From Spirochaeta africana DSM 8902 (GTDB lineage: Bacteria; Spirochaetota; Spirochaetia; DSM-27196; DSM-8902), in assembly GCF_000242595.2 (NCBI RefSeq), contig NC_017098.1, forward strand, positions 2,747,501-2,811,500: 64,000 nt of DNA, in the 5' to 3' direction. The translations under genes were made by a program, and so were the position numbers. Below the pieces are notes generated by a model, which searched no databases, had not been told where the DNA came from, and saw nothing but the letters and a program-made list of their open reading frames with translations. Below, one piece after another: positions 1 through 64,000 of the stretch. How positions within the stretch are numbered: position 1 is the stretch's first letter; the number at the start of each line of letters is the position of its first letter.

Positions 1-987
1 TGGCTCTACAAGCACCGTGTCCGCAGTTTCGCCGAGATGCTCAATCTGCCCGCATCCCTGCGGTCCCGACTGGCCGAGCTGTTTGTGTTCCAACCCATCA
101 GCCCCGAACACACCGCGATCAGCACCGACGGCACCCGTAAAACCATATTCCGCCTGTTCGACAACCATGTGGTAGAAGGGGTGCTGATCCCGGCCAAAGA
201 CGGCAGGATTACGGCCTGTATCTCCAGCCAGGTAGGCTGTACCCTGCGCTGCGCATTCTGTGCTACCGCCCGGATACCCTTTCGCCGAAACCTCACCATC
301 GGCGAGATTGTCGACCAGGTTGGCTACCTGGATGCAACCGCCCGCAGCGAGTACGGCCACGGGCTGAGTAACATCGTCTATATGGGCATGGGTGAGCCTC
401 TGGCAAACTATGATGCAGTGAGCGCCTCGCTCCGTATCATCAGCAGTGAAACCGGTCTGGGCTTTGCGCCGCGCCGCATCACCCTTTCCACCGCCGGGCT
501 GGTGCCAGAGATCAAACGCCTGGCCGATGAAGACCTGGGTATCCAGTTTGCGGTGTCGCTGCACGCTGCCGATGAACCTACCCGACGCTCGCTGATGAGT
601 GCCGGACGTGACTACAGCCTGCAGGAGCTGGCTGATGCAATCCGCTACTGGTACAAGCGTACCGGCAGCCGGGTAACCCTCGAGTATCTGGTTCTGGCCG
701 GCAAAAACGACACCAGCGCGCATCAGCAGTCACTGATTCGCTATGCCGGTTCACTTCCCGTAAAAATCAATGTAATAGAGTACAATCCGATTGTCGGGAT
801 ACCGTTCTCTGCCGGAAGCCCGGCCGATCTGGATGCATTCGCCTCCGTACTGGCCGCTGCCGGGCTTACAGTAACGGTACGCCACAGTGGGGGAAAGGAT
901 ATCGATGCCGCCTGCGGACAGCTTGCGGCCCGCAAACTGCCGCAAACTGCCGATATGGATCAGTCTTCGACCGGTTCCAACCGGTAA
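1..987 (+). CDS. rlmN: 23S rRNA/tRNA adenine-C2 methyltransferase RlmN (5' end outside window)
   Basis: Radical SAM enzyme of the RlmN/Cfr family, which methylates C2 of adenine in 23S rRNA (A2503) and in some tRNAs. The reading frame is open from base 1, and the residues before the first in-frame ATG (base 37) read like the family's N-terminal helical domain, so the gene starts upstream of the window. The 4Fe-4S motif CxxxCxxC is visible as GCTLRCAFCATA near base 240. The SAM-binding GEP segment (MGMGEPLANYD) follows near 390. The C-terminal DIDAACGQLA carries the second catalytic cysteine that is transiently methylated. About 329 residues are present, against 345-385 usual for the family. 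The last 28 bases overlap the convergent sugar-dehydrogenase gene. Family assignment is very secure. Confidence 0.96.
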   Translation, partial: WLYKHRVRSFAEMLNLPASLRSRLAELFVFQPISPEHTAISTDGTRKTIFRLFDNHVVEGVLIPAKDGRITACISSQVGCTLRCAFCATARIPFRRNLTIGEIVDQVGYLDATARSEYGHGLSNIVYMGMGEPLANYDAVSASLRIISSETGLGFAPRRITLSTAGLVPEIKRLADEDLGIQFAVSLHAADEPTRRSLMSAGRDYSLQELADAIRYWYKRTGSRVTLEYLVLAGKNDTSAHQQSLIRYAGSLPVKINVIEYNPIVGIPFSAGSPADLDAFASVLAAAGLTVTVRHSGGKDIDAACGQLAARKLPQTADMDQSSTGSNR

Positions 988-2090
988 AGCCGGCCATTAG
1001 CGGCATCGGTCAGCAGGTAGATATACCCCTCAGGGCTGGTACGAACATCCCGTACCCGACCGATTTCGCGATGCAGCAGTACCTCCTGGTCTGTGACCTC
1101 GTTGCCGTCCAGCTGTACGCGCCGCAGGTGCTGATCCACCAGTGAACCGATAAACAGGCTCCCCTGCCAGCCAGGGAAGGCCGGGGAATCGTAGTACGCC
1201 ATTCCCGAAGGTGCAATCGCCGGTGTCCAGTGTACCACCGGCTGCTCCATTCCCTCGGCATGGGTTCCCTGGCCAACCTGACCACCGCTGTAGTGCTCAC
1301 CATGGCTGATTTCCGGCCAGCCGTAGTTGGCGCCCGCCTGGATGAGATTCAACTCATCACCACCGCGAGGTCCGTGCTCATTCTGCCAGATCTCTCCGGT
1401 AACAGGATGCACGATCATCCCCTGGGCGTTGCGATTCCCGTACGTAAACAGCTCGGGAAGGTATCCTTCCTGATCGACAAACGGATTGTCATCCGGAACA
1501 CCACCGTCAGAATACAGCCGCACGGTACTGCCCCAGTGATTCGAAGGGTCCTGCGCCAGCTCCATCTGTCCGCGCTCACCGATGGTAAGATACACATACC
1601 CGTCATGATCAAAGGCAATCCTGGAACCGAAATGTCTGCCTCCGCCCAGTGCTGGCTCTGCACTGAACAGAACCTCAAAACTGCGCAACTGGTCATCCTC
1701 CAGTCGTGCCCGCGCCAGGGCAGTAGTCGCTCCCCCACTGGTCGGACGGGCATAGGAGAGATAGATCCAGCCGTTTTCCTGGTACTCTGGATGCAGCACT
1801 ACATCGAGCAGACCACCCTGCCCCTGGGCCGCTACCCGCGGGAGATTGCCGATACGAACCCTGTCACCATTCGTGTCGACACGGTACAACCTGCCGCGAC
1901 GTTCGGTGACCAGATAGCCCCCATCGGGCAGGAAGGCTACCGCCCAGGGATGATGCAGCCCGTCGGCAACCTGCACCAGCCGGAAATCATGCTCCTGCGA
2001 ACGGTACACCCCCGGATCTGCCATGGCAGGAACCGCCGAGATGAACAACACAACCCAAATAAAGCTTTTTAGTAATGTTTTAGCACTCAT
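960..2090 (-). CDS. Secreted PQQ-dependent sugar dehydrogenase (YliI/Asd-type)
   Basis: 376-residue soluble quinoprotein of the glucose/sorbosone dehydrogenase family. By family these are six-bladed propellers that oxidise aldoses in the periplasm with PQQ. A signal peptide is clear: a basic start, a hydrophobic stretch over residues 8-22 and a likely cut at AMA|DP. Family motifs appear in order: HPWAVAFLPDG, TERRGRL, GGRHFGSRIAFD with the catalytic-type histidine, TIGERG, YGNRNAQGM and NEHGPRGGDELN. No cytochrome domain is attached. The start is fixed by a leaderless promoter: TATCTT lies six bases before the ATG and there is no Shine-Dalgarno sequence. The gene is divergent from the acyltransferase gene and overlaps the end of rlmN by 28 bases. 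No PQQ synthesis genes are visible here, so the cofactor source and the sugar are unknown. Confidence 0.9.
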   Translation of the reverse strand: MSAKTLLKSFIWVVLFISAVPAMADPGVYRSQEHDFRLVQVADGLHHPWAVAFLPDGGYLVTERRGRLYRVDTNGDRVRIGNLPRVAAQGQGGLLDVVLHPEYQENGWIYLSYARPTSGGATTALARARLEDDQLRSFEVLFSAEPALGGGRHFGSRIAFDHDGYVYLTIGERGQMELAQDPSNHWGSTVRLYSDGGVPDDNPFVDQEGYLPELFTYGNRNAQGMIVHPVTGEIWQNEHGPRGGDELNLIQAGANYGWPEISHGEHYSGGQVGQGTHAEGMEQPVVHWTPAIAPSGMAYYDSPAFPGWQGSLFIGSLVDQHLRRVQLDGNEVTDQEVLLHREIGRVRDVRTSPEGYIYLLTDAANGRLYRLEPVED

Positions 2091-2096
2091 GGGTAC

Positions 2097-2125
2097 AAGA
2101 TACCTATATTGCGCTTCCTCATCAA
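2097..2125 (-). promoter_or_regulatory. Leaderless promoter of the PQQ sugar dehydrogenase gene
   Basis: On the minus strand TTGATG (2120-2125), a 17-base spacer and TATCTT (2097-2102) stand exactly six bases before the ATG at 2090. Transcription would start on or next to the start codon. There is no Shine-Dalgarno sequence. Confidence 0.55.
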
Positions 2126-2138
2126 ATTTTAATATACT
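2109..2138 (+). promoter_or_regulatory. Promoter of the DUF374 acyltransferase gene, almost leaderless
   Basis: TTGCGC (2109-2114), an 18-base spacer and TATACT (2133-2138) end eight bases before the ATG at 2147. There is no Shine-Dalgarno sequence in the gap. The element interleaves with the divergent promoter of the sugar dehydrogenase. Confidence 0.45.
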
Positions 2139-2146
2139 GAGATTCT

Positions 2147-2860
2147 ATGTTACCTCTGCTTACTCTCTGTACCCGTGGGGTTCTGATTGCCGTGTACCGG
2201 CTGCTGGGCCTGTCGGTGCGCATTATAGATGACCCGATTGACCAGTTGCGTGCCCACCGCCGTAATGCCAACAATATCCTGTTCGGTATCTGGCATGAAT
2301 TCTCGGTGGTCGGGATCTACTGGTATCGCCACCGGCGCGGCTCGGCCCTGGTCGAGGATTCCTGGAAGGGTGATGTCCTGGCCGGTATAATGAACCATTT
2401 CGGGTTCAAGGATTTCCGCATAAACAGCAACAACTCCCGGGCATACGGGCGCGGGGTGCTCGGGTTTATCCGGTATCTCAAGGATGGGCATGACGGCACG
2501 ATCGCGATGGACGGACCCAACGGCCCGGCTCGCCAGGCAAAGCCGGGGATTCTGCACATAGCCGCCAAAAGCGGTGCGCTGATTATCCCCGGCGGGGCAT
2601 ATTTCAGCCATGCAATCCGCTTCAAGAAGCGCTGGGACAACTACCAGATCCCGCTTCCATTCAGCCGCTGTCATATGGTATTCGGCGAGCCCTTCGAGGT
2701 ACCGCCGGATTTCCGCGAACGCGAGCAGGAGGTGCTGGACGAGCTGAACCGGATCACCGATGAACTGACCGAAGAAGCCCGTCAGCGCGGCAGAGCCTAT
2801 TCGCGGTCATCCGCGCTGATTTCGGTAAAATCCGAGCGGCTGGAACGGGCAACGGCCTGA
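2147..2860 (+). CDS. DUF374-type lysophospholipid acyltransferase family protein
   Basis: 237-residue protein of the DUF374 branch of the lysophospholipid acyltransferase superfamily, which is expected to transfer an acyl chain onto a lipid acceptor at the inner membrane. Visible family pattern: an N-terminal hydrophobic helix (residues 3-22), WHEFSVV near residue 50, then EDSWKGDVLAGIMNHFGF, the hallmark DGPNGPARQAKPGILHIA segment around residues 125-142, and a downstream IIPGGAYF strand. DUF374 proteins lack the canonical HX4D box, and so does this one. The gene stands alone between divergent and convergent neighbours. Substrate is unknown: lipid A-like acylation is unlikely in an organism showing no LPS genes here, and a phospho- or glycolipid acceptor is an inference. 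Confidence 0.82.
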   Translation: MLPLLTLCTRGVLIAVYRLLGLSVRIIDDPIDQLRAHRRNANNILFGIWHEFSVVGIYWYRHRRGSALVEDSWKGDVLAGIMNHFGFKDFRINSNNSRAYGRGVLGFIRYLKDGHDGTIAMDGPNGPARQAKPGILHIAAKSGALIIPGGAYFSHAIRFKKRWDNYQIPLPFSRCHMVFGEPFEVPPDFREREQEVLDELNRITDELTEEARQRGRAYSRSSALISVKSERLERATA

Positions 2861-2876
2861 GCCGGTGCTTTGTCGT

Positions 2877-2944
2877 AGCCGCGCCCTATCGTAAGCCGCA
2901 CCCCCTCTGAGGCCGCGCCCTCTCCAAAGCCGCGGCTCTGTCTA
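2877..2944. repeat. Four-copy 17-bp tandem repeat between convergent genes
   Basis: Units start at 2877, 2894, 2911 and 2928, an exact 17-base period. The consensus is close to AGCCGCGCCCTCTC plus three variable bases. The last unit runs into the stop codon of the chemoreceptor gene ending at 2942. There is no terminator-like T-run nearby. Confidence 0.8.
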
Positions 2945-4780
2945 TAGCGCGAACTCCTGAACCACCGTAAGCAGCTGCTCCATGCGTTCGCGGCTCTCGC
3001 TGGTCTTTTCGGTCATGTCCTGCAGGGCCTCGAGTATCTCCTTGATCCCGATCTCCATCTCCTGCATCCCCGATACCGCCGTCGTCGAGATCTGCCGGGC
3101 ATGCTCCATGGCTTCCTCGATCTGCTGGTTCTGCCGCGAGATGTCGGTGCTGTCCTGGCGGATGTCCTGGGTTATCTGTGACACCTCCTGGGTTGCCGCC
3201 AGCACCTCACGCGAGCCCACCGACAGCTCCCGCATCCCGTTGTTGATCTCGGCCATCGACTCGGTAAAGCGCGATACCTCCTGCTGGATGTTCTCGAACG
3301 CCTGATACCCCTCGGTACTGGCATGGTCGGCACTCTGTATCTGTTCGGCCACGCTGTTCACGATCTGGGTTATCCCGGCTGCATGCTCCCGCGTCGATTC
3401 CGACAGCTTGCGGATCTCCTCGGCGACCACCGCAAACCCCTTGCCGGCCTCACCGGCATGGGCGCTTTCGATCGCCGCATTCATCGACAGCAGATTCGTC
3501 TGGTTTGACACATCGTTTATGACCGACACAATCTCCAGCACCGCATCCACCTGCCGGGCAATCTGCGAGATCGTTTCATTGGTGGTCTCGATATAACCAC
3601 CGCCGGTCTGCACCACCTGCAGCAGCTGCTCGGCACCGCTGCGCCGGTCCTCGGCAACCTGCGCTACACTCTGTACCGAGGCGTTGATCTGCTCGAAGGA
3701 TGCCAGTGACTGCTCGATCGCCGCCGACTGCCGCTGGATCGATTCGCTCAGATGGGTCACCCCGCCGGTAATCCCAGATATCGAGTCGCCGGCCTCGGTT
3801 ACCGCCCCGTCCAGTCGCTGAAACTGCTGGTTCAGCGACTCCACGTTGCGGGTAATCTGGTTCAGTGCCGCCGCCGACTCGGAAGCAGCCGCCGACACGC
3901 TGTCCTTCAGCTCCCCGACACTGGCGGCCGAGCTGCGCACCTGCCCGAAAAACGCCCCGACACGCTCCTGGATGGTGTTGATGTACCCGGCAATCGCTCC
4001 CAGCTCGTCGCGGCTGTGTACCTGCGACCGGCGCCGAAAGTCCTTGTTGGCCATCTCCTCCATTACCCCGTGCAGCTCTTGCATTTTCCGGGAAAGCCGA
4101 CTGCTGAACACAAAAGCGAAGGCAAAGCTGATCACCGTCATCCCGATTGCCGCCAGCAGCACGGTACGCAGCGAGCGGGATACATAGACATTAGCTTCCG
4201 CTATAATTCGTTCAGAAAGCGGCAGCAGAGTGTGCTGCGCCAACTGGTTATTCAGACCGACCGCCGACTCTATCCGACTCTCGGCGGATGCGACAAGGTT
4301 GGGAATCTGTCCGAAGCTTTGCTGGCTCTCCCGCAGGTGCATCTGGATCCGCAGCAGCCCTGGCTTGGTGACGAGTCCCGGTATATCAGTCTCCTGCAGC
4401 TGTACCAACCGGCCGCGAAAATCCTCGAAGGCGTTATCGACATATCGATAGGTGGTTTGCGCCGCGGCAAGGCGCTGCGATGCCGCCGCAGACAGCCGCT
4501 GCTGTCCGGGGTGGGTAAACAGCAGCTGCATCTGCTGCTGCTGATCGGCCAGCGCGTTCTCCCAACGCTCCCGGCTGCGCTGCAGATCCCCGGATTCCAC
4601 CAGCATGCCGCGGGCGGTGCCGTATACCAGGTAGGTTGCCGAGACTGCCTGCAGGGATTGCTGGGACAGGTCGCGCAGCTGGTTGGCAGCAACCAGCAGA
4701 TTGCCAGCATACGCCATGACCGCAATAAAGCCGAATATGACGGTACTGGTTACTATAGAGTTCTTGTGGCCGATTTTCAT
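2942..4780 (-). CDS. Methyl-accepting chemotaxis protein 1 of a tandem pair
   Basis: 612-residue transmembrane chemoreceptor that should feed ligand signals to CheA/CheW. Features in order: a short basic start [10 protein letters not shown]1 at about residues 10-28, a periplasmic four-helix-type sensor to about 205, TM2 at about 207-229, a HAMP-like linker around 230-270, then a long coiled coil. The signalling hairpin reads [18 protein letters not shown] and [15 protein letters not shown]. There is no C-terminal CheR-docking pentapeptide. Residues 235-610 are identical to the receptor encoded just upstream; only the sensor and the two membrane helices differ. The start matches that receptor (MKIG) and lies six bases after a GATACT box, with no Shine-Dalgarno sequence. 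Ligand unknown. Confidence 0.95.
2952..4078 (-). repeat. Copy A of a 1.13-kb near-perfect tandem repeat (MCP signalling half)
   Basis: Matches 4837-5963 at a fixed offset of 1885 bases. I noticed only a handful of differences (for example near 3569, 3590, 3778, 3888 and 3927), and those I checked are synonymous. The match stops abruptly at the HAMP-proximal codon ELH. Confidence 0.93.
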
Positions 4781-4786
4781 ATAGAG

Positions 4787-4815
4787 AGTATCTGGATCTG
4801 CGCCCAGTTGTGCAA
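4787..4815 (-). promoter_or_regulatory. Candidate leaderless promoter of MCP 1
   Basis: TTGCAC (4810-4815), a 17-base spacer and GATACT (4787-4792) stand six bases before the ATG at 4780. The geometry is the same as for the upstream paralogue. The -10 departs from TANNNT at its first base, so confidence is moderate. Confidence 0.42.
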
Positions 4816-4826
4816 CAGTTTTTATG

Positions 4827-6665
4827 TTAAACCGAAAATTCCTGCACCACCGTAAGCAGCTGCTCCATGCGTTCGCGGCTCTCGCTGGTCTTTTCGGTCA
4901 TGTCCTGCAGGGCCTCGAGTATCTCCTTGATCCCGATCTCCATCTCCTGCATCCCCGATACCGCCGTCGTCGAGATCTGCCGGGCATGCTCCATGGCTTC
5001 CTCGATCTGCTGGTTCTGCCGCGAGATGTCGGTGCTGTCCTGGCGGATGTCCTGGGTTATCTGTGACACCTCCTGGGTTGCCGCCAGCACCTCACGCGAG
5101 CCCACCGACAGCTCCCGCATCCCGTTGTTGATCTCGGCCATCGACTCGGTAAAGCGCGATACCTCCTGCTGGATGTTCTCGAACGCCTGATACCCCTCGG
5201 TACTGGCATGGTCGGCACTCTGTATCTGTTCGGCCACGCTGTTCACGATCTGGGTTATCCCGGCTGCATGCTCCCGCGTCGATTCCGACAGCTTGCGGAT
5301 CTCCTCGGCGACCACCGCAAACCCCTTGCCGGCCTCACCGGCATGGGCGCTTTCGATCGCCGCATTCATCGACAGCAGATTCGTCTGGTTTGACACATCG
5401 TTTATGACCGACACAATCTCCAGCACCGCATCCACCTGCCGGGCAATCTGCGAGATCGTCTCGTTGGTGGTCTCGATATAGCCACCGCCGGTCTGCACCA
5501 CCTGCAGCAGCTGCTCGGCACCGCTGCGCCGGTCCTCGGCAACCTGCGCTACACTCTGTACCGAGGCGTTGATCTGCTCGAAGGATGCCAGTGACTGCTC
5601 GATCGCCGCCGACTGCCGCTGGATCGATTCGCTCAGATGGGTCACCCCGCCGGTAATCCCCGATATCGAGTCGCCGGCCTCGGTTACCGCCCCGTCCAGT
5701 CGCTGAAACTGCTGGTTCAGCGACTCCACGTTGCGGGTAATCTGGTTCAGTGCCGCCGCCGACTCGGACGCAGCAGCCGACACGCTGTCCTTCAGCTCCC
5801 CGACACTGGCAGCCGAGCTGCGCACCTGCCCGAAAAACGCCCCGACACGCTCCTGGATGGTGTTGATATACCCGGCAATCGCTCCCAGCTCGTCGCGGCT
5901 GTGTACCTGCGACCGGCGCCGAAAGTCCTTGTTGGCCATCTCCTCCATTACCCCGTGCAGCTCCTCCATCCGTCGGGACAGGTTGCGGCTGAACAGATAC
6001 GAGAACAGCAATCCGGCAATGATCAGCAGGGCGCTGATTATTCCGGCCACCATAAACGCGGTTCTGAAAAACTCGGTGGCTTCCTTGGCAACCGCCTCGG
6101 CTATCGGGACCATGGTATGGCGGGCCAGCTGATCGCCGGTGGTAATTGATTCCTCGGTTCGCAACAGCACCGAGGATGTCAGAAAAAATGCGCGGCTGTC
6201 GCGCAGATCATTCTCGCGCAGATACATCTGGATCCGCACAATCCCCGGTTTTACCCGGAGACCAGGGATGTCGGCATCGCGCAGCTCCTCGATGCGCTCG
6301 CCAAGCTCGCGATTGGCATTGGCGGCATAGGCATACATATGTTCAAGACCGGAAAAGCGCTCCTCAATCTCTCGCGGCAGCCAGGCACGCCCCGGGTGCT
6401 CCAGCAATGCAGTAACCTGCTGCTCCTGTTCCGCCTGCATATCCCGCAGGCGCTGGTAGCTGTTGTCTATATTCCGTGAATCCACCATCACGGCTCGCAG
6501 CATCTCATTTACCCGGTAGGAGGATGCCACCGCCTCGGTTGCCTGTCGGGCCAGATCCTGCAGGAGGTTGGCCCTGATCATTGTAATCCCGGTATAGCCC
6601 AGTGCCCCGATAAATCCGGTTATCACCAAAATGCTGACCAGCGAGGTCTTGCGTCCGATCTTCAT
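4827..6665 (-). CDS. Methyl-accepting chemotaxis protein 2 of a tandem pair
   Basis: 612-residue chemoreceptor with the same architecture as its downstream neighbour: MKIGRKTS start, TM1 about 10-28, periplasmic sensor to about 208, TM2 about 212-232, HAMP-like linker, coiled coil and signalling tip [15 protein letters not shown]. The C-terminal 376 residues before the last two are identical to MCP 1, while the sensor domain is clearly different, so the pair likely senses different ligands through the same output. A longer start at 6731 is possible. I prefer 6665 because it gives the same MKIG start and the same 612-residue length as the paralogue, and because GATAAT lies six bases upstream of it. 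Only 46 bases separate the two genes. Confidence 0.94.
4837..5963 (-). repeat. Copy B of a 1.13-kb near-perfect tandem repeat (MCP signalling half)
   Basis: Partner of 2952-4078. The encoded residues are identical apart from the final two codons (SV here, AL there). Confidence 0.93.
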
Positions 6666-6671
6666 GAAATC

Positions 6672-6700
6672 ATTATCAATGCGGTTTCCCTTTTTGGCAA
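6672..6700 (-). promoter_or_regulatory. Leaderless promoter of MCP 2
   Basis: TTGCCA (6695-6700), a 17-base spacer and GATAAT (6672-6677) end six bases before the ATG at 6665. Both boxes match five of six consensus bases. This promoter would lie inside the coding region if the longer start at 6731 were real. Confidence 0.55.
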
Positions 6701-6756
6701 CCGAAACCCCTGCAGTACTTGTGTAATCCATCCTTCATCGGTACAGTGGCAACGCT

Positions 6757-7956
6757 ATGAAAAATCAGCCTTCTGCAGTAATCATGATAATTCTCGGGGC
6801 CGTAGTAAATCTCTGCCTCGGCGCAGTGTATTCGTATAGTGTGTTTCGTCTGCCACTGGAACAGGAACTCGCCATTAACCCCGCTGCCAGCGGCTTTCCC
6901 TACATGGTGTTCCTGGCGATGTTTGCGCTCACTATGCCGTTCGCCGGATTTCTGCTGGAGCGCATCGGGCCGCGGGCAACGGCCCTGACCGGTGGCATGC
7001 TGACTGCCGGCGGCTGGCTGCTGGCCGGTTATGCCGGCGGGATTGGCCAGATTACCCTGACCTACGGGGTACTTGGCGGCATCGGCGTGGGAATCACCTA
7101 CGGGGTACCGCTGGCACTGGCAGCGCGCTGGTTTCCGCAACGCCCCGGCCTGGCGGCCGGGATCACCCTGCTCGGGTTTGGCATGTCGCCGTTCGTAACC
7201 GCACCCCTGGCCGGCTTCCTGATCGAAACCCTGGGTGTTCTGGCAGCCTTTCGTATCATGGGTGTCGGATTTGCTGCAGTTATCACACTCTGTGCACTGC
7301 CAATGCACCTCCCAGCAGCAGCCTCGCACAGCACTTCCCAGGCAGCGGGTGTTTCCCCGCGGGAAATGCTGCGCAGCACCCGATTCTGGGGATTATGGAT
7401 ATGCTTCACCCTGGGTACCGTAGTAGGTCTGACAGCAATCGGTATTACCAGCCCGGTAGCCCAGGTTGCAGGTGGCATGAGCTCGGCAGCTGCCGCTACA
7501 GCAGTCTCCATCATGGCTATTTTCAACGGGATTGGCCGGCCGTTGTTTGGCACCCTGACCGATAACATCGGCATCAGACGGGCAGCCCAGACTGCATTCG
7601 GTGTGATTGCAGCTGCTGCCGCCCTGATGCTGCTGGTCTGGCAGCTGCCGGCCGAGGCAGCCGCCCTGAGGATTGTGATGTTTGGCACCAGCTTTGCCGG
7701 CTTATGGCTGGTACTTGGCGGCTGGCTTGCCATTGCCCCGGCAGCAACCACCCAGATGTTTGGCCGCCGATTTTACAGCCGCAACTATGGCTTTGTCTAC
7801 ACCGCCTACGGGGCCGGGGCGATTATCGGCACCGTGCTTTCGGGCGCCCTGTACGATCTGTTCGGGGGATACCAGATGCTGTTTGCCGCCCTGCTGGGCG
7901 CCGGGATAGTCGGCCTGCTGGTATCGATTAAACTGCTGCCAAGCGTGCAGCACTGA
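6757..7956 (+). CDS. Major facilitator transporter, oxalate/formate antiporter (OFA) type
   Basis: 399-residue inner-membrane carrier with about twelve hydrophobic helices spread evenly along its length. The first helix carries the OFA-type pattern GAVYSYSVFRLPL, and the loop after helix 2 has LLERIGPRATAL, the MFS cytoplasmic-loop signature region. The loop after helix 4 reads ARWFPQRPGLAAGI, also typical of this subgroup. OFA carriers exchange or take up small monocarboxylates and dicarboxylates such as oxalate, formate or lactate. The substrate cannot be read from the sequence. The gene is divergent from the chemoreceptor pair, so a shared interest in an organic acid is conceivable but unproven. 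TACAGT nine bases before the ATG may be its -10, and there is no Shine-Dalgarno sequence. Confidence 0.86.
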   Translation: MKNQPSAVIMIILGAVVNLCLGAVYSYSVFRLPLEQELAINPAASGFPYMVFLAMFALTMPFAGFLLERIGPRATALTGGMLTAGGWLLAGYAGGIGQITLTYGVLGGIGVGITYGVPLALAARWFPQRPGLAAGITLLGFGMSPFVTAPLAGFLIETLGVLAAFRIMGVGFAAVITLCALPMHLPAAASHSTSQAAGVSPREMLRSTRFWGLWICFTLGTVVGLTAIGITSPVAQVAGGMSSAAAATAVSIMAIFNGIGRPLFGTLTDNIGIRRAAQTAFGVIAAAAALMLLVWQLPAEAAALRIVMFGTSFAGLWLVLGGWLAIAPAATTQMFGRRFYSRNYGFVYTAYGAGAIIGTVLSGALYDLFGGYQMLFAALLGAGIVGLLVSIKLLPSVQH

Positions 7957-7971
7957 CATACCGGCTATACC

Positions 7972-8053
7972 GCCTGCCCCTTGCTGGCACCGCCTGCTGT
8001 CTACAGCCTGCCCCTTGCTGGCAGGCGGGTCAGCTTTGCTGGCAGGCGGGTCA
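7972..8053. repeat. Short direct repeats downstream of the MFS gene
   Basis: GCCTGCCCCTTGCTGGCA occurs at 7972-7989 and 8006-8023. TTGCTGGCAGGCGGGTCA occurs at 8015-8032 and 8036-8053. The nested copies look like slippage products. Confidence 0.75.
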
Positions 8054-8063
8054 ACCCGGCCCC

Positions 8064-8113
8064 ACAGAATGCGCCGGACAACCACATTGTATCCAGTAAC
8101 CACCGCATTCTGT
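8064..8113. other. Inverted repeat between the convergent MFS and phosphofructokinase genes
   Basis: ACAGAATGCG (8064-8073) is the exact reverse complement of 8104-8113, with a 30-base loop. It sits 14 bases beyond the stop of the kinase gene and could end transcription from either side, but it has no T-run. Confidence 0.4.
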
Positions 8114-8127
8114 CCGGCCTGAGACGG

Positions 8128-9513
8128 CTAACTGTTTCCCCGGTTTTTATCCATTTTGGCCTTCTGCTCGGCCGTAGTTTCAATTGCTTCCTTGGTGTTG
8201 GTCATCATGACCGGCTGATGGGTAGCCTCGATCACACTGCGCCACAGGCTGCTCTGCGGATCGACATGATTGCGGCTGGCAACCACCAGCTCGATCGGCA
8301 GGTGCACATAATGATTATTAACCAGGCCGATCATGGTTTTGGTCTTGCCGGCCATGGCAGCATGGGCAGCGTTGTTGCCCAGCTGACTGCAGTACACCGA
8401 GTCGGTTGGCACCGCTACCGAGCTGCGGATCATGTAGCTTGGATCGATATATTTCAGGTTCTGATGGATCCCGGCCTTTTTGAACGAACTGGCAATCTTT
8501 TCCTTCAGGTACAGTCCTATATCCCCCAGCACCACATTACCGGAATCATCGGTCTTGCTGGCATCCCGCTCCAAAAGGGTCTGCCCTGCGCCCTCGGCCA
8601 CGATTACCACCGCGTGGCTGCGCCGTTCCAGCCGCTCGACCAAGTGCGCGATAAGTCCGTTCGGACCATCCAGCTCGAAAGGAACCTCGGGAATCAGCAC
8701 AAAATTCGCCTCATGGCTGGCAAGCGCGGTATAGGCAGCAATGAATCCGGACTCCCGCCCCATCACCTTTACCAGGCCAATGCCGTTGATTACCGACTGG
8801 GCCTCTACATGGGCACCGGTCACCGCCTCGGTGGCCCGCGCAACCGCTGTCTCGAAACCGAACGACCGCTGAATAAACTTGAAGTCGTTATCAATCGTTT
8901 TGGGGATCCCGATAATCGAGATCTTGAGCCCGCGGCGCTCGATCTCCCGGGCAATCGCCAGTGAGCCTTTCTGGGTTCCGTCCCCGCCAATAGTGAACAG
9001 AATATTCAGGTTCATACGCTCGATGGTGTCCACAATCTCCTCGGTGCGCTCACCGCCGCCCCGTGAGGTCCCAAGAATAGACCCCCCGATCTTGTGAATA
9101 TCATCAACCAGATCCGGGCTCAGATCTATTGGCGCTATCCCGTATTCCGGTATCAATCCCTTGTAGCCGTTGCGGATACCGGTTATCCGACGCACCCCGT
9201 AGCGGTACCACAGGGTCCGCACCACCGCACGAATCACATCATTTATTCCCGGACACAGGCCGCCGCAGCTGACAATCCCGGCATGCACGTGGGGTGGGCT
9301 GAAGTAGATCTTTGCACGCGGCCCGGCCTTCTGAATCAACTGGGATTCATCGGCGCACCAGGTCTCCTTGCGCTGTGGATCAAGATCAACATCGTAGATA
9401 ATTGCTTCATCGTCCGATACAAAGTTGGTTACATTGTGACCGGGCACCTTGTCGTAGGATATAGGTGATGAAATCTTGGAATCACCCAGACTCTCAATGG
9501 TAAAATCGTTCAT
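8128..9513 (-). CDS. pfkA: 6-phosphofructokinase, plant/spirochaete-type (probably ATP-dependent)
   Basis: 461-residue group II phosphofructokinase that phosphorylates fructose 6-phosphate to the 1,6-bisphosphate in glycolysis. Motifs: [10 protein letters not shown] near residue 85 for the phosphoryl-donor loop, [17 protein letters not shown] near 175, the catalytic PKTIDND near 208 and MGRESGF for sugar-phosphate binding. The glycine in GGDGT is the state associated with ATP use (PPi enzymes have GGDDS). The lysine in PKTIDND is shared by PPi enzymes and by ATP-using long-type enzymes such as those of plants and trypanosomes. ATP is therefore the better guess. An N-terminal extension of about 75 residues precedes the catalytic core, as in that subfamily. 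TACACT six bases before the ATG indicates a leaderless start. Confidence 0.92.
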
Positions 9514-9519
9514 ACCCGC

Positions 9520-9548
9520 AGTGTAAAATGTTTCTGCACCGCGGGCAA
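9520..9548 (-). promoter_or_regulatory. Leaderless promoter of the phosphofructokinase gene
   Basis: TTGCCC (9543-9548), a 17-base spacer and TACACT (9520-9525) stand six bases before the ATG at 9513. No Shine-Dalgarno sequence is present. Confidence 0.52.
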
Positions 9549-9552
9549 GATC

Positions 9553-10221
9553 TCAGCCAGAAGTCTTGCGGATCGGCTGATCGGGTATGTTCAGATAGAG
9601 CACTGCATAGGTCTCGCCATTCCGCGACAGCACCTGAAAATTATCGGTGGAGATCCCCAGGTTTCGCAGCATCATGATGCTCATCACCAGACCAAGCCCG
9701 GCTCCCTCGGTGTAGTCCTCGGACTGGGCAATGATATCCGGCAGGCTGTCGGCCTCGCGTGCCAGCCGGATCTTCTGCTGGATCCGCTCGTTCTCTTCCC
9801 TGGTCAGCACCGCATTGTTGCGAACCGCAATCTTTACGGTGCGCCCCTCGCGCTTGAACTGGAACTTGACGTACAGATCGGCAGCCTCCTGCAGGGCTAC
9901 ATATTCCTCGATGTTCTCGACTGTCTCGGCCTTGAAGTTTTGCATCCCCAGGTGATACTCGGTCGGATTGTGGATATCCAGCCCCTTCTCCTTGAAATAT
10001 ACCCGCTTGGTATTGGCCTTCTTGGCATTGCCTGCCAGTTCATGAATACAATAGGACAGCTTGTTCTGAAGTTCCGGACGACCGACCTCGCGCAGGTACA
10101 TCTCCAGGATATGGTCAATGTAGTTACGTTCGTGCACCATGTAGCGATACGTAACAATCGACAGGACCTTTTCTTCTTCTATAGCCTGTCGGATGCGCGC
10201 CTTGTTGATGGTTGTATCCAT
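9553..10221 (-). CDS. Stand-alone HATPase-like (GHKL) protein
   Basis: 222-residue cytoplasmic protein with no signal peptide or membrane helix. ELAGNAKKAN at about residues 65-74 resembles the N-box of histidine-kinase ATPase domains, and EGAGLGLVMSI near residue 172 resembles the glycine-rich G2 lid (GxGLGL). I see no phospho-accepting histidine domain and no receiver domain. It could be an anti-sigma-type kinase, a kinase output piece or a spirochaete-specific ATPase; I do not recognise a named family. It has its own leadered promoter with a perfect TATAAT and a GAGGT Shine-Dalgarno sequence seven bases before the ATG. It lies 39 bases upstream of the phosphofructokinase start in the same direction, but that gene has its own promoter. 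Confidence 0.72.
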   Translation of the reverse strand: MDTTINKARIRQAIEEEKVLSIVTYRYMVHERNYIDHILEMYLREVGRPELQNKLSYCIHELAGNAKKANTKRVYFKEKGLDIHNPTEYHLGMQNFKAETVENIEEYVALQEAADLYVKFQFKREGRTVKIAVRNNAVLTREENERIQQKIRLAREADSLPDIIAQSEDYTEGAGLGLVMSIMMLRNLGISTDNFQVLSRNGETYAVLYLNIPDQPIRKTSG

Positions 10222-10240
10222 ACCAATACCTCGTAAACCG

Positions 10241-10270
10241 ATTATATCACAGTGTTTTGCGAAAATTCAA
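10241..10270 (-). promoter_or_regulatory. Promoter of the HATPase-like gene (with leader)
   Basis: TTGAAT (10265-10270), an 18-base spacer and a perfect TATAAT (10241-10246). The predicted leader of about a dozen bases contains GAGGT ahead of the ATG at 10221. Confidence 0.6.
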
Positions 10271-10280
10271 ATTTTATTTC

Positions 10281-11342
10281 CTACTCTATGTCCATACTGT
10301 TCAATTCGTAATCACGTGAGGGATGATTCCCAGTGCGAATATCTGCATCCGGCCGCAGGTGACGGATAATGCGGTGCACATGATCATGACTGGTAGCGAT
10401 AAAGGTGCGGTAGGTCTGCTGATCCCCGGCTGCAGCTGTACCGGCGACGTACACACCCGGCAGGCTGGCCTCCCGCGTATCCGGATCCAGCCGGGGAGCC
10501 GCTTCCGGACCGGATCGTGCCAGCTGCAGCTGATCAAACAACCGCTGATCCGGCACAAAGCCGGTGCACAGCAGCACAAAATCAGCATCGACCGTGGTCA
10601 TCCTGCCACTGTCGGTGTGCTGCAGCTGCACCGCGGTATCGGAAATTCCCTGTGGCAACGTAGCCGGGTAGAACCCGATCTGGCCGCGATCGATCAGCAG
10701 TTTCACCTCCAGCAGCAGCCTCGAAATCACCCGATCCTCGGGAAAGGCGGATCCTCGGTAGCTGATACTGACCCGGGCACCGGCGCGCCAGCAGCGCAAG
10801 GCCGCCTCCAGGGCCGAGTTGCGGCCACCGACAATCAGCAGTCGCTGCCGGAAATATCTATGGGCATCGGTAAAATAATGACTGACATGCGCGCGATCCT
10901 CCCCTGGTATCCCCAGTTCTCTGGGATAACTCATATCACCCGTTGCCAGAATCACCTTGTCGGCGGTCAGCACCTCCTGCCCCTGCCGCGAATCCAGGGT
11001 GATCCGAAACCCGCTCCCCACCGGTTCATCCCGGGGCTCCAGACGGATCACCTGCGTATAGGTCTCTATCGGCAGCTCGAGCTGTTCAACTACCAGGCGC
11101 AGATAGGCAAGGTACTGTTCCCCGGTTATCAGTTCCTGTTCGCTGGTCTGTATCGGCACCCCAGCTATTGCGATCCACTCTGGCGAGCTGAAAAAGCGGG
11201 TGCCGTGCGGCCACCAGGTTATGGTGTTCCCGATCTGCCCGGCCTCAAACTGTCTATACCGGATTCCGTTCCGTTTCAGATTAGCGGCCAGTTCAATCCC
11301 GATCGGCCCGGCGCCGATTACCGCTGCTTCTACATGTGACAT
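10281..11342 (-). CDS. YpdA-family FAD/NAD(P)-dependent oxidoreductase
   Basis: 353-residue flavoprotein of the two-dinucleotide-binding-domain class. The FAD site is at the very N-terminus (AAVIGAGPIGIELAANL). WWPHGTRFFSSPEWIAI near residue 45 is characteristic of the YpdA group. The NAD(P) site is near residue 160 (LIVGGRNSALEAAL). A C-terminal ATG-like motif (YVAGTAA) completes the fold. The best-known member, YpdA of Firmicutes, is a bacillithiol-disulfide reductase. It lacks the paired redox cysteines of thioredoxin reductase, and so does this protein. Whether this organism has bacillithiol is unknown, so the disulfide substrate is open. I chose the ATG at 11342, which puts the FAD motif at the usual distance; the frame is open further upstream only through a TTG. 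Confidence 0.83.
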   Translation of the reverse strand: MSHVEAAVIGAGPIGIELAANLKRNGIRYRQFEAGQIGNTITWWPHGTRFFSSPEWIAIAGVPIQTSEQELITGEQYLAYLRLVVEQLELPIETYTQVIRLEPRDEPVGSGFRITLDSRQGQEVLTADKVILATGDMSYPRELGIPGEDRAHVSHYFTDAHRYFRQRLLIVGGRNSALEAALRCWRAGARVSISYRGSAFPEDRVISRLLLEVKLLIDRGQIGFYPATLPQGISDTAVQLQHTDSGRMTTVDADFVLLCTGFVPDQRLFDQLQLARSGPEAAPRLDPDTREASLPGVYVAGTAAAGDQQTYRTFIATSHDHVHRIIRHLRPDADIRTGNHPSRDYELNSMDIE

Positions 11343-11395
11343 ACCGTACAAATTCGCCAAACCGTCGGATGATGGCAAGCATCTCCAGGGGCCAC

Positions 11396-11424
11396 TTTTC
11401 AATTACCGCGGTATCGGTTAGGAT
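11396..11424 (+). promoter_or_regulatory. Leaderless promoter of the M29 aminopeptidase gene
   Basis: TTTTCA (11396-11401), a 17-base spacer and TAGGAT (11419-11424), then six T residues and the ATG at 11431. There is no Shine-Dalgarno sequence. Confidence 0.5.
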
Positions 11425-11430
11425 TTTTTT

Positions 11431-12705
11431 ATGAATACCAGCTTGTTATCGATTCTTTCGGAAGATGAACTGCGTGCCTATGCACGTGTTATTGTACAGG
11501 TCGGGGTGAATCTTCGCCCCGGTCAGTGTTTTCTGATCGGCACCGGTCCCGGCAATTATGAATTTGCCCGCCTTACCGCCGATGAAGCATATCGTGCCGG
11601 GGCGAAATATGTCAAAATTGATGTCCTCGACGCCGCGCTCAACCGCAGTCGCATTGAACATGGCCGTGCCGAGGATCTGACCTATCTACCGGCGTACACC
11701 CATGCGGTCAACAATGAATTGCTGGCGTATGACTGGGCTCGAATTCGCATCGAAGACAACGAGGGTCTCGATGCCCTGAAAGGCGTCGATCCCGACGGCA
11801 TAGAGGCCATCACCCGTACCTACCGGCAGTTCCGTGCCGAGACCCAGAATCATATGATGAACGATCAGCATCCCTGGTGTGTGGTGGCGGCACCTGGCCC
11901 GGCCTGGGCTCAGCGCACCCTGGGTTCACCCGCAGCTGAAACACCTGAGTCCTCGGTGCAGCAGCTCCAGGCATTCTGGCAGCAGCTGCGCTCGGTGCTC
12001 CGCCTGGACACACCCGACCCGGTAGCAGCCTGGGACCGCCACGGCCAGGATCTGATCCAGCGCTGCCGTACCCTGGACAGTCTGCAGCTGGCCAGTTTGC
12101 GTTTTACCAGCCCGGGAACTGATCTGACGGTTGGCTTGAATCGCCGTTCACGCTGGAAGGGCGGGCCGGCATCGACCCCGAACGGCAGATCCTTCCTGCC
12201 CAACATCCCCACCGAAGAGGTGTTTACCACACCGGATTTCCGCACCGCCGAGGGTACCGTTGTGGCGACCAGGCCAGTCAAGGTTATGGAGACCCTGGTG
12301 CACCAGGCTCGCTTCACCTTTCGAGACGGGCGGGTGGTTGAACACGATGCGGCCGAAGGCAAGGAAGCCCTTGATCGATACCTGGATATAGACGCAGGCG
12401 CCCGTTCTATCGGTGAGCTGGCGCTGGTTGACAGCTCAAGCCCGATCTATCAGAGCGGCCTGCTGTTCAACAGCATTCTGTACGATGAGAATGCCAGCTG
12501 CCACATTGCACTGGGTGCGGGATATCCATCCTGCCTGACCGATTCACACAACCTGACCGATGCCGATGCCAAACAGGCAGCCGGATGCAATGTCTCGCTG
12601 GTACACACCGACTTTATGATCGGTTCGCCCGAGACCGATGTTACCGGGATTGATCGTGACGGACATGAACATGCCCTGATTCGCAGCGGCAAGTTTGTAA
12701 TCTGA
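11431..12705 (+). CDS. M29-family aminopeptidase (thermophilic aminopeptidase / AmpS type)
   Basis: 424-residue cytoplasmic metallo-aminopeptidase that removes N-terminal residues from peptides using two metal ions. Recognisable M29 segments: LRPGQCFLIG near the N-terminus, NIPTEEVFTTPDF near residue 250 carrying a metal-binding glutamate, ELALVDSSSPI near 330 with the second glutamate, the SCHIALG segment near 350 with a metal-ligand histidine, and the C-terminal TDFMIGS with the aspartate ligand. Length is typical (about 410-420). It has no signal peptide. TAGGAT six bases before the ATG marks a leaderless start. A small stem-loop follows the stop codon. Confidence 0.92.
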   Translation: MNTSLLSILSEDELRAYARVIVQVGVNLRPGQCFLIGTGPGNYEFARLTADEAYRAGAKYVKIDVLDAALNRSRIEHGRAEDLTYLPAYTHAVNNELLAYDWARIRIEDNEGLDALKGVDPDGIEAITRTYRQFRAETQNHMMNDQHPWCVVAAPGPAWAQRTLGSPAAETPESSVQQLQAFWQQLRSVLRLDTPDPVAAWDRHGQDLIQRCRTLDSLQLASLRFTSPGTDLTVGLNRRSRWKGGPASTPNGRSFLPNIPTEEVFTTPDFRTAEGTVVATRPVKVMETLVHQARFTFRDGRVVEHDAAEGKEALDRYLDIDAGARSIGELALVDSSSPIYQSGLLFNSILYDENASCHIALGAGYPSCLTDSHNLTDADAKQAAGCNVSLVHTDFMIGSPETDVTGIDRDGHEHALIRSGKFVI

Positions 12706-12713
12706 TTATGTAA

Positions 12714-12729
12714 CCCCGACCCGTCGGGG
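12714..12729 (+). terminator. Small stem-loop after the aminopeptidase gene
   Basis: CCCCGA (12714-12719), a four-base loop and TCGGGG (12724-12729), nine bases after the stop codon. No T-run follows, so termination would be weak, and the SurA-like gene 40 bases on may be read through. Confidence 0.35.
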
Positions 12730-12770
12730 ATTGGTTATGCACCAGAACACCATAAAGGAAGGATTTTTAT

Positions 12771-13577
12771 ATGAGTACGACACAGAGTGATGCACCAGAG
12801 AAGAAACGATTCTCACTGTCCAAATTGACGGTTTACCTCGGGTCTGCAGCCTTGCTGCTGGGCGGGGTCGCCATAGGTTTTGCTGGCGGCGCACTGCTTG
12901 GCAGTGGCGATGCTGCCACCCCGCAGCCGGCCGATGACGGCTTTGCCCAGGCGCGTCCGCAGCTTGAGCAGCAGTTGATACAGGAGCGCGAGCGCGAGGC
13001 GTTCTCGAACCACCTGGATCAGCTGAGGGCAGATGGCGATATTCAGACCTATCCCGAGCGTATCGATGGCGGAGACGCCGGCACGGTGATAGCAGTGGTA
13101 AACGGCAGTGACATCCTGCTGGCAGACTATCAACCGCTCGAAGCGCAACAGATCCAGGCAATGACCTCACAGGGGCTCGATCCCGACAGCGAGGAAATGC
13201 GTGAGATGATCGACCAGCAGCGGCCGCAGCTGATTGATCACTTTATCACCCGCACCTTGCTGATGCAGCAGGTAGCGCAGGAGGGAATCACCATCGGCGA
13301 CGACCAGATCGATGAGCAGATTGCTGTCTATTCCCAGCAGTTCGGCAGCGAAGAAGCCCTGTACGAACAGCTGGACCAGGTCGGCCTGTCCCGTGAACAG
13401 TTCTATGCAGAAATCCGCGAGGAGCTTGCAGTTCAGGAGTATATCGAAGCATTCCTGGACACCGCCCTCAGCGATGCAGACCTGGAGTTCAGCGAGGAAG
13501 AACTGCGGGAGATGTACGAGATGCAGCAGCAGATGCAACAACAGCAAATGCAGCAGCAGATGCCGCAACAGCCGTAG
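12771..13577 (+). CDS. Membrane-anchored SurA-N-like chaperone without a PPIase domain
   Basis: 268-residue protein: cytoplasmic tail (1-20), one membrane helix or uncleaved signal (about 22-48, glycine- and alanine-rich), then a periplasmic part. From about residue 105 the VIAVVNGSDILLADY sequence followed by several amphipathic helices matches the SurA N-terminal chaperone fold seen in SurA, PrsA and PpiD. No parvulin PPIase domain follows: the chain ends in an acidic helix and a glutamine/methionine-rich tail. It probably helps fold or deliver exported proteins, as an inference from family. A Shine-Dalgarno sequence (AAGGAAGG) precedes the ATG, and a strong terminator follows. Confidence 0.78.
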   Translation: MSTTQSDAPEKKRFSLSKLTVYLGSAALLLGGVAIGFAGGALLGSGDAATPQPADDGFAQARPQLEQQLIQEREREAFSNHLDQLRADGDIQTYPERIDGGDAGTVIAVVNGSDILLADYQPLEAQQIQAMTSQGLDPDSEEMREMIDQQRPQLIDHFITRTLLMQQVAQEGITIGDDQIDEQIAVYSQQFGSEEALYEQLDQVGLSREQFYAEIREELAVQEYIEAFLDTALSDADLEFSEEELREMYEMQQQMQQQQMQQQMPQQP

Positions 13578-13611
13578 GCAGCAAAGCCCGCGTCACCGGA
13601 AAAACAGCTAC

Positions 13612-13638
13612 AACCGCGGCATCACGCCGCGGTTTTTT
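13612..13638 (+). terminator. Rho-independent terminator after the SurA-like gene
   Basis: AACCGCGGC (13612-13620), a five-base loop and GCCGCGGTT (13626-13634), with the T-run continuing to 13638. It reads as a terminator on the plus strand only. The convergent cysA gene ends 29 bases beyond it. Confidence 0.88.
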
Positions 13639-13666
13639 GTATCCGCAAGATCTGGTCATCCGCCGG

Positions 13667-14758
13667 TCAAATCTGATAATCGCTGAACTCGGTAAAACCG
13701 GTTGGCGCAACGAACACCCGCTCCCCCTCGGCCGGACGCCGCTGCTGATAGTCTGAAAGGGGGAGCATGATCTCTACCTCCCTGCCGGTCTGATCAAGCT
13801 GCACCTCTATCCGGGCGGTGGCGCCGCTAAAGCCCACCCTGGTGACAGTAGCCTGCAGATGTCCCGATTTGGGTTCCCGTGAGAGCGACATCTCGTGGGG
13901 GCGAACAAAAATCGGGACGCCACTGGCCGGCTGCTGCAGGGATTCTTCCGGGGCATAGGTGACCAACCGGTCCCCTTCAATACGTCCATGAAACACATTT
14001 ACTGCGCCCAGAAACCGGTACACAAAGGCGTTCGCCGGGTGCAGATATACCTGCTCGGGGCTGCCATCCTGCTCGATTCTGCCCTGATTCATCACTACAA
14101 TGCGATCAGCGACCTCCAGTGCCTCGTCCTGATCATGGGTTACCAGTATCGAGGTTATGTGCAGTTCATCGTGGAGGCGGCGCAGCCATCGTCGCAGCTC
14201 TTTGCGAACATTGGCATCCAGGGCACCAAATGGCTCATCCAGCAGGAGTATCTTTGGCTGAACTATCAAGGCACGGGCCAGGGCCACGCGCTGCCGCTGC
14301 CCCCCGGACATCTGATCAGGATATTTGCCACTTTGATTGTCCAGCTGCACCAGTTCCAGCAGCTCGTGCACACGGCGGGCAATCTCTGATTTCGGTGGGC
14401 GCTCCGCCTTGGGTTTGACCCGCAGTCCGAATGCAACGTTCTCGAAGACCGTCATATGCCGAAACAGGGCATAGTGCTGAAACACGAATCCCACCTTCCG
14501 GCGGGTTACCGGTATGCCGTTCTGCACCTGACCATCGATCACTACCGCACCCTGATCCGGTGCCTCCAGACCGGCCAGTGTACGCAGCAAGGTGGTCTTG
14601 CCGCAGCCCGAGGGCCCCAGCAAGGCAGTCAACTGTCCCCCTGGTATTGCCAGGCTTACATCATCGACCGCAGTAAAATCCCCGAACCGCTTGGTAACGC
14701 CCCTGGCCTCAAGATAATGAGCCTCGGTTCTATCTGCAGAATGGGTTTCATGCAGCAT
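13667..14758 (-). CDS. cysA: Sulfate/thiosulfate ABC transporter ATPase CysA
   Basis: 363-residue ATPase that powers the sulfate importer encoded upstream. Walker A is GPSGCGKTT near residue 47, the Q-loop is VFQHYALF, the ABC signature is [15 protein letters not shown], Walker B is [12 protein letters not shown] and the switch histidine is in LVTHDQDEA. The C-terminal 120 residues form a TOBE-type regulatory part ([20 protein letters not shown]). I chose the ATG at 14758 because AAGGAGG lies about six bases upstream; this overlaps the end of cysW by 11 bases, so translation is probably coupled. A longer frame to 14863 has no such signal. It is the last gene of the importer operon. Confidence 0.94.
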
Positions 14759-15599
14759 CGGCAGCCTCCTTGTGCTCCAGTTCGCGGCGAAGGCGACGTC
14801 CAACAATCTGCTTGGCCGCAAGGGTAATCCCGGCAAAGCCGAAAAAGATGGTCGACGATGCAAACGCCATAGTGCTCATATATTCGTTGTAATAGATATC
14901 AATCTGCAGCGGCAGGGTTACCGTGCTGCCGCGGATCAATCCGGACACAACACTGGCCGCGCCAAACTCCCCCGCTGCCCGTGCTGATGCAAGAATCAGT
15001 CCGTACAGCAGCGCCCAGCGAATATTGGGAAGGGTTACATGCCAGAACATCCGCCAACCACGAGCACCCAGGGTCAAGGCGGCCTCTTCCTCGCTGCTGC
15101 CCTGTTCCTGCATGGTAGGAATGAGTTCCCGAACCACCAGCGGCAGCAGGATAAACAGGGTGGTCAGCACCAGTCCCGGCGGCGCAAAGATTACCCGAAC
15201 CCCGATCCCCTGCAGAAATCCGCCAAAAATCCCGTAACGTCCATACAACAGAATGAACATCAGGCCGACTACAATCGGCGAGAGGGATATCGGCAGATCG
15301 ATAAGTGCCAGCAGCAGCTTCTTGCCGGGAAACCGGAATCTGGTTATTGCCCAGGCAGCGGCGATACCAAACACTGCGGTAATCGGCAGGGAGATTGCCA
15401 TCACCCAGAGACTCAGCAGTACGGCCTGTACGGTTTCCCGCCGGGTCAGGGCCTGCAGCAGCCCGCCCCACCCCTGCCGCAGGGCCATCATCAGAATCGA
15501 TGCGACCGGAAGGATGATCATGATCGTGATAAACCCGGCAGCGAGGGCAATCAGCACCCAGGCCGCTGCCGATGGCGGTGTTCTGTGTTGATCCCTCAT
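14748..15599 (-). CDS. cysW: Sulfate ABC transporter permease CysW
   Basis: 283-residue inner-membrane permease with about six helices and the cytoplasmic EAA-type loop [22 protein letters not shown] that docks on the ATPase. [12 protein letters not shown] and [14 protein letters not shown] are typical of the CysW half of the sulfate channel. The start at 15599 overlaps the cysT stop as ATGA, the usual coupled arrangement. An in-frame start ten codons earlier is possible but would sit inside cysT without benefit. It should pair with CysT to form the heterodimeric channel. Confidence 0.93.
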
Positions 15600-16435
15600 G
15601 TCGTTGCTCCAATCCGCCGCTGCTGCCACACCTGCAGCACATTCAGCAGCAGCAGGATGACAAAGGCAACCAGCACCATCAGCAGGGCAACCGCAGTGGC
15701 CCCTACCGTGTCATACTGATCCAGCCGGTTGTAAATCAGTCGACTGGTAACCTCTGATTCAAACGGCACGTTGCCGGCAACAAAGATTACACTCCCGTAC
15801 TCGCCCAGGCCGCGTGCCAGAGCCATGGTAAACCCCGAGAGTATCGCCGGCAGGAGCCCCGGCAGAATTACCCGCATAAAGGCAGCGCCCGGAGAGGCCC
15901 CCAGACTGGCAGCGGCTTCCTCCATTGCCGGGTCAAGGTTCTCGATCACCGGCTCCACTGAACGGACCACATACGGGATACCCACAAACAGCAAAGCCAG
16001 GGGTACTCCCCAGGCAGTGTAGGCGATCCGGATCCCCAGCGGCTCCAGAAAACGGCCGATCAGGCCGTTTTCTGACACCAGTGCCACCAGCGCCAGACCG
16101 CCGACCGCCCCCGGCAGGGCAAACGGCAGGTCGATGATGGTATCGATAACCCCCCGTCCGGGAAAGCGGTACCGCGCCAGTACCCACGCGGTTACGGTAC
16201 CGAACACGGCATTCACCAGAGCCGCGCCCAGGGCAGCTGCCAGGGTAAGGCGATAGGTAGCCACCGCCATCGGACTGGTTATTCCCCACCAGATGGTGTG
16301 CCACCCGGCTCCACTGGCAGCAATCGCCAGTCCGGCAAGCGGCAGAAGGACCATAAAGCTCATGTAGCTGATGGTTATCCCCAGGCTGAGACCCCGCCCC
16401 GGCAGAACCGGGGCGGTCTTCTTCTGTCGTTTCAT
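15596..16435 (-). CDS. cysT: Sulfate ABC transporter permease CysT (CysU)
   Basis: 279-residue inner-membrane permease with about six helices. DLPFALPGAVGGLAL and the EAA loop MEEAAASLGASPGAAFMRVILP are visible, followed by RGLGEYGSVIFVAGNVPF, a hallmark of CysT. AGGAGGAGAGGC precedes the ATG as a Shine-Dalgarno sequence. It lies 25 bases downstream of the binding-protein gene and overlaps cysW by four bases. Confidence 0.93.
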   Translation of the reverse strand: MKRQKKTAPVLPGRGLSLGITISYMSFMVLLPLAGLAIAASGAGWHTIWWGITSPMAVATYRLTLAAALGAALVNAVFGTVTAWVLARYRFPGRGVIDTIIDLPFALPGAVGGLALVALVSENGLIGRFLEPLGIRIAYTAWGVPLALLFVGIPYVVRSVEPVIENLDPAMEEAAASLGASPGAAFMRVILPGLLPAILSGFTMALARGLGEYGSVIFVAGNVPFESEVTSRLIYNRLDQYDTVGATAVALLMVLVAFVILLLLNVLQVWQQRRIGATT

Positions 16436-16460
16436 GCCTCTCCTCCTGGCACCCTGCTGC

Positions 16461-17561
16461 CTAATTTCGGCCCAGACCCTGCATCAGGCGGTCAAAGCTG
16501 CCGCCATCAACGAAATGATCCTGATTTGCTTGAGCCCACCCGCCAAAGACATCTTCAACATCGAACAGGTCAAGCTCGGGCAGCAGATCTGCATAGCGGG
16601 CTGCCACCTCCTGGTTGTATGGCCGATAATACGATTCGGCAACAATCTCCTGACCGCGCTCGGTGTAGATAAAATCCCAGTAATCCCGCGCGACCTGCAG
16701 ATTGCCCTTTTCCTTGGCATAGGCATCAACCGCAACAACATACATTACCGCATCTATGCCGTAGCTCGGGACGACTACCTCGAAACGGTCAGGACCCAGA
16801 TCCTGCACAATCAGGTTTACCTCCGACTCGAAGGTCAGCAGCACGTCACCCTGATTGTTCTCGACGAAGGCAGTGGTGGCTGCCCTGCCACCAGGCGCCA
16901 GCACCCGGGTATTGGCCAGGATCTGCTGCACGAACTGCGCGGCGGCCTCCTCGCGTTCCGCGGTCGAAAGCTCCTCGGGATCCCTGCCCTCCTCCTCGGC
17001 ACGCCAGTCGGCATAGCGCTCCAGGCCAAAGGCCCAGGCTGTCAGATAACTGAATCGGCCGTTGCCGGTGGTTTTATAGTTCGGCGCCACAATCTGGACA
17101 TCCTCGCGGATCAGATCGTCCCAGTCGTGTATCTCTTTGGGATTGCCGGTGCGTACCACAAAGGCCATGGTCGAGCTGTAGGGGCTGGAGTTGTTTGGAT
17201 ATCGTGTATACCAGTCTGCCGGGATAATCGGACCGCCAGGCTGATCCACTGTTGCATCATGCAGCAGCTGAATATCCAGAAACTGGTTCATGCTGACAAC
17301 ATCCGCCTCCAGCCCGGCAGCGACGGCTCGTGCCTGCCGGCTTGAACCGGCATGTGATTGCTCGACAGAAACCCGTAATCCGGTCTGCTCCTCATAATAT
17401 GGAATAAAGGCATCGTTTATGTTCCGGAATATCTCGCGTGCGATATCGTACGAGACATGCAGCAGCTCATGATCGGTGTCTGCAGCACGGTCATCACCGC
17501 CGCATGCCGACAGAACCCCGGCGGTTAATACGATCAGTGCGATTCTCACTCCTTTGCTCAT
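16461..17561 (-). CDS. sbp: Sulfate/thiosulfate-binding lipoprotein of the ABC importer
   Basis: 366-residue solute-binding protein and first gene of the importer operon. The lipobox LSAC places the lipid-modified cysteine near residue 19, so it is membrane-tethered rather than free. Family motifs: VSYDIAREIFRNIN after the signal, EQSHAGSSRQARAVAAGLEADVV with the sulfate-contacting loop, APNYKTTGNGRFSYL, and VVPSYGIDAVMYVVAVD in place of the more common VVPSxSI. The product could bind sulfate or thiosulfate; the sequence does not decide. The start at 17561 is supported by AAGGAGG seven bases upstream; a start ten codons earlier has no such support. The promoter overlaps a palindromic element. 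Confidence 0.92.
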   Translation of the reverse strand: MSKGVRIALIVLTAGVLSACGGDDRAADTDHELLHVSYDIAREIFRNINDAFIPYYEEQTGLRVSVEQSHAGSSRQARAVAAGLEADVVSMNQFLDIQLLHDATVDQPGGPIIPADWYTRYPNNSSPYSSTMAFVVRTGNPKEIHDWDDLIREDVQIVAPNYKTTGNGRFSYLTAWAFGLERYADWRAEEEGRDPEELSTAEREEAAAQFVQQILANTRVLAPGGRAATTAFVENNQGDVLLTFESEVNLIVQDLGPDRFEVVVPSYGIDAVMYVVAVDAYAKEKGNLQVARDYWDFIYTERGQEIVAESYYRPYNQEVAARYADLLPELDLFDVEDVFGGWAQANQDHFVDGGSFDRLMQGLGRN

Positions 17562-17589
17562 AGCATCCTCCTTGCATTGTGCTGGGTAC

Positions 17590-17619
17590 ATTAGTAACTA
17601 AATCAATCTGATTAGTCAA
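17590..17619 (-). promoter_or_regulatory. Sulfate-importer promoter overlapped by TTAGT/ACTAA palindromes
   Basis: On the minus strand TTGACT (17614-17619), 18 bases, then ACTAAT (17590-17595). The same bases hold three half-sites on the plus strand: TTAGT (17591-17595), ACTAA (17597-17601) and TTAGT (17612-17616). The first two form a perfect palindrome around one base. The second and third close a larger near-palindrome (ACTAAATCA against TGATTAGT). Overlap with both promoter boxes suggests a repressor site that responds to sulfur supply. Confidence 0.5.
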
Positions 17620-17632
17620 GTATAAAATGGTA

Positions 17633-17661
17633 TTGTCCCGGAAAATGTGTTACTCTATATA
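17633..17661 (+). promoter_or_regulatory. Promoter of the SH3/M48/CHASE2 operon
   Basis: TTGTCC (17633-17638), a 17-base spacer and TATATA (17656-17661). The leader then contains AAAGGGGG as Shine-Dalgarno sequence for the ATG at 17689. Confidence 0.5.
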
Positions 17662-17688
17662 CAGGAGAAGACACGAAAGGGGGTAAGC

Positions 17689-18189
17689 ATGCGGATACTT
17701 TTTCGTAGCGGGATACTGATGTTGCTGGCTTTGGCACTTGGCGGCATCACACTTACGGTGGGTGCTCTCGAGGGTACATCGGTAAGCATATCGGTCCGCA
17801 GCGCACAGCTGCGGCAGAACCCGGGACACCTGGCACCGGTAATCGGACAGCTCTCCTATACCGACCAGGTCCAGATAACAGAAATGCGCGGAGATTTCCT
17901 GCAGGTAGAGTTCGAGGGGCGCCGTGGCTGGCTGCATCGTTCAGCTGTCAGCAAGCGGCAGATTGTACTGCAGGACACCGGTACCGGCATGCGGGCAGAG
18001 GCCGATCGCGATGAGGTCGCCCTTGCCGGGCGCGGATTCAACGAACAGGTAGAGGAGAACTATCGTTCCCGTTCCGGCATCGATTTCTCGGCTGTTGATC
18101 ATATGGAACAGCGTCGCTACCGCGAGGATGAGTTACGCCGATTCCTGGCTGACGGCGATTTGATCCAGGATGCAGGAGGTGGAGAATGA
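17689..18189 (+). CDS. Secreted bacterial SH3-domain protein
   Basis: 166-residue exported protein. Residues 1-25 are a signal peptide (MRILFRSG, hydrophobic core, likely cut after GAL or VGA). Residues 28-85 fit a bacterial SH3 domain: SISVRSAQLRQNPGHLAPVIG, DQVQITEMRGDFLQVEFEGRRGWLHRSAV. Such domains bind peptidoglycan or peptides. The C-terminal 70 residues are charged and mostly helical, with no recognised motif. The start at 17689 is favoured by AAAGGGGG seven bases upstream. The stop overlaps the M48 start as ATGA, so the two proteins are made together. Confidence 0.85.
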   Translation: MRILFRSGILMLLALALGGITLTVGALEGTSVSISVRSAQLRQNPGHLAPVIGQLSYTDQVQITEMRGDFLQVEFEGRRGWLHRSAVSKRQIVLQDTGTGMRAEADRDEVALAGRGFNEQVEENYRSRSGIDFSAVDHMEQRRYREDELRRFLADGDLIQDAGGGE

Positions 18190-19100
18190 CCATCAATCGC
18201 ACCATGCAGATCGTACTGGCTTCAGCAGGACTATGCTGTCTGTTCCTGCTGCCTGCCTGCACCACGGCTACCGACATTGGCACCCGGGTTGGTCAGGCTG
18301 CCGGGGTACTGGATGCCCGCCAGGCCGAGGGGATTCGTCGAACCGCAGAGCGAACCGAACGCAGCTTTGAGGATTTCACCCCGGAACAGGAGTATTTCCT
18401 CGGGCGATCGGTTGCCGCTCAGGTCCTTGATCGCTACCCGGTATATGACGATGAGCAGACAAACGGTTATATCAGCCTGATCGGGCAGAGCCTGGCAGTC
18501 TTTTCCGACCGTCCGGATATTTTCGCCGGCTACTCCTTCCAGATTCTGGACAGCGAAGAACTCAATGCTTTCGCAACCCCGGGCGGTCATGTATTTGTTA
18601 CCCTGGGAATGCTGCGCCTGGCTCGAAACGAGGACGAGGTTGCCGCCATCCTGGCACATGAGATAGCCCATATAACCGAGGCCCATGGCCTGCAGTCGAT
18701 CCGCACCGCCCGGATTACCGGCGCTCTTACCAGCGCCGCAATCACCGGGGTGTATCTGACCGGCAGTCGCGAGGTTGCCGAACTGACGGACATCTTCTCC
18801 GACTCGATCGATGATATGTCCCGGACACTGTTTACCAGCGGCTACTCGCGTACATCCGAGCGGGAGGCTGACCGCATAGCCGTAACCATTTTGCGCCGTG
18901 CCGGGTATAGTCCCCACGCGCTGGTGACCCTGCTGCAGCACATGGGGGAACACTGGAACCCGCAGGGGCGTGGCTACGCGCGCACCCACCCAAGCCCCCT
19001 GGACCGCATGCAGGATGTACAGGATGTGCTGGACGATGAGGATCCCCGTATTCCCGAACAGCGCATCGCCCGGTTTCAGCACTACCTGGGAGGGCTGTAG
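18186..19100 (+). CDS. M48-family zinc metalloprotease lipoprotein
   Basis: 304-residue protease with a signal peptide ending in the lipobox LPAC (cysteine near residue 25), so it should be anchored on the periplasmic face of a membrane. The zinc motif HEIAH is at about residues 159-163, followed by ITEAHGL, and the third ligand glutamate lies in TSEREADRIAV. The segment NAFATPGGHVFVTLGML before the zinc site is typical of Oma1/BepA/YggG proteases. There is no TPR domain, unlike BepA. It probably degrades misfolded envelope or outer-membrane proteins. It sits between an SH3 protein and a cyclase with overlapping or one-base spacing, so the three form one operon. Confidence 0.91.
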   Translation: MTINRTMQIVLASAGLCCLFLLPACTTATDIGTRVGQAAGVLDARQAEGIRRTAERTERSFEDFTPEQEYFLGRSVAAQVLDRYPVYDDEQTNGYISLIGQSLAVFSDRPDIFAGYSFQILDSEELNAFATPGGHVFVTLGMLRLARNEDEVAAILAHEIAHITEAHGLQSIRTARITGALTSAAITGVYLTGSREVAELTDIFSDSIDDMSRTLFTSGYSRTSEREADRIAVTILRRAGYSPHALVTLLQHMGEHWNPQGRGYARTHPSPLDRMQDVQDVLDDEDPRIPEQRIARFQHYLGGL

Positions 19101-19101
19101 G

Positions 19102-21228
19102 ATGCGGCGCATGCGCAACACCCGTCTGACACGCGGGGGCAGTATTGCGGTTGCAGCAGCAGCCCTGGCACTGTTGCTGCAGCTGTCCGGTGTGCTGACG
19201 GGCATCGAACAGGTCACCTACGACATGCGGGTGCGACTGCTGGCACGGAGCGAACCAGCGGCTACCGATACGGTGCTGATACTGGTGGACCAGTCCAGTC
19301 TGCAGTGGGGGCTGGAAAACCAGGGTCAAAGCTGGCCCTGGCCAAGGACCTACTATGCGGTTATCACCGATTTTGCCCGCCGTGCCGGCGCCGCCTCACT
19401 TACCTTCGACGTGATTTTCGAGGATGACAGCTTTTACGGCGTGAGCGATGACCAGACCTTTGCCGAGGCGGCTGATCGATTCGGCAGGACGGCCGTTGCG
19501 GCCTTTTATGGTGAACAGCGCGGCAGGTACACCGCATTCCCCGACTATGTACCACAGTCTGCCGCAGCCCTGGCATTGCCAGGGCTTGACCGCAGCCGCA
19601 TGCCCCGGCTGTCACAGGCCTCATTCCCGGTACCCGAACTCAGTCGCACCGCGCGCGCGATCGGCAATGTCCGCGGCTTTCCGGATGCTGACGGGGTGTA
19701 CCGCCGTATTCCCCCGCTTGCTGAATTTGACGATGCTCTGGTGCCCAGCCTGGCCCTGGCAGCCTATCTTGCCGACGCCCGGGAGGACGCAGCCCGGTCG
19801 GTCGACGGGAAACTGGCGCTGGATGGCACGGTACTGCCGCTTGATACTGCGGGCAACCTTGTCGTGCATTTTGACCTTGCCCGCGAAGCCCGCCAACGCT
19901 ACAGTGCCGCAGCCATCATTCAGAGCGAACTCCATCTGGCGGCTGGGGGTGATACCCCGCTGATAGATCCCGCTCAGCTGGCGGGGCGACACCTGCTGGT
20001 CGGGCTGTCTGCATCCGGGCTCTACGATCAACGGCCCCTGCCGATATCCGGCGAAGCCCTTGGTGTGGAGTTCCATGCTGCCATGCTGGAAAATTTCCTG
20101 TCGGGCAGCTATCTGCAACAGCCAGGAGCGGCATCGACCCTTATATACCTCATGCTGCTGTCTGCCCTCGGGGCATTCGGCGTAAGCCTTTCACGCCGAA
20201 CCGGTACCAGTGCGGCTGCCATAGCCGCCACCCCGCTTCTGCCAGCGGCTATTGCCCTGGGAGGGTACAGCCTGGGCTGGTGGCTGCCTGCTGTTGTCCC
20301 GGCAACTGCGGGGATAATCGGAGGGATTGCTGCTGCAGTGCTGAACTATGCCAGCGAAGGGCGGGAACGGCGCTTTATCAAGAGTGCCTTCAGCCAGTAC
20401 CTCAGCCCGATCGTGATTGATCGCCTGCTGAAGGATCCCAAGCGGCTGGAACTGGGCGGGGAACGGCGCGACCTGACGATCTTCTTCTCCGATCTGCAGG
20501 GATTCACCTCACTCAGCGAGGGACTGAGCCCGGATGAACTGACCCAGCTCCTGAACGAATACCTGACCGCCATGACCGATATTATTATCGGATCCGGGGG
20601 AACCATCGACAAGTACGAGGGCGATGCGATCATCGCATTCTGGAACGCGCCGGTCGATGTGCCGGACCACCCTGCCGTCGGGGTGAACGCTGCCCTGCAG
20701 TGCCAGCAGCGGCTTGCCGAGCTGCGCCCGGTGTTTCAGCAAAGGGTTGGCAAGGAACTGCATATGCGAATCGGCCTGAATACCGGCCCGGCTGTGGTGG
20801 GAAACATGGGATCACGACAGCGATTTGATTACACCATGCTGGGTGATGCAGTTAACCTGGCCGCCCGACTGGAGGGCAACAACAAGCAGTTTGGCACCTA
20901 CACCATGATATCGGCGTACACCGCCGCCCGGCTGCCGGAAACCATCCCCTGCCGTGAATTAGGCCGGATTGCAGTAGTGGGACGAGCCCGGCCGGTACAG
21001 GTATTCGAACCGATGCTGCAAGAGGACTACGCCCGGCGCCGGCGAAACCTTGAAGCCTTTGCCGCTGCACTGCAGCAGTACTACCAGGGGAATTTTGGCG
21101 CTGCCCGACAGGGGTTTGCCCAGCTGCCGGAGGATCCCGCGGCACGCAGTTATCATGATCGCTGCGCTCAGCTCGCGAAAAAACCGCCGCCGGAATGGGA
21201 TGGGGTGTGGATAATGGACAGCAAGTAA
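19102..21228 (+). CDS. CHASE2-domain class III adenylate cyclase
   Basis: 708-residue membrane cyclase. One N-terminal helix (about 12-32) leads into a periplasmic CHASE2 domain to about residue 330 (ILVDQSSLQWG, FDVIFEDDSF, GNVRGFPDADGVYRR are typical). Three membrane helices follow at about 345-445, and then the cyclase domain. All catalytic features are present: the metal aspartates in FFSDLQGF and YEGDAI, the adenine-selecting lysine in TIDKYEGD with its partner aspartate in RFDYTMLGD, and the transition-state Asn/Arg in NLAARLE. It should therefore make cAMP in response to an envelope signal. It starts one base after the M48 stop; an ATG three codons later is an alternative. Confidence 0.93.
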   Translation: MRRMRNTRLTRGGSIAVAAAALALLLQLSGVLTGIEQVTYDMRVRLLARSEPAATDTVLILVDQSSLQWGLENQGQSWPWPRTYYAVITDFARRAGAASLTFDVIFEDDSFYGVSDDQTFAEAADRFGRTAVAAFYGEQRGRYTAFPDYVPQSAAALALPGLDRSRMPRLSQASFPVPELSRTARAIGNVRGFPDADGVYRRIPPLAEFDDALVPSLALAAYLADAREDAARSVDGKLALDGTVLPLDTAGNLVVHFDLAREARQRYSAAAIIQSELHLAAGGDTPLIDPAQLAGRHLLVGLSASGLYDQRPLPISGEALGVEFHAAMLENFLSGSYLQQPGAASTLIYLMLLSALGAFGVSLSRRTGTSAAAIAATPLLPAAIALGGYSLGWWLPAVVPATAGIIGGIAAAVLNYASEGRERRFIKSAFSQYLSPIVIDRLLKDPKRLELGGERRDLTIFFSDLQGFTSLSEGLSPDELTQLLNEYLTAMTDIIIGSGGTIDKYEGDAIIAFWNAPVDVPDHPAVGVNAALQCQQRLAELRPVFQQRVGKELHMRIGLNTGPAVVGNMGSRQRFDYTMLGDAVNLAARLEGNNKQFGTYTMISAYTAARLPETIPCRELGRIAVVGRARPVQVFEPMLQEDYARRRRNLEAFAAALQQYYQGNFGAARQGFAQLPEDPAARSYHDRCAQLAKKPPPEWDGVWIMDSK

Positions 21229-21241
21229 CCTGCAGGCGACC

Positions 21242-21268
21242 GGAGATCCGGATCAGTCCCGGATCTCC
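21242..21268. other. Hairpin between the convergent cyclase and ywbE genes
   Basis: GGAGATCCG (21242-21250) pairs with CGGATCTCC (21260-21268) across a nine-base loop. It spans the ywbE stop codon. There is no T-run, so a termination role is only possible. Confidence 0.3.
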
Positions 21269-21447
21269 TTGACCCGCCCGACCTCGCCGGTGACCAGGCG
21301 AACCTTGATCCCGTGAGGATGGGTGGGTGAATTCGTAAGAATGTCCTGGACGATCCCCTCGGTGAGCTCCCCCGACCGCTGGTGATGCTTTTGTACAATT
21401 GCGACATGCCGCCCGCGCTGAATGCTGCTGCGCTGTGTTCCGTTCAT
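21253..21447 (-). CDS. ywbE: YwbE-family small protein (DUF2196)
   Basis: 64-residue protein with the family's near-invariant centre TEGIVQDILTNSPTHPHGIKV, followed by VGRVKEI. It is a small beta-rich protein, thought to be RNA- or nucleotide-associated, with no firm function. The ATG at 21447 gives the normal length and has AAAAGGGG upstream; a longer frame to 21510 does not match the family. It is convergent with the cyclase gene, and its stop lies inside a nine-base-pair hairpin at 21242-21268. Confidence 0.9.
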   Translation of the reverse strand: MNGTQRSSIQRGRHVAIVQKHHQRSGELTEGIVQDILTNSPTHPHGIKVRLVTGEVGRVKEIRD

Positions 21448-21472
21448 ACAACCCCTTTTCTCTGCGGCCATC

Positions 21473-22363
21473 CTACCCCGGAAACACCCCGGTAGACAAA
21501 TAGCGGTCACCGCGGTCGCAGATAATCACTACAATGACCGCACCCTTCAGCTCGCGATCCAGCCGCAATGCCCCGGCAACATTCCCGCCGGAGGATATCC
21601 CGGCAAAGATTCCCTCACGGGCCGCCAGCTGGCGGGCGGTCTCCTCGGCCTCCTCCTGAGAAACATCCAGGGTACGGTCGACCTGCTCCGGCTTGAAGAT
21701 AGCCGGCAGATACTCCTGCGGCCAGCGCCGGATCCCCGGGATTTTTGCACCGTCGGCGGGCTGCAGACCGACAATCTGGATTTCCGGCTTTTGCTCCTTG
21801 AGGTAGCGGCCGGTTCCCATAATGGTGCCGGTGGTGCCCATACTGGCGACAAAGTGGGTAATCTCGCCGGCGGTATCCTGCCAGATCTCCGGGCCGGTAG
21901 TCCGGTAGTGGGACAAGGGATTATCCTCGTTGCCGAACTGATCCAGGATTATCCCCTTGCCTTCGGCCTCCATCTCGCGGGCCAGATCGATAGCCCCTTC
22001 CATGCTGCTTTCAGAGGGTGTCGGGATGATCTCGGCTCCATAGGCCTTCATCAGGGCCCGTCGCTCCACACTCATATGCTCGGGCATGATCAGTACCATC
22101 CGGTAACCGCGGATAGCAGCCACCATTGCCAGAGCAATTCCGGTGTTGCCGCTGGTAGCCTCGATCAGGGTATCGCCCGGTTGTATCCGACCGCGGGTCT
22201 CGGCCTCGGCAATCATGCTGTAGGCCGGGCGATCCTTGACCGATCCCGCCGGATTGTTCCCCTCCAGTTTCACCAGTACGGTGTTGTTGCCGGTTACGAT
22301 CCGCTGCAGGCGAACCAGGGGGGTGCTGCCAATAATTTCATCGATTGTCTTGTACCGCATCAT
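21473..22363 (-). CDS. cysM: Cysteine synthase B (O-acetylserine sulfhydrylase)
   Basis: 296-residue PLP enzyme that makes cysteine from O-acetylserine and sulfide (CysM can also use thiosulfate). NNPAGSVKDRPAY near residue 37 holds the PLP lysine and is the CysM form (CysK has PxxSVKDR). ATSGNTGIALAM binds substrate, MGTTGTIMGTG binds the PLP phosphate, and AGISSGGN is near the C-terminus. The length matches CysM. TATAGT exactly six bases before the first ATG selects that start over the adjacent second ATG. The gene is divergent from metZ with overlapping -10 boxes. With the sulfate importer at 13.7-17.6 kb this makes a small sulfur-assimilation neighbourhood. Confidence 0.93.
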   Translation of the reverse strand: MMRYKTIDEIIGSTPLVRLQRIVTGNNTVLVKLEGNNPAGSVKDRPAYSMIAEAETRGRIQPGDTLIEATSGNTGIALAMVAAIRGYRMVLIMPEHMSVERRALMKAYGAEIIPTPSESSMEGAIDLAREMEAEGKGIILDQFGNEDNPLSHYRTTGPEIWQDTAGEITHFVASMGTTGTIMGTGRYLKEQKPEIQIVGLQPADGAKIPGIRRWPQEYLPAIFKPEQVDRTLDVSQEEAEETARQLAAREGIFAGISSGGNVAGALRLDRELKGAVIVVIICDRGDRYLSTGVFPG

Positions 22364-22377
22364 TCTGTTACTATACT
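22350..22377 (+). promoter_or_regulatory. Promoter of metZ (with leader)
   Basis: TTGTAC (22350-22355), a 16-base spacer and TATACT (22372-22377). The leader of about 33 bases carries GCAGGAGG before the ATG at 22417. Confidence 0.5.
22370..22375 (-). promoter_or_regulatory. -10 box of cysM (leaderless)
   Basis: TATAGT ends six bases before the ATG at 22363. A clear -35 is lacking. It shares four bases with the plus-strand -10 of metZ. Confidence 0.45.
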
Positions 22378-22416
22378 AAAAGACTAGGACTTTCGCCACC
22401 AATGCAGGAGGAGACC

Positions 22417-23688
22417 ATGCAGAAATCAGCGTCCGACGGCTTCAGGAGATCCGGCGCCGGCGATTCCGGCGCCACCGAACGCCCCGTCAATGCCGGCGAT
22501 CGGCTTGACGAACGGCCCGACGCCGACACACGCCGCTTCCAGACCGATGCTATCCGCACCCAGGCAGCGCGCTCGGGCTACAACGAGCACTCGGTACCAG
22601 TCTACATGACCTCCGGCTTCATGTTCGAATCAGCCGAACACGCCCAGGCTCTTTTTGCCGGCGAGGCTGACGGCACTATCTACTCGCGATACGCCAACCC
22701 CAACACCGACGAACTGGTACAGAAGCTCTGCCGTCTGGAGGGCACCGATGCCGGCATCGTGACCGCCAGTGGGATGGCAGCGGTGTTCGCCTCGCTGGCC
22801 GCTTTCCTGTCTGCCGGCGATCACGTGGTTGCCTCGCGCGCCCTGTTCGGCTCCAGCCTGCAGGTACTGGGGAAAATCCTGCCGCGCTGGGGTATCACGG
22901 TTGATTTTGTCGGTGGCCACGACCCGGCCGCCTTTGCCGCTGCCCTGCGCCCCGGGACCAGACTGGTGCTGATAGAATCCCCCTCCAACCCGGGGCTTGA
23001 ACTGTTCGACATTGCCGCGATCGCCGAGGTCGCCCACGCGGGCGGCGCCCGCCTGATTGTGGACAACTGCTTTGCCACCCCCTACCTGCAGCAGCCAGCC
23101 AGGCTGGGCGCCGACATCGTGGTCCACTCAGCCACCAAGTTCATCGACGGCCAGGGGCGCAGCCTGGGCGGCGCGGTTTTGGGCCCAGCCGAGCTGATCG
23201 AAGAGGTGGTGTTCTTTGCCCGCCACACCGGGCCCAGTCTGTCGCCGTTTAACGCCTGGATTCTGTCCAAAAGCCTGGAAACCCTGGCCGTGCGGATGGA
23301 CCGCCACTGCGACAACTCCCTGCAGCTGGCACAGAGCCTGGAAGGTCGCCCCGGCATCGCCCGTGTCCTCTACCCCGGCCTGCCCAGCCACCCGCAGCAC
23401 GCCCTGGCGCAGCAGCAGATGTATGCCGGCGGCGGTATCGTCACCCTGGAGATAGCCGGAGGTATACAAGGCGCCACACGATTTATCAACCGCCTGCAGA
23501 TGATCAGCCGCAGCGCCAATCTGGGTGACACCCGCACCATCGCCACCCATCCGGCCACCACCACCCACTCCAAGCTCACCGACGAGGAACGGGCTGCCGT
23601 CGGCATCACCCCCGGCCTGGTGCGGATTGCGGTCGGGCTGGAGGACATCCGGGATATTATCGGGGATGTCGAGCAGGCGCTGGGATAG
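22417..23688 (+). CDS. metZ: O-succinylhomoserine sulfhydrylase (Cys/Met-metabolism PLP enzyme)
   Basis: 423-residue PLP enzyme that makes homocysteine directly from an activated homoserine and sulfide, leading to methionine. YSRYANPNTDELVQKLCRLEG near residue 85 and SATKFIDGQGRSLGGAV near 240 (with the PLP lysine) favour MetZ over the O-acetylhomoserine enzyme MetY and over cystathionine lyases. The C-terminal THPATTTHSKL is also typical. An extra charged, proline-poor segment of about 35 residues precedes the normal family start. The ATG at 22417 has an AGGAGG six bases upstream. Homoserine dehydrogenase, which supplies the precursor, is encoded at 50.6 kb. Confidence 0.9.
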   Translation: MQKSASDGFRRSGAGDSGATERPVNAGDRLDERPDADTRRFQTDAIRTQAARSGYNEHSVPVYMTSGFMFESAEHAQALFAGEADGTIYSRYANPNTDELVQKLCRLEGTDAGIVTASGMAAVFASLAAFLSAGDHVVASRALFGSSLQVLGKILPRWGITVDFVGGHDPAAFAAALRPGTRLVLIESPSNPGLELFDIAAIAEVAHAGGARLIVDNCFATPYLQQPARLGADIVVHSATKFIDGQGRSLGGAVLGPAELIEEVVFFARHTGPSLSPFNAWILSKSLETLAVRMDRHCDNSLQLAQSLEGRPGIARVLYPGLPSHPQHALAQQQMYAGGGIVTLEIAGGIQGATRFINRLQMISRSANLGDTRTIATHPATTTHSKLTDEERAAVGITPGLVRIAVGLEDIRDIIGDVEQALG

Positions 23689-23720
23689 CTGTCTGAAGCG
23701 TCGCCAGCTGAAACTCACCC

Positions 23721-23755
23721 AAAAACGGCCGCACACCCCGAAGGGTATGCGGCCG
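23721..23755 (-). terminator. adhE: Terminator of adhE, also a hairpin downstream of metZ
   Basis: A 13-base stem with one mismatch (23726-23738 against 23743-23755) and a four-base loop. Read on the minus strand it ends in five T residues (23725-23721), so it should terminate adhE, 120 bases after its stop. On the plus strand it follows metZ without a T-run. Confidence 0.72.
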
Positions 23756-23874
23756 CCGCCCGTTTATGATCGCCGGCACAGCAACGCTGCACCGGTTGTC
23801 ACCTGTGTTAATGCCGCCGCAGGGGTTCAGCCAGGCCCAATGCCAGCCCTTCCGCCTGCGGAGGTGTGCAGAAA

Positions 23875-26484
23875 TCAGCAGCTGCGCTCGAAGGCGTCCA
23901 GGTAGATCTGCTTCAGCTCTTCTACCAGCGGGTAGCGCGGGTTGGCGCCGGTGCACTGGTCATCAAATGCCTCCAGGGCCATGGTGTCCAGGGCAGCCTC
24001 GTACTCGGCCTTGTCCAGACCGTACTCGCCCAGGTTGGCCGGGATCTCACAGATCTGCTTGATCTCCTCGATCTTGTTGATAAGGCGCTCAACCTTCTCG
24101 TCCTCGCTCTTGCCTCCCAGGCCAAGGTAATCGGCAATCTCGGCGTAGCGCTGCTTGGCCATCGGATGCGTATACTGTGCAAAGGTGCCCTGCTTGGTCG
24201 GGACATCGGTTGCATTGAACTTGATCACATGGTTCAGCAGCATCGCATTGGCACAGCCGTGCGGCACATGGAATCGGGCCCCCAGCTTGTGTGCCAGTGA
24301 GTGACAGATACCCAGGAATGCATTGGCAAATGCCATACCGGCGATGGTGCTGGCGTTGTGCATCTTCTCACGTGCCTTCACGTCGGTGTCGCCGTTCAGA
24401 TAGGCCGCCGGCAGATTCTCGATCACCATCTTGATGGCCTGCAAGGCCATGCCGCTGGTGTATTCGTTGGACAGGATCGAGACATAGGCCTCCATCGCAT
24501 GGGTCAGGGCATCCAGTCCGCTCCAGGCAGTCAGCTTTTTCGGCATGCTCATAACCAGCTCGCCGTCAATAATCGCCATGTCCGGGGTCAGGGCGTAGTC
24601 TGCCAGCGGATGCTTCATGCCGTCGTCGTCGGTGATAACCGCGAACGGGGTTACCTCGGCACCGGTCCCGCTGGTGGTCGGGATCGCGACCATCATGGCC
24701 TTCTTGCCCATTTCCGGATAATCATAGATCCGCTTGCGGATGTCCATAAAGCGCATCGCCAGGCCTTCGAAGGTTGCCCCGCCGTCCTCGTACAGCAGCC
24801 ACATGATCTTGGCCGCATCGATCGGCGAACCGCCGCCCAGCGAGATAATGACATCCGGCTGGAACTCTTCCATCACCGCCAGCCCCTGCTTGACGTTGCT
24901 CAGGGTCGGGTTCGGGTCAACATCGGCAAATACCCGGCTGCGCACCCCGATCTGGTCCAGGACCCTGGTAACCTTGTCGGCATAACCCAGGTTGTACAGC
25001 GGCCGGTCGGTCACGATAACCGCACGCTCCTTGCCCTGCAGCTCGCGCAGTGCCAGCCCCATGGATCCGTACTTGAAGTAGACCTTGGGCGGCACCTGGA
25101 ACCACAGCATGTTCTCGCGTTTTTCCGCAATGGTTTTGGTGTTCAGCAGCTGCTTTACCCCTACATTTTCGCTCACAGAGTTGCCTCCCCAGCTGCCGCA
25201 TCCCAGGGTCAGGGACGGTGCCAGCTTGAAATTGTACAGGTCGCCAATGGCGCCCTGGCTGGCCGGGCTGTTTACCAGGATTCGCCCGGTCTTCATCTTC
25301 TCGCCGAACAGCTCGATCCGGTCGCGATTCTGCTCGTTGGTATACAGGGAGCTGGTGTGACCCAGTCCGCCAAAGGCTACCAGATCAACCGCACGGTCTA
25401 CCGCGCCTGCATAGTCAGCCGCCCGGTACAGCGCCAGGATCGGAGACAGCTTTTCGTTGGACAGCGGCTCGTCGTGACCAACGGTGTCACACTCGGCAAT
25501 CAGGACCTTGGTGTGCGGGTCAACACCGAATCCGGCATTCATGGCGATGGTAAAGGCGCTCTGGCCGACGACCTCGCCGTTCAGTTTGCCGTTCGGAAAG
25601 GCATAGGCAGCCAGCTTGGCCTTCTCCTTGGCGTTTACGATGTAAGCGCCGCGCTTGATAAACTCCGCCTTGACGGCATCATAGACCTGGTCTACTGCTA
25701 CGACCGACTGCTCGGAGGCACAGATCATGCCGTTATCAAAGGTCTTGCTCATCAGGATGCTGGAGATCGCCATCGGCAGTTCGACGGTCTCGTCAATCAC
25801 CGCCGGGGTGTTCCCTGCGCCGACCCCGATTGCCGGCTTGCCGGAGCTGTAGGCAGCCTTGACCATACCCGGTCCCCCGGTGGCCAGAATCAGACTGGTT
25901 TCCGGGTGCTGCATCAGGGTGTTGGTGGCCTCGATGCTCGGCTCCGCAATCCAGCCGATAATGTCTTTCGGGGCTCCTGCAGCCACGGCGGCTTCCAGTA
26001 CCGTCCGCGCTGCGGCCACGGTTGCCCGCTTGGCACGGGGATGCGGGGAAAGCACAATCCCGTTGCGGGTCTTGAGGGCCAGCAGGGTCTTGAAGATAGC
26101 GGTCGATGTCGGGTTGGTCGTCGGGATAACCCCGGCGATAACCCCTACCGGCTCGAGTATTCTGGTGATGCCGTTGGTGGTGTCGCGCTCGACCACACCG
26201 CAGGTCTGGGTGTTCTTGTAGGTATTATATACGTACTCGGCTGCAAAATGATTCTTGATCACCTTGTCTTCCAGTATACCCATGCCGGTTTCTTCTACCG
26301 TCATCTGGGCGAGAGGAATCCGCTGAAGATTGGCAGCCATGGCAGCCTTGCGGAAGATGATGTCCACCTGCTCCTGCGAGTACTCGGCGTACTGTTTCTG
26401 TGCGGCTGCAACCCGGCGAATCACCTGATCACATACTTCGGCAGCAGTCATCTCCTGTGTGTTCTGCTTTGCTGTTTCGGCCAT
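23875..26484 (-). CDS. adhE: Bifunctional acetaldehyde-CoA/alcohol dehydrogenase AdhE
   Basis: 869-residue fermentative enzyme that reduces acetyl-CoA to acetaldehyde and then ethanol, regenerating NAD+. The N-terminal aldehyde dehydrogenase half (1-440) has the nucleotide region TGGPGMVKAAYSSGKPAIGVGAGN and the catalytic cysteine in DNGMICASEQSV. The C-terminal iron-dependent alcohol dehydrogenase half (about 450-869) shows SLGGGSPIDAAK, PTTSGTGAEVTPF and the iron-ligand histidines in GICHSLAHKLGARFHVPHG. Length is as in E. coli (891) and clostridia. AAGGAGG precedes the ATG. Family members form spirosome filaments. It stands alone between terminators and is probably redox-regulated, given the palindromes upstream. 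Confidence 0.97.
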   Translation of the reverse strand: MAETAKQNTQEMTAAEVCDQVIRRVAAAQKQYAEYSQEQVDIIFRKAAMAANLQRIPLAQMTVEETGMGILEDKVIKNHFAAEYVYNTYKNTQTCGVVERDTTNGITRILEPVGVIAGVIPTTNPTSTAIFKTLLALKTRNGIVLSPHPRAKRATVAAARTVLEAAVAAGAPKDIIGWIAEPSIEATNTLMQHPETSLILATGGPGMVKAAYSSGKPAIGVGAGNTPAVIDETVELPMAISSILMSKTFDNGMICASEQSVVAVDQVYDAVKAEFIKRGAYIVNAKEKAKLAAYAFPNGKLNGEVVGQSAFTIAMNAGFGVDPHTKVLIAECDTVGHDEPLSNEKLSPILALYRAADYAGAVDRAVDLVAFGGLGHTSSLYTNEQNRDRIELFGEKMKTGRILVNSPASQGAIGDLYNFKLAPSLTLGCGSWGGNSVSENVGVKQLLNTKTIAEKRENMLWFQVPPKVYFKYGSMGLALRELQGKERAVIVTDRPLYNLGYADKVTRVLDQIGVRSRVFADVDPNPTLSNVKQGLAVMEEFQPDVIISLGGGSPIDAAKIMWLLYEDGGATFEGLAMRFMDIRKRIYDYPEMGKKAMMVAIPTTSGTGAEVTPFAVITDDDGMKHPLADYALTPDMAIIDGELVMSMPKKLTAWSGLDALTHAMEAYVSILSNEYTSGMALQAIKMVIENLPAAYLNGDTDVKAREKMHNASTIAGMAFANAFLGICHSLAHKLGARFHVPHGCANAMLLNHVIKFNATDVPTKQGTFAQYTHPMAKQRYAEIADYLGLGGKSEDEKVERLINKIEEIKQICEIPANLGEYGLDKAEYEAALDTMALEAFDDQCTGANPRYPLVEELKQIYLDAFERSC

Positions 26485-26524
26485 ATCTGCCTCCTTGTGT
26501 ATTTGCAGGGCTGCCCGGTAACGG

Positions 26525-26535
26525 TGAACCGTTCA
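26525..26535. promoter_or_regulatory. Palindrome in the adhE leader (candidate operator)
   Basis: TGAACCGTTCA is a perfect 11-base palindrome about 40 bases before the adhE ATG. It resembles, but does not match, Rex operators, whose half-sites are spaced differently. Two copies of TATCGATA (26547-26554 and 26612-26619) flank the region upstream. Confidence 0.3.
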
Positions 26536-26576
26536 ACCCTTTTTTTATCGATATTTATTTATCGCTTTACAGGCAG

Positions 26577-26614
26577 AAAAATACCCGATCTCCGCTATAG
26601 CGTCAACCGGGTAT
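26577..26614 (-). terminator. Stem-loop between the giant Ig gene and adhE (terminator, or adhE promoter overlapped by it)
   Basis: ATACCCG (26581-26587) pairs with CGGGTAT (26608-26614), and on the minus strand four T residues follow (26580-26577). This is a fair terminator for the gene ending at 26692. The same bases also read as a promoter for adhE: TTGACG (26601-26606), 17 bases, TATTTT (26578-26583). Both readings are reasonable. Confidence 0.45.
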
Positions 26615-26691
26615 CGATATTTTTTTATCTTTTTTTTCTGGCTACCTGGTACGATGTATCGAACAGCCCACGCAGACCTCAGACAGGCCGA

Positions 26692-29600
26692 TCAGAACAG
26701 CTGCACCCGCGCTCCGAAGCTCATCTTGAAAAATACCTCGGGGCTTACATCCGACGGAATAAACCACACCTGTGGCTCGGTATACAGCGAATATGCGTTA
26801 AAGGCCGGCCAGTCCACCGAAATCCTGGGGAACTCAAGCTGGGCAACAATGCCGCTCAGCACTACCCCGGTAGTCGCATCGGCATCCTCCATACCGCCGG
26901 GAACGATCGGATCGTACAGCTGGATGTAATTAAAACTTGCCCCGAGAGCCACGTTCAGCGACAGCCATTCCCAGTCCGGTCCAAAGAATGCATTAAACGG
27001 CACCGCAGCAACGTTGGCCAGCAGTTTGCCGCCGTAGAATGCCCCGGCAAACCGCACCGGCTCACCATCGACCGTTTCCTCGGGGCTTAAGCCCCACTGC
27101 GCCTGCAGCTTTACATTCTCGTCAAAAAAGGTAAGCCCCAGCCCGAGCTGAAAATAGGTCAGTCCCAGGGCATTCACATCGAAGTACATCCCCTGCACAA
27201 ACCCCGGCACCGCGTACCGCGACTTGTCGCCGCGCCGCAGAGCCAGCTCGATCTCCTCGACACCATGCTCATCCTCGGCAGTCCCCTCGAGCTCGATGCG
27301 GGTATTCAGTCGTGCGTCTTCCTCGGGGCTGAGCAGGGTAATCCGGGGCGGCTGTTTGTCAACAGTCACAATGGTTCGGGTAACCGCTGTCTCACCATTC
27401 TCGTAGCGGGCGCGAACTATAATTGCCAGCGGCCCGTCCGGCACATCGGCCGTCTCTATCCGGTATCGCCACTCCTCGCCACCACGCGCCGTTGCAAAGG
27501 TGCGTCCGTTGTCCAGACTCACCTGTACCTCCTCTACCCGCAGCTCACGCAGGGCCGAACGGTTCCCGCGGTCATCCTCATCCAGGTCGTGGATATAGCC
27601 TGCACGCCCGGATATCCAGGGCCGGTCGGCCACAAAGTCACCTGCCTTATGGCTTTCGATTGTCACATACGGTCCCAGCGGGGCAAAATCGAACACCGCC
27701 GGATCGGACAGTACCCGCTCCCCGGAGCCCGGTTCGATCACCGCCTGCAGCTCGTTACGGCCTGCCGACAACTCCTCGGCCGGCAGCTCATAGCGAAAGT
27801 AGCCCCGCGAGTTTACCGATGCGGTGTCCAGGAGGGCACCGTTCAGCAGCAGCTGTACCCTGCGCACCGGCACCGCAGCCCGGGCAAGACCCTCGGCCAC
27901 CACCAGCCCGGAGGCATCACTGCCATCCTGTGGGAACAGCAGCGACACAAACGAGCTCTGCAGATCATCCTGGACATACACATTCCGGGCCTGTACCGTC
28001 TCGTTGTCAGCAGCATCACGGGCCGTAAGGCGTAGATTGTACCAGCCCTCATCAAGACCCCCGATGTCGATCGTCTCGCGCACAACGGTGGCGGTCGGCA
28101 GCTCAAGTTCCTGCATCGGGCCGTCATGCCCGATCGGTTCGATTGCCAGTGAAAGCGATACCACCTCGATATTATCCGAAACACGCCCGTTCAGCAGCAG
28201 CTCCTGGGAAACCACATCGTTGTTGTCCGGCATGGTGATCGCCAGCTCGGGCGGGGTATTGTCGATATTGATCAGGGTAAAGTAGGTGGCGGCAATCCCG
28301 TAGCTGTCCAGCGCCACAACCTGTACCGAGTAGGTACCATCCTCGAATATGGTGGTGTTCAGGTCGTAGTACCATTCACGCAGGGCCACGGGTTCGGCCG
28401 AATCACCGGAGGCCTCTGTCGCATCATCGTCGCCTGCCGCATCGCCGCCGCCGGCATCCGCCGGGCCTGATCCATCAGCATCCGCCTGGTCCCCGCCGTC
28501 TTCATCAACCGGCACCAGCCGGGCCATCTGAAAGCTGTTGCCGTTGTCGAACGACAGCAGCACCGCCTGGATACCGTTTGCATCTACGGCCGTGCCCTCC
28601 AGGCGTATCCGCTCGCGATTGGTCTCCTCCACCCGAGGGGCGGTCATCTCGATCTCCGGCTCCTGCAGGCTCACCCGGATGGTGCGGCGTTCCACCTCAC
28701 CCTCCAGGCCGTAGTAGTCGACAGCATACATCTCAATCGTGTGTTCGTTGTCATCCAGAGAATCCAGCGGGATATCTACCGAGAAACTGTTGCCCCCCGG
28801 CAGCTGGCGGAATTCTCCATCCCCGATACGCCAGTAGATCTCGCGCACCGCATCATCGTCGAAGGCCATCCCGCTCAGGGTAAAGTCGCTGGTAATAACC
28901 GCGTTCTCCTCCGGAATCTGGATATCCACCACCGGGAGATCGTCTTCCAGACTGACCTGCGGCTGCGGGACAGCGGTACCGGTATTGCCAGCCGCATCGG
29001 TTGCCCGAAATACAACCTGCTGCTCATCCAGCAGCAGCTGGGAAAAATCCACCTCGTGGTCTATCCAGCTGCCAACCGGCAGCGGGGAAAACACCTCGCC
29101 GTCAAGGCTGTAGGAGAGCTCCGTAATCCGGCTCAGAGAGGTTACCTCCCCGACCACACTGGTCAGACCGTTGATTACATCCTCATCCGGCGGGGTAACA
29201 AAGCGAAACTCCGGCGGAGCCGGATCGTACACCACCGGAATCCAGTGCTCCACTACGCGTCCGGTGCTGTCACGCCCCTGGATGAATACATGATGCGCCC
29301 CGGGACTCAGCCCGTCCAGCACAAGATCGTGTGCAAACCGCCCGCCGGTGCTATCGGCGGCAGTATCCTCGCCAGATCCACCGGCCGGGTCGCCCTGCCC
29401 GCCATCAGCGCCAGCTTCACCATCCGCCGCATCTCCGGCAGCCTCGCGAATCTCGAGGCTGGTAAACAACCCCTCATGCCCGATACGGTAATACAGGCCA
29501 TCCAGCCCGACCTGGTCGCGCAGGCTGCCCCGCAGCGGCAGAATCGCCGACCCCGCAAACCCGGGATCCGGCCCCTCTACCACCAGCTCGGGCTCCATGT

Positions 29601-32600
29601 AGTCGACAATCGCACGGCGAGCCGGCACCTCGTAGACAACCCCGTCTATCGTGGTAACCCGCAGCCCGACCGACTCGGCCGTCCCCACTGCCACCGGCTC
29701 CAGTCGCACCCGCCGACCATCGACCGAGACCTCGAACAGCTCATCGCCACCGATCAGCTCTGCCGATGCCAGCGGCCGCCCGTCAAACACCCCATCCAGA
29801 GGCTCCTGGCTGGTCACGGTAAAGGCTTCCTCGGTAACCCGGACATCGGCGAACAGCAGCTCGTTGCGGTAGCCCGGGGCATCCCCGGTCGCTTGCACGG
29901 TAAACCCGATCCGCCGCACCGCTTGCAGCCCTTCGGCATCCACCGCCTCTATCTCCAGCTCGTGCTCACCGTATGGCAGCGAGTTGGGCAGGGTAAGCGA
30001 GAACCCCTGTGCATGCCGTACACCCTCGGCGGCCCGGGTCCGTTCCCTGTTCCAGTCGCCACCGTTCACCCGCCAGCGCAGGCTGTCCAGCCGCTCGGCA
30101 TTGTACACTATACCATTCACCTCACTGCGCTCACCCAGCGGCACCCGGAAGCCCTGCCGGACAGCCGCTCCGTCGGCCCCGCCAACCCGTTCCAGCCCGA
30201 TATCCATCCCCGGGGATGCCACAGTAAAGCGCACCCGCTGCTCGCGCACGGCCGGCTCGGCATGGCGATCGGTTGCCCGGATCGTCACATCGTGGTCGCC
30301 AGGCTCCAGCCCGGTAACCTCAAACAGAAACGGCTGATGATGCCGTCGGTCATCAAAACGCTGCGCCTGACGGAACTCCCCGCCGTTCACCGAGTACTCT
30401 ACCTGCCGGGTACCATCCAGATCGCGTACAATACCGCCAATCTGTACCGGGCCCTGCACCACCCCGCGCGCCGCCGGAAACAGGATATCCACCTCCGGGC
30501 GATCGTTGCGTCGCCCCTCGGCCTCCGGCCCGCTCGGCAGCGGCTGCGATGCGGCACGGTTCACCACCCGGCGGGCAACCCCCAGGTTCCCGTGCTCGTC
30601 CCAGACCCGGACCACCACCGCAGCCCCAGTGCCGCCCTCGGGGAGCCCGAGGTTCTGCGAAAACGACTGCTCCTCGCCGCTTCCCTGCAGCGACAGCGGT
30701 ACAAACTCGGCACCGCCATTCACCGAAACCTCGGCCCGGACAACCGGCGAGGCATTGGTAACCGTCCCGCTCACCCGCAGGCTGCCCCCGGTCACATCCG
30801 GCCCGGTCGGTTCTTCAAGCTCTACCACCGGATTCTCCCGGTCAACCCTGAAGCTGAACGGCCCCTCGGCCAGCTCGATCACCTGTCCGTCGGGAGCCTC
30901 GACCTCGGCATACAGCATGACATCCTCGGCGCTGCCATCACCGGTGGCCTCGATCACCACCAGATCATCCTGCACCCGCAGCTGTACGAACTCAGGCTCC
31001 GGCTCCAGTCGCACCCCGGCGAACACATCACCGCGCCCGCCGTTCGCCCCGATCAGTCGCGCCTCCAGGGGATTGCGCCCGCGCAGCACCACCCTGCCAT
31101 CCGCACCAACCCGCTCGTCGGCAATCCAGATCCCCGGATCCCGCTCGGTACGGCGCAGATCCCGGTAGTAGAGCTGCCCGCGCAGCTCGGCTTCGGCACC
31201 CAGATCATCGGTTACCTGCAAAGTCACCGGCACCCGGCCAAAGCGATCCCCGCGCGGCAGGGAAAAATAGAACTCGGTGCGGGTCTCCCCGTCGGCCGCA
31301 TCCAGGCGACTGGTGCGCACCCGCACCTCCTCGGCCTGCTCACCGGCACCCACTACCGCGATAATCGAGTCGATCCCGGCGCGGCTGCGAATCTCGCCGT
31401 ACAGCTCACCGGAGCGCACCCGGTCAAACTGCAGACCGCCAGCATACCCGACCGACTCCCCGTCACTGTATACCAGCCGGGTAAACCCGGCCTCCGGCTC
31501 GGCCGACCGGTGCACAAACCGCAACCGCAGCTCCTCGCCCTGGTAGCCCGACTCGTCAACCGGGGTAATCCGCAGATCCAGCCGCCCGGCCGGGGCATCT
31601 TCCAGCGGGATCGCAAACCCCGGATAGGCCGGAAACTCGCGCGCCTCGCCGCCGCCCAGACCGGTCACCTTCACATGCGACGCCCGGTGCGGCCCCTCGA
31701 CCACCCCGTAGATCACCGCGCCCGGATCCACCGAGCTCACTGCATCCTCGCCGGTCAGCTGCGGCGACTGGATCACCAGCCCCGGCCGTCCGGCATCCTG
31801 ATCATTGCTCAGGCGATGCCGCAGCCGGGTGCGATTCCCGCTGGTATCCTCGGCATAGAAATTCACATCCGCGTTGCGCCCGCGCGCACCAAGGGTGTCG
31901 ATCTCCACACTCCAGTAGGGGTTCCCCGGGATCAGCTCGATCTCATGCTCCTGCCCGTCCCACTCATACCAGAAGCGTTCAACCCCGACCTCATCGCGGA
32001 TCGCCCCGCTCAGACGCACCCGCCCGAACGCCGGCGAACCCTCCTCGGGCTCCAGCACCGTAATCTCCGGGCTCTCGTTATCGATAAAAAACAGAAAAGC
32101 ACTCTCGGACTGTGCACCGGTGGTATCGGTCGCCCGCAGCCAGTACACCGCCTCGCCGTCCGGCTTGCGATCGCTGCGCACATCAAACCGGAAGGTATCA
32201 AAATCATCTCCGCGGGAACCGCGCACCCGCAGCTCCTCCCAGCTCTCGCGCCCGTCACGGCTCAGCTCCAGCCGATCAATCCCGTTGGCATCGCTGACCT
32301 GCCCCTCAAAGCGCACCCGGCCATTCACAATGCTCCCGCTCTCATGGCTGGTAACCCGGATAACCGGCGGCTCGGTATCCAGCAGAAACGAGGACTCGTA
32401 GACATCCCCCTCCAGCCCGTTGATATCCACCGCCCGCACCTCGATATGGTGCTCACCGTCCTCAAGGACCCCTGCCGGCACCTGATAGCGCCAGTACTCG
32501 GCACCCTCGGCCCGCTGCCAGGACCCCTCATTCACCCGGACATCGACATGCCCGACCGCATCGTCGTCTACCGCCACCCCGACAATATCCACCGGTCCCC

Positions 32601-32895
32601 GCACAATCTCGCCCGGCTCCGGATAGATAATCCGGGACACCGGCTTGTCCGACTCCGGATCCACCCGCAGATTGTACGGCCCCTCGATGTACTCGTTCCC
32701 GGCGAAATCCCGCCCGCGAATAATAATATTGTAGGTTCCCGGATTATGCTCCGAAATATCGATCTCGTGCGACCAGTTCTCGGTCCCCTCGACCTCCTGC
32801 CACGCATCCTCCGGCGTACCCATGCCCGCTGCGACTCCTGCAGCCCACACCATCAGCGCACCCGCAATCAGTCCCTGTTTCATCAATCCGCGCAT
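26692..32895 (-). CDS. Giant secreted Ig-repeat protein with C-terminal outer-membrane barrel-like domain
   Basis: 2067-residue exported protein. Residues 1-24 are a signal peptide (likely cut at AAG|MG). By eye about 18 Ig-like modules of roughly 90-110 residues follow. Each opens with a pattern like PPxIxVxxPxxGxxVxGxVxxxGxVxD and closes with a DxxGN-type turn, resembling the repeats NCBI calls OmpL47-type or bacterial Ig. Two acidic Asp/Gly/Ala-rich linkers lie near residues 1150-1190 and 1465-1500. From about residue 1890 the chain switches to seven or eight alternating amphipathic strands rich in Phe/Tyr/Gly and ends in VQLF, a terminal phenylalanine as recognised by the BAM machine. Outer-membrane anchoring is my inference. 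A GGGAG Shine-Dalgarno sequence supports the ATG at 32895. It follows the other giant gene in the same direction. Confidence 0.82.
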   Translation of the reverse strand: MRGLMKQGLIAGALMVWAAGVAAGMGTPEDAWQEVEGTENWSHEIDISEHNPGTYNIIIRGRDFAGNEYIEGPYNLRVDPESDKPVSRIIYPEPGEIVRGPVDIVGVAVDDDAVGHVDVRVNEGSWQRAEGAEYWRYQVPAGVLEDGEHHIEVRAVDINGLEGDVYESSFLLDTEPPVIRVTSHESGSIVNGRVRFEGQVSDANGIDRLELSRDGRESWEELRVRGSRGDDFDTFRFDVRSDRKPDGEAVYWLRATDTTGAQSESAFLFFIDNESPEITVLEPEEGSPAFGRVRLSGAIRDEVGVERFWYEWDGQEHEIELIPGNPYWSVEIDTLGARGRNADVNFYAEDTSGNRTRLRHRLSNDQDAGRPGLVIQSPQLTGEDAVSSVDPGAVIYGVVEGPHRASHVKVTGLGGGEAREFPAYPGFAIPLEDAPAGRLDLRITPVDESGYQGEELRLRFVHRSAEPEAGFTRLVYSDGESVGYAGGLQFDRVRSGELYGEIRSRAGIDSIIAVVGAGEQAEEVRVRTSRLDAADGETRTEFYFSLPRGDRFGRVPVTLQVTDDLGAEAELRGQLYYRDLRRTERDPGIWIADERVGADGRVVLRGRNPLEARLIGANGGRGDVFAGVRLEPEPEFVQLRVQDDLVVIEATGDGSAEDVMLYAEVEAPDGQVIELAEGPFSFRVDRENPVVELEEPTGPDVTGGSLRVSGTVTNASPVVRAEVSVNGGAEFVPLSLQGSGEEQSFSQNLGLPEGGTGAAVVVRVWDEHGNLGVARRVVNRAASQPLPSGPEAEGRRNDRPEVDILFPAARGVVQGPVQIGGIVRDLDGTRQVEYSVNGGEFRQAQRFDDRRHHQPFLFEVTGLEPGDHDVTIRATDRHAEPAVREQRVRFTVASPGMDIGLERVGGADGAAVRQGFRVPLGERSEVNGIVYNAERLDSLRWRVNGGDWNRERTRAAEGVRHAQGFSLTLPNSLPYGEHELEIEAVDAEGLQAVRRIGFTVQATGDAPGYRNELLFADVRVTEEAFTVTSQEPLDGVFDGRPLASAELIGGDELFEVSVDGRRVRLEPVAVGTAESVGLRVTTIDGVVYEVPARRAIVDYMEPELVVEGPDPGFAGSAILPLRGSLRDQVGLDGLYYRIGHEGLFTSLEIREAAGDAADGEAGADGGQGDPAGGSGEDTAADSTGGRFAHDLVLDGLSPGAHHVFIQGRDSTGRVVEHWIPVVYDPAPPEFRFVTPPDEDVINGLTSVVGEVTSLSRITELSYSLDGEVFSPLPVGSWIDHEVDFSQLLLDEQQVVFRATDAAGNTGTAVPQPQVSLEDDLPVVDIQIPEENAVITSDFTLSGMAFDDDAVREIYWRIGDGEFRQLPGGNSFSVDIPLDSLDDNEHTIEMYAVDYYGLEGEVERRTIRVSLQEPEIEMTAPRVEETNRERIRLEGTAVDANGIQAVLLSFDNGNSFQMARLVPVDEDGGDQADADGSGPADAGGGDAAGDDDATEASGDSAEPVALREWYYDLNTTIFEDGTYSVQVVALDSYGIAATYFTLINIDNTPPELAITMPDNNDVVSQELLLNGRVSDNIEVVSLSLAIEPIGHDGPMQELELPTATVVRETIDIGGLDEGWYNLRLTARDAADNETVQARNVYVQDDLQSSFVSLLFPQDGSDASGLVVAEGLARAAVPVRRVQLLLNGALLDTASVNSRGYFRYELPAEELSAGRNELQAVIEPGSGERVLSDPAVFDFAPLGPYVTIESHKAGDFVADRPWISGRAGYIHDLDEDDRGNRSALRELRVEEVQVSLDNGRTFATARGGEEWRYRIETADVPDGPLAIIVRARYENGETAVTRTIVTVDKQPPRITLLSPEEDARLNTRIELEGTAEDEHGVEEIELALRRGDKSRYAVPGFVQGMYFDVNALGLTYFQLGLGLTFFDENVKLQAQWGLSPEETVDGEPVRFAGAFYGGKLLANVAAVPFNAFFGPDWEWLSLNVALGASFNYIQLYDPIVPGGMEDADATTGVVLSGIVAQLEFPRISVDWPAFNAYSLYTEPQVWFIPSDVSPEVFFKMSFGARVQLF

Positions 32896-33138
32896 GTTCT
32901 CTCCCGTTTTTACCTGCCGTCCGCAGTCTCGTCTTTTATTTGTATATCCACACATGGGGGAAGTCTCCCCCCGCCTTCAGCCCGAACCGGCCAGTCCGGG
33001 CGCTTACCCGCTTCGCAGAACCGCCCCGGCCGGTGTCCACCGGCCGCAGCCCCGCCGGGCGCGCTTTTCCCCGGCTCCGTCACCTCCGCCGGACCGCGCC
33101 CCGGTCTTGCGGCACCCCCTCATCAGGGGGTGCTGCAG
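32896..33138 (-). other. GC-rich spacer with stem-loops between the two giant genes
   Basis: 243 bases without a gene. Besides the hairpin at 33112-33133 there are two perfect stems: GGGGGA/TCCCCC with a four-base loop (32956-32971) and GGCCGGTG/CACCGGCC (33028-33045). No convincing promoter is seen, so the spacer may control the ratio of the two messages or stabilise their ends. Confidence 0.4.
33112..33133 (-). terminator. Strong hairpin just after the giant lipoprotein gene
   Basis: GCACCCCCT (33112-33120) pairs perfectly with AGGGGGTGC (33125-33133) around a four-base loop, six bases after the stop codon. No T-run follows, so it may be a processing or partial termination signal rather than a full terminator. 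Confidence 0.5.
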
Positions 33139-36100
33139 TTAATCTTCATCGTTGGGCATCAACCTGGCGTACTCCAGTCTGTCCGCCAGCCAGCCAACCA
33201 CCGGCAGGTTCTGCTCCTCTGCCGAGTAGGTGCCGATCTGGGTACGATTGAACTGCTCCATGCCGCCACGGGGAGGACTGGCTGCCGGCACTGCCATTGC
33301 CTCCCAGTTGCCGGTGTAGCGTTCGTCCTCCCCGGCACCATCCCGGTGCATATTTTCTGCTGCGGTACGGCCATTGGCCGCAACCGGATACGCCAGGCGA
33401 ATCGGACTCCTGGTACCATTGTACGAATCTGCGTAATACGAAATATGCGGCAGGCCATCAATCAGCTCGATGTTGGTCCAGCTGCCGGTCGAAAGATAGC
33501 TGTCAACCACCACCGGTGTACTCACGGTCTTGGTCGCCCAGTCGATGGTCAGGAATTTCAGGCTGGCGTTGCCGCCGTCGAAATACGCCACATACACGGT
33601 GGAATCATCGGCGGCCGCCGACACATACCTGCCCTGAAAATCATCCGCATCAAGCGTCATGTTGCCCCAGCTAGAACCCGGGTCCGCCAGGCTGTCGTCA
33701 TCGGTATGGTCACTCGAGTAACTCATCTTGAGGTTCTGGTCGGTCTCATCGTAGTACACCACTGCGATATCCCCATCGATCATGATCAGTGAATGATATC
33801 TGCTGGAAGCGCCATCCTCGGTACCGGGAACAGTTATATTTCCATTTGAGGCAATGCTTGCATCATTGGCAGGACGAGTGAGATTAGATGCAGGGAAATT
33901 GTTCGTGGCTCCCCTGACATCAAACGAGAAGAACCGGATATACCGGGCGTCAGGGTGAGCATCGTAGTAGGTCAGGTATATCTGTGTGTTTGCATTGGTC
34001 CCGGTGGCAATCAGATTGGGATACTGGAACCGGTTCAGCTGTCGCCCCAGATAGTCGGTACCTACCAGCTCCATAACCCGGTTGTTGTTTGTTGGAGTAC
34101 CCACTGCGGCATTAGCATTTCGCCCCGTATTCAGCTGCAGAAACCCGATATTCCCGCCACTAAAGGCATCCTGGGTGGAGACCATAAAATCCGGGCTGTT
34201 CGCCGCATCGTTGTAGGCCAGTGCGGTCTGGCGTTCAAACCATAACCCTACCCTGCGGGCAGAACTCTGATCCCCGGTGGTAATCCGGGCCGCGCCATCA
34301 TTGTCATCGGTATAGCTGAACACCGGCTGTCCATTACGGACCACCATGGACGGATAGTAGAATGTCTGATCACTCACCCCGGTCAGCATCCGGGTTACCC
34401 CCCATACATGCAGGTAGCGGTCGTCATTCCACTGCTCACTGCGGGGGTTCCAGTCTGTTTCGCTGTTATCCACCCTGTTGTTAATCGAGGCCACCCCGTT
34501 GGCAGACACCTGCAGATAGCCAGAGTGTGAAAGCTCACCCGGGCTGGTAGAGACCTCAATAGAGGTTGCACCATCAGAGAAGGACTCGATCTCCGGATTT
34601 GCTAACGCTGTTCCGGACTCTTCGCGATTGTTGAATATGCGCACCGCCGAGTTCGGGGTCCCGGACCTCGGCAGGTTGAACCCGTCAACCACGAAACTCT
34701 CGCCATCGAATTGCCGGATGGAGTAAGCCCCGGTAGCACTGCGCAAAACAGCGTGCGCCAGCCCCTGATTGGTGGCTGTGTTGCGAAGCCCGGTTATGTA
34801 CGGCACCACATCGTAGGACTGTGCAGCCTCTGTCGGCGGAGGCGATCCTGTCCGGAAATCCTGAGCCGTCAGTGTTACCGGCACATCAAATCCTGCCACA
34901 TTCGGTAATTCTGCGGTGTTCCAGGTCAGTTCCCAGCTGATCTCATGCCCGTCCGTTACGCTCAGAGACTGGGAAACAATCTCGAATCCATCGATGCGCG
35001 AACGCAACTCGTGCACATCGGTATCCCAGTCAGCAGCAACCACATTGTCTTGTATCCCGGGAATACTCAGCCGCAATTCCTGAATCCGCTGATCATCCCC
35101 GGCACTGCCGCTGATGATCACCTCGCCACTGACCGATGGACGACCCTCGTTGTGGGGGCTGACCGCCTCCACATGCCCGGCACGCAGGCTGCCGTTCATA
35201 GCCGGCTCCGGCAATCCGTCTATGGTAATGGTTGGCGGGGTGGTATCCTCCTGATCCACCGCAACCAGAATCGCCTTTTCTACGGTAATGCCGACAGCAT
35301 CGGTTACCCGGATAATGAACTCATCCTCGCCATCATCGATATCCTGCAGGCTGTAGGTATGGTCACCCACAACCGGAGTCAATACTTCATCATCATGTAG
35401 AATCTCGATATCATTCGGGTCGTTGCCGCCAGCAACCTCGGGCTCGATATAGATGAACCCGCGTGCATTGAAGCGGGCATTATAGGTAAAGCGTTCAGCC
35501 TCATCCACCTCACCGTCATAGTTCAGGTCGGTTCCGACCGTAACATCACCGATTACCGGCTTGTAGTTCTGGATAAATCCCTCTGTCATACCATGGGTAC
35601 GGTTGTCGGCATTGTCCCAGGCCACATAATGTATCTCTACCGGGCCGTCTCCGAGAGCAGTAGTATCGACCTCTGCCTCCCAGATATAGTCGTTACTGAC
35701 GGTGCGAATCCGCTTTCCGTTATCACCCAGATTATGCGAGCGCAGGATCTTGATTTTATGATCCTCGCTGTCGGTATAGGGAACAAACCCCTGACCGCCG
35801 CCAAAATCGGTGTCGGCTGCTTCCTGAGCCACGCCGCCCCCGATGTGCAGCACATCATCACCACGCACAAAGTACACCTCGACCTTGCGGATATTCCCGC
35901 CGGTTCCCGGATCCCGGGCTACACCGGAGAGGAATACCGAGCTATGCGGAGATTCATTCAGATTGTGCATGTCACCAAGCTGCTCTGCGGACCCGTCCAC
36001 CCGGGTCTCGCTGCTCATGACCTCCGGAAAGCTGTTGTCAACGTACAGACTCAAGGTTCGTTCCGTCAGGTATCCGGTTGTATCCTCAACCCGTATGCGA

Positions 36101-38658
36101 ATCCGCATACGATCGCTGGTATCGGGAAAATAGTCGGTCGAGTCAATCGGGATAGATACAGGCACATTGGTACCCGGGCTGAAGCTGTAGTTGTTCCAGT
36201 TCGTCCCGTTATCCAGGCTGTAGCGAATACTGGATATCTGGGCACCGCTGCCGTCATCCTGTTTGACTGCATCGAACTCCAGGGTGAATTCTCCGGAAAC
36301 GTACTCATTCTCCTCGTAGTTCATGTTCAGGATAGCCGGCAGGGTGTCATCAAACTGCACCCGCACATCGACCGCATCCCCGACAACACTGGGAGCACCG
36401 CTACCGTCCAGCTTCTGGTCAACCGCACGCACCCGAATCAGGAAGTTCCCGGTGTGACCGCTGATACCCGCCAGATCATCCAGCGAGTACAGCTCTCCCT
36501 GCTCATTCAGTCGCGCCGACCACAGGCTGGTGCCGTTGATCGGCCGCCAGGCATTCTCCCATGACTCATCCGGATTGGTGGTGTCCGGGTTGGCTGGATC
36601 TACCAGCTCGTAGGGATTCCCGGCACCCTCGGAGGCGGTAAAATCCCGCACGATATAGTGCTCCTGCCCGTCCACCAGGGCAATCAGCTGCATCTCCACC
36701 CGTTTGATCGCATCGTCATCTACCGCTGTGCCGGTAAAATTCAGCGAACCGGCTACACGATTTACGGATGGATACTCCTCCTGGGGAGAGATGATGTTGG
36801 TAATCTGGGGCTTGTCACCATCCTGATCCAGGACAATGTAGTAGTCCTCGTCGCTGTAGCCGACATTCCCTGCCCGGTCGTACACCCGCACCTGCAGCGG
36901 CAGCTCCCAGATATTCGGACTGATCTCATCTGCATCGTCCGGGTTTGAGAACAGGGGGCTGTCCAGCAGATATTCCCAGTTGTAGGTACCGTCGAGCGGA
37001 ATAACCTCCTGTTGCTTTCCAACCAGCAGCTCAACGCGATCCAGCAGCAGGTTGTCGTCTGCCGAACCGACAATACGCACAAAGTTGTTGACCGACCGCC
37101 CTTTGGTCGGCGAAACAATCTGGGCAGTCGGCGGGGTATCGTCAATCGTTACAATGGTGTTAAAGAAGGTCTGCTTGCCGCTGGCATCACGCACCCGGGC
37201 GCGCAGGGTAACCTGTCCCGTCGGGACATCTTCCAGGGTAATGTTCCAGCTGCCGTCGCCAGCAGGCTGAACGGGGTCGGTGTAATCGGTGTGTTCGTTG
37301 ACTCGTACTGATACCTCGAGCGGATCATTCTGGCCAACAGCACCCCCCGAGACCTCTACCGTACGACTGTTCAGATACTGCCCCTGCTGAGGGCTGGTTA
37401 TCTCGACATATGGCGCACCGGCATCGATCTCGAACCCTACCCAGGGGGTAGTCCGGCTGAAGCCAAGCAGATCGGTAGCCTCTACCTGCAGTTCATGCAC
37501 ACCCGGTTCGAGCAGTTCGATGCCCGCAGAGGAATTTTCAAAGGTCCAGCGTACCACCTGGTTGCCGCTCAGGCTCATCCGGTCGCTGCTGCGGTTGTAC
37601 CACTCGGTGGTATCATCCCCACTGCGAAAGCGAATCCTGACCGAGTCCAGGTCAATCCCGTCGGGGTCTTCTACCAGCCCGACAAAGCGGGCGTTCGGCG
37701 GCAGCACGTTATCATCCAGGCTGCTATCCTGATCAGGGTAGCTCACGGTAATAACCGGAAGGTTCTCGTCCTGGTCGATATAGACCTGCACCCTGCGGGA
37801 CTCATCCGATTCGGGAAGATAGCGGCGCGCATCCCGGAGTGTTTGCAGGGATGGTGAGCTGCGCCTCCCGATCTCAATCTGGTGCAGGTCGGTCACCAAC
37901 AGATCAGACAGGTCGTCATCAGCGCGCAGATCGTCATCGTGGTAGAAATGGGTACTCACGTTCCCGGAGCGGTCCCAGGCACGCACCCCGAACAGAACAT
38001 TTCCGGAACTCGCCACATAGTCAGTGCTCCGAAACACGACACTCCAGCTGTTGGTCCCGATTGCGGCATCTTCGGGGGAGCGCCACAGCTCTGCGCCCGA
38101 GGACGCACTATATGCCATTACCTCTACCCGGCTTACTCCGTACTCGTCGGCAGCGGTACCGCTGACCACTATGTCGCCGTAATAAGGATTGTCGGGCGAG
38201 GTAGCAAAATTACGCGGGGTATTCATAACCACGGTAGGCGGCTGATTATCAAAGTACAAGAGCAGACGGGTTTCGGTTACCTTGCCGGCAGTATCACGGA
38301 CATAAAAAACGAAATTCTTTTCCCCGTCGGAGTATTTGGTGGTATCGAGCTTGTAGCTCCACTCCCATTCACCGTTTGTCCGCTCAAGATCAGCGCGCAT
38401 GCTGACTGTCTCGCCGTCTTCGGTAAACTGAATGGTCACGCGATCCACCGTGCGGTCATCGCTCGCAGTCCCGCTCAGGGTAATGGTGCCGCGGACATAG
38501 TCACCATTCTCCAGTGAACCCACCCGCACCGAAGGCGGTTCGATATCCACCGTACTGCCCAGCCCTACCTGGAACGGGTTTTCGCATGAGACAGAAAAGA
38601 CAGCCGCCACTGCGGCAACGATCGTCCAGCGGACGACCCGGCGCGTATATACACTCAT
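33139..38658 (-). CDS. Giant Ig-repeat lipoprotein with EF-hand-like loop, IPT-like domain and C-terminal propeller
   Basis: 1839-residue lipoprotein. The signal peptide ends in FSVSC, with the lipidated cysteine at residue 25. About ten Ig-like modules follow (PPSVRVGSLENGDYVRGTI, PPTVVMNTP, APYVEITSPQQGQYL, PPTAQIVSPTKG and so on). At residues 1044-1055 DLNYDGEVDEAE is a full EF-hand calcium loop with acidic or Asn residues at positions 1, 3, 5, 9 and 12. Near residues 1290-1400 an IPT/TIG-like domain is suggested. The last 430 residues contain repeated short blocks such as HSLIMIDGDIAVVYYDETDQNLKM and VYVAYFDGGNASLKFL, like blades of a BNR/sialidase-type propeller. There is no enzyme motif I can name. 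Surface binding or a structural role is an inference. GAGGT six bases before the ATG fixes the start. Confidence 0.82.
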   Translation of the reverse strand: MSVYTRRVVRWTIVAAVAAVFSVSCENPFQVGLGSTVDIEPPSVRVGSLENGDYVRGTITLSGTASDDRTVDRVTIQFTEDGETVSMRADLERTNGEWEWSYKLDTTKYSDGEKNFVFYVRDTAGKVTETRLLLYFDNQPPTVVMNTPRNFATSPDNPYYGDIVVSGTAADEYGVSRVEVMAYSASSGAELWRSPEDAAIGTNSWSVVFRSTDYVASSGNVLFGVRAWDRSGNVSTHFYHDDDLRADDDLSDLLVTDLHQIEIGRRSSPSLQTLRDARRYLPESDESRRVQVYIDQDENLPVITVSYPDQDSSLDDNVLPPNARFVGLVEDPDGIDLDSVRIRFRSGDDTTEWYNRSSDRMSLSGNQVVRWTFENSSAGIELLEPGVHELQVEATDLLGFSRTTPWVGFEIDAGAPYVEITSPQQGQYLNSRTVEVSGGAVGQNDPLEVSVRVNEHTDYTDPVQPAGDGSWNITLEDVPTGQVTLRARVRDASGKQTFFNTIVTIDDTPPTAQIVSPTKGRSVNNFVRIVGSADDNLLLDRVELLVGKQQEVIPLDGTYNWEYLLDSPLFSNPDDADEISPNIWELPLQVRVYDRAGNVGYSDEDYYIVLDQDGDKPQITNIISPQEEYPSVNRVAGSLNFTGTAVDDDAIKRVEMQLIALVDGQEHYIVRDFTASEGAGNPYELVDPANPDTTNPDESWENAWRPINGTSLWSARLNEQGELYSLDDLAGISGHTGNFLIRVRAVDQKLDGSGAPSVVGDAVDVRVQFDDTLPAILNMNYEENEYVSGEFTLEFDAVKQDDGSGAQISSIRYSLDNGTNWNNYSFSPGTNVPVSIPIDSTDYFPDTSDRMRIRIRVEDTTGYLTERTLSLYVDNSFPEVMSSETRVDGSAEQLGDMHNLNESPHSSVFLSGVARDPGTGGNIRKVEVYFVRGDDVLHIGGGVAQEAADTDFGGGQGFVPYTDSEDHKIKILRSHNLGDNGKRIRTVSNDYIWEAEVDTTALGDGPVEIHYVAWDNADNRTHGMTEGFIQNYKPVIGDVTVGTDLNYDGEVDEAERFTYNARFNARGFIYIEPEVAGGNDPNDIEILHDDEVLTPVVGDHTYSLQDIDDGEDEFIIRVTDAVGITVEKAILVAVDQEDTTPPTITIDGLPEPAMNGSLRAGHVEAVSPHNEGRPSVSGEVIISGSAGDDQRIQELRLSIPGIQDNVVAADWDTDVHELRSRIDGFEIVSQSLSVTDGHEISWELTWNTAELPNVAGFDVPVTLTAQDFRTGSPPPTEAAQSYDVVPYITGLRNTATNQGLAHAVLRSATGAYSIRQFDGESFVVDGFNLPRSGTPNSAVRIFNNREESGTALANPEIESFSDGATSIEVSTSPGELSHSGYLQVSANGVASINNRVDNSETDWNPRSEQWNDDRYLHVWGVTRMLTGVSDQTFYYPSMVVRNGQPVFSYTDDNDGAARITTGDQSSARRVGLWFERQTALAYNDAANSPDFMVSTQDAFSGGNIGFLQLNTGRNANAAVGTPTNNNRVMELVGTDYLGRQLNRFQYPNLIATGTNANTQIYLTYYDAHPDARYIRFFSFDVRGATNNFPASNLTRPANDASIASNGNITVPGTEDGASSRYHSLIMIDGDIAVVYYDETDQNLKMSYSSDHTDDDSLADPGSSWGNMTLDADDFQGRYVSAAADDSTVYVAYFDGGNASLKFLTIDWATKTVSTPVVVDSYLSTGSWTNIELIDGLPHISYYADSYNGTRSPIRLAYPVAANGRTAAENMHRDGAGEDERYTGNWEAMAVPAASPPRGGMEQFNRTQIGTYSAEEQNLPVVGWLADRLEYARLMPNDED

Positions 38659-38707
38659 TATGCACCTCGATTATTAATTAGATCCTTACATTTCACTTTA
38701 TCGGCAA

Positions 38708-38748
38708 AACAGTATCTACCGATAACCTTAACAGTAACAGTATATACC
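38708..38748. repeat. Direct repeats AACAGTATMTACC between the giant lipoprotein and hflX
   Basis: AACAGTATCTACC (38708-38720) and AACAGTATATACC (38736-38748) differ at one base; a further AACAGTA lies at 38730-38736. They occupy the AT-rich divergent promoter region and may be protein-binding sites. Confidence 0.4.
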
Positions 38749-38818
38749 CTTTTTTTATATATGACAATTTCTTTCGGGCTTGGTACCGGCCCGGCTTTCC
38801 CTGCGCCGCTTTCCCTGC

Positions 38819-38824
38819 TATATT
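38819..38824 (+). promoter_or_regulatory. Candidate -10 box of hflX, almost leaderless
   Basis: TATATT ends eight bases before the ATG at 38833. TTTCCC lies 17 bases upstream as a poor -35. There is no Shine-Dalgarno sequence. Confidence 0.35.
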
Positions 38825-38832
38825 TCCCCCAG

Positions 38833-40104
38833 ATGATAGAATTTACCGAGCGCGAACCCGATGGCGCTATCCTGGTGGGTACGACCAACCCGCATCGCAG
38901 TCTGCACGAGACCGAGGATCTGTTGAACGAGCTGTCCGAGCTGTGCAGCAACATCGATCTGGAACCAAGAGCCTCGATTATTGCCCCCCTGTCCCGGCCG
39001 CAGCCCCGCTTTTTTGTTGGCAGCGGCAAGGTAGACGAGATCCTGCAGCTGGCCGAGGAGTACGACTGCAGCTGTATTGTGTTTGACGAGGAATTATCGC
39101 CCAGCCAGCAGCGCAATCTGGAACGCCACACCAAACTGGCGGTGATCGACCGGCGCGAGGTTATCCTGGAGATTTTCAAGCAGCGGGCGACCACCCAGGA
39201 GGCGGTGCTGCAGGTGCAACTGGCCAGCCTGGAGTACAGCCTGCCGCGCCTGACCCGGGCATGGACCCACCTGAGCCGACAGCGCGGGGGCGCCAAGGGC
39301 ACCCGCGGCGAGGGAGAGAAACAGCTGGAGGTGGACCGACGGCTGGTGCAGCGCCGCATCACCGCGGTCAAGCGCGAGCTTGCCCAGGTGGAGGAGCACC
39401 GTGCCACCATGCGTAAAAAGCGCGAAAGTATCCCGATGCCTACCGGTGCGCTGGTTGGCTACACCAATGCCGGCAAGTCCACCCTGCTGGAATATCTGTC
39501 GGGCGCCGAACTGGGAAGCGAAAACAAGCTGTTTGCCACCCTGGATCCGACCACCAAACGGATCGAACTGGCAGATGCCGGCCCGGTGCTGCTGACCGAC
39601 ACGGTCGGTTTTGTGCGCAACCTGCCGCACGAGCTGGTGGATGCCTTTCACTCAACCCTGGAGGAGACCCTGCATGCCTCGTTTATCGTGCATGTGGTCG
39701 ACGCGGCAGCTCCCAACGCCCGCGAGCAGTACGAGGCGGTCAATGCCGTATTGCGAGAACTGGGGGCAGAGCAGTACCCGACCATTGTGGCACTGAACAA
39801 GGCAGACCTGGCTGCTCCCGATCAGCTGTTTCACCCACGCACCCCGGGACCAGTCGTGGAGATCTCGGCAAAAACCGGGGCCGGAATCGAGCGGTTAACG
39901 GCAACCATAGAACGCCTGCTGGAGCATACCATGAACCGCACCCGGTTCCGGTTTCCTGTAGAGCGTAGTGACCTGCCAGCCCTGCTGCACCGCAGCGGCA
40001 GGGTACTCAGTGAGCGCTACGAAGATGATGCCATCCTGGTAGAGGCCCTGGTCCCCCCGCGGATACACGGAAAACTCCAGGAGTATGTTCAGAAAAAGGG
40101 ATAA
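38833..40104 (+). CDS. hflX: Ribosome-associated GTPase HflX
   Basis: 423-residue GTPase of the HflX family, which splits stalled or hibernating ribosomes. The N-terminal glycine-rich substrate-binding part (RASIIAPLSRPQPRFFVGSGKVDEI) and the linker ending in SRQRGGAKGTRGEGEKQLEVDRR are family hallmarks. G motifs follow: G1 GYTNAGKST near residue 213, the G2 region FATLDPTTK, G3 DTVGF, G4 NKAD, and a G5-like SAKT. The start at 38833 removes a 24-residue upstream stretch that looks unlike the family; neither start has a Shine-Dalgarno sequence, but TATATT precedes 38833 by eight bases. It is divergent from the giant lipoprotein gene. Confidence 0.94.
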   Translation: MIEFTEREPDGAILVGTTNPHRSLHETEDLLNELSELCSNIDLEPRASIIAPLSRPQPRFFVGSGKVDEILQLAEEYDCSCIVFDEELSPSQQRNLERHTKLAVIDRREVILEIFKQRATTQEAVLQVQLASLEYSLPRLTRAWTHLSRQRGGAKGTRGEGEKQLEVDRRLVQRRITAVKRELAQVEEHRATMRKKRESIPMPTGALVGYTNAGKSTLLEYLSGAELGSENKLFATLDPTTKRIELADAGPVLLTDTVGFVRNLPHELVDAFHSTLEETLHASFIVHVVDAAAPNAREQYEAVNAVLRELGAEQYPTIVALNKADLAAPDQLFHPRTPGPVVEISAKTGAGIERLTATIERLLEHTMNRTRFRFPVERSDLPALLHRSGRVLSERYEDDAILVEALVPPRIHGKLQEYVQKKG

Positions 40105-40112
40105 ATCTCCGA

Positions 40113-40118
40113 TATACT
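40113..40118 (+). promoter_or_regulatory. Candidate leaderless -10 box of the small envelope-protein gene pair
   Basis: TATACT ends seven bases before the ATG at 40126. It overlaps the few bases after hflX. No good -35 and no Shine-Dalgarno sequence. Confidence 0.35.
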
Positions 40119-40125
40119 GATGGTA

Positions 40126-40716
40126 ATGATACGTATCGCGACAGCTTCTGCCGTAATCCTGTCACTTCTCACCATGCTGCCGCTGCAGCCGCCGCTGCTG
40201 GCCCGACCGGCCGACCAGGAGCAGCAGCTGCGTGAGCGACTGCAGTCACACCTGGAACCGGAATCCACCCCGCCGCCGGGCACCGAACAGATACGCAGCG
40301 GTGTGTTCTCGATCCTGGGAGGAACAGGCCTGGGATCGATCGGGGTCTGGGTTTCACTGCAGGGCCTGGAGTACCGGGCCGAGGCAATCGAGCTGTATCA
40401 GGAGTATCAGGATCTGGGGTATCTGGATGACCCGGACGCGTTTGATGACGCCTGGAAAGACTACCGCAACACCGAGCTCAAGGGGATCGCCCTGCGTGCC
40501 AGCGGCGCTGCGGCAACCGGCACCGGCATCTATCTGGTAATTCGCGGCATGATGTCTATCTACGACGCGGCCCGCCAGTCGCAGGAGCTTGCCGACGAGA
40601 TGGGTGTCGATCCCGCTGCCGCGCGCAGCCAGGCTGCCCCGGCACGCCCTGCCGGCGTTCTTGCCGGGCAGCTGCTGCTGGAACCGCGCGGGCTGTCGCT
40701 GGTCTGGAGGTACTGA
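40126..40716 (+). CDS. Exported protein with two membrane-like helices, unknown function
   Basis: 196-residue protein I do not recognise. It has a signal peptide (about 1-24, cut near LLA|RP), a charged Glu/Gln-rich stretch, a glycine-rich hydrophobic helix at about 58-80 (FSILGGTGLGSIGVWVSL) and a second at about 125-148 (AAATGTGIYLVIRGM), separated by an acidic tyrosine-rich segment. The two helices could form a hairpin in the inner membrane. An ATG six bases earlier (40120) is also possible, but 40126 sits seven bases after TATACT. The stop overlaps the next start as TGATG, so it is translationally coupled to the lipoprotein gene. Confidence 0.6.
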   Translation: MIRIATASAVILSLLTMLPLQPPLLARPADQEQQLRERLQSHLEPESTPPPGTEQIRSGVFSILGGTGLGSIGVWVSLQGLEYRAEAIELYQEYQDLGYLDDPDAFDDAWKDYRNTELKGIALRASGAAATGTGIYLVIRGMMSIYDAARQSQELADEMGVDPAAARSQAAPARPAGVLAGQLLLEPRGLSLVWRY

Positions 40717-41180
40717 TGCAGCGGACACGATTTTTTGCCATCGGACTGTGTTGCCTGCTCGGGCTGGTTACAGGACTGAGCGGCTGCTCACTCGACGGTC
40801 TGTGGCTGCAGCCGCGAGACAATCCACAGGATCTCTATTATCCGCCGGAGGTTGCGCGGATATACGCCGGCGACCTGAACACCCCGCTCTCTTCAGGGGG
40901 AGAACTGGCCAGCGATACCACCCCGCTGTTCGTACGGTTCACCCAGGTAATGGATCAGCCTGTCACCGGTACGGCTATCCGGATACTTGATCGGGATGAC
41001 AACGACAACCAGGTTGCTCGCACCATCACCTGGATTGATTCCCACACCGCCCGCGTCAATCCTGATTCCACCTGGGATGATGGTCTGAACGCCACCCTGC
41101 TGGTGCTGGATGATGCCACAAATATCAACGAGATTACGATGATTGCTCCCTACACCACTTACTTTACGGTGCCGGAATAG
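40716..41180 (+). CDS. Lipoprotein with a single Ig-like (Big_5-type) domain
   Basis: 154-residue lipoprotein. The lipobox LSGC gives the modified cysteine near residue 24. The mature part fits one bacterial Ig-like domain of the kind often found in spirochaetal exported proteins: TPLFVRFTQVMDQPVTGTAIRILD, then a closing strand TWDDGLNATLLVL. Start and stop context: TGATG overlap with the preceding gene, ogt 15 bases downstream. Function unknown; it is probably an envelope protein acting with the membrane protein before it. Confidence 0.75.
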   Translation: MQRTRFFAIGLCCLLGLVTGLSGCSLDGLWLQPRDNPQDLYYPPEVARIYAGDLNTPLSSGGELASDTTPLFVRFTQVMDQPVTGTAIRILDRDDNDNQVARTITWIDSHTARVNPDSTWDDGLNATLLVLDDATNINEITMIAPYTTYFTVPE

Positions 41181-41182
41181 GC

Positions 41183-41188
41183 TACACT
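41183..41188 (+). promoter_or_regulatory. -10 box of ogt (leaderless)
   Basis: TACACT ends six bases before the ATG at 41195, just after the lipoprotein stop codon. The -35 region is poor and no Shine-Dalgarno sequence is present. Confidence 0.4.
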
Positions 41189-41194
41189 CGGGGT

Positions 41195-41770
41195 ATGGAT
41201 CTGCCCCGCATTTATTGCCATCGTTTCGACTCCCCGATCGGCCCGCTGCACATCGCAGTCAGCCGGCATGGAGAGCTACTGCGGATCGGGATGACAGAGG
41301 AGCATGACTGGCCCGAGCCGGTGGTCATCGAGCAGAACAAGTTTGCCTGCGGTGAGGTCGAGTATCAGCTGACCCAGTACTTCCGCGGTGAACGCACCCG
41401 CTTCGACCTGCCGCTGCAGCTGCAGGGAACCCCCTTCCAGCAGGCTGTCTGGGAACGACTGCGCAGACTGCCGTACGGCAGTACCATAACCTACGGGGAG
41501 CTGGCGCTGAAGATCGGCAACCGCTGGGCAGCGCGCGCCGTCGGCGGTGCCGTTGCCCGCAACCCTGTGCCGATCATCGTGCCCTGCCATCGGGTAGTCC
41601 CGAAAACCGGGGGAATCGGTGCCTACGCACTGCACAGCATCCCGGATGGGTCCGGGGCGGCCTCAAAGCGCTTCCTGCTGGATCTGGAGGCGCCAGACAC
41701 ACAGCCGTCAGGCTCCGCTTCAGCAGACACCGAACCAACACAACCGGCCGCCGACAGTATTGCCGGCTGA
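41195..41770 (+). CDS. ogt: Methylated-DNA--protein-cysteine methyltransferase
   Basis: 191-residue DNA repair protein that moves the alkyl group from O6-alkylguanine to its own cysteine and is then inactive. The active-site motif IVPCHRVV is near residue 128, preceded by the DNA-binding helix-turn-helix with the arginine finger in NRWAARAVGGAVARNPVP, and TPFQQAVWERLRRLPYG at the start of the C-terminal domain. The N-terminal domain is short, as in Ogt. A tail of about 30 residues rich in Ser/Thr/Pro/Ala extends beyond the family end. The start is set by a leaderless TACACT box. Confidence 0.93.
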   Translation: MDLPRIYCHRFDSPIGPLHIAVSRHGELLRIGMTEEHDWPEPVVIEQNKFACGEVEYQLTQYFRGERTRFDLPLQLQGTPFQQAVWERLRRLPYGSTITYGELALKIGNRWAARAVGGAVARNPVPIIVPCHRVVPKTGGIGAYALHSIPDGSGAASKRFLLDLEAPDTQPSGSASADTEPTQPAADSIAG

Positions 41771-41840
41771 TCAGGCTGTGCGCTGCAGCTCCGGCAACCC
41801 CGGCTGTGAGCCGCCAGCCGCGCCAATCGCGGGTACCGGC

Positions 41841-43391
41841 CTACTCGCCCTTCACGTAGATCTGCATCAGCTGTACAAAGTAATACATCTTGGCGTAAGC
41901 AGCCTTCATCCGCTCATCTATCGGCTCTTCCGAGGCAGACTCCACCTCGCGCCAGTTCAGGATCAGCGGGTCATCCTTGGTCGTGTAGTCCTCGATAACA
42001 CTCTTGAGCCCCTTGCCGAGCTGGATAAGGTTCTGGGATGCGTGCGCAATATAGTGTTTGGCCTTTTTGTTAATCTCGTCCAGCAGCTGACGCAGCAGCT
42101 TGGCAGTGGCGGGATCCTTCTCCACCACCTTCCCCATCGCTTTTTTGAGCTTCATGCCAAGTTCGCCCTCTTCTGCCAGGGATTCATCAAACGCAATCAC
42201 CTTCTGGCTCACGTCCATGACCTCGTGGAAAGCGGCCGACAGCTGATTCGACATCATCTGCGACGACCACTGGCCGCGTATTACCAGCAGATCATGCAGC
42301 TCACGGATATCCCGCTTGAAGTAATCAATCAGGAAGGCCTTCAGGTAGTTCATCGGTGCGGTGTGCACAAAACCGCCCATCATGCGTTTGCTGAACATCA
42401 TGTTGGCCTTTTCGGTGTAGTGCTTGGTCCGATGGATAGCGGTAGTGCCAAAGACCTTCTGCACCAGCTGTTCAACCTTGCTGTTGCGCTGCTCCTGCAG
42501 GATCTTCTGGATCGTGATCTCTGTCTGGGATTTCAGTTTATTCAGATACGGCTCGACAATCTTTTCCACCGAGGCTTTTTTTAGCGGGGCAAAATCAGGA
42601 TCCTTGCCGGCGTGTTGCACAATCTGGACCAGCACGCCGGACTTGCGCACCGCGGACAGCTGACCGAGCAGCTTTTTCCATTTGCTGCGGTCCACCAGCT
42701 CCACACCCCGGTACTGGGTCAAGACGTCAAATACCTTGTCCCAGTCACCGTCTATCGGCATAACCTGCAGGACATCGACAAACTCCTTCAGATCATCGAC
42801 AACATACTCGGCATTAATCGAGTCGAATTTGGGGCTGTACGAGATATTGTGTTCCTGGATAGCCGAGTCAAACTTCTTGAGGAGGAAATAGTAGTCAAAT
42901 CGCACCAGCTCGATGAATGCCGACACCAGAAAGTAGGTCTGCTGAATATCTCGCACCATTGCCCCATCGAAGGCACCAAAAAAGGTGATGATGTTGTCCT
43001 TCATGATCGATGCCACCTTCTTGGTGTCATGCTTCTGGGTAAGCTCGCGGATTGACTGCTCGCTGAAGGCCTCCAGCAGCTCAAGCAGATCTTTGCTGAG
43101 GTAGGACTCGATCACAATCGACTTGATCGCCTGGGAACTCTCCGCCCCCTGCAGAATCTGCTGGGCCGGTGAGAGCAGCTTGTAGATCTCGAAAAACAGT
43201 TTGGCCAGCCCCGGCTGCGCCTCTGCGGTACGAACCTTGTAGAATTTGTACTTCTGTTTGTTCAGGCTTTTGCCCAGCTGCTTGAGTTTGCGCTTTTTTA
43301 TGCGTTCGGGATCGCTGTCACCGTTAAAAAACGAAAACAGCCTATCCAGCAGCGAAATGGCCCCACCATCCGAGGCTGCAGGTTCTTCCAT
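41841..43391 (-). CDS. Large conserved spirochaetal protein (resembles DUF5312)
   Basis: 516-residue cytoplasmic protein, basic at the N-terminus (KKRKLKQLGKSLNKQKYKFYK) and helical throughout, with no signal peptide or membrane helix. From memory it resembles proteins conserved across spirochaetes and annotated DUF5312; I cannot verify that here, and the function is unknown. No catalytic motif is visible. Long charged helices (LLRQLLDEINKKAKHY, YLNKLKSQTEITIQKILQE) suggest a structural or scaffolding protein. It has the clearest leaderless promoter in the window and stands alone between convergent ogt and the divergent aminotransferase. Confidence 0.78.
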   Translation of the reverse strand: MEEPAASDGGAISLLDRLFSFFNGDSDPERIKKRKLKQLGKSLNKQKYKFYKVRTAEAQPGLAKLFFEIYKLLSPAQQILQGAESSQAIKSIVIESYLSKDLLELLEAFSEQSIRELTQKHDTKKVASIMKDNIITFFGAFDGAMVRDIQQTYFLVSAFIELVRFDYYFLLKKFDSAIQEHNISYSPKFDSINAEYVVDDLKEFVDVLQVMPIDGDWDKVFDVLTQYRGVELVDRSKWKKLLGQLSAVRKSGVLVQIVQHAGKDPDFAPLKKASVEKIVEPYLNKLKSQTEITIQKILQEQRNSKVEQLVQKVFGTTAIHRTKHYTEKANMMFSKRMMGGFVHTAPMNYLKAFLIDYFKRDIRELHDLLVIRGQWSSQMMSNQLSAAFHEVMDVSQKVIAFDESLAEEGELGMKLKKAMGKVVEKDPATAKLLRQLLDEINKKAKHYIAHASQNLIQLGKGLKSVIEDYTTKDDPLILNWREVESASEEPIDERMKAAYAKMYYFVQLMQIYVKGE

Positions 43392-43397
43392 AGGAAA

Positions 43398-43426
43398 AAC
43401 CTACGCCATATCGTACCGGTTGTCAA
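43398..43426 (-). promoter_or_regulatory. Consensus leaderless promoter of the spirochaetal protein gene
   Basis: TTGACA (43421-43426, perfect), a 17-base spacer and TAGGTT (43398-43403), then six bases to the ATG at 43391. Transcription should begin on the A of the start codon. Confidence 0.7.
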
Positions 43427-43448
43427 TTCAATGCGGCTGCGCTATGCT
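43420..43448 (+). promoter_or_regulatory. Promoter of the aminotransferase gene (with leader)
   Basis: TTGTCA (43420-43425), a 17-base spacer and TATGCT (43443-43448). Its -35 shares five bases with the minus-strand TTGACA. The ATG at 43431 lies inside this promoter, which argues for the GTG start at 43467. Confidence 0.62.
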
Positions 43449-43466
43449 GTGGTGCGGAGGACACCA

Positions 43467-44765
43467 GTGCATCCAGCAGCAGACCAATTGAATCAGCGCC
43501 TTTCCGGCACCGTAGTTCGACGCATGCTCTCCCGCCTTGGCGAGCAGATGTTTTTTCCCCGCGGCATTGTTGCCCAGGCAGCCGAGGCTGCTGCACAGGC
43601 CGATCGGTTCGATGCAACCGTTGGCATGGCCTACAGCCAGGGCGAGCCGATCATGCTGAACAGTATTCGAGAAGCGGTACCCGGCATTCCCCCCAAACAG
43701 TCGGTGGGCTACAGCCCGACCCCCGGCAATGCCAGACTGCGCCAGCGCTGGAAAGAGGAGATGATTCGCAAGAATCCCCGCCTGGAAGGAGCCGCCACCT
43801 CGCTGCCTATGGTTACACCGGGGCTGACCAACGGCCTGTGCCACACTGCCGATCTTTTCTGTGATCCGGGTGATGTCCTTATCCTTCCGGATATGTACTG
43901 GGGGAACTATAACCTCCTGTTCGGGGTTCGCCACGGGGTGCAGATCGTTACCTATCCGTTTTTTGACCGCAGCGGTGGATTCAACACCGACGGGCTGCGC
44001 GAAGCAATCTCGCAGCACAGCGGTCCTCGCGGAGTACGGGTGCTGCTGAATTTTCCGAACAACCCGACCGGTTATGCCCCCAGCACCGCCGAGGCAGCAG
44101 CAATCCTGCAGGTGCTGGTCGGTGCGGCCGATCACACCGACATCATGCTGATCTGCGACGATGCCTATTTCGGGCTGTTCTACGATGACGACATCGAGAC
44201 CGAGTCCATGTTTTCCCTTGCCGCCGCGGCCCATCCCAACCTGCTGACGGTAAAGATTGATGGCGCAACCAAGGAAGACTATGTGTGGGGCTTTCGTATC
44301 GGGTTTATCACCATTGCTGCGGCCGGCCTTGAGGCGGATCATTTTGCCGCCTGGGACGATAAACTGACCGGTTCAATCCGGTCCAACGTATCCAACGGCA
44401 ACACCCTGGGGCAGAGTCTGCTGCTCCAGGCCATGAACCAGCCGGATTACCATCAGGAAAAACAGCGTATTGCCAGTGAACTGCGGCATCGTTATCAGAT
44501 CGTACGCGACATCGTTTCCCGGGAGCCGTACAGTCAGCCGGATTTTCCGCTGCAGCCGATGCCGTTCAACTCCGGATATTTTATGGCTTTTCGCTGCACC
44601 AACGGCAGGGCCGAGGAAATTCGCACCCGCTTGCTGAGCAAAGGCATCGGGGTAATTGCATTTGGCGACCATCTCGTACGGGTAGCCTATGCCGGAGTGG
44701 ATCCGGAATCACTGCCGGAGCTGTACGCAATCATCGCCTCAGTTGCGCGCGAAACCATGGAGTAG
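43467..44765 (+). CDS. PLP-dependent aminotransferase, class I/II
   Basis: 432-residue fold-type I aminotransferase. LNFPNNPTGY near residue 190 holds the PLP-ring asparagine, CDDAYFGLFY near 230 the aspartate and tyrosine, and DGATKEDYVWGFRIGF near 270 the Schiff-base lysine. HLVRVAYAG near the C-terminus holds the carboxylate-binding arginine. The amino-acid substrate cannot be assigned. I chose the GTG at 43467 because GGAGG lies six bases upstream and because the only earlier ATG (43431) falls within the promoter. The next gene begins three bases after its stop, so the two are probably co-transcribed. Confidence 0.88.
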   Translation: MHPAADQLNQRLSGTVVRRMLSRLGEQMFFPRGIVAQAAEAAAQADRFDATVGMAYSQGEPIMLNSIREAVPGIPPKQSVGYSPTPGNARLRQRWKEEMIRKNPRLEGAATSLPMVTPGLTNGLCHTADLFCDPGDVLILPDMYWGNYNLLFGVRHGVQIVTYPFFDRSGGFNTDGLREAISQHSGPRGVRVLLNFPNNPTGYAPSTAEAAAILQVLVGAADHTDIMLICDDAYFGLFYDDDIETESMFSLAAAAHPNLLTVKIDGATKEDYVWGFRIGFITIAAAGLEADHFAAWDDKLTGSIRSNVSNGNTLGQSLLLQAMNQPDYHQEKQRIASELRHRYQIVRDIVSREPYSQPDFPLQPMPFNSGYFMAFRCTNGRAEEIRTRLLSKGIGVIAFGDHLVRVAYAGVDPESLPELYAIIASVARETME

Positions 44766-44768
44766 GGT

Positions 44769-46043
44769 ATGCCGCCAATTCCAGCCTGCATCCCGGCCAG
44801 CCAGAGGCCACCCCGGGTTCGCCTGATTCCAGTATTGTGCTGCCTGGTCACCCTGGCGGTGGTTCTGCTGCTTGGCGGCTGCGGTCGCCCGCGGGGAGAG
44901 GTTCGGGTACTGACCGCCGAACCGATCCTGTATGTCTATGCCGAGTACTTTAACGCCCAGCAGGACGACATTTACATCGATGTTGCCTATGCCGAAAACC
45001 CGATCAGTTTTCGCAATCAGCCAGGCTCCGCGCCGGATCTGATCATCCAGCGCAATCCGGCTGGAAGCTATCAGACGGACTGGTTCCGCACCCTCGACAT
45101 CAGCCTGCATCCGGAAACATATCCCCAGCTCGCAGATCACTTTCGCAACGAAACTAAGTCCAGGATGCTGCCGCTGTCCTTTTCGCTGCCGATGATCGTC
45201 TGGCATGAGCAGCAGCCAGGGGGCAGCCTTCCCCTTACCATCGGGCTGCAGCAGCTGGCCGAGCTTACCGAAACGGCGCAGAGCAACGGACGGCTCACCC
45301 ATATCGGGTTTGCACCGGTCTGGGACAGCCGGGTGCTGCTGTGGCATCTGCGCGCACACCAGGTTGACCTGGCCTTCCGCCAGCCGGGTACCCCGGCCTG
45401 GACGCCCGAGGAAACCGCCGCAGCCGTCGACGAGGTGCGCGGCTGGATGGACGAGACCCTGGGCTCAAGGGAGGAGCTTGCCAGATTCAACGACACCTAC
45501 CTCTATATTCCCTACTATGCCCTGCTGCGCCAGGGGCGCATTGATTATCACCCCGCAGATCTGCGCGAGTTTTTCGCGCTGCCGTCCAGCCTGCGTCGCG
45601 AACTCGATTTTGCCTGGTTCGGCAGCAATGGCCGCATTCCGGTGCCTGCCTCGATTATCTACGGAGCGATACCCCGACGATCAGACAACCCCCGGGCTGC
45701 CAGACACTTCCTGGAGTGGCTGTCCCAGCCAGAGAACCAGCAGGCCCTGATCGCCTACACCCTTGATCAGCAGCTGCCGGAATTCGGTTTTTTCGGTGGG
45801 TTCTCCGCGCTGGTGGCCACCAATGAACAGACCATACCGGCTACCTTCCGGGAGATGCAGGGGAAGGCCCCGGTTGCATCCAGACTGCAGTTTCCGGCAC
45901 CGATGCCATGGTACTGGTCCAGCCTGGAATCGCAGATCCTGCTCCCCTTCCTTGTCGACTCTGTTGTGCAGGAAGAGCCCCCGGCTCCCGAGGTACTTCC
46001 TGACCGAATCGAGAGCTGGCTTTCCCGGCTTGGCATAGATTGA
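44769..46043 (+). CDS. Extracellular solute-binding lipoprotein (family 1-like)
   Basis: 424-residue lipoprotein. A long basic N-terminus leads into a hydrophobic core and the lipobox LLGGC (cysteine near residue 38). The mature protein has the layout of ABC-type sugar-binding proteins: EVRVLTAEPILYVYAEYFNAQ at the start, a hinge-region segment LPLSFSLPMIVWHEQ, and a C-terminal ARHFLEWLSQPENQQALIAY, the typical closing helix. No permease genes are adjacent. GGAG six bases before the ATG is the ribosome site. The ugpC-type ATPase follows, but from its own promoter. The ligand is unknown. Confidence 0.78.
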   Translation: MPPIPACIPASQRPPRVRLIPVLCCLVTLAVVLLLGGCGRPRGEVRVLTAEPILYVYAEYFNAQQDDIYIDVAYAENPISFRNQPGSAPDLIIQRNPAGSYQTDWFRTLDISLHPETYPQLADHFRNETKSRMLPLSFSLPMIVWHEQQPGGSLPLTIGLQQLAELTETAQSNGRLTHIGFAPVWDSRVLLWHLRAHQVDLAFRQPGTPAWTPEETAAAVDEVRGWMDETLGSREELARFNDTYLYIPYYALLRQGRIDYHPADLREFFALPSSLRRELDFAWFGSNGRIPVPASIIYGAIPRRSDNPRAARHFLEWLSQPENQQALIAYTLDQQLPEFGFFGGFSALVATNEQTIPATFREMQGKAPVASRLQFPAPMPWYWSSLESQILLPFLVDSVVQEEPPAPEVLPDRIESWLSRLGID

Positions 46044-46064
46044 CACCACCGCCCCGGTTTTTGT

Positions 46065-46093
46065 TTGACAGGCAGGAAATTCCGGCATACCAT
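46065..46093 (+). promoter_or_regulatory. Promoter of the ugpC-type ATPase gene
   Basis: A perfect TTGACA (46065-46070), a 17-base spacer and TACCAT (46088-46093). A leader of about 27 bases carries GGAGG before the ATG at 46127. Confidence 0.65.
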
Positions 46094-46126
46094 AGAGGCA
46101 TAATATAACCCTATATGGAGGTACCT

Positions 46127-47230
46127 ATGGCCACAGTTGAGCTCAAGAATCTGAGCAAGGTCTATGAAGGCGGCGTTAAAGCCGTTAAGGAAGCAAACTT
46201 CGTTATCAACGACAAAGAGTTTGTTGTTCTCGTTGGTCCGTCCGGGTGTGGTAAAACCACTACCCTGCGCATGGTTGCCGGTCTGGAAGAGATTTCCGGT
46301 GGTGAGCTGCGCATCGACGGGGAACTGGTAAACGAAAAACCCCCGAAAGATCGTGACATCGCGATGGTTTTCCAGAACTACGCCCTGTATCCGCACATGA
46401 GTGTGTACGACAACATGGCGTTTGGTCTGAAGATCCGCAAATACAACAAGGAAGAGATCAAGAAGCGTGTCGATGAAGCTGCCCGTATCCTGGATATCGG
46501 CGAACTGCTGGATCGCAAGCCGAAGGCCCTGTCCGGTGGTCAGCGACAGCGTGTAGCCGTCGGTCGTGCAATTGTGCGTAAGCCCAAGGTATTCCTGTTC
46601 GATGAGCCCCTGTCCAACCTGGACGCCAAGCTCCGCGTTCAGATGCGCGCCGAGGTCAGCGCCCTGCACACCCGCCTGCAGGCAACCATGATCTATGTTA
46701 CCCACGACCAGGTCGAAGCTATGACCATGGGTGACAAGATCGTTGTTATGAAAGACGGCCTGATCCAGCAGATCGGTGACCCGCTCACCCTGTACAACAA
46801 GCCGGTTAACCGCTTTGTTGCCGGTTTCATCGGCTCTCCTCCGATGAACTTCATGACCGTAAAGGTTACTGAGGAAGGCGGCAAGATCAAGCTGACCGAG
46901 GGTAACTTCTCGGTAATCCTGAAAGGCGCCAAGGCTGATCAGGCCAAGCCCTATGTAGGTCAGGAGCTGATTATGGGTATCCGACCGGAGGACCTGGAGT
47001 ACAATGCCAGCGCACCGGACGAAGACTGTATCCGTGCCAATGTAGAGGTTATCGAGCCGCTGGGTGCCGAGACCCATGTCTACGTCAACACCGGGTCGCA
47101 TACCATCATTGCACGAACCGCACCGACACTGAAGTACGACATCGGCGACGAGCTGCGCTTTGTGCCCAACATGGAGCGCATGGTACTGTTCGATATCGCT
47201 ACCGAAGAATCACTGGATGCCAAGAGCTGA
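46127..47230 (+). CDS. ugpC: Sugar ABC transporter ATPase, UgpC/MsmK/MalK type
   Basis: 367-residue ATPase for carbohydrate importers. Walker A is GPSGCGKTT near residue 37, the Q-loop is VFQNYALYPHMSV, the signature is [15 protein letters not shown], Walker B is VFLFDEPLSNLDAK and the switch is THDQVEAMTMGD. The C-terminal MalK-type regulatory domain follows from GSPPMNFM (EDLEYNAS, VEVIEPLGAETHVYV). In many bacteria one such ATPase serves several importers; with no permease nearby and its own promoter and terminator, that is likely here. Codon choice differs visibly from its neighbours, with many GTT and GGT codons, which suggests high expression. The GGAGG and ATG at 46127 set the start. 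Confidence 0.94.
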   Translation: MATVELKNLSKVYEGGVKAVKEANFVINDKEFVVLVGPSGCGKTTTLRMVAGLEEISGGELRIDGELVNEKPPKDRDIAMVFQNYALYPHMSVYDNMAFGLKIRKYNKEEIKKRVDEAARILDIGELLDRKPKALSGGQRQRVAVGRAIVRKPKVFLFDEPLSNLDAKLRVQMRAEVSALHTRLQATMIYVTHDQVEAMTMGDKIVVMKDGLIQQIGDPLTLYNKPVNRFVAGFIGSPPMNFMTVKVTEEGGKIKLTEGNFSVILKGAKADQAKPYVGQELIMGIRPEDLEYNASAPDEDCIRANVEVIEPLGAETHVYVNTGSHTIIARTAPTLKYDIGDELRFVPNMERMVLFDIATEESLDAKS

Positions 47231-47252
47231 TCAGGCTTCCAGGCAAAAAAAA

Positions 47253-47279
47253 GACCGCCAATGCTGGCGGTCTTTTTTT
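47253..47279 (+). terminator. Rho-independent terminator of the ugpC-type gene
   Basis: GACCGCCA (47253-47260), loop ATGC, TGGCGGTC (47265-47272), then an unbroken T-run to 47279. A textbook terminator. Confidence 0.95.
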
Positions 47280-47380
47280 ATGGGGATCTGTCTGCAGCGG
47301 AAGTAATCTGCGGCAGGTTGCCCGCAACACGGCTGCGGACCGTACACACCGGCCCGCGTACGCCGGCGGCGCACCTGGGT

Positions 47381-48433
47381 TCAGAACGGCAACCGTCCAT
47401 TGTTGCGCTCGGCATACAGCCGAAACACGTAGCGCAGCATGTCCAGCCGCTCCTGCAGCACCGCTGCATCCCGATCAAACTCGGTAAAAAACTCGCGTGG
47501 ATCCGACTCCTGAAAGTCCGCCAGATCCAGCTGGTGGCGTAATTCAGCGGTGCGGTAGTACAACCGCTCGAATATAACCATATGTGCGGCCATGCGCATC
47601 AGCGGCCCGGCAACAGCAGATTTCTGCTGCATCTGCTCCATGGTAGAGGATTGTCTTCCCTGCCTGTCCTCGAGTATCCAGCGGTCGATAATATCCTCAT
47701 GCGTCATCAGCTCCTCGTATCGCTGCAGGAACTCGTCGCGCGCAGCCCGATAGCGCCGGGAAAAATCTGCTACTGCTGCCTCGGGATTCGCCCGCAGGGC
47801 CTCCAGCCGCTGCTCTCGCCACCGGGTTCGGAAATCATGCTCCTGCCCGGCTGCCAGGGCAACCGCCCGAAAACCGTTTACCACGGTAAACTCCACTGCC
47901 TGGCCCGGCACCGCCATCGCGGTGGCGCCGTCTTCAGCGCGCACCTCGACACGACCGCTGCCGGTGGTAACCAGATACTCCCCCTGACCGGCAGTGTCGA
48001 TGGTAAAATCGGTCCCCCGGACACCCATCACCGCTCCAGAGGTCCGTACCGAGAAACTGCGGCCCCGGGGTATGCGATCCACCGAAAAGCTGCTGCTGCC
48101 GCGCAGCAGATGCACCGTTGATTCACGCCGGCCCTGATCAAATGCCAGGTAAAACTCGCTCTCCGGCTGAACCGTAACCCGCCCTTCCATTCCGGTATGC
48201 GCCAGCAGTGAAAACTCGATCACGGAGGATTGATCGGTACGAATATGGTCCAGGTTATACAGGGAAAAGCCGAAGTCCACCGTGTCGGTTATGGGGCGTC
48301 CCCCGCGCACTATCCCGGGCTGCCCTTCCAGGTAAGCTACAGAACCTACCGGCTCGTCAGCTGCCGCCCCTGCAGCAGCCAACAGCATTACAACCAGAAC
48401 GGTCAGCAACCTGTTAATCATCCTGTTATGCAC
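47381..48433 (-). CDS. Secreted FecR-domain protein
   Basis: 350-residue exported protein. A hydrophobic signal peptide (LLTVLVVMLLAAAGAAADE) is followed by a FecR domain at about 25-190: VGSVAYLEGQPGIVRGG, DHIRTDQSSVIEF, GRSFSVRTSGAVMGVRGTDFTID, LVTTGSGRVEV. The remaining 150 residues are helical and charged, probably a coiled coil. In TonB systems FecR regulates a sigma factor, but in spirochaetes such domains usually occur in free periplasmic proteins of unknown role. I chose the GTG at 48433: GGGAGG lies exactly six bases upstream, while the in-frame ATG at 48421 has only a poorly placed site. This start overlaps the previous gene by eight bases. Confidence 0.8.
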   Translation of the reverse strand: MHNRMINRLLTVLVVMLLAAAGAAADEPVGSVAYLEGQPGIVRGGRPITDTVDFGFSLYNLDHIRTDQSSVIEFSLLAHTGMEGRVTVQPESEFYLAFDQGRRESTVHLLRGSSSFSVDRIPRGRSFSVRTSGAVMGVRGTDFTIDTAGQGEYLVTTGSGRVEVRAEDGATAMAVPGQAVEFTVVNGFRAVALAAGQEHDFRTRWREQRLEALRANPEAAVADFSRRYRAARDEFLQRYEELMTHEDIIDRWILEDRQGRQSSTMEQMQQKSAVAGPLMRMAAHMVIFERLYYRTAELRHQLDLADFQESDPREFFTEFDRDAAVLQERLDMLRYVFRLYAERNNGRLPF

Positions 48434-49493
48434 CACGCACCTCCCTTCTTTCGCTAAATATAGCATGGATTCGAGGAATTTCTGTGGGCAGAGCGCCAAA
48501 AACCTGGCGCCAGACCGCATCGCTTTCCATACATAAATACACCGGGTATGCAGGCCCGAGCTCCTCCGCCACCGCACGATACATCTCGGTGCGCAGCGGC
48601 TGCAGATAGCGCAGCTTGCCATCCTGCGATGGCACAAACTCGTCATAGAGATACGGGCGATCGGCGATCTTCTTTCGCAATCCAGGGGTAAACCGCACCG
48701 ACCCCAGGCTTATCCAGGCTACCCTGGCAGGATCGAACTGCCGCAGGCGCGCTGCAAGCTCACGGTACTCCTGTTCCCAGCCGGCAATACGGATCATGGG
48801 GTCAAAATGGAATGCGACCTGATACCCCGCGTCGATTGCCGCTGCAGCCGCCTTTAGGCGCCGCTGCAGCGACACTGCGGTCCCCTCCTCGGCCCGGATT
48901 ACCGTGGGGGGATTCACCGAGAAACCGATCACCGCCCGGCCCTTCGGCTGGATATCCAGTAAATGGTACACAAAATCCGTTTTGGTTTTCATCTCGAACT
49001 GAACATTCGGCAGCTCGGCCGTTGCCCGAATGATCGCGGACGAAAGCCCGGTCAGCGGGTCCAGCTGCAGTGAGTCCCCCACCTCGCCGGTTCCCACCCG
49101 CAACACCCGGCGGCGCGCCGCCTCGGCCCGGATGGCCTCAATAGACGGTGCGGGGTCAACCTGCACCACCAGCGGACTGAAGTTCAGATAGCTTTGCATT
49201 ATGCAGTAGCTGCAGCCCAGGCTGCAGCCGATAAAGGCGTCCAGGGTATAGTAGTTACAGCACTGGTGATGCCGGGTGCCGGGGCACGGCGTCAGCGGTT
49301 CCCCGCGTACGGTTTGCAGCAGCAGGGAACGCTGATTGCGATACTCGGCCGGTATATCATCTGCCGAAGCCACACAGCTCCAGGGCAGATCACCAAGCTG
49401 CTCGGCCACATGGCGAAAAGCCGAAAAATTCTCCGCCTCCGGGGTGAAATACACCCGATCGATGATGCTCCTATAGTAGGTCGAGGTACTCAT
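48426..49493 (-). CDS. Spore-photoproduct-lyase-like radical SAM protein
   Basis: 355-residue protein of the SPL family. DAFIGCSLGCSYCIMQSYL near residue 85 contains the CxxxCxxC iron-sulfur motif, and the following RVGTGEVGDSL, FEMKTKTDFV and AFHFDPMI segments match the SPL barrel. True SPL repairs the UV thymine dimer of spores. This lineage is not expected to sporulate, so the enzyme may repair another lesion or act on another substrate. GGGAGAA before the ATG at 49493 fixes the start. The start overlaps the ParB-like gene by 23 bases and the stop overlaps fecR by eight, so all three are translationally linked. Confidence 0.86.
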   Translation of the reverse strand: MSTSTYYRSIIDRVYFTPEAENFSAFRHVAEQLGDLPWSCVASADDIPAEYRNQRSLLLQTVRGEPLTPCPGTRHHQCCNYYTLDAFIGCSLGCSYCIMQSYLNFSPLVVQVDPAPSIEAIRAEAARRRVLRVGTGEVGDSLQLDPLTGLSSAIIRATAELPNVQFEMKTKTDFVYHLLDIQPKGRAVIGFSVNPPTVIRAEEGTAVSLQRRLKAAAAAIDAGYQVAFHFDPMIRIAGWEQEYRELAARLRQFDPARVAWISLGSVRFTPGLRKKIADRPYLYDEFVPSQDGKLRYLQPLRTEMYRAVAEELGPAYPVYLCMESDAVWRQVFGALPTEIPRIHAIFSERREVRGA

Positions 49494-50409
49494 GTATTCT
49501 CCCGTGCAGACTGTCCAGACGCTGCAGGATCTCCCGAAACTCATCCGGGGTGCGCACCTTGCACACCAGCGTCACGCTGTCACCCTCAAGGTTGTGCGGC
49601 AGCTGGACCTCCATACGCAGCCCGGCGGAATCACGCTGGTTCAGTTCAGCTGCCCTCTGCTGACGCCGTGAAAGCTCAGGATACCGAAGCTGCTGCAGCT
49701 CCGCTGCGGGATCGGGTGCCGCAACTATCTCTGCGGCCAGGATACCGGCCTGCTCGTCGCCCAACTCATCCCGCAGGCAGATCTCGGCCAGTCTGGACAA
49801 AATAATGCGCCGGGCACTGAATCCAAGTTCGGCATTCAACACGGTACGCACGGCACTCGACGGCAGCCCGGCGGCTGCGGCGGCGGTACGCACATCGACC
49901 TTGCCGGTGGCGGCACCGGCGCGCAATACAGTCGGGAGTTCCCGATACTGCGCCAGATGGGCACGAAAGCTCCCCTTGCGCTGCACCAGGGGATCGATGC
50001 GACGCTTGTCTGCCTCTGCCAGCTCCAGTTCGGTCATCAGGTCATCCAGGCGATCCATCTCGGCAAAGCTGTAGCTGTCGGTACGGTTTTCGCGTCGCAG
50101 TACCCGCAGCAGCACTTCCGCAGGCGGCAGACTGCCCAGCTCCAGTACCGGCAGCATGGCAGAACCTTCCTGCGCCGCTTCTATCAGACTGAATCCCCAT
50201 ACCACCGCCCCCTGGCTGCACAGCACCGGTGGACAGCCGAGATCAAGGGCAGGAGGGTTCCCGGCATCGAATATATTGAACCTGGCGTCGCCGCTGGTAC
50301 GGGTCTTCTCCTGCAGATCGGCTGCGGTACACAGCTGCAGGGGACAGGCATCGGATGTTGCGTTCATATCCGTTCTTTGTACGCGGGGATACAGCCTCCT
50401 GTCAATCAT
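49471..50409 (-). CDS. ParB-like protein coupled to the SPL-like gene
   Basis: About 312 residues, no signal peptide. The layout suggests ParB: an N-terminal part with PVLCSQGAVVWGFSLIEAAQEG and LPVLELGSLPPAEVLLRVLRRENRTDSYSFAEMDRL, then helices including a likely helix-turn-helix (DVRTAAAAAGLPSSAVRTVL), and a C-terminal basic part. I cannot confirm nuclease or CTPase residues. It could regulate or guide the repair enzyme encoded next. The start is uncertain: 50409 has GGAGG but only three bases of spacing, while 50367 (298 residues) has no clear site. The last 23 bases overlap the SPL-like gene. Confidence 0.65.
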   Translation of the reverse strand: MIDRRLYPRVQRTDMNATSDACPLQLCTAADLQEKTRTSGDARFNIFDAGNPPALDLGCPPVLCSQGAVVWGFSLIEAAQEGSAMLPVLELGSLPPAEVLLRVLRRENRTDSYSFAEMDRLDDLMTELELAEADKRRIDPLVQRKGSFRAHLAQYRELPTVLRAGAATGKVDVRTAAAAAGLPSSAVRTVLNAELGFSARRIILSRLAEICLRDELGDEQAGILAAEIVAAPDPAAELQQLRYPELSRRQQRAAELNQRDSAGLRMEVQLPHNLEGDSVTLVCKVRTPDEFREILQRLDSLHGRIHEYLDLL

Positions 50410-50563
50410 CCACCTCCCTGCCGCGAGCCCTCCGACCGGTGTCGTCGCACGCCTTCCGACCGGTGGCATCGCTGCACCTTCCCGGCAGCATCCATCCCGG
50501 CAGCAGCGCCACTCAAGTCGTGTCGTCATCCAGGTAGTGCTGCCCCGTGATTCCGCCACCATA

Positions 50564-50592
50564 TTGACAGTTCGCGGCGGCTTCCATAGGAT
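50564..50592 (+). promoter_or_regulatory. hom: Consensus leaderless promoter of homoserine dehydrogenase
   Basis: A perfect TTGACA (50564-50569), a 17-base spacer and TAGGAT (50587-50592), then six bases to the ATG at 50599. With no leader there is no room for a threonine or methionine attenuator. Confidence 0.7.
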
Positions 50593-50598
50593 GGGGCC

Positions 50599-51915
50599 AT
50601 GAATCCTCTACAGGTCACCATCGTTGGAGCCGGCACCGTCGGCGGAAATACTGCAAGCATACTTCTGTCCGAAGCCGAGAACATCGCTGCCCGCAGCGGT
50701 CGGCGCATCGAACTGCGAGCTATCGCCTCGAGGGACTTTGACGTCGCCGAGCGTCTGGGCCTGCCCAGCTCCCTGTATACCACCGACACCGACGCAGCCA
50801 TAACCGACCCCGAGACCGATGTCGTGGTCGAGCTGATCGGCGGGATTCACCCTGCCAAGGAGATTATCACCACAGCCCTGCAGGCCGGCAAGCATGTGGT
50901 CACCGCCAACAAGGCCTTGCTGGCATACCATGGGCATGAGCTGATGGGGATTGCCCGCGAAAACGGGGTAGCACTGGCGTTCGAGGCCAGCTGCGCTGGC
51001 GGGGTACCGATAATCCGTATCCTGACACAGGCCATGCTGGGCGAACAGATCGACGCAATCTACGGCATCCTGAACGGAACCTGTAACTACATCCTGAGCC
51101 AGATGGGCTCATCTTCCTACGATGAAGCACTGGCACAGGCACAGGAACTGGGACTTGCCGAGGCCGATCCGACGCTGGATGTAAGCGGCGAGGACACCGC
51201 GCACAAGATCGCTATCATGTCCACCCTGGCCTTCGGGGTGCGCATACCGATGGAATCGATTCAGACTATCGGGATAGACTCCCTGGATCCGGCGGATATC
51301 CGCTATGCCAAAAGACTGGGCTACGTAGTAAAGCTGCTGGCTATGGCGCAGCAGACCACCGAGGGGCCCCACGTAATGGTAAGCCCGGCCTTTATCCCGA
51401 AAGAACACCCGCTGGCACGGGTCGACAATGCCTTTAATGCCATAAGCCTGTACTCCAACAACCTGGGCCACACCCTGCATTATGGACGCGGTGCCGGTGG
51501 CCGTCCGACCGCCTCTGCGGTAGTCAGCGACATAATCAGTCTGGGCGCCGGCACCTACACCACCGCATTTGCCGGCTCGCATATCTGGGCCGACCAGGCC
51601 GAGCCACTGCAGGTGCTCCCCCAGTCAATGATGGAGTTTCGCTACTATCTGCGTCTGGAGCTGAATGATGTCGCCGGTGCACTGGCCGAAATTACCGCGG
51701 TCTTTGCCCGCCATGGCATCAGCATTGCATCGATGCTGCAGGATGAGCGCTGGGAGCAGGACAGCTATATCCCGGTTATCATAACGGTGCATCCGACCTC
51801 TGCCGACCGGATCCAGCAAGCGATTACCGAGATGGAAAGCCTGCCGGTAGTCAACCAGCGAGCCACCGTCTACAGCATGGTGGATGAACACCCCGAGACA
51901 CCGGGGCTGGGGTGA
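50599..51915 (+). CDS. hom: Homoserine dehydrogenase with ACT domain
   Basis: 438-residue enzyme that reduces aspartate semialdehyde to homoserine, the branch point to threonine and methionine. The NAD(P) site is at the N-terminus (VTIVGAGTVGGNTA), with TANKALLAYHG near residue 100. The signature region GILNGTCNYILSQM and AQELGLAEADPTLDVSGEDTAHK around 155-205 holds the catalytic lysine and aspartate. A C-terminal ACT domain from about 350 (YLRLELNDVAGALAEITAVF) gives feedback control, usually by threonine. It feeds metZ at 22.4 kb. The gene stands alone, with a hairpin after it. Confidence 0.96.
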   Translation: MNPLQVTIVGAGTVGGNTASILLSEAENIAARSGRRIELRAIASRDFDVAERLGLPSSLYTTDTDAAITDPETDVVVELIGGIHPAKEIITTALQAGKHVVTANKALLAYHGHELMGIARENGVALAFEASCAGGVPIIRILTQAMLGEQIDAIYGILNGTCNYILSQMGSSSYDEALAQAQELGLAEADPTLDVSGEDTAHKIAIMSTLAFGVRIPMESIQTIGIDSLDPADIRYAKRLGYVVKLLAMAQQTTEGPHVMVSPAFIPKEHPLARVDNAFNAISLYSNNLGHTLHYGRGAGGRPTASAVVSDIISLGAGTYTTAFAGSHIWADQAEPLQVLPQSMMEFRYYLRLELNDVAGALAEITAVFARHGISIASMLQDERWEQDSYIPVIITVHPTSADRIQQAITEMESLPVVNQRATVYSMVDEHPETPGLG

Positions 51916-51982
51916 CCTGCCGACCCCGGACCCCGTCCGCGGCCCAAATGTCAGTGGCGTGACATTGCACCCGTTACTTCAC

Positions 51983-52005
51983 ACCGGTGGCGGTGCGCCA
52001 CCGGT
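51983..52005. terminator. Hairpin between convergent hom and the DUF554 gene
   Basis: ACCGGTGGC (51983-51991) pairs perfectly with GCCACCGGT (51997-52005) across five bases. It touches the DUF554 stop codon. No T-run is present on either strand, so the strength is uncertain. Confidence 0.5.
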
Positions 52006-52697
52006 TACAGCAATCCTGCCAGGGGGTCCCAGGCAGCCAGTGCAACCGCAATCAGGATCGCCGGCAGATAATCCCCGGTCTTGATCTTTTTCACCCCGAT
52101 CAGCGTCAAACCGATCATCAGAATCAGCGCTCCGCCGGTTCCGGATATCTCGCTCAGCATCAGTTCGCTCATATAGGGTGCAATGGTTGCCGCGGCCAGG
52201 GTAAGCCCGCCCTGGTATACCACAATCGTGAGTGCAGACAACGCAACCCCGCCGCCCATTGCCGCAGCCAGGATAATTGACATGCTGCCGTCCATAATAG
52301 ACTTGGTCAGCAGGATCTCGTAAGAACCAAGCGCACCGGCCTGCAGAGATCCCAGAATCGCCATGGCTCCCACACAGAACAGCACCGAGGAGGTCAGAAA
52401 CCCTTCCGAAAACCGGTCGTGACGCGAGATCCCGCTGCGCTTTACCCACTCCCCGAAACGATACAGGCGGTCTTCTATTCCCAGCTTGGTACCGATAATA
52501 CCCCCGATCACCACCGCCATTGCCACGTACAACAGCCGCTGGCTGCTCAATGCCATGTCCATGCCGATCACCAGGGTAAAAACCCCGATACCGACAAACA
52601 GGCATTCCTTTACCGCCGGGGTAACCCAGCGCCTTCCAAGGATCCCCAGCAGGGATCCGGCCGCTACCGCAGCGGCATTGATCAGTGTCGCAGTCAT
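52005..52697 (-). CDS. DUF554 membrane protein (YdfK/YqgA type)
   Basis: 230-residue inner-membrane protein with six or seven hydrophobic helices. The opening NAAAVAAGSLLGILGRR, VIGGIIGTKLGIEDRLYRFGEWVK, FLTSSVLFCVGAMAILGSLQ and LLTKSIMDGSMSIILA are characteristic of DUF554. The family is thought to be transporters, but no substrate is known. TACAAT seven bases before the ATG and the lack of a Shine-Dalgarno sequence suggest a near-leaderless start. Confidence 0.92.
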   Translation of the reverse strand: MTATLINAAAVAAGSLLGILGRRWVTPAVKECLFVGIGVFTLVIGMDMALSSQRLLYVAMAVVIGGIIGTKLGIEDRLYRFGEWVKRSGISRHDRFSEGFLTSSVLFCVGAMAILGSLQAGALGSYEILLTKSIMDGSMSIILAAAMGGGVALSALTIVVYQGGLTLAAATIAPYMSELMLSEISGTGGALILMIGLTLIGVKKIKTGDYLPAILIAVALAAWDPLAGLL

Positions 52698-52704
52698 GCG
52701 GGGG

Positions 52705-52710
52705 ATTGTA
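52705..52710 (-). promoter_or_regulatory. -10 box of the DUF554 gene, near-leaderless
   Basis: TACAAT ends seven bases before the ATG at 52697. No convincing -35 and no Shine-Dalgarno sequence. Confidence 0.4.
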
Positions 52711-54528
52711 TCAGCTTAGCGGCGGTGAATCGAGCGGAAATTCAAGCACCACCCGCACCCCCCGGGACAACCGCTCAAAACGCACGGTACCGGCCAGCTG
52801 GGCTGTCAGGGACTGCACAAGGGTAAGACCAAGGGTGGCAGGCTGTTCCGGATCCACCGAATCAGGCAGACCGGTGCCGTCATCCTCAAGTATGATCATC
52901 ACGGTGTCCGCATCCTGCTGCATAGCCACGCGTACCGTTCCCAGTCCGCCCGTCGGAAAGGCGTGCAGTACGGCATTCGCCAGCAGCTCGTTCAGGAGGA
53001 TACTCACGGTCGTGGCCTTGTCCACCTGCAGATACACCGGATCCAGATTGTAGAGGAAGGTCAGCTCCAGCTCATCGGGCTTCAGCTCCTGTCGAACCAC
53101 CGCGATCAAATCCCGCAGGAACTCGGCAATATCAATCTGGCTCATCGAGGTAGAAAGATACACCTGTTCATGTACCATAGAAAGCGAGATGAGCTTGAGA
53201 CGCACCCCCTGCAGCAGCAGCCTGACCAGATCATTATCGACACGCATGATCTGCAGATTCAACAGGCTCGACATTATCTGCAGGTTGTTCTTGACCCGGT
53301 GGTGCAGCTCCTGCAGCAGCACATCCTTTTCCTCCACTAGATTCTGCAGTACCTGCTCCGCCAGTTTGCGATCCTCGATCTCACTGGTAAGCTCTTGCCG
53401 GGAGCGCCGAATGCTGGTCGCCATCCGGTTGAAATGGCCGGCAATCATCTCGAACTCCCGATACCCGCTATAGGCTATCTGCTGGCGGTAATCCCCCCCC
53501 GCAACCGCCTGCAGCCGTTCGGTCAGCCCGCTCAGGGGCTCGAGAACCGGCAGCATTGCCCGCCGGGTCAGTAAACCTACCACCAGGGCGGCAGCGGCAA
53601 TCGCGGCCAGGCCGTACAGAAGTGAACGCAGCAGTTGCGACAGCAGCGGCGAGAACGCTTCGTAGGTGAGTACACTCCACTGGGCACCCTGTACCGGATA
53701 TGCACTGACCAGCAGACTGCGTCCGTCGCGAACCACCAGCTCCTGGGCCGGGAAATACCGACCGTCATGAAAAATCCGGGTATACAGCGGCTCCCGCTGT
53801 CGCTGCTGCACCTTGGTAAACTCGGTATGCACCGCAAAAATGCCGGAGCCATCGATTACCGCGATGTCGGTGTGATCCGAGACCACCACCTCCTGCAGCA
53901 GCGAAGAAATAACCTCAAGGCGATAGTAGCCGACCAGCACCCCGGTAGGCAGGCGATAGGCCATAAACAAGCGGGGGAACCCGGTATCACCGACAATCCC
54001 GGCCAGGCTCATCCGGATCAGACCTGGCGGCTCCATATCCTCGAGCTCACGATAGCCGCTCAGGTCATACCCCTTGGGGAACCACATGGCCGGAACCGCG
54101 GAGGTTACCCGTAGTTCGTCATCCAGCAGCACTAGGGCATCGATATAGGGGTTGCGCTGGATGCTGCCACTGCCATAGCGCTGCAGGGCTGCAGCTGGAT
54201 CCCCCTCCTCTGCCAGGCGGGCTCCCAGCTCACTCAACAGCATGCGCGGCTGTTCGAAAAACATGTCCACCGTCTCGGCGGCTGAACGAGCCAGGGTAAG
54301 CTGTGCCTCGAATTTGTCGCGCCGATGGTGGTAGTACTGGGTACCTACCGTAACCAGTCCGGTGAATATCGCCGCTGCCACGGCAATAATCACCGTTCGG
54401 CTTACCAGATGGCGGCGCAGAAAGCGGGAGCGCTGCGGCAGCAGGCAATGTAGCAGTCTGCGCGTGATGCTGCACAGTAAACGCCCGGAATGCGGCACAA
54501 GCCTACAGACGCGCAAAACGTCCCTCAC
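52711..54528 (-). CDS. Membrane sensor histidine kinase (HisKA_2 type)
   Basis: 605-residue sensor. After a basic leader, TM1 is at about 45-63, followed by an extracytoplasmic sensor of dCache-like length to about 300, TM2 about 303-325 and a HAMP linker to about 380. The HisKA_2 dimerisation domain has the phospho-accepting histidine in ELHHRVKNNLQIMSSLLNLQ near residue 415. The ATPase domain has the N-box LLNELLANAVLHAF and EDDGTGLP. No receiver domain or response-regulator gene is adjacent. The start is a GTG preceded by CAGGG and overlaps the upstream binding-protein gene by 26 bases. That overlap suggests the binding protein is its periplasmic sensing partner. Confidence 0.9.
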   Translation of the reverse strand: MRDVLRVCRLVPHSGRLLCSITRRLLHCLLPQRSRFLRRHLVSRTVIIAVAAAIFTGLVTVGTQYYHHRRDKFEAQLTLARSAAETVDMFFEQPRMLLSELGARLAEEGDPAAALQRYGSGSIQRNPYIDALVLLDDELRVTSAVPAMWFPKGYDLSGYRELEDMEPPGLIRMSLAGIVGDTGFPRLFMAYRLPTGVLVGYYRLEVISSLLQEVVVSDHTDIAVIDGSGIFAVHTEFTKVQQRQREPLYTRIFHDGRYFPAQELVVRDGRSLLVSAYPVQGAQWSVLTYEAFSPLLSQLLRSLLYGLAAIAAAALVVGLLTRRAMLPVLEPLSGLTERLQAVAGGDYRQQIAYSGYREFEMIAGHFNRMATSIRRSRQELTSEIEDRKLAEQVLQNLVEEKDVLLQELHHRVKNNLQIMSSLLNLQIMRVDNDLVRLLLQGVRLKLISLSMVHEQVYLSTSMSQIDIAEFLRDLIAVVRQELKPDELELTFLYNLDPVYLQVDKATTVSILLNELLANAVLHAFPTGGLGTVRVAMQQDADTVMIILEDDGTGLPDSVDPEQPATLGLTLVQSLTAQLAGTVRFERLSRGVRVVLEFPLDSPPLS

Positions 54529-55600
54529 TTACCCTGAACAGGAAATAATCACGCTGCACCTCGCCGCCTGGCTCCCACCGTATCCGTCCCTGCAGCCCGG
54601 AAAACTCGATTGTTTCCGGCACATCCCTGCCGATTCGGGTGCTGCGATGCAGCAGCTGATCAACCAGCAGGACTGCCTCGTAGCCAAGCACCGCGCCGAA
54701 CGCCGGCTCGGTGTTGTAACGCTCCCGGAATGCAGCCTGGAACTCGCGATAGGCATCACCCGGATAGTCAGGGTCAACAGCTGAGGACAGTATGATCCCC
54801 TCTGCCGCTCTGCCCCCCTGGGTTAGCAGCTCCGGGGTAAATGCCCACATGCCGGCATACACCGGGCGCTCGTCGCCGTGCTGCAGTCGCAGCTCCTGCG
54901 CCAGCACCCCCAGGTCTACCCCGCTCAGTGCCGCCACCAGCGCATCATGGTCACTCTCCTGTAGATACTTAACCAGCCGTCGCGAAGCGGAAAAATCGAA
55001 TTCTCCCTGCGACAGTACCAGCACCGTATGCCCGCCCAGCTGTGCAAAGCGCTCGGAAAATCCCTGGGCCACCTCGGCGGTATACATCAGGTTGCCGGAA
55101 TCGCGCACCACCGCCGCAGAGCGAACCCCGTCGGCAAAGGCCTGCTCCGCCAGTTGCTGCCCCTGCTGACGTGCGGCTCCGATCAGCTGGAAGAACAGCA
55201 CTTGATGATCCGGCACCCTGCCGCTTATGGTCGGGCTGATTACCGGTATCCCGGGATGCTGCCCGGCAGTATGCAGTGCGGCCTGAAGCATGCCGCTGGT
55301 AAGAAACCCGATAATGATATCGGCTCTCCCGGCTGCTGCCAGCTCGGTTGCCAGTGCGGCCGCTGCAGTTGCCGAGTAGCCGTCATCCAGAATCTGCAGC
55401 TGCAGGCGATAGCCGCGATCAGCCTGATTGATATGATCGGTACCAAGCTGGACACCATCGCGAACCGCCACTGCCAGATCGGCCCGTACCCCGGTCAGCG
55501 ATCCGATAAAACCGATAGTGTGGGTCTGCGGGGCGCAGCCCGCCAGCAAAAGCAGCAGCACAGCTGCCGACAGCAGGCCGCCCGGATTTCGGGCTGACAT
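54503..55600 (-). CDS. Periplasmic binding lipoprotein, type I (branched-chain amino-acid family)
   Basis: 365-residue lipoprotein with the lipobox LLAGC (cysteine near residue 22). The mature part matches the Leu/Ile/Val-type receptor fold: HTIGFIGSLTGVRADLAVAVRDGVQLGTDHIN, LQILDDGYSATAAAALATEL, IIIGFLTSGMLQAAL, IPVISPTISG. No ABC permease or ATPase is nearby; instead the next gene, overlapping it, is a histidine kinase. A signalling role, as for LuxP with LuxQ, is more likely than transport. The ATG at 55600 lies ten bases after GGAGGT, a little long. Ligand unknown. Confidence 0.86.
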   Translation of the reverse strand: MSARNPGGLLSAAVLLLLLAGCAPQTHTIGFIGSLTGVRADLAVAVRDGVQLGTDHINQADRGYRLQLQILDDGYSATAAAALATELAAAGRADIIIGFLTSGMLQAALHTAGQHPGIPVISPTISGRVPDHQVLFFQLIGAARQQGQQLAEQAFADGVRSAAVVRDSGNLMYTAEVAQGFSERFAQLGGHTVLVLSQGEFDFSASRRLVKYLQESDHDALVAALSGVDLGVLAQELRLQHGDERPVYAGMWAFTPELLTQGGRAAEGIILSSAVDPDYPGDAYREFQAAFRERYNTEPAFGAVLGYEAVLLVDQLLHRSTRIGRDVPETIEFSGLQGRIRWEPGGEVQRDYFLFRVSEGRFARL

Positions 55601-55625
55601 AACCAGTTTTACCTCCGCTTCCAGA

Positions 55626-56045
55626 CTAATCGCAGTCCGGCAGAAAAGCCAGCTCGTTCCCGCTGCCATCGATGCGGCGATAAAAGCACGAACGGCGGGC
55701 TGTACCAGTGGTGTGGCGAGTGGTGTGACACGCCCCATCCCCCAGCATTTCAACCCGATACAGCAGCGAATCCTGATCGCAGTCGACCAGAACCTCCTGT
55801 ATCTGCAGACGATCACCGGAGGTCTCACCCTTTGTCCACAGTTTACCACGGCTGGTACTGTAGAAGGTGGCATACCCGGTAGCCAGGGTATGCTGCAGCG
55901 CCGCCGGGTCGGCATACCCGAGCATCAATACCATGCCGTCCTCGCAGTTCTGGACAACAACCGGCAGCAGCCCGCCGCGCTTCTGAAACTGGAGCTGCAG
56001 GCGGGTGCCTTCCTCGATCATGTTGCCGAATTCAGATGTAGCCAT
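55626..56045 (-). CDS. hisI: Phosphoribosyl-AMP cyclohydrolase HisI, with a small insertion in the zinc loop
   Basis: 139-residue enzyme for the third step of histidine synthesis. Family motifs: LLPVVVQNCEDGMVLMLGYAD, FYSTSRGKLWTKGETSGD, and the metal site VDCDQDSLLYRVE. The usual CHTGRRSCFYR region reads CHTTRHTTGTARRSCFYR, an insertion of about seven residues that arose with a 12-base tandem duplication (55707-55727). The three zinc cysteines and the DxDxD acids remain, so it may still be active. It is not fused to HisE. TACCAT six bases before the ATG at 56045 marks a leaderless start; a frame to 56138 has no support. Confidence 0.9.
   Translation of the reverse strand: MATSEFGNMIEEGTRLQLQFQKRGGLLPVVVQNCEDGMVLMLGYADPAALQHTLATGYATFYSTSRGKLWTKGETSGDRLQIQEVLVDCDQDSLLYRVEMLGDGACHTTRHTTGTARRSCFYRRIDGSGNELAFLPDCD
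55707..55727. repeat. hisI: 12-bp period microduplication inside hisI
   Basis: AGTGGTGTG occurs at 55707-55715 and 55719-55727, separated by GCG. It encodes HTT twice within the zinc-binding loop. Confidence 0.85.
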
Positions 56046-56051
56046 GTCGGT

Positions 56052-56081
56052 ATGGTATCCTGATACCGGCAGCACTGGCAA
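56052..56081 (-). promoter_or_regulatory. hisI: Leaderless promoter of hisI
   Basis: TTGCCA (56076-56081), an 18-base spacer and TACCAT (56052-56057), then six bases to the ATG at 56045. Confidence 0.55.
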
Positions 56082-56098
56082 TTCCGGATGCAAGGTTT

Positions 56099-56104
56099 TA
56101 TGCT
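56099..56104 (+). promoter_or_regulatory. -10 box of the flavocytochrome gene (leaderless)
   Basis: TATGCT ends six bases before the ATG at 56111. The -35 region (TGGCAA, 17 bases up) is the reverse complement of the hisI -35, so the two promoters are back to back. Confidence 0.45.
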
Positions 56105-56110
56105 CTGTAT

Positions 56111-57388
56111 ATGAGGAAACTGACAATCTACACGGCAATAGCCGCGATGCTCCTGCTGCCGGCGGGTGTGGTACTCTACGAGGCCGGCTGGTATTTTATG
56201 CCGACGGTACAGGGCACCCAGCTGCTGGGGCTGTGGGCTCTGGTACTGCTGCTGTTTCAGTTCATTCTGACCGCACGGGTGCGACTGCTGGATCGCTGGA
56301 TCGGCCTGGATCAGCTGATCCACCTGCACCGCCTGATCGGGATGGGGGTACTGGTAACCGCTGTACTGCATGGTGCGCTGTACAGCATCCCGGCAGCTTT
56401 TGAGGGGCGTCTGACGCCGGACATGCCGGGTGACTGGCCGATTGCCCTGGGCAGCACTGCCCTGCTGCTGCTGCTGGCGATCGGGATTACCGCCATGCTG
56501 TACCGGAAGCTCGGGTGGCGATACGAGACCTGGAAGCGAATCCACCAGGGCGCCTATCTGCTGCTCCCGCTGGTGTTGCTGCATGGATTTGTATTCGGAT
56601 CCCACCTGAGCTGGCATCCTGTACTGCAGCTGCAGATCCTGGCCGGCACCGCCGTGGTCGTCTGGCTGCTGCTTACCCGAGGTATCCGGTTCATCCGTCG
56701 CACCCCGATGACCCTGCGGCGGGCCGAACAGGTTACCCACGACACGACCCGACTGGTATTCGACCGGCCGCAGGGCTTCAGGTTTGTACCGGGCCAGTTT
56801 GTGTTTCTGCGGATCCGCGGCCGCACCCTAAGTGAGCCGCCCCACCCGTTCACACTGTCCGGCAATGCTGATGCTGACCATCTCGAGATCACCGCCAAAG
56901 CGATCGGAGATTTTACCGCCAGACTGCCGGGACTGCAGCCTGGCGATCAGGTCAGTATCGACGGCCCGTTTGGCGTCTTTCACCCGTTGCCGCAGCAGGA
57001 CAAGGTGCTCTGGATTGCCGGCGGCATCGGGATAACCCCGTTTCTGGCAGCCCTGCGCAGCCTGGAAACCCGGGATCACCCGGAGATCGTACTGATCTGG
57101 GGAAACAAAACCCCGGCCGACATTCCATATCAACAGGAGCTGCGCACCCTGCTGGAGACAGATCCTGGCATCCGGCTGATGCATGTATTCTCGGAAAACA
57201 GCGAACCGGAGCCGGATTTTGGCGAGGTCTACCACGGTTTCGTAACTGCCGCCCTGCTGAAGGATGCGGCAGACGAGGATCTGCCCAGGACCAGTATCTG
57301 CGGCCCCCCGGCAATGCGCCGGGCCGTACTGCCGCTGCTGCGCGATATCGGGATCCGCTCCATTGCCTACGAGCGTTTCGACCTGTAG
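56111..57388 (+). CDS. Ferric-reductase-like transmembrane flavocytochrome
   Basis: 425-residue inner-membrane oxidoreductase. Six helices occupy residues 1-200, with paired histidines suited to heme (HLHRLIGMGVL and VLHGALY; HQGAYLLLPLVLLHGF). From about 205 a ferredoxin-reductase module follows: the FAD motif PPHPFTLSG near 250, DGPFGVF, the NAD(P) motif GGIGITPF near 300, and CGPPAM near the C-terminus. The protein should carry electrons from cytoplasmic NAD(P)H through FAD and heme across the membrane, for example to ferric iron or quinones; the acceptor is unknown. It ends one base before the convergent amidohydrolase stop. Confidence 0.9.
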   Translation: MRKLTIYTAIAAMLLLPAGVVLYEAGWYFMPTVQGTQLLGLWALVLLLFQFILTARVRLLDRWIGLDQLIHLHRLIGMGVLVTAVLHGALYSIPAAFEGRLTPDMPGDWPIALGSTALLLLLAIGITAMLYRKLGWRYETWKRIHQGAYLLLPLVLLHGFVFGSHLSWHPVLQLQILAGTAVVVWLLLTRGIRFIRRTPMTLRRAEQVTHDTTRLVFDRPQGFRFVPGQFVFLRIRGRTLSEPPHPFTLSGNADADHLEITAKAIGDFTARLPGLQPGDQVSIDGPFGVFHPLPQQDKVLWIAGGIGITPFLAALRSLETRDHPEIVLIWGNKTPADIPYQQELRTLLETDPGIRLMHVFSENSEPEPDFGEVYHGFVTAALLKDAADEDLPRTSICGPPAMRRAVLPLLRDIGIRSIAYERFDL

Positions 57389-58954
57389 TCAACCCGTTGA
57401 ACCATCCGCGCGGTACACCCACCGCCCGCCCAGCATGGTTCCGCGTACTGCTATGCCGGCAACCTGCCCGGGTTCAACCTTGCGCGGATCCTGTGCAAGA
57501 TGCACAAAATCGGCAAGATACCCCTGTTGAATCCGGCCCTTCCGGTCCTCCTGAAACTCGGCGTAGGCACTGCCGGCAGTATAGGCCGTCATCGCCTCCT
57601 CCACGGTTATCCCCTGACCTCCCGGACGGGTGACCGCCAGCTGCATCCCCAGCAGCGGGTGCACGGTAGCCTCCCCGGGAATATCACTGCCGAACGACAG
57701 CGACACACCGGCATCCAGGAGGTTCCGATATGGATAGGCAGCATTGGCCCGCTGTACACCGACCAGGCGCACATCCTTTGCATAACTGCCGGCCGCATGC
57801 GGCTGGGCCGCAACCAGCACCCCGAGTCGGCGCAAACGCGGCACGTCATCCGGCTGGACAAGCTGGCAGTGCTCCAGGCGGATACGCAGATCTCGCAGAA
57901 CCGGCTGATCGGATACTACCCGCTCGTAGATATTCAGAAAACCGTGCACGGCGCGATCGCCGATTGCATGAAAGGCTGCCTGGCGGCGATCCCGAGCCGC
58001 ACGACGCAGCGCAGCCTCAATCCCGGCCGCGCTCAGTACCGGCACCCCCGCAAGCCTGTCCGGCCCGAGATACGGTTCCATCAGCCAGGCAGTCCGGGTC
58101 GAGAACGAGCCATCCAGAAAATACTTGCGCGGCCCCAGCTGATACCAGTCGCGCCGGTACGGGGTAAGCCGCTCCATGGCCCAGCGCAGGCGCGGAAACC
58201 CTGCGTGCGGCCAGCAGCTGAAGCGACAACTCAGCTGTCCGGTGCGATGCAGATGACGCAGTACCCATACCGCCGGGGGCAGCCAGGTGTTGTCCTGCAC
58301 CGAGGTGATCCCCATCCGGGCAAAGGACTGCAGCGCACGCCGGATGTCTGCGGACAGTCCCCGCAGATTCATATGCTGATCCAGAAAAACCTTCTGGTGT
58401 ATCGGGACCACCGCCTCATCACGCAGCACCCCGGTCGGATACCCGGCACGGTCACGCACGATCACACCACCAGGCGGGTCGACTGTTTCTCTGGTAATGC
58501 GCAGCTTTGACAGGACTCGCGAGTTTACCCAGGCTGCATGACCGCTGAACTGCACCAGGATAACCGGATTCTCCGGAAAGGCTTTGTCCAGCAGCGCGGC
58601 ATGCGGATGCGGCACATGATCATAATCCCAGCCAAAGGCTTCGATAATCCTGCCCGGGGCCAGACCGGCAAAACGCTGCCGGAGGATATCTATGATCTGA
58701 TCCGCACTGAGCCCCTGCAGCGAGAGCATTGCCTGCTGCCGGCCGTAGGCAGCGGCATGCAGGTGATTATCGTTAAATCCCGGCATCAGAAATCCACCGC
58801 CCAGGTCATGTTCGGTTGCCCCGGGAATTGCCGACCGGCATTCATCCAGGCTCCCTGTGTGCCGAATGCAGGTATCTTGTATGGCAATCGCCTTGACTGG
58901 CGGGATATCTACCCCGCACCAGACAGACGCTCCATACAGAATGTGCGCGTTCAT
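57389..58954 (-). CDS. Amidohydrolase, YtcJ-like
   Basis: 521-residue metal-dependent hydrolase of the amidohydrolase superfamily, YtcJ branch. The N-terminal metal pair is MPGFNDNHLHAAAYG near residue 62 (HxH is NHLH here, with Asn-His-Leu-His). Later metal ligands are in AFHAIGDRAVHGF near 325 and LEHCQLV near 355, and the catalytic aspartate is in SFGSDIPGEATVHP near 425. Substrates in this branch are poorly known (cyclic amides, N-acyl compounds). There is no signal peptide. TAGTAT six bases before the ATG gives a leaderless start. It is divergent from the tocopherol-cyclase-like gene with 55 bases between the starts. Confidence 0.9.
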   Translation of the reverse strand: MNAHILYGASVWCGVDIPPVKAIAIQDTCIRHTGSLDECRSAIPGATEHDLGGGFLMPGFNDNHLHAAAYGRQQAMLSLQGLSADQIIDILRQRFAGLAPGRIIEAFGWDYDHVPHPHAALLDKAFPENPVILVQFSGHAAWVNSRVLSKLRITRETVDPPGGVIVRDRAGYPTGVLRDEAVVPIHQKVFLDQHMNLRGLSADIRRALQSFARMGITSVQDNTWLPPAVWVLRHLHRTGQLSCRFSCWPHAGFPRLRWAMERLTPYRRDWYQLGPRKYFLDGSFSTRTAWLMEPYLGPDRLAGVPVLSAAGIEAALRRAARDRRQAAFHAIGDRAVHGFLNIYERVVSDQPVLRDLRIRLEHCQLVQPDDVPRLRRLGVLVAAQPHAAGSYAKDVRLVGVQRANAAYPYRNLLDAGVSLSFGSDIPGEATVHPLLGMQLAVTRPGGQGITVEEAMTAYTAGSAYAEFQEDRKGRIQQGYLADFVHLAQDPRKVEPGQVAGIAVRGTMLGGRWVYRADGSTG

Positions 58955-58960
58955 AATAAA

Positions 58961-58966
58961 ATACTA
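58961..58966 (-). promoter_or_regulatory. -10 box of the amidohydrolase gene (leaderless)
   Basis: TAGTAT ends six bases before the ATG at 58954. No good -35 is visible. Confidence 0.42.
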
Positions 58967-58974
58967 TCATGCAG

Positions 58975-59003
58975 TGGAAAAGTTTGGCTTCCCCATTTAC
59001 ACT
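58975..59003 (+). promoter_or_regulatory. Leaderless promoter of the tocopherol-cyclase-like gene
   Basis: TGGAAA (58975-58980), a 17-base spacer and TACACT (58998-59003), then six bases to the ATG at 59010. No Shine-Dalgarno sequence. Confidence 0.48.
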
Positions 59004-59009
59004 GATTTT

Positions 59010-59996
59010 ATGGTCGCACTGCATCCTGTATGGAACCCCCCGGTATTTCAGGGCAAAGGAAAGCGCAAAGGATATTTTGAGGGCTGGTATCACAAGCACG
59101 TGCCCACAGCCGGCGGTGACAGCATCGCGGTGATTGGCGGGATTGCCTACGATGACCAGCGAAGGGGTGAGGCCTTCATCCAGTTCATCCATGGCTCCCG
59201 CACCGAGTACATTGCCTACCCGGTCGAGGATTTTCGCTGGGAGAATGGGCGGTATCAGGTATACATTGGTCCCAACCGTTTTTCTGCAGACGGGCTGTAT
59301 CTGCACATCGATCGCCCCGGGATCCAGGTGTCAGCAGACCTCAGCTACTCCTCGATCACGCCCCTGCAGCAGCGCAAGCTGTTTTCTCCGGGGATCATGG
59401 GGTGGTACCGGTTTGTCCCCCGCATGGAATGCTACCACGGGGTTGTCAGCCTGGATCACGAGGTCTACGGCAATTTTCAGATAGACGACAACAGCATAAA
59501 TCTTACCGGCGGGCGGGGATATATAGAGAAAGACTGGGGGAGTTCGATGCCCGAATCATGGGTATGGTTCCAGACGAACTCATTTGCCGACACCAGCCAC
59601 TCGGTTATGTTCTCGGTAGCCAGGATTCCCTGGATGCGCGGGAGCTTCCCGGGGTTTCTGGCAATTTGCCACACACCCCAGGGGCAATTCCGGTTTACCA
59701 CCTACAACGGCAGTCAGATCGTACGCGCCCGGATTGCAGACAACCGCATCGAGATCACTTTTCGCAGCCGTGAACATGAGTTACAGATCACGGCCAGCGG
59801 CAGCAGCACCGGCGGGCTTCGCGCCCCGGCACTGGGCGCCATGCAGCGCACCATAGGTGAGAGCCTGGATGCCCAGGCTCAGGTCAGACTGACAACTATC
59901 GACGGATTTGTGCTGTTTGAGGGACGGGCCAACCCGGCCGGGCTGGAGATTGTAGGCGAGGCGGCGGCACTGCTGCAGGACGCCACCATGCCCTGA
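59010..59996 (+). CDS. Tocopherol-cyclase-family protein
   Basis: 328-residue protein of the tocopherol cyclase (VTE1-like) family. The opening NPPVFQGKGKRKGYFEGWYHKH is the clearest family mark (consensus near FQG...GYFEGWYYK). Later segments are GIMGWYRFVPRMECYHGV, a GYIEKDWGSSMPESWVWFQTN block near residue 170, and a C-terminal beta-rich half. Plant and cyanobacterial members close the chromanol ring of vitamin E; members in heterotrophic bacteria have no known substrate. There is no signal peptide. The start at 59010 puts the family motif at the usual place and has TACACT six bases upstream; earlier in-frame starts run into the divergent gene. It ends five bases before the convergent FmdB gene. 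Confidence 0.85.
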   Translation: MVALHPVWNPPVFQGKGKRKGYFEGWYHKHVPTAGGDSIAVIGGIAYDDQRRGEAFIQFIHGSRTEYIAYPVEDFRWENGRYQVYIGPNRFSADGLYLHIDRPGIQVSADLSYSSITPLQQRKLFSPGIMGWYRFVPRMECYHGVVSLDHEVYGNFQIDDNSINLTGGRGYIEKDWGSSMPESWVWFQTNSFADTSHSVMFSVARIPWMRGSFPGFLAICHTPQGQFRFTTYNGSQIVRARIADNRIEITFRSREHELQITASGSSTGGLRAPALGAMQRTIGESLDAQAQVRLTTIDGFVLFEGRANPAGLEIVGEAAALLQDATMP

Positions 59997-60001
59997 GCGG
60001 T

Positions 60002-60319
60002 TCAGGCGGATTGCTGGCTGCCGGAGGCGCCTGCACTGCCGCTCCCGCTCCCGGATTTAGCCGGAGATTTTGCCGGGCTTTCACCCTTGGTGCTGCCTGA
60101 ATCAGTAGTACTGCCCGAACCGGCCCCGTTTCGGGCCCCGCGGCTGTCGTTCACATAGAATCCACTGCCCTTGAAGATAACCCCGAGACCGCCGCCAATC
60201 AGCCGACGCAGACTGGGTTGCTGACAGGCAGGGCAGTCGGTCAACACCGGATCAGACATGGCCTGAAACTCCTCGAACTGGTGTCCGCAGGAAGTGCACT
60301 CATAATCATAGCTTGGCAT
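60002..60319 (-). CDS. FmdB-family zinc-ribbon protein
   Basis: 105 residues. The N-terminal zinc ribbon is typical: MPSYDYECTSCGHQFE with CxxC, then DCPACQQPSLRRLIGG with the second CxxC, and FKGSGFYVND. The last 40 residues are a Gly/Ser/Lys low-complexity tail. The family is thought to be regulatory, but function is not settled. AAGGAG nine bases before the ATG. It precedes no obvious partner: hisF lies upstream in the same direction with a 68-base gap, so it may be read from the hisHF transcript. Confidence 0.9.
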   Translation of the reverse strand: MPSYDYECTSCGHQFEEFQAMSDPVLTDCPACQQPSLRRLIGGGLGVIFKGSGFYVNDSRGARNGAGSGSTTDSGSTKGESPAKSPAKSGSGSGSAGASGSQQSA

Positions 60320-60387
60320 GCTCTGTTTCTCCTTCTGTTCGCGCGATAATATAGTCAGGATTTCCCGGGTCGTCCAGCCCTCCAGGC

Positions 60388-61167
60388 TCAGACCGGACGG
60401 TATCGCAGCCGCATCGGCTGCCCCTTGCTGGTCAAATAGGCCTTGATATCAGGCAGCCGGTAGTCACCGTAGTGTACCATGCTGGCAATCAGGGCAGCAT
60501 CTGCCTTTCCGTGCTCGAACACATCCGCCAGGTGCTCCGGCGTGCCGGCTCCGCCGGATGCCACCACCGGCACCGGAACGGCCTCGGAGATCATCCTGGT
60601 CAGCTGCAGCTCATACCCGGCCTTGGTTCCGTCGGCATCGATGGAGTTAAGGACAATCTCCCCGGCACCGAGTGCCACCGCCTGCTGAGCCCACTCCAGG
60701 GCGTCACGGTCGGTCGGGGTTCGCCCGCCGTCGACCACTACCCGGTAGCCGCTGGGACATTCAGGATCTCGCGCCGCATCCATTCCCAGCACGATACACT
60801 GGCGACCGAACTGCCCGGCACCCTGTTCAATAATTGCTGGATTGCGCACTGCCTGGGAGTTCAGACTCACCTTCTCGGCACCGGCCAGCAGTACCGCGCG
60901 CATATCCTCGATATTCCGCAGGCCACCACCAACGCAGAACGGCACAAAGATCTGCTCGGCAACCCGCTCCACGACATCCAGCATAATCCCGCGTTTCTCG
61001 GCCGAGGCGGTAATATCATAAAAAACCAGTTCATCGACACCGTCGTCGTAGTACTGCCGGGCCATCTCGATCGGGTCTCCGATATCGATATTCCCTTTGA
61101 ATTTCACCCCTTTGGTTGTTTTGCCCTCGCGGACATCAAGACAGACAATAATCCGTTTCTGCAGCAT
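60388..61167 (-). CDS. hisF: Imidazole glycerol phosphate synthase subunit HisF
   Basis: 259-residue cyclase half of the enzyme that turns PRFAR and ammonia into IGP and AICAR in histidine synthesis. It is a TIM barrel with the catalytic aspartates in [10 protein letters not shown] near residue 9 and LGMDAARD near 130. Phosphate-binding loops are FCVGGGLRN and [12 protein letters not shown], and [13 protein letters not shown] is also typical. GGGAGG six bases before the ATG at 61167 fixes the start and excludes the in-frame GTG at 61188. It follows hisH by 17 bases and should form the heterodimer with it. Confidence 0.96.
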
Positions 61168-61184
61168 AGTCGCCCTCCCAAGGC

Positions 61185-61805
61185 TCACCCGCGCGTGCGG
61201 GTACAGAAGTTTTCCAGCATGCGTATCCCGAACTCGCCGGATTTTTCCGGATGGAACTGCGTAGCGACCAGGGAGCCACGCTCCATGGCACAGGCGAACT
61301 GCACCCCGTAATCACACACCGCAATCCCGTGCTCCTGCGGATCCCGGAGTTCGGGATAGTAGGAGTGCACAAAGTAGAACGCAACACCGCTGGGGATGCC
61401 ATCGAACAGCCAGTGGGTTTCGTCATGTTGAACCGCGTTCCACCCCATATGCGGCACCTTTAGCCCAAGGCTCGCGGGAAACAGGACAGCACTGCCCGGT
61501 ATCAGGTCAAGGCAGGCGTCATCGGGGCTTTCCTCGCTGTCCGATAGCACAATCTGGCAGCCCAGGCAGATCCCGAAAATCGGCACCGCGGCGGCATGAG
61601 CCTCACGCAGGGCCTGGCCAATCCCGCTTGCCCGCAGATGCTGCATGGCATGACCGGCATGGCCTACCCCGGGAAAGATAATCCGTTCAGACCGGCGAAT
61701 CACCTCGGGATCCGAGGTAACAGTAAAAGGAATATTGATGCGGTGCAGGGCGGTCTCCACACTGCGCAGATTACCCGCCTCGTAGTCGACTACGGCTATA
61801 CTCAT
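61185..61805 (-). CDS. hisH: Imidazole glycerol phosphate synthase subunit HisH
   Basis: 206-residue glutamine amidotransferase that supplies ammonia to HisF. The class I triad is present: the cysteine in GICLGCQIV near residue 79, and the histidine and glutamate in [12 protein letters not shown] near 186. [13 protein letters not shown] is the oxyanion-strand region. In place of the common GICLGMQ it has GICLGCQ, a minor change. The start at 61805 has TACATT exactly six bases upstream and no Shine-Dalgarno sequence; the promoter lies within the 3' end of the upstream lipoprotein gene. Confidence 0.95.
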
Positions 61806-61811
61806 GCACCC

Positions 61812-61840
61812 AATGTAGCGATATTACAGAAAGTCCTCAA
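61812..61840 (-). promoter_or_regulatory. Leaderless promoter of hisHF
   Basis: TTGAGG (61835-61840), a 17-base spacer and TACATT (61812-61817), then six bases to the ATG at 61805. It overlaps the end of the preceding gene, so hisH can be transcribed independently. Confidence 0.55.
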
Positions 61841-62795
61841 GCAGTTCCTCAACCCAGCCGCGGACCACATCGGGCTCCATCTGGATATTGACGATACGCA
61901 GGGTGGTGCCATCACGCGTTATGTTCGGCCGCTCACTGGTACGCAGGATCTGCGGCAGCAGCACCCGCAGGCTGACGTTCAGGGCACGGGCAGAGGTCTC
62001 GCTGCGTGCGTGCAGCTCTCCCCCCATCAGCAGCCTGCCAGACGGACTGATGGCGTAGTCAAACTGGCCGGAAACATCGAGCATACTGCGCAGCTGCGGG
62101 GGGATATGGGCACCAATTCCTCCGTCCAGCAGCACATCGGAGGATCCCCACCAGATACGCCCGGCATCGCGGGCAGCCGGCAGCGATAATGGATGCCCGC
62201 CCGGAGCAGGATGCATCATCCTCAACAGGGCAGCACGGATATGAGACTCGGGATGCTCGGCCAGCACCGCATACAGCACACCATCATCCAGCAGCAGTAC
62301 CCCGAAATCCCCGCTGCGATACCAGCGCACCCCCATTACCCGCTCCCGACTCCAGCCATGACGGCGCGGCAGTCCGAAGCGCAGGCTATTGGCAGAAAAC
62401 CCACCCTCAATCACCAGATGCAGGGTCGGCACTCCGCCGGGGATGCGCGGCGGAGTGCGCCCCACCGTCATGCGTGCCGTCCGGTTCAGAATCGGTCGAA
62501 GATCACCCTCGAACAGCTCCGGGGCAACAGTCTCGATGCCGGCCCGCTGCTCGCTCAGCGGCAGGGTAATCAGCAGCTCGGTATGATGCGGCAGCAGCTG
62601 CACCGGATCAGCATCCGGGCTCAGATCCGGCACGGTTGCACAGCCGGTCAGCAGCAACAGGACAGCCAGCAGCGAAAGCAGCACCGGCGTGCTCACCGCC
62701 GGCCACCACGCCGTTGCCGGCCACGCTGTTGAGCGTCTCACTGCTGGAACCCCCGTTGCTGGCATGTCCAGATCCGTCGCACCTGCCCACTGCAT
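61824..62795 (-). CDS. Lipoprotein of unknown function
   Basis: 323-residue protein. An unusually long N-terminus of about 33 residues precedes a hydrophobic core and the lipobox LLTGC (cysteine near residue 52). The mature part alternates short beta strands (LHLVIEGGFSANSLRFGLPR, FGVLLLDDGVLYAVL, RLLMGGELHARSETS) and ends in an acidic helix. I do not recognise a family; spirochaetes carry many such envelope lipoproteins. An in-frame ATG at 62765 would give a more normal signal peptide. It begins three bases after the ileS stop, so it is probably co-transcribed with that gene. Confidence 0.72.
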   Translation of the reverse strand: MQWAGATDLDMPATGVPAVRRSTAWPATAWWPAVSTPVLLSLLAVLLLLTGCATVPDLSPDADPVQLLPHHTELLITLPLSEQRAGIETVAPELFEGDLRPILNRTARMTVGRTPPRIPGGVPTLHLVIEGGFSANSLRFGLPRRHGWSRERVMGVRWYRSGDFGVLLLDDGVLYAVLAEHPESHIRAALLRMMHPAPGGHPLSLPAARDAGRIWWGSSDVLLDGGIGAHIPPQLRSMLDVSGQFDYAISPSGRLLMGGELHARSETSARALNVSLRVLLPQILRTSERPNITRDGTTLRIVNIQMEPDVVRGWVEELLEDFL

Positions 62796-62798
62796 AAG

Positions 62799-64000
62799 CT
62801 ACGCCTTTCTGATTGCAAACCGGGCGGTAATTTCTCCCGCACCGGCGGTAACCGCCCGGGCAGGGGTATCCCAGCAGACCTCGACGCAGAGGGTTTCCTC
62901 CTGCAGGAATTCCTCAAAATCGGCTACCGCCTGCTGCAGCTCCGGCTGGGGTTCTATGGTGAGCACGATACGGTCGGTAACATCCAGGCCACTCTCCTTG
63001 CGCAGGTTCTGCACCCCGCGGATCAGGTCGCGCACCATACCCTCGCGGTTCAGTTCCTCGGTAATCTCGGGATCCAGCGCGATTGTCAGCGACCCTTCGT
63101 TCAGCACCTTCAGATTTTCTTTCTCGAGGCGCTGCACCTCGATGCTCTCGATGGTGATGTCTATGCTGCGGTCGGCAATATCCAGGTTCAGCACATTGCC
63201 TTCCATAAGACTCATGATCTCCCGACCGCTGAACTCCTGGATCTTGGCGGCGGCGGTCTTCATGTCCTTGCCCAGCTGCTTGCCCAGCACGCGATAGTTG
63301 GGTTTTGCCTGGTACTCTACCAGATCCTCTTCATTCTCGCGGAACACAACCTCTTTGACATTCAGCTCCTCGCGGATGATATCCTCCATCTCGCGCAGGA
63401 TGTTCTTCTCTTCCCTGTTCAGGGTAACCAGGTGCACCGCCTTGAGCGGCTGGCGGACCTTGAGGTTGTACATACTGCGGATAGCCCGCCCCATGCTGAC
63501 CGCCTGCTGGGTAGCCGCCATCTTGCGCTCCAGCAGCTGATTACGATTAGCAGTTCCCGCCGTCGGATAGTCGCACAGATGCACCGACTCCGGCATCTCG
63601 TCGGTTCTCAGATTGCGATATATCTCGTCAGAGATAAACGGGATGAAGGGAGCGGCCAGGGTAATCAGCTTCATCAGTACAGCGTACAGGGTGCCGTAGG
63701 CCTGTTCCTTGTCCTGATCGTTCTCGCTCTTCCAGAATCGTCGACGACTGCGACGGATGTACCAGTTGTTCAGCTGATCAATAAACCGGACCAGTGGTGC
63801 CGCAGCCTTCTGCAGATCATAGTTATCAAGGTGTGTGGTCATCTCCTCCACCAGCCCCTCGGCATAGGACAGGATCCACTCGTCGAGGGGATTGTCCGGG
63901 CGCTCCGGTGCCCCTGTCGGGGTTACCCCGTCTATGTTGGCGTAGGTAACAAAGAAACTGTAGGAGTTCCACAACGGGATAATGATGTTCTTGAGAACCT
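62799..64000 (-). CDS. ileS: Isoleucyl-tRNA synthetase, C-terminal part (5' end outside window)
   Basis: About 400 C-terminal residues of IleRS, which charges tRNA-Ile. The frame stays open to the window edge. VLKNIIIPLWNSYSFFVTYANIDG marks the junction after the catalytic core, and the helical anticodon-binding domain follows: LVRFIDQLNNWYIRRSRRRFW, LITLAAPFIPFISDEIYRNL, HLCDYP. The extreme C-terminus has the extended beta-rich domain of the eukaryote-like (type 2) IleRS, with no zinc-finger cysteines as in the E. coli type. Type 2 enzymes are typical of spirochaetes and are less sensitive to mupirocin. Confidence 0.95.
   Translation of the reverse strand, partial: VLKNIIIPLWNSYSFFVTYANIDGVTPTGAPERPDNPLDEWILSYAEGLVEEMTTHLDNYDLQKAAAPLVRFIDQLNNWYIRRSRRRFWKSENDQDKEQAYGTLYAVLMKLITLAAPFIPFISDEIYRNLRTDEMPESVHLCDYPTAGTANRNQLLERKMAATQQAVSMGRAIRSMYNLKVRQPLKAVHLVTLNREEKNILREMEDIIREELNVKEVVFRENEEDLVEYQAKPNYRVLGKQLGKDMKTAAAKIQEFSGREIMSLMEGNVLNLDIADRSIDITIESIEVQRLEKENLKVLNEGSLTIALDPEITEELNREGMVRDLIRGVQNLRKESGLDVTDRIVLTIEPQPELQQAVADFEEFLQEETLCVEVCWDTPARAVTAGAGEITARFAIRKA

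Follow-up and report, generated by a model that had tools for sequence, protein, structure and literature searches.

What kind of envelope structure could be built from two adjacent giant genes that together occupy about 19% of the DNA analysed? In the single-contig genome of Spirochaeta africana DSM 8902 (3,285,855 bp), the minus strand of the whole stretch under study (hereafter designated the window; 64,000 nucleotides, bases 2747501–2811500) carries gene A (33139–38658) upstream of gene B (26692–32895), separated by a gap of 243 bp. The pair is bordered by a divergently oriented gene for an HflX-type GTPase on one side and by adhE on the other, and each of the two genes is present in one copy in the genome. 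An earlier note, made from the sequence of the window, had described the products as exported proteins of 1839 and 2067 residues built from about 10 and 18 Ig-like modules, one a lipoprotein displaying a propeller and the other ending in a barrel-like domain with a terminal Phe, and had proposed that they rise as towers that jointly span or decorate the envelope.

The intergenic region (32896–33138, minus strand) holds a strong hairpin after the stop codon of A and, beyond it, a GC-rich RNA fold of very high stability (z −4.3, −123 kcal/mol for the intergenic fold). Despite this strong fold, no known riboswitch is seen between A and B, because neither the window nor the intergenic region gave an Rfam match at the gathering threshold or at E values up to 1. 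Upstream of A lies a sigma-70-like promoter, TTGTCA-17-TATACT (38739–38767, minus strand), which is proposed from its consensus match only (10/12). A 31-bp intergenic stretch (33070–33100) has three distant genomic copies with 84–97% identity, suggesting a small dispersed repeat. Elsewhere in the window, positions 18970–21228 encode a sensor protein with CHASE2 and adenylate/guanylate cyclase domains.

Protein A (1839 residues) starts with the lipobox VFSVSC25, whose lipidation site, Cys25, is the only cysteine in the mature forms of either protein. Cys25 belongs to a conserved N-terminal peptide, C-x(n)-GLG-xx-VD-x(n)-P (38533–38586, minus strand); the peptide following it in S. africana, VGLGSTVD, is seen again in the form C-x(n)-GLG-xx-VD among 78 A-type open reading frames of related loci, a constancy that is partly by construction since these frames were selected with this motif. 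Many of them were also recovered independently with the propeller profile. According to profile searches, about 10 Ig modules follow (residues 42–1270; 34849–38535, minus strand), with Big_7 (PF17957) matching four stretches at E 2.4e-23 and 83 bits (gathering cut-off, 24.1), and then a TIG-like stretch and a C-terminal propeller (residues 1416–1839; 33142–34413, minus strand). AlphaFold2 (AF2) modelled the C-terminal region as a seven-bladed propeller with a pTM of 0.75 and a mean pLDDT of 73. In VIA-align comparisons, its top structural matches were the Photorhabdus PLL fucose lectins (Z 23.6–25), the best being PLL4 (Z 25.0, rmsd 3.0, 293 aligned residues, 11% identity), with E. coli YncE behind them (22.8). 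It is a plausible guess from the modelled fold that the propeller binds sugar.

The open frame of B begins at 32955 and encodes 2087 residues from its first ATG, or 2067 residues from the second one at 32895, which is preceded by a GGGAGAG ribosome-binding site and followed by a clean signal peptide (MRGLMKQGLIAGALMVWAAGVAA; 32827–32895, minus strand). By profile, B comprises 15 complete or near-complete Ig domains and two half-domains, one at either end of the array; the stretches 602–708 and 1027–1121, which received no profile assignment, probably hold two more, giving a total of about 18. Big_7 matched nine stretches of B at E 2.6e-56 and 188.6 bits, far above the same gathering cut-off. 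Across the family, B ranges from 880 to 2443 residues and the Ig number is widely variable. The shortest natural pair found (L121, 1–4563 and 4518–7184) combines an 880-residue B (4518–7160, minus strand) with an A directly after it; no other full-length B below 1200 residues was detected. In Treponema sp. CETP13 (L123, 6258–10175, identical to locus L101), the B frame is missing its N-terminal part and begins with a poly-Phe/T run (VFFFFSS), which suggests a frameshift at the homopolymer or an assembly error.

The C-terminal domain of B (26695–27192, minus strand) was examined by family alignments and by AF2 modelling of residues 1568–2087 (the last 520 residues) with 66 relatives. The model (pLDDT 91) contained three Ig domains, strands A and B of a half-Ig, and eight barrel strands; the orphan segment for strand C of the half-Ig, having no partner there, was disordered (pLDDT 48). 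The eight strands (mostly with pLDDT of about 90), the signal peptide, the terminal Phe and an alternation of outward hydrophobic residues, read by eye from the strands, all fit a predicted outer-membrane β-barrel. This barrel occurs once in each B-positive genome tested and in none of the tested B-negative ones. No sequence relative of it was detected in Pfam, NCBIfam or the PDB, and PDB sequence searches with the whole proteins and with barrel profiles returned nothing significant. The autotransporter barrel PF03797 weakly matched one of 20 family members (0.0078), the barrel of the window having no Pfam match; in the fold comparison of the 520-residue model the matches were filled by Ig domains, so that the barrel was barely probed.

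Both ends of the barrel lie on the side of the short turns S2–S3 and S4–S5, which are constant across the family, and the loops S3–S4, S5–S6 and S7–S8 on the opposite side from the termini are variable and carry the length changes. In outer-membrane barrels, the variable surface loops are usually opposite the termini. Because both barrel termini are on the side of the short conserved turns with the variable loops opposite, we infer from the model that the Ig chain of B lies on the periplasmic side of the outer membrane. The adjacent co-directional genes, protein sizes, module numbers, lipoprotein assignment, propeller and barrel described in the earlier note were confirmed, the Ig content being far beyond chance. 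Its placement of B in the outer membrane is supported by the predicted barrel, and surface display of B is opposed by this topology; a joint spanning of the envelope by A and B is not supported. The straight tower is likewise doubtful for B, since its N- and C-terminal ends seem to combine into a single Ig, a relationship that the note had missed.

The first Ig of B is missing its first half, which sits just before the barrel. Mature B starts partway through an Ig (WQEVEGTENWSHEIDIS...GTYNIIIRGRDFAGNEYIEGPYNLRVDP), and the final Ig preceding the barrel breaks off within the domain (PRITLLSPEEDARLNTRIELEGTAEDEHGVEEIELALRRGDKS). The N-terminal half (32647–32820, minus strand) corresponds to Ig model positions 42–92, namely the strands after C, and the C-terminal half (27202–27348, minus strand), directly preceding the barrel, to positions 1–41, namely strands A–C; the remaining Ig array lies between the two (27352–32643, minus strand). 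This arrangement holds across the family: when a model was derived from the first intact Ig of every B, the C-terminal half covered positions 1 to 37–42 in each of the 76 members, and the N-terminal half covered mostly positions 37–45 to 76–91 (72 members). When the halves were fused in silico in the order C-terminal half plus N-terminal half, one domain spanning both was recognized in 60 of 69 cases, as against 0 of 69 in the reverse order. Moreover, the linkers on either side of the split Ig are similar to those that join the other Ig domains of B. In two relatives of another class, a coiled coil precedes the N-terminal half, yet the missing strands are still absent; the B homologues L124 (4854–11147) and L125 (5170–11322) carry it as a Lys/Glu-rich insertion.

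Whether the two halves have evolved as parts of one domain was assessed against an Ig contact map obtained by mean-field direct coupling analysis of 2272 intact Ig domains of the A and B families (effective number, 1836), the half-domains being kept out of this set by length. The resulting pattern was clearly antiparallel, pairing strands C and F (34–72, 36–70, 38–67), B and E (17–58, 19–56, 22–53), and A′ and G. At the contacts crossing between the two halves of 105 B proteins, the mutual information (MI-APC) had a mean z of 0.81, a value reached by none of 253 slid contact maps (best, 0.52); in the same test, the intact first Ig gave 1.36 and two mismatched pairings gave −0.05 and 0.08. On recomputation, the split pair scored 0.79, compared with 0.62–0.81 for four intact domains (the second, third, last but one and last Ig) and −0.12 to 0.28 for ten mismatched half pairings. 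Partners shuffled within clades did not attain the observed value at any of the three cluster levels used (0 of 200 trials per level). Potts energies learned from intact Ig domains had the expected sign for the natural pairing (0 of 2000 permutations), but the effect was weak (mean percentile, 0.59), and this test was less specific, one mismatched control reaching 31 of 2000. Because coevolution falls at the contacts of an intact Ig and the half-domains map to complementary positions, the two ends of B very probably form one Ig, either within one molecule or between two; as in self-closing repeat proteins, both termini would contribute to one domain.

B was found in 28 of 61 relatives searched, and a scan of 84,980 genomes yielded 182 relatives of its conserved C-terminus, the best 80 of which are all spirochaetal and include the named organisms Treponema ruminis and T. 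zioleckii. Spirochaetes with B come from the rumen, termites, sediment and other sources. Of 393 sampled Spirochaetota genomes, 109 contained B; it was absent from Borreliaceae-like and T. pallidum-like small genomes, from many families of other classes, and from two families in which FlaA is missing or almost missing. FlaA is a marker of periplasmic flagella; it was found in all 109 B-positive genomes, and B was found in 0 of 46 FlaA-negative ones, an association that reflects only a few independent losses. B is not needed for a lifestyle with periplasmic flagella, since Borreliaceae-like, T. pallidum-like and Brachyspira-like genomes possess such flagella but no B.

A adjoins B in 88 of the 142 loci whose flanking DNA reaches 1.5 kb or more on both sides, on the same strand in 82 of these, mostly within a few hundred base pairs and in either order. 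Where no A was adjacent, one was found elsewhere in 33 of 37 B-positive genomes, as against 0 of 11 B-negative ones, and the lengths of A and B are correlated (Spearman 0.41, p 0.02, n = 31, uncorrected for phylogeny). By sequence, the A–B pair is conserved across Spirochaetia, Treponema included, where several A paralogues occur. The earlier note had advanced a two-gene envelope system to be checked by synteny and by barrel prediction; the genes are indeed conserved as neighbours and a barrel is predicted. A third gene as a constant part of the system was considered and rejected, different genes lying between A and B in different relatives; in L029 (12240–13373) and L035 (3158–4231), for instance, these are solute-binding-protein-like genes on the opposite strand. 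The literature searched contained no paper on the A–B pair, and for T. denticola locus tags in its vicinity it yielded nothing beyond hypothetical genes, none of them assignable.

Collectively, the architecture, the barrel, the propeller fold, the association of the two genes and the pairing between the half-domains are supported by computation, and we somewhat favour a model in which B is a periplasmic Ig hoop (or filament) anchored in the outer membrane that, with A as a lectin-like lipoprotein partner, acts as an envelope scaffold. After Sec export, the BAM machinery would insert the barrel of B into the outer membrane, holding about 17 complete Ig domains (15 by profile and two presumed) on the periplasmic side and presenting strands A–C at the inner face of the membrane just before the barrel. 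The free N-terminus of B, bearing the remaining Ig strands, would then dock on strands A–C to form one Ig. Intramolecular docking would generate an unbroken hoop attached to the membrane where it closes, and intermolecular docking an endless anchored filament. A, as a lipid-anchored Ig rod, could supply a second rod with a glycan-binding propeller tip, perhaps in contact with B, and the two proteins together might provide a length-adjustable scaffold or tether in the envelope of free-living and host-associated spirochaetes. In its simplest role, such a scaffold would space the outer membrane from the cell body or tie both together. Counting against this model, the widely varying Ig number in B implies that no fixed geometry is required.

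For the split Ig itself, we put closure into a loop within one molecule at roughly even chances, if not slightly better. The hoop would consist of about 18 modules with a contour of very roughly 70 nm. The fuller version, in which a giant Ig hoop, sealed by its own N- and C-termini and pinned by its barrel, could span or encircle periplasmic structures such as the periplasmic flagella and would make up, with its lectin-like lipoprotein rod partner, a previously undescribed envelope scaffold, is put forward only tentatively.

Head-to-tail polymerization of B is a serious, if doubtful, competitor of the closed loop. By a logic analogous to donor-strand exchange in pili, the N-terminal half of one B would complete the C-terminal half of the next, producing an Ig filament beneath the outer membrane in which every subunit has its own barrel anchor. 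The coevolution and linker data are equally consistent with this arrangement, as coevolution reads the same for a loop and for a polymer, and tandem B genes exist: L114 carries two complete ones (821–5086 and 5092–9318), and two B genes are also present in L141/L073 and in genome G315. However, no chaperone or initiator gene was seen, and where a genome offered two B proteins that could be scored, as in two cases, the cis scores exceeded the trans scores (27.6 vs 24.1 and 26.5 vs 20.5), a comparison with n = 2 in which homopolymers would look alike.

We regard it as unlikely that A and B are instead external stalks of a surface adhesin pair, with the lectin propeller of A binding glycans of a host or the environment and B serving as an anchor or co-adhesin, a reading akin to Leptospira LigA/LigB or RTX adhesins. 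The resemblance of the A propeller to the PLL fucose lectins (Z 25) would suit such a function, as would the several A paralogues of Treponema and the long Ig rods, which are characteristic of adhesins, among them SiiE and the ice-binding 4p99, both found in the Foldseek matches. An eight-stranded barrel, however, offers a passenger no route to the surface, its N-terminus is predicted to be on the periplasmic side, and a single host ligand is unlikely for a pair shared by spirochaetes of rumen, termite, sediment and other origins. Finally, although repeat proteins commonly have truncated terminal repeats, it is highly improbable that the half-Igs are merely degenerate end modules whose complementarity and covariation reflect shared ancestry, as almost every member is cut at the same position of the Ig, the cut is retained even behind a coiled coil, and the covariation sits at intact-Ig contacts, is absent in the ten mismatched pairings and is gone after within-clade shuffling.

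For many spirochaetes, the A–B pair ranks among the larger investments in genes; it is conserved from free-living relatives of Spirochaeta up to Treponema, and the barrel domain of B is nameless in Pfam and NCBIfam. Chain ends that complete each other's Ig on an outer-membrane anchor would offer a direct and testable handle on how the outer membrane is held and spaced relative to the cell body, and the split-Ig pair could be tried as a binding module.

Compared with known systems, protein A resembles Leptospira LigA/LigB as a spirochaetal Ig-repeat lipoprotein, differing from them in that it matches Big_7/Big_13 instead of the Lig-type domain (Big_2 was not among the Pfam matches of A or B at E values up to 1) and ends in a propeller. 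This propeller shares the seven-bladed fold of the Photorhabdus PLL proteins, which are free lectins, whereas A is a giant lipoprotein. B is reminiscent of the Leptospira OmpL47-type proteins, which are likewise spirochaetal and outer-membrane-associated and possess a domain resembling part of its Ig domains; it scored below the cut-offs of both NF047446 (39.9 bits; cut-off, 40) and NF047441 (34.6; cut-off, 250), A reaching 18 bits with the former. Unlike those proteins, for which to our knowledge no split Ig is known, B very probably has one, together with a barrel found in no profile model. The RTX-type adhesin model Ca_tandemer (NF033510) gave 36.5 for B and 32.1 for A, both below its cut-off of 50. 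In combining an Ig rod and an outer-membrane barrel in one chain, B is similar to intimin/invasin and to classical autotransporters. The barrel of the former, inverse autotransporters, is N-terminal, whereas that of B is C-terminal and eight-stranded, with the Ig chain ahead of it on the predicted periplasmic side; classical (type Va) autotransporters have a 12-stranded PF03797 barrel. Ig arrays, eight-stranded barrels and propellers are of known kinds as parts; the proposed combination, a permuted array closed by a composite Ig on an outer-membrane barrel, matches no family tested.

For the closure itself, parallels come from rings. In the β-ring of complement C3 and α2-macroglobulin (MG1–MG6), which also consists of Ig-like domains, MG6 is built from two separate chain segments, and C3 and its relatives were among the best structural matches to the Ig domains of B (Z 9–12). 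B differs from them in its low identity (about 8%), an rmsd of 5–7 and its membrane barrel, and A2M, thioester and MG domains of Pfam were not detected in A or B at E values up to 1. The velcro closure of WD40 and kelch β-propellers similarly forms the ring-closing unit from N- and C-terminal strands; in B, the closing unit would be a whole Ig, joining a chain of about 17 Ig domains on an outer-membrane barrel. By analogy, the propeller velcro and the two-piece MG6 of the C3 ring appear to be the nearest counterparts of the closure proposed for B.
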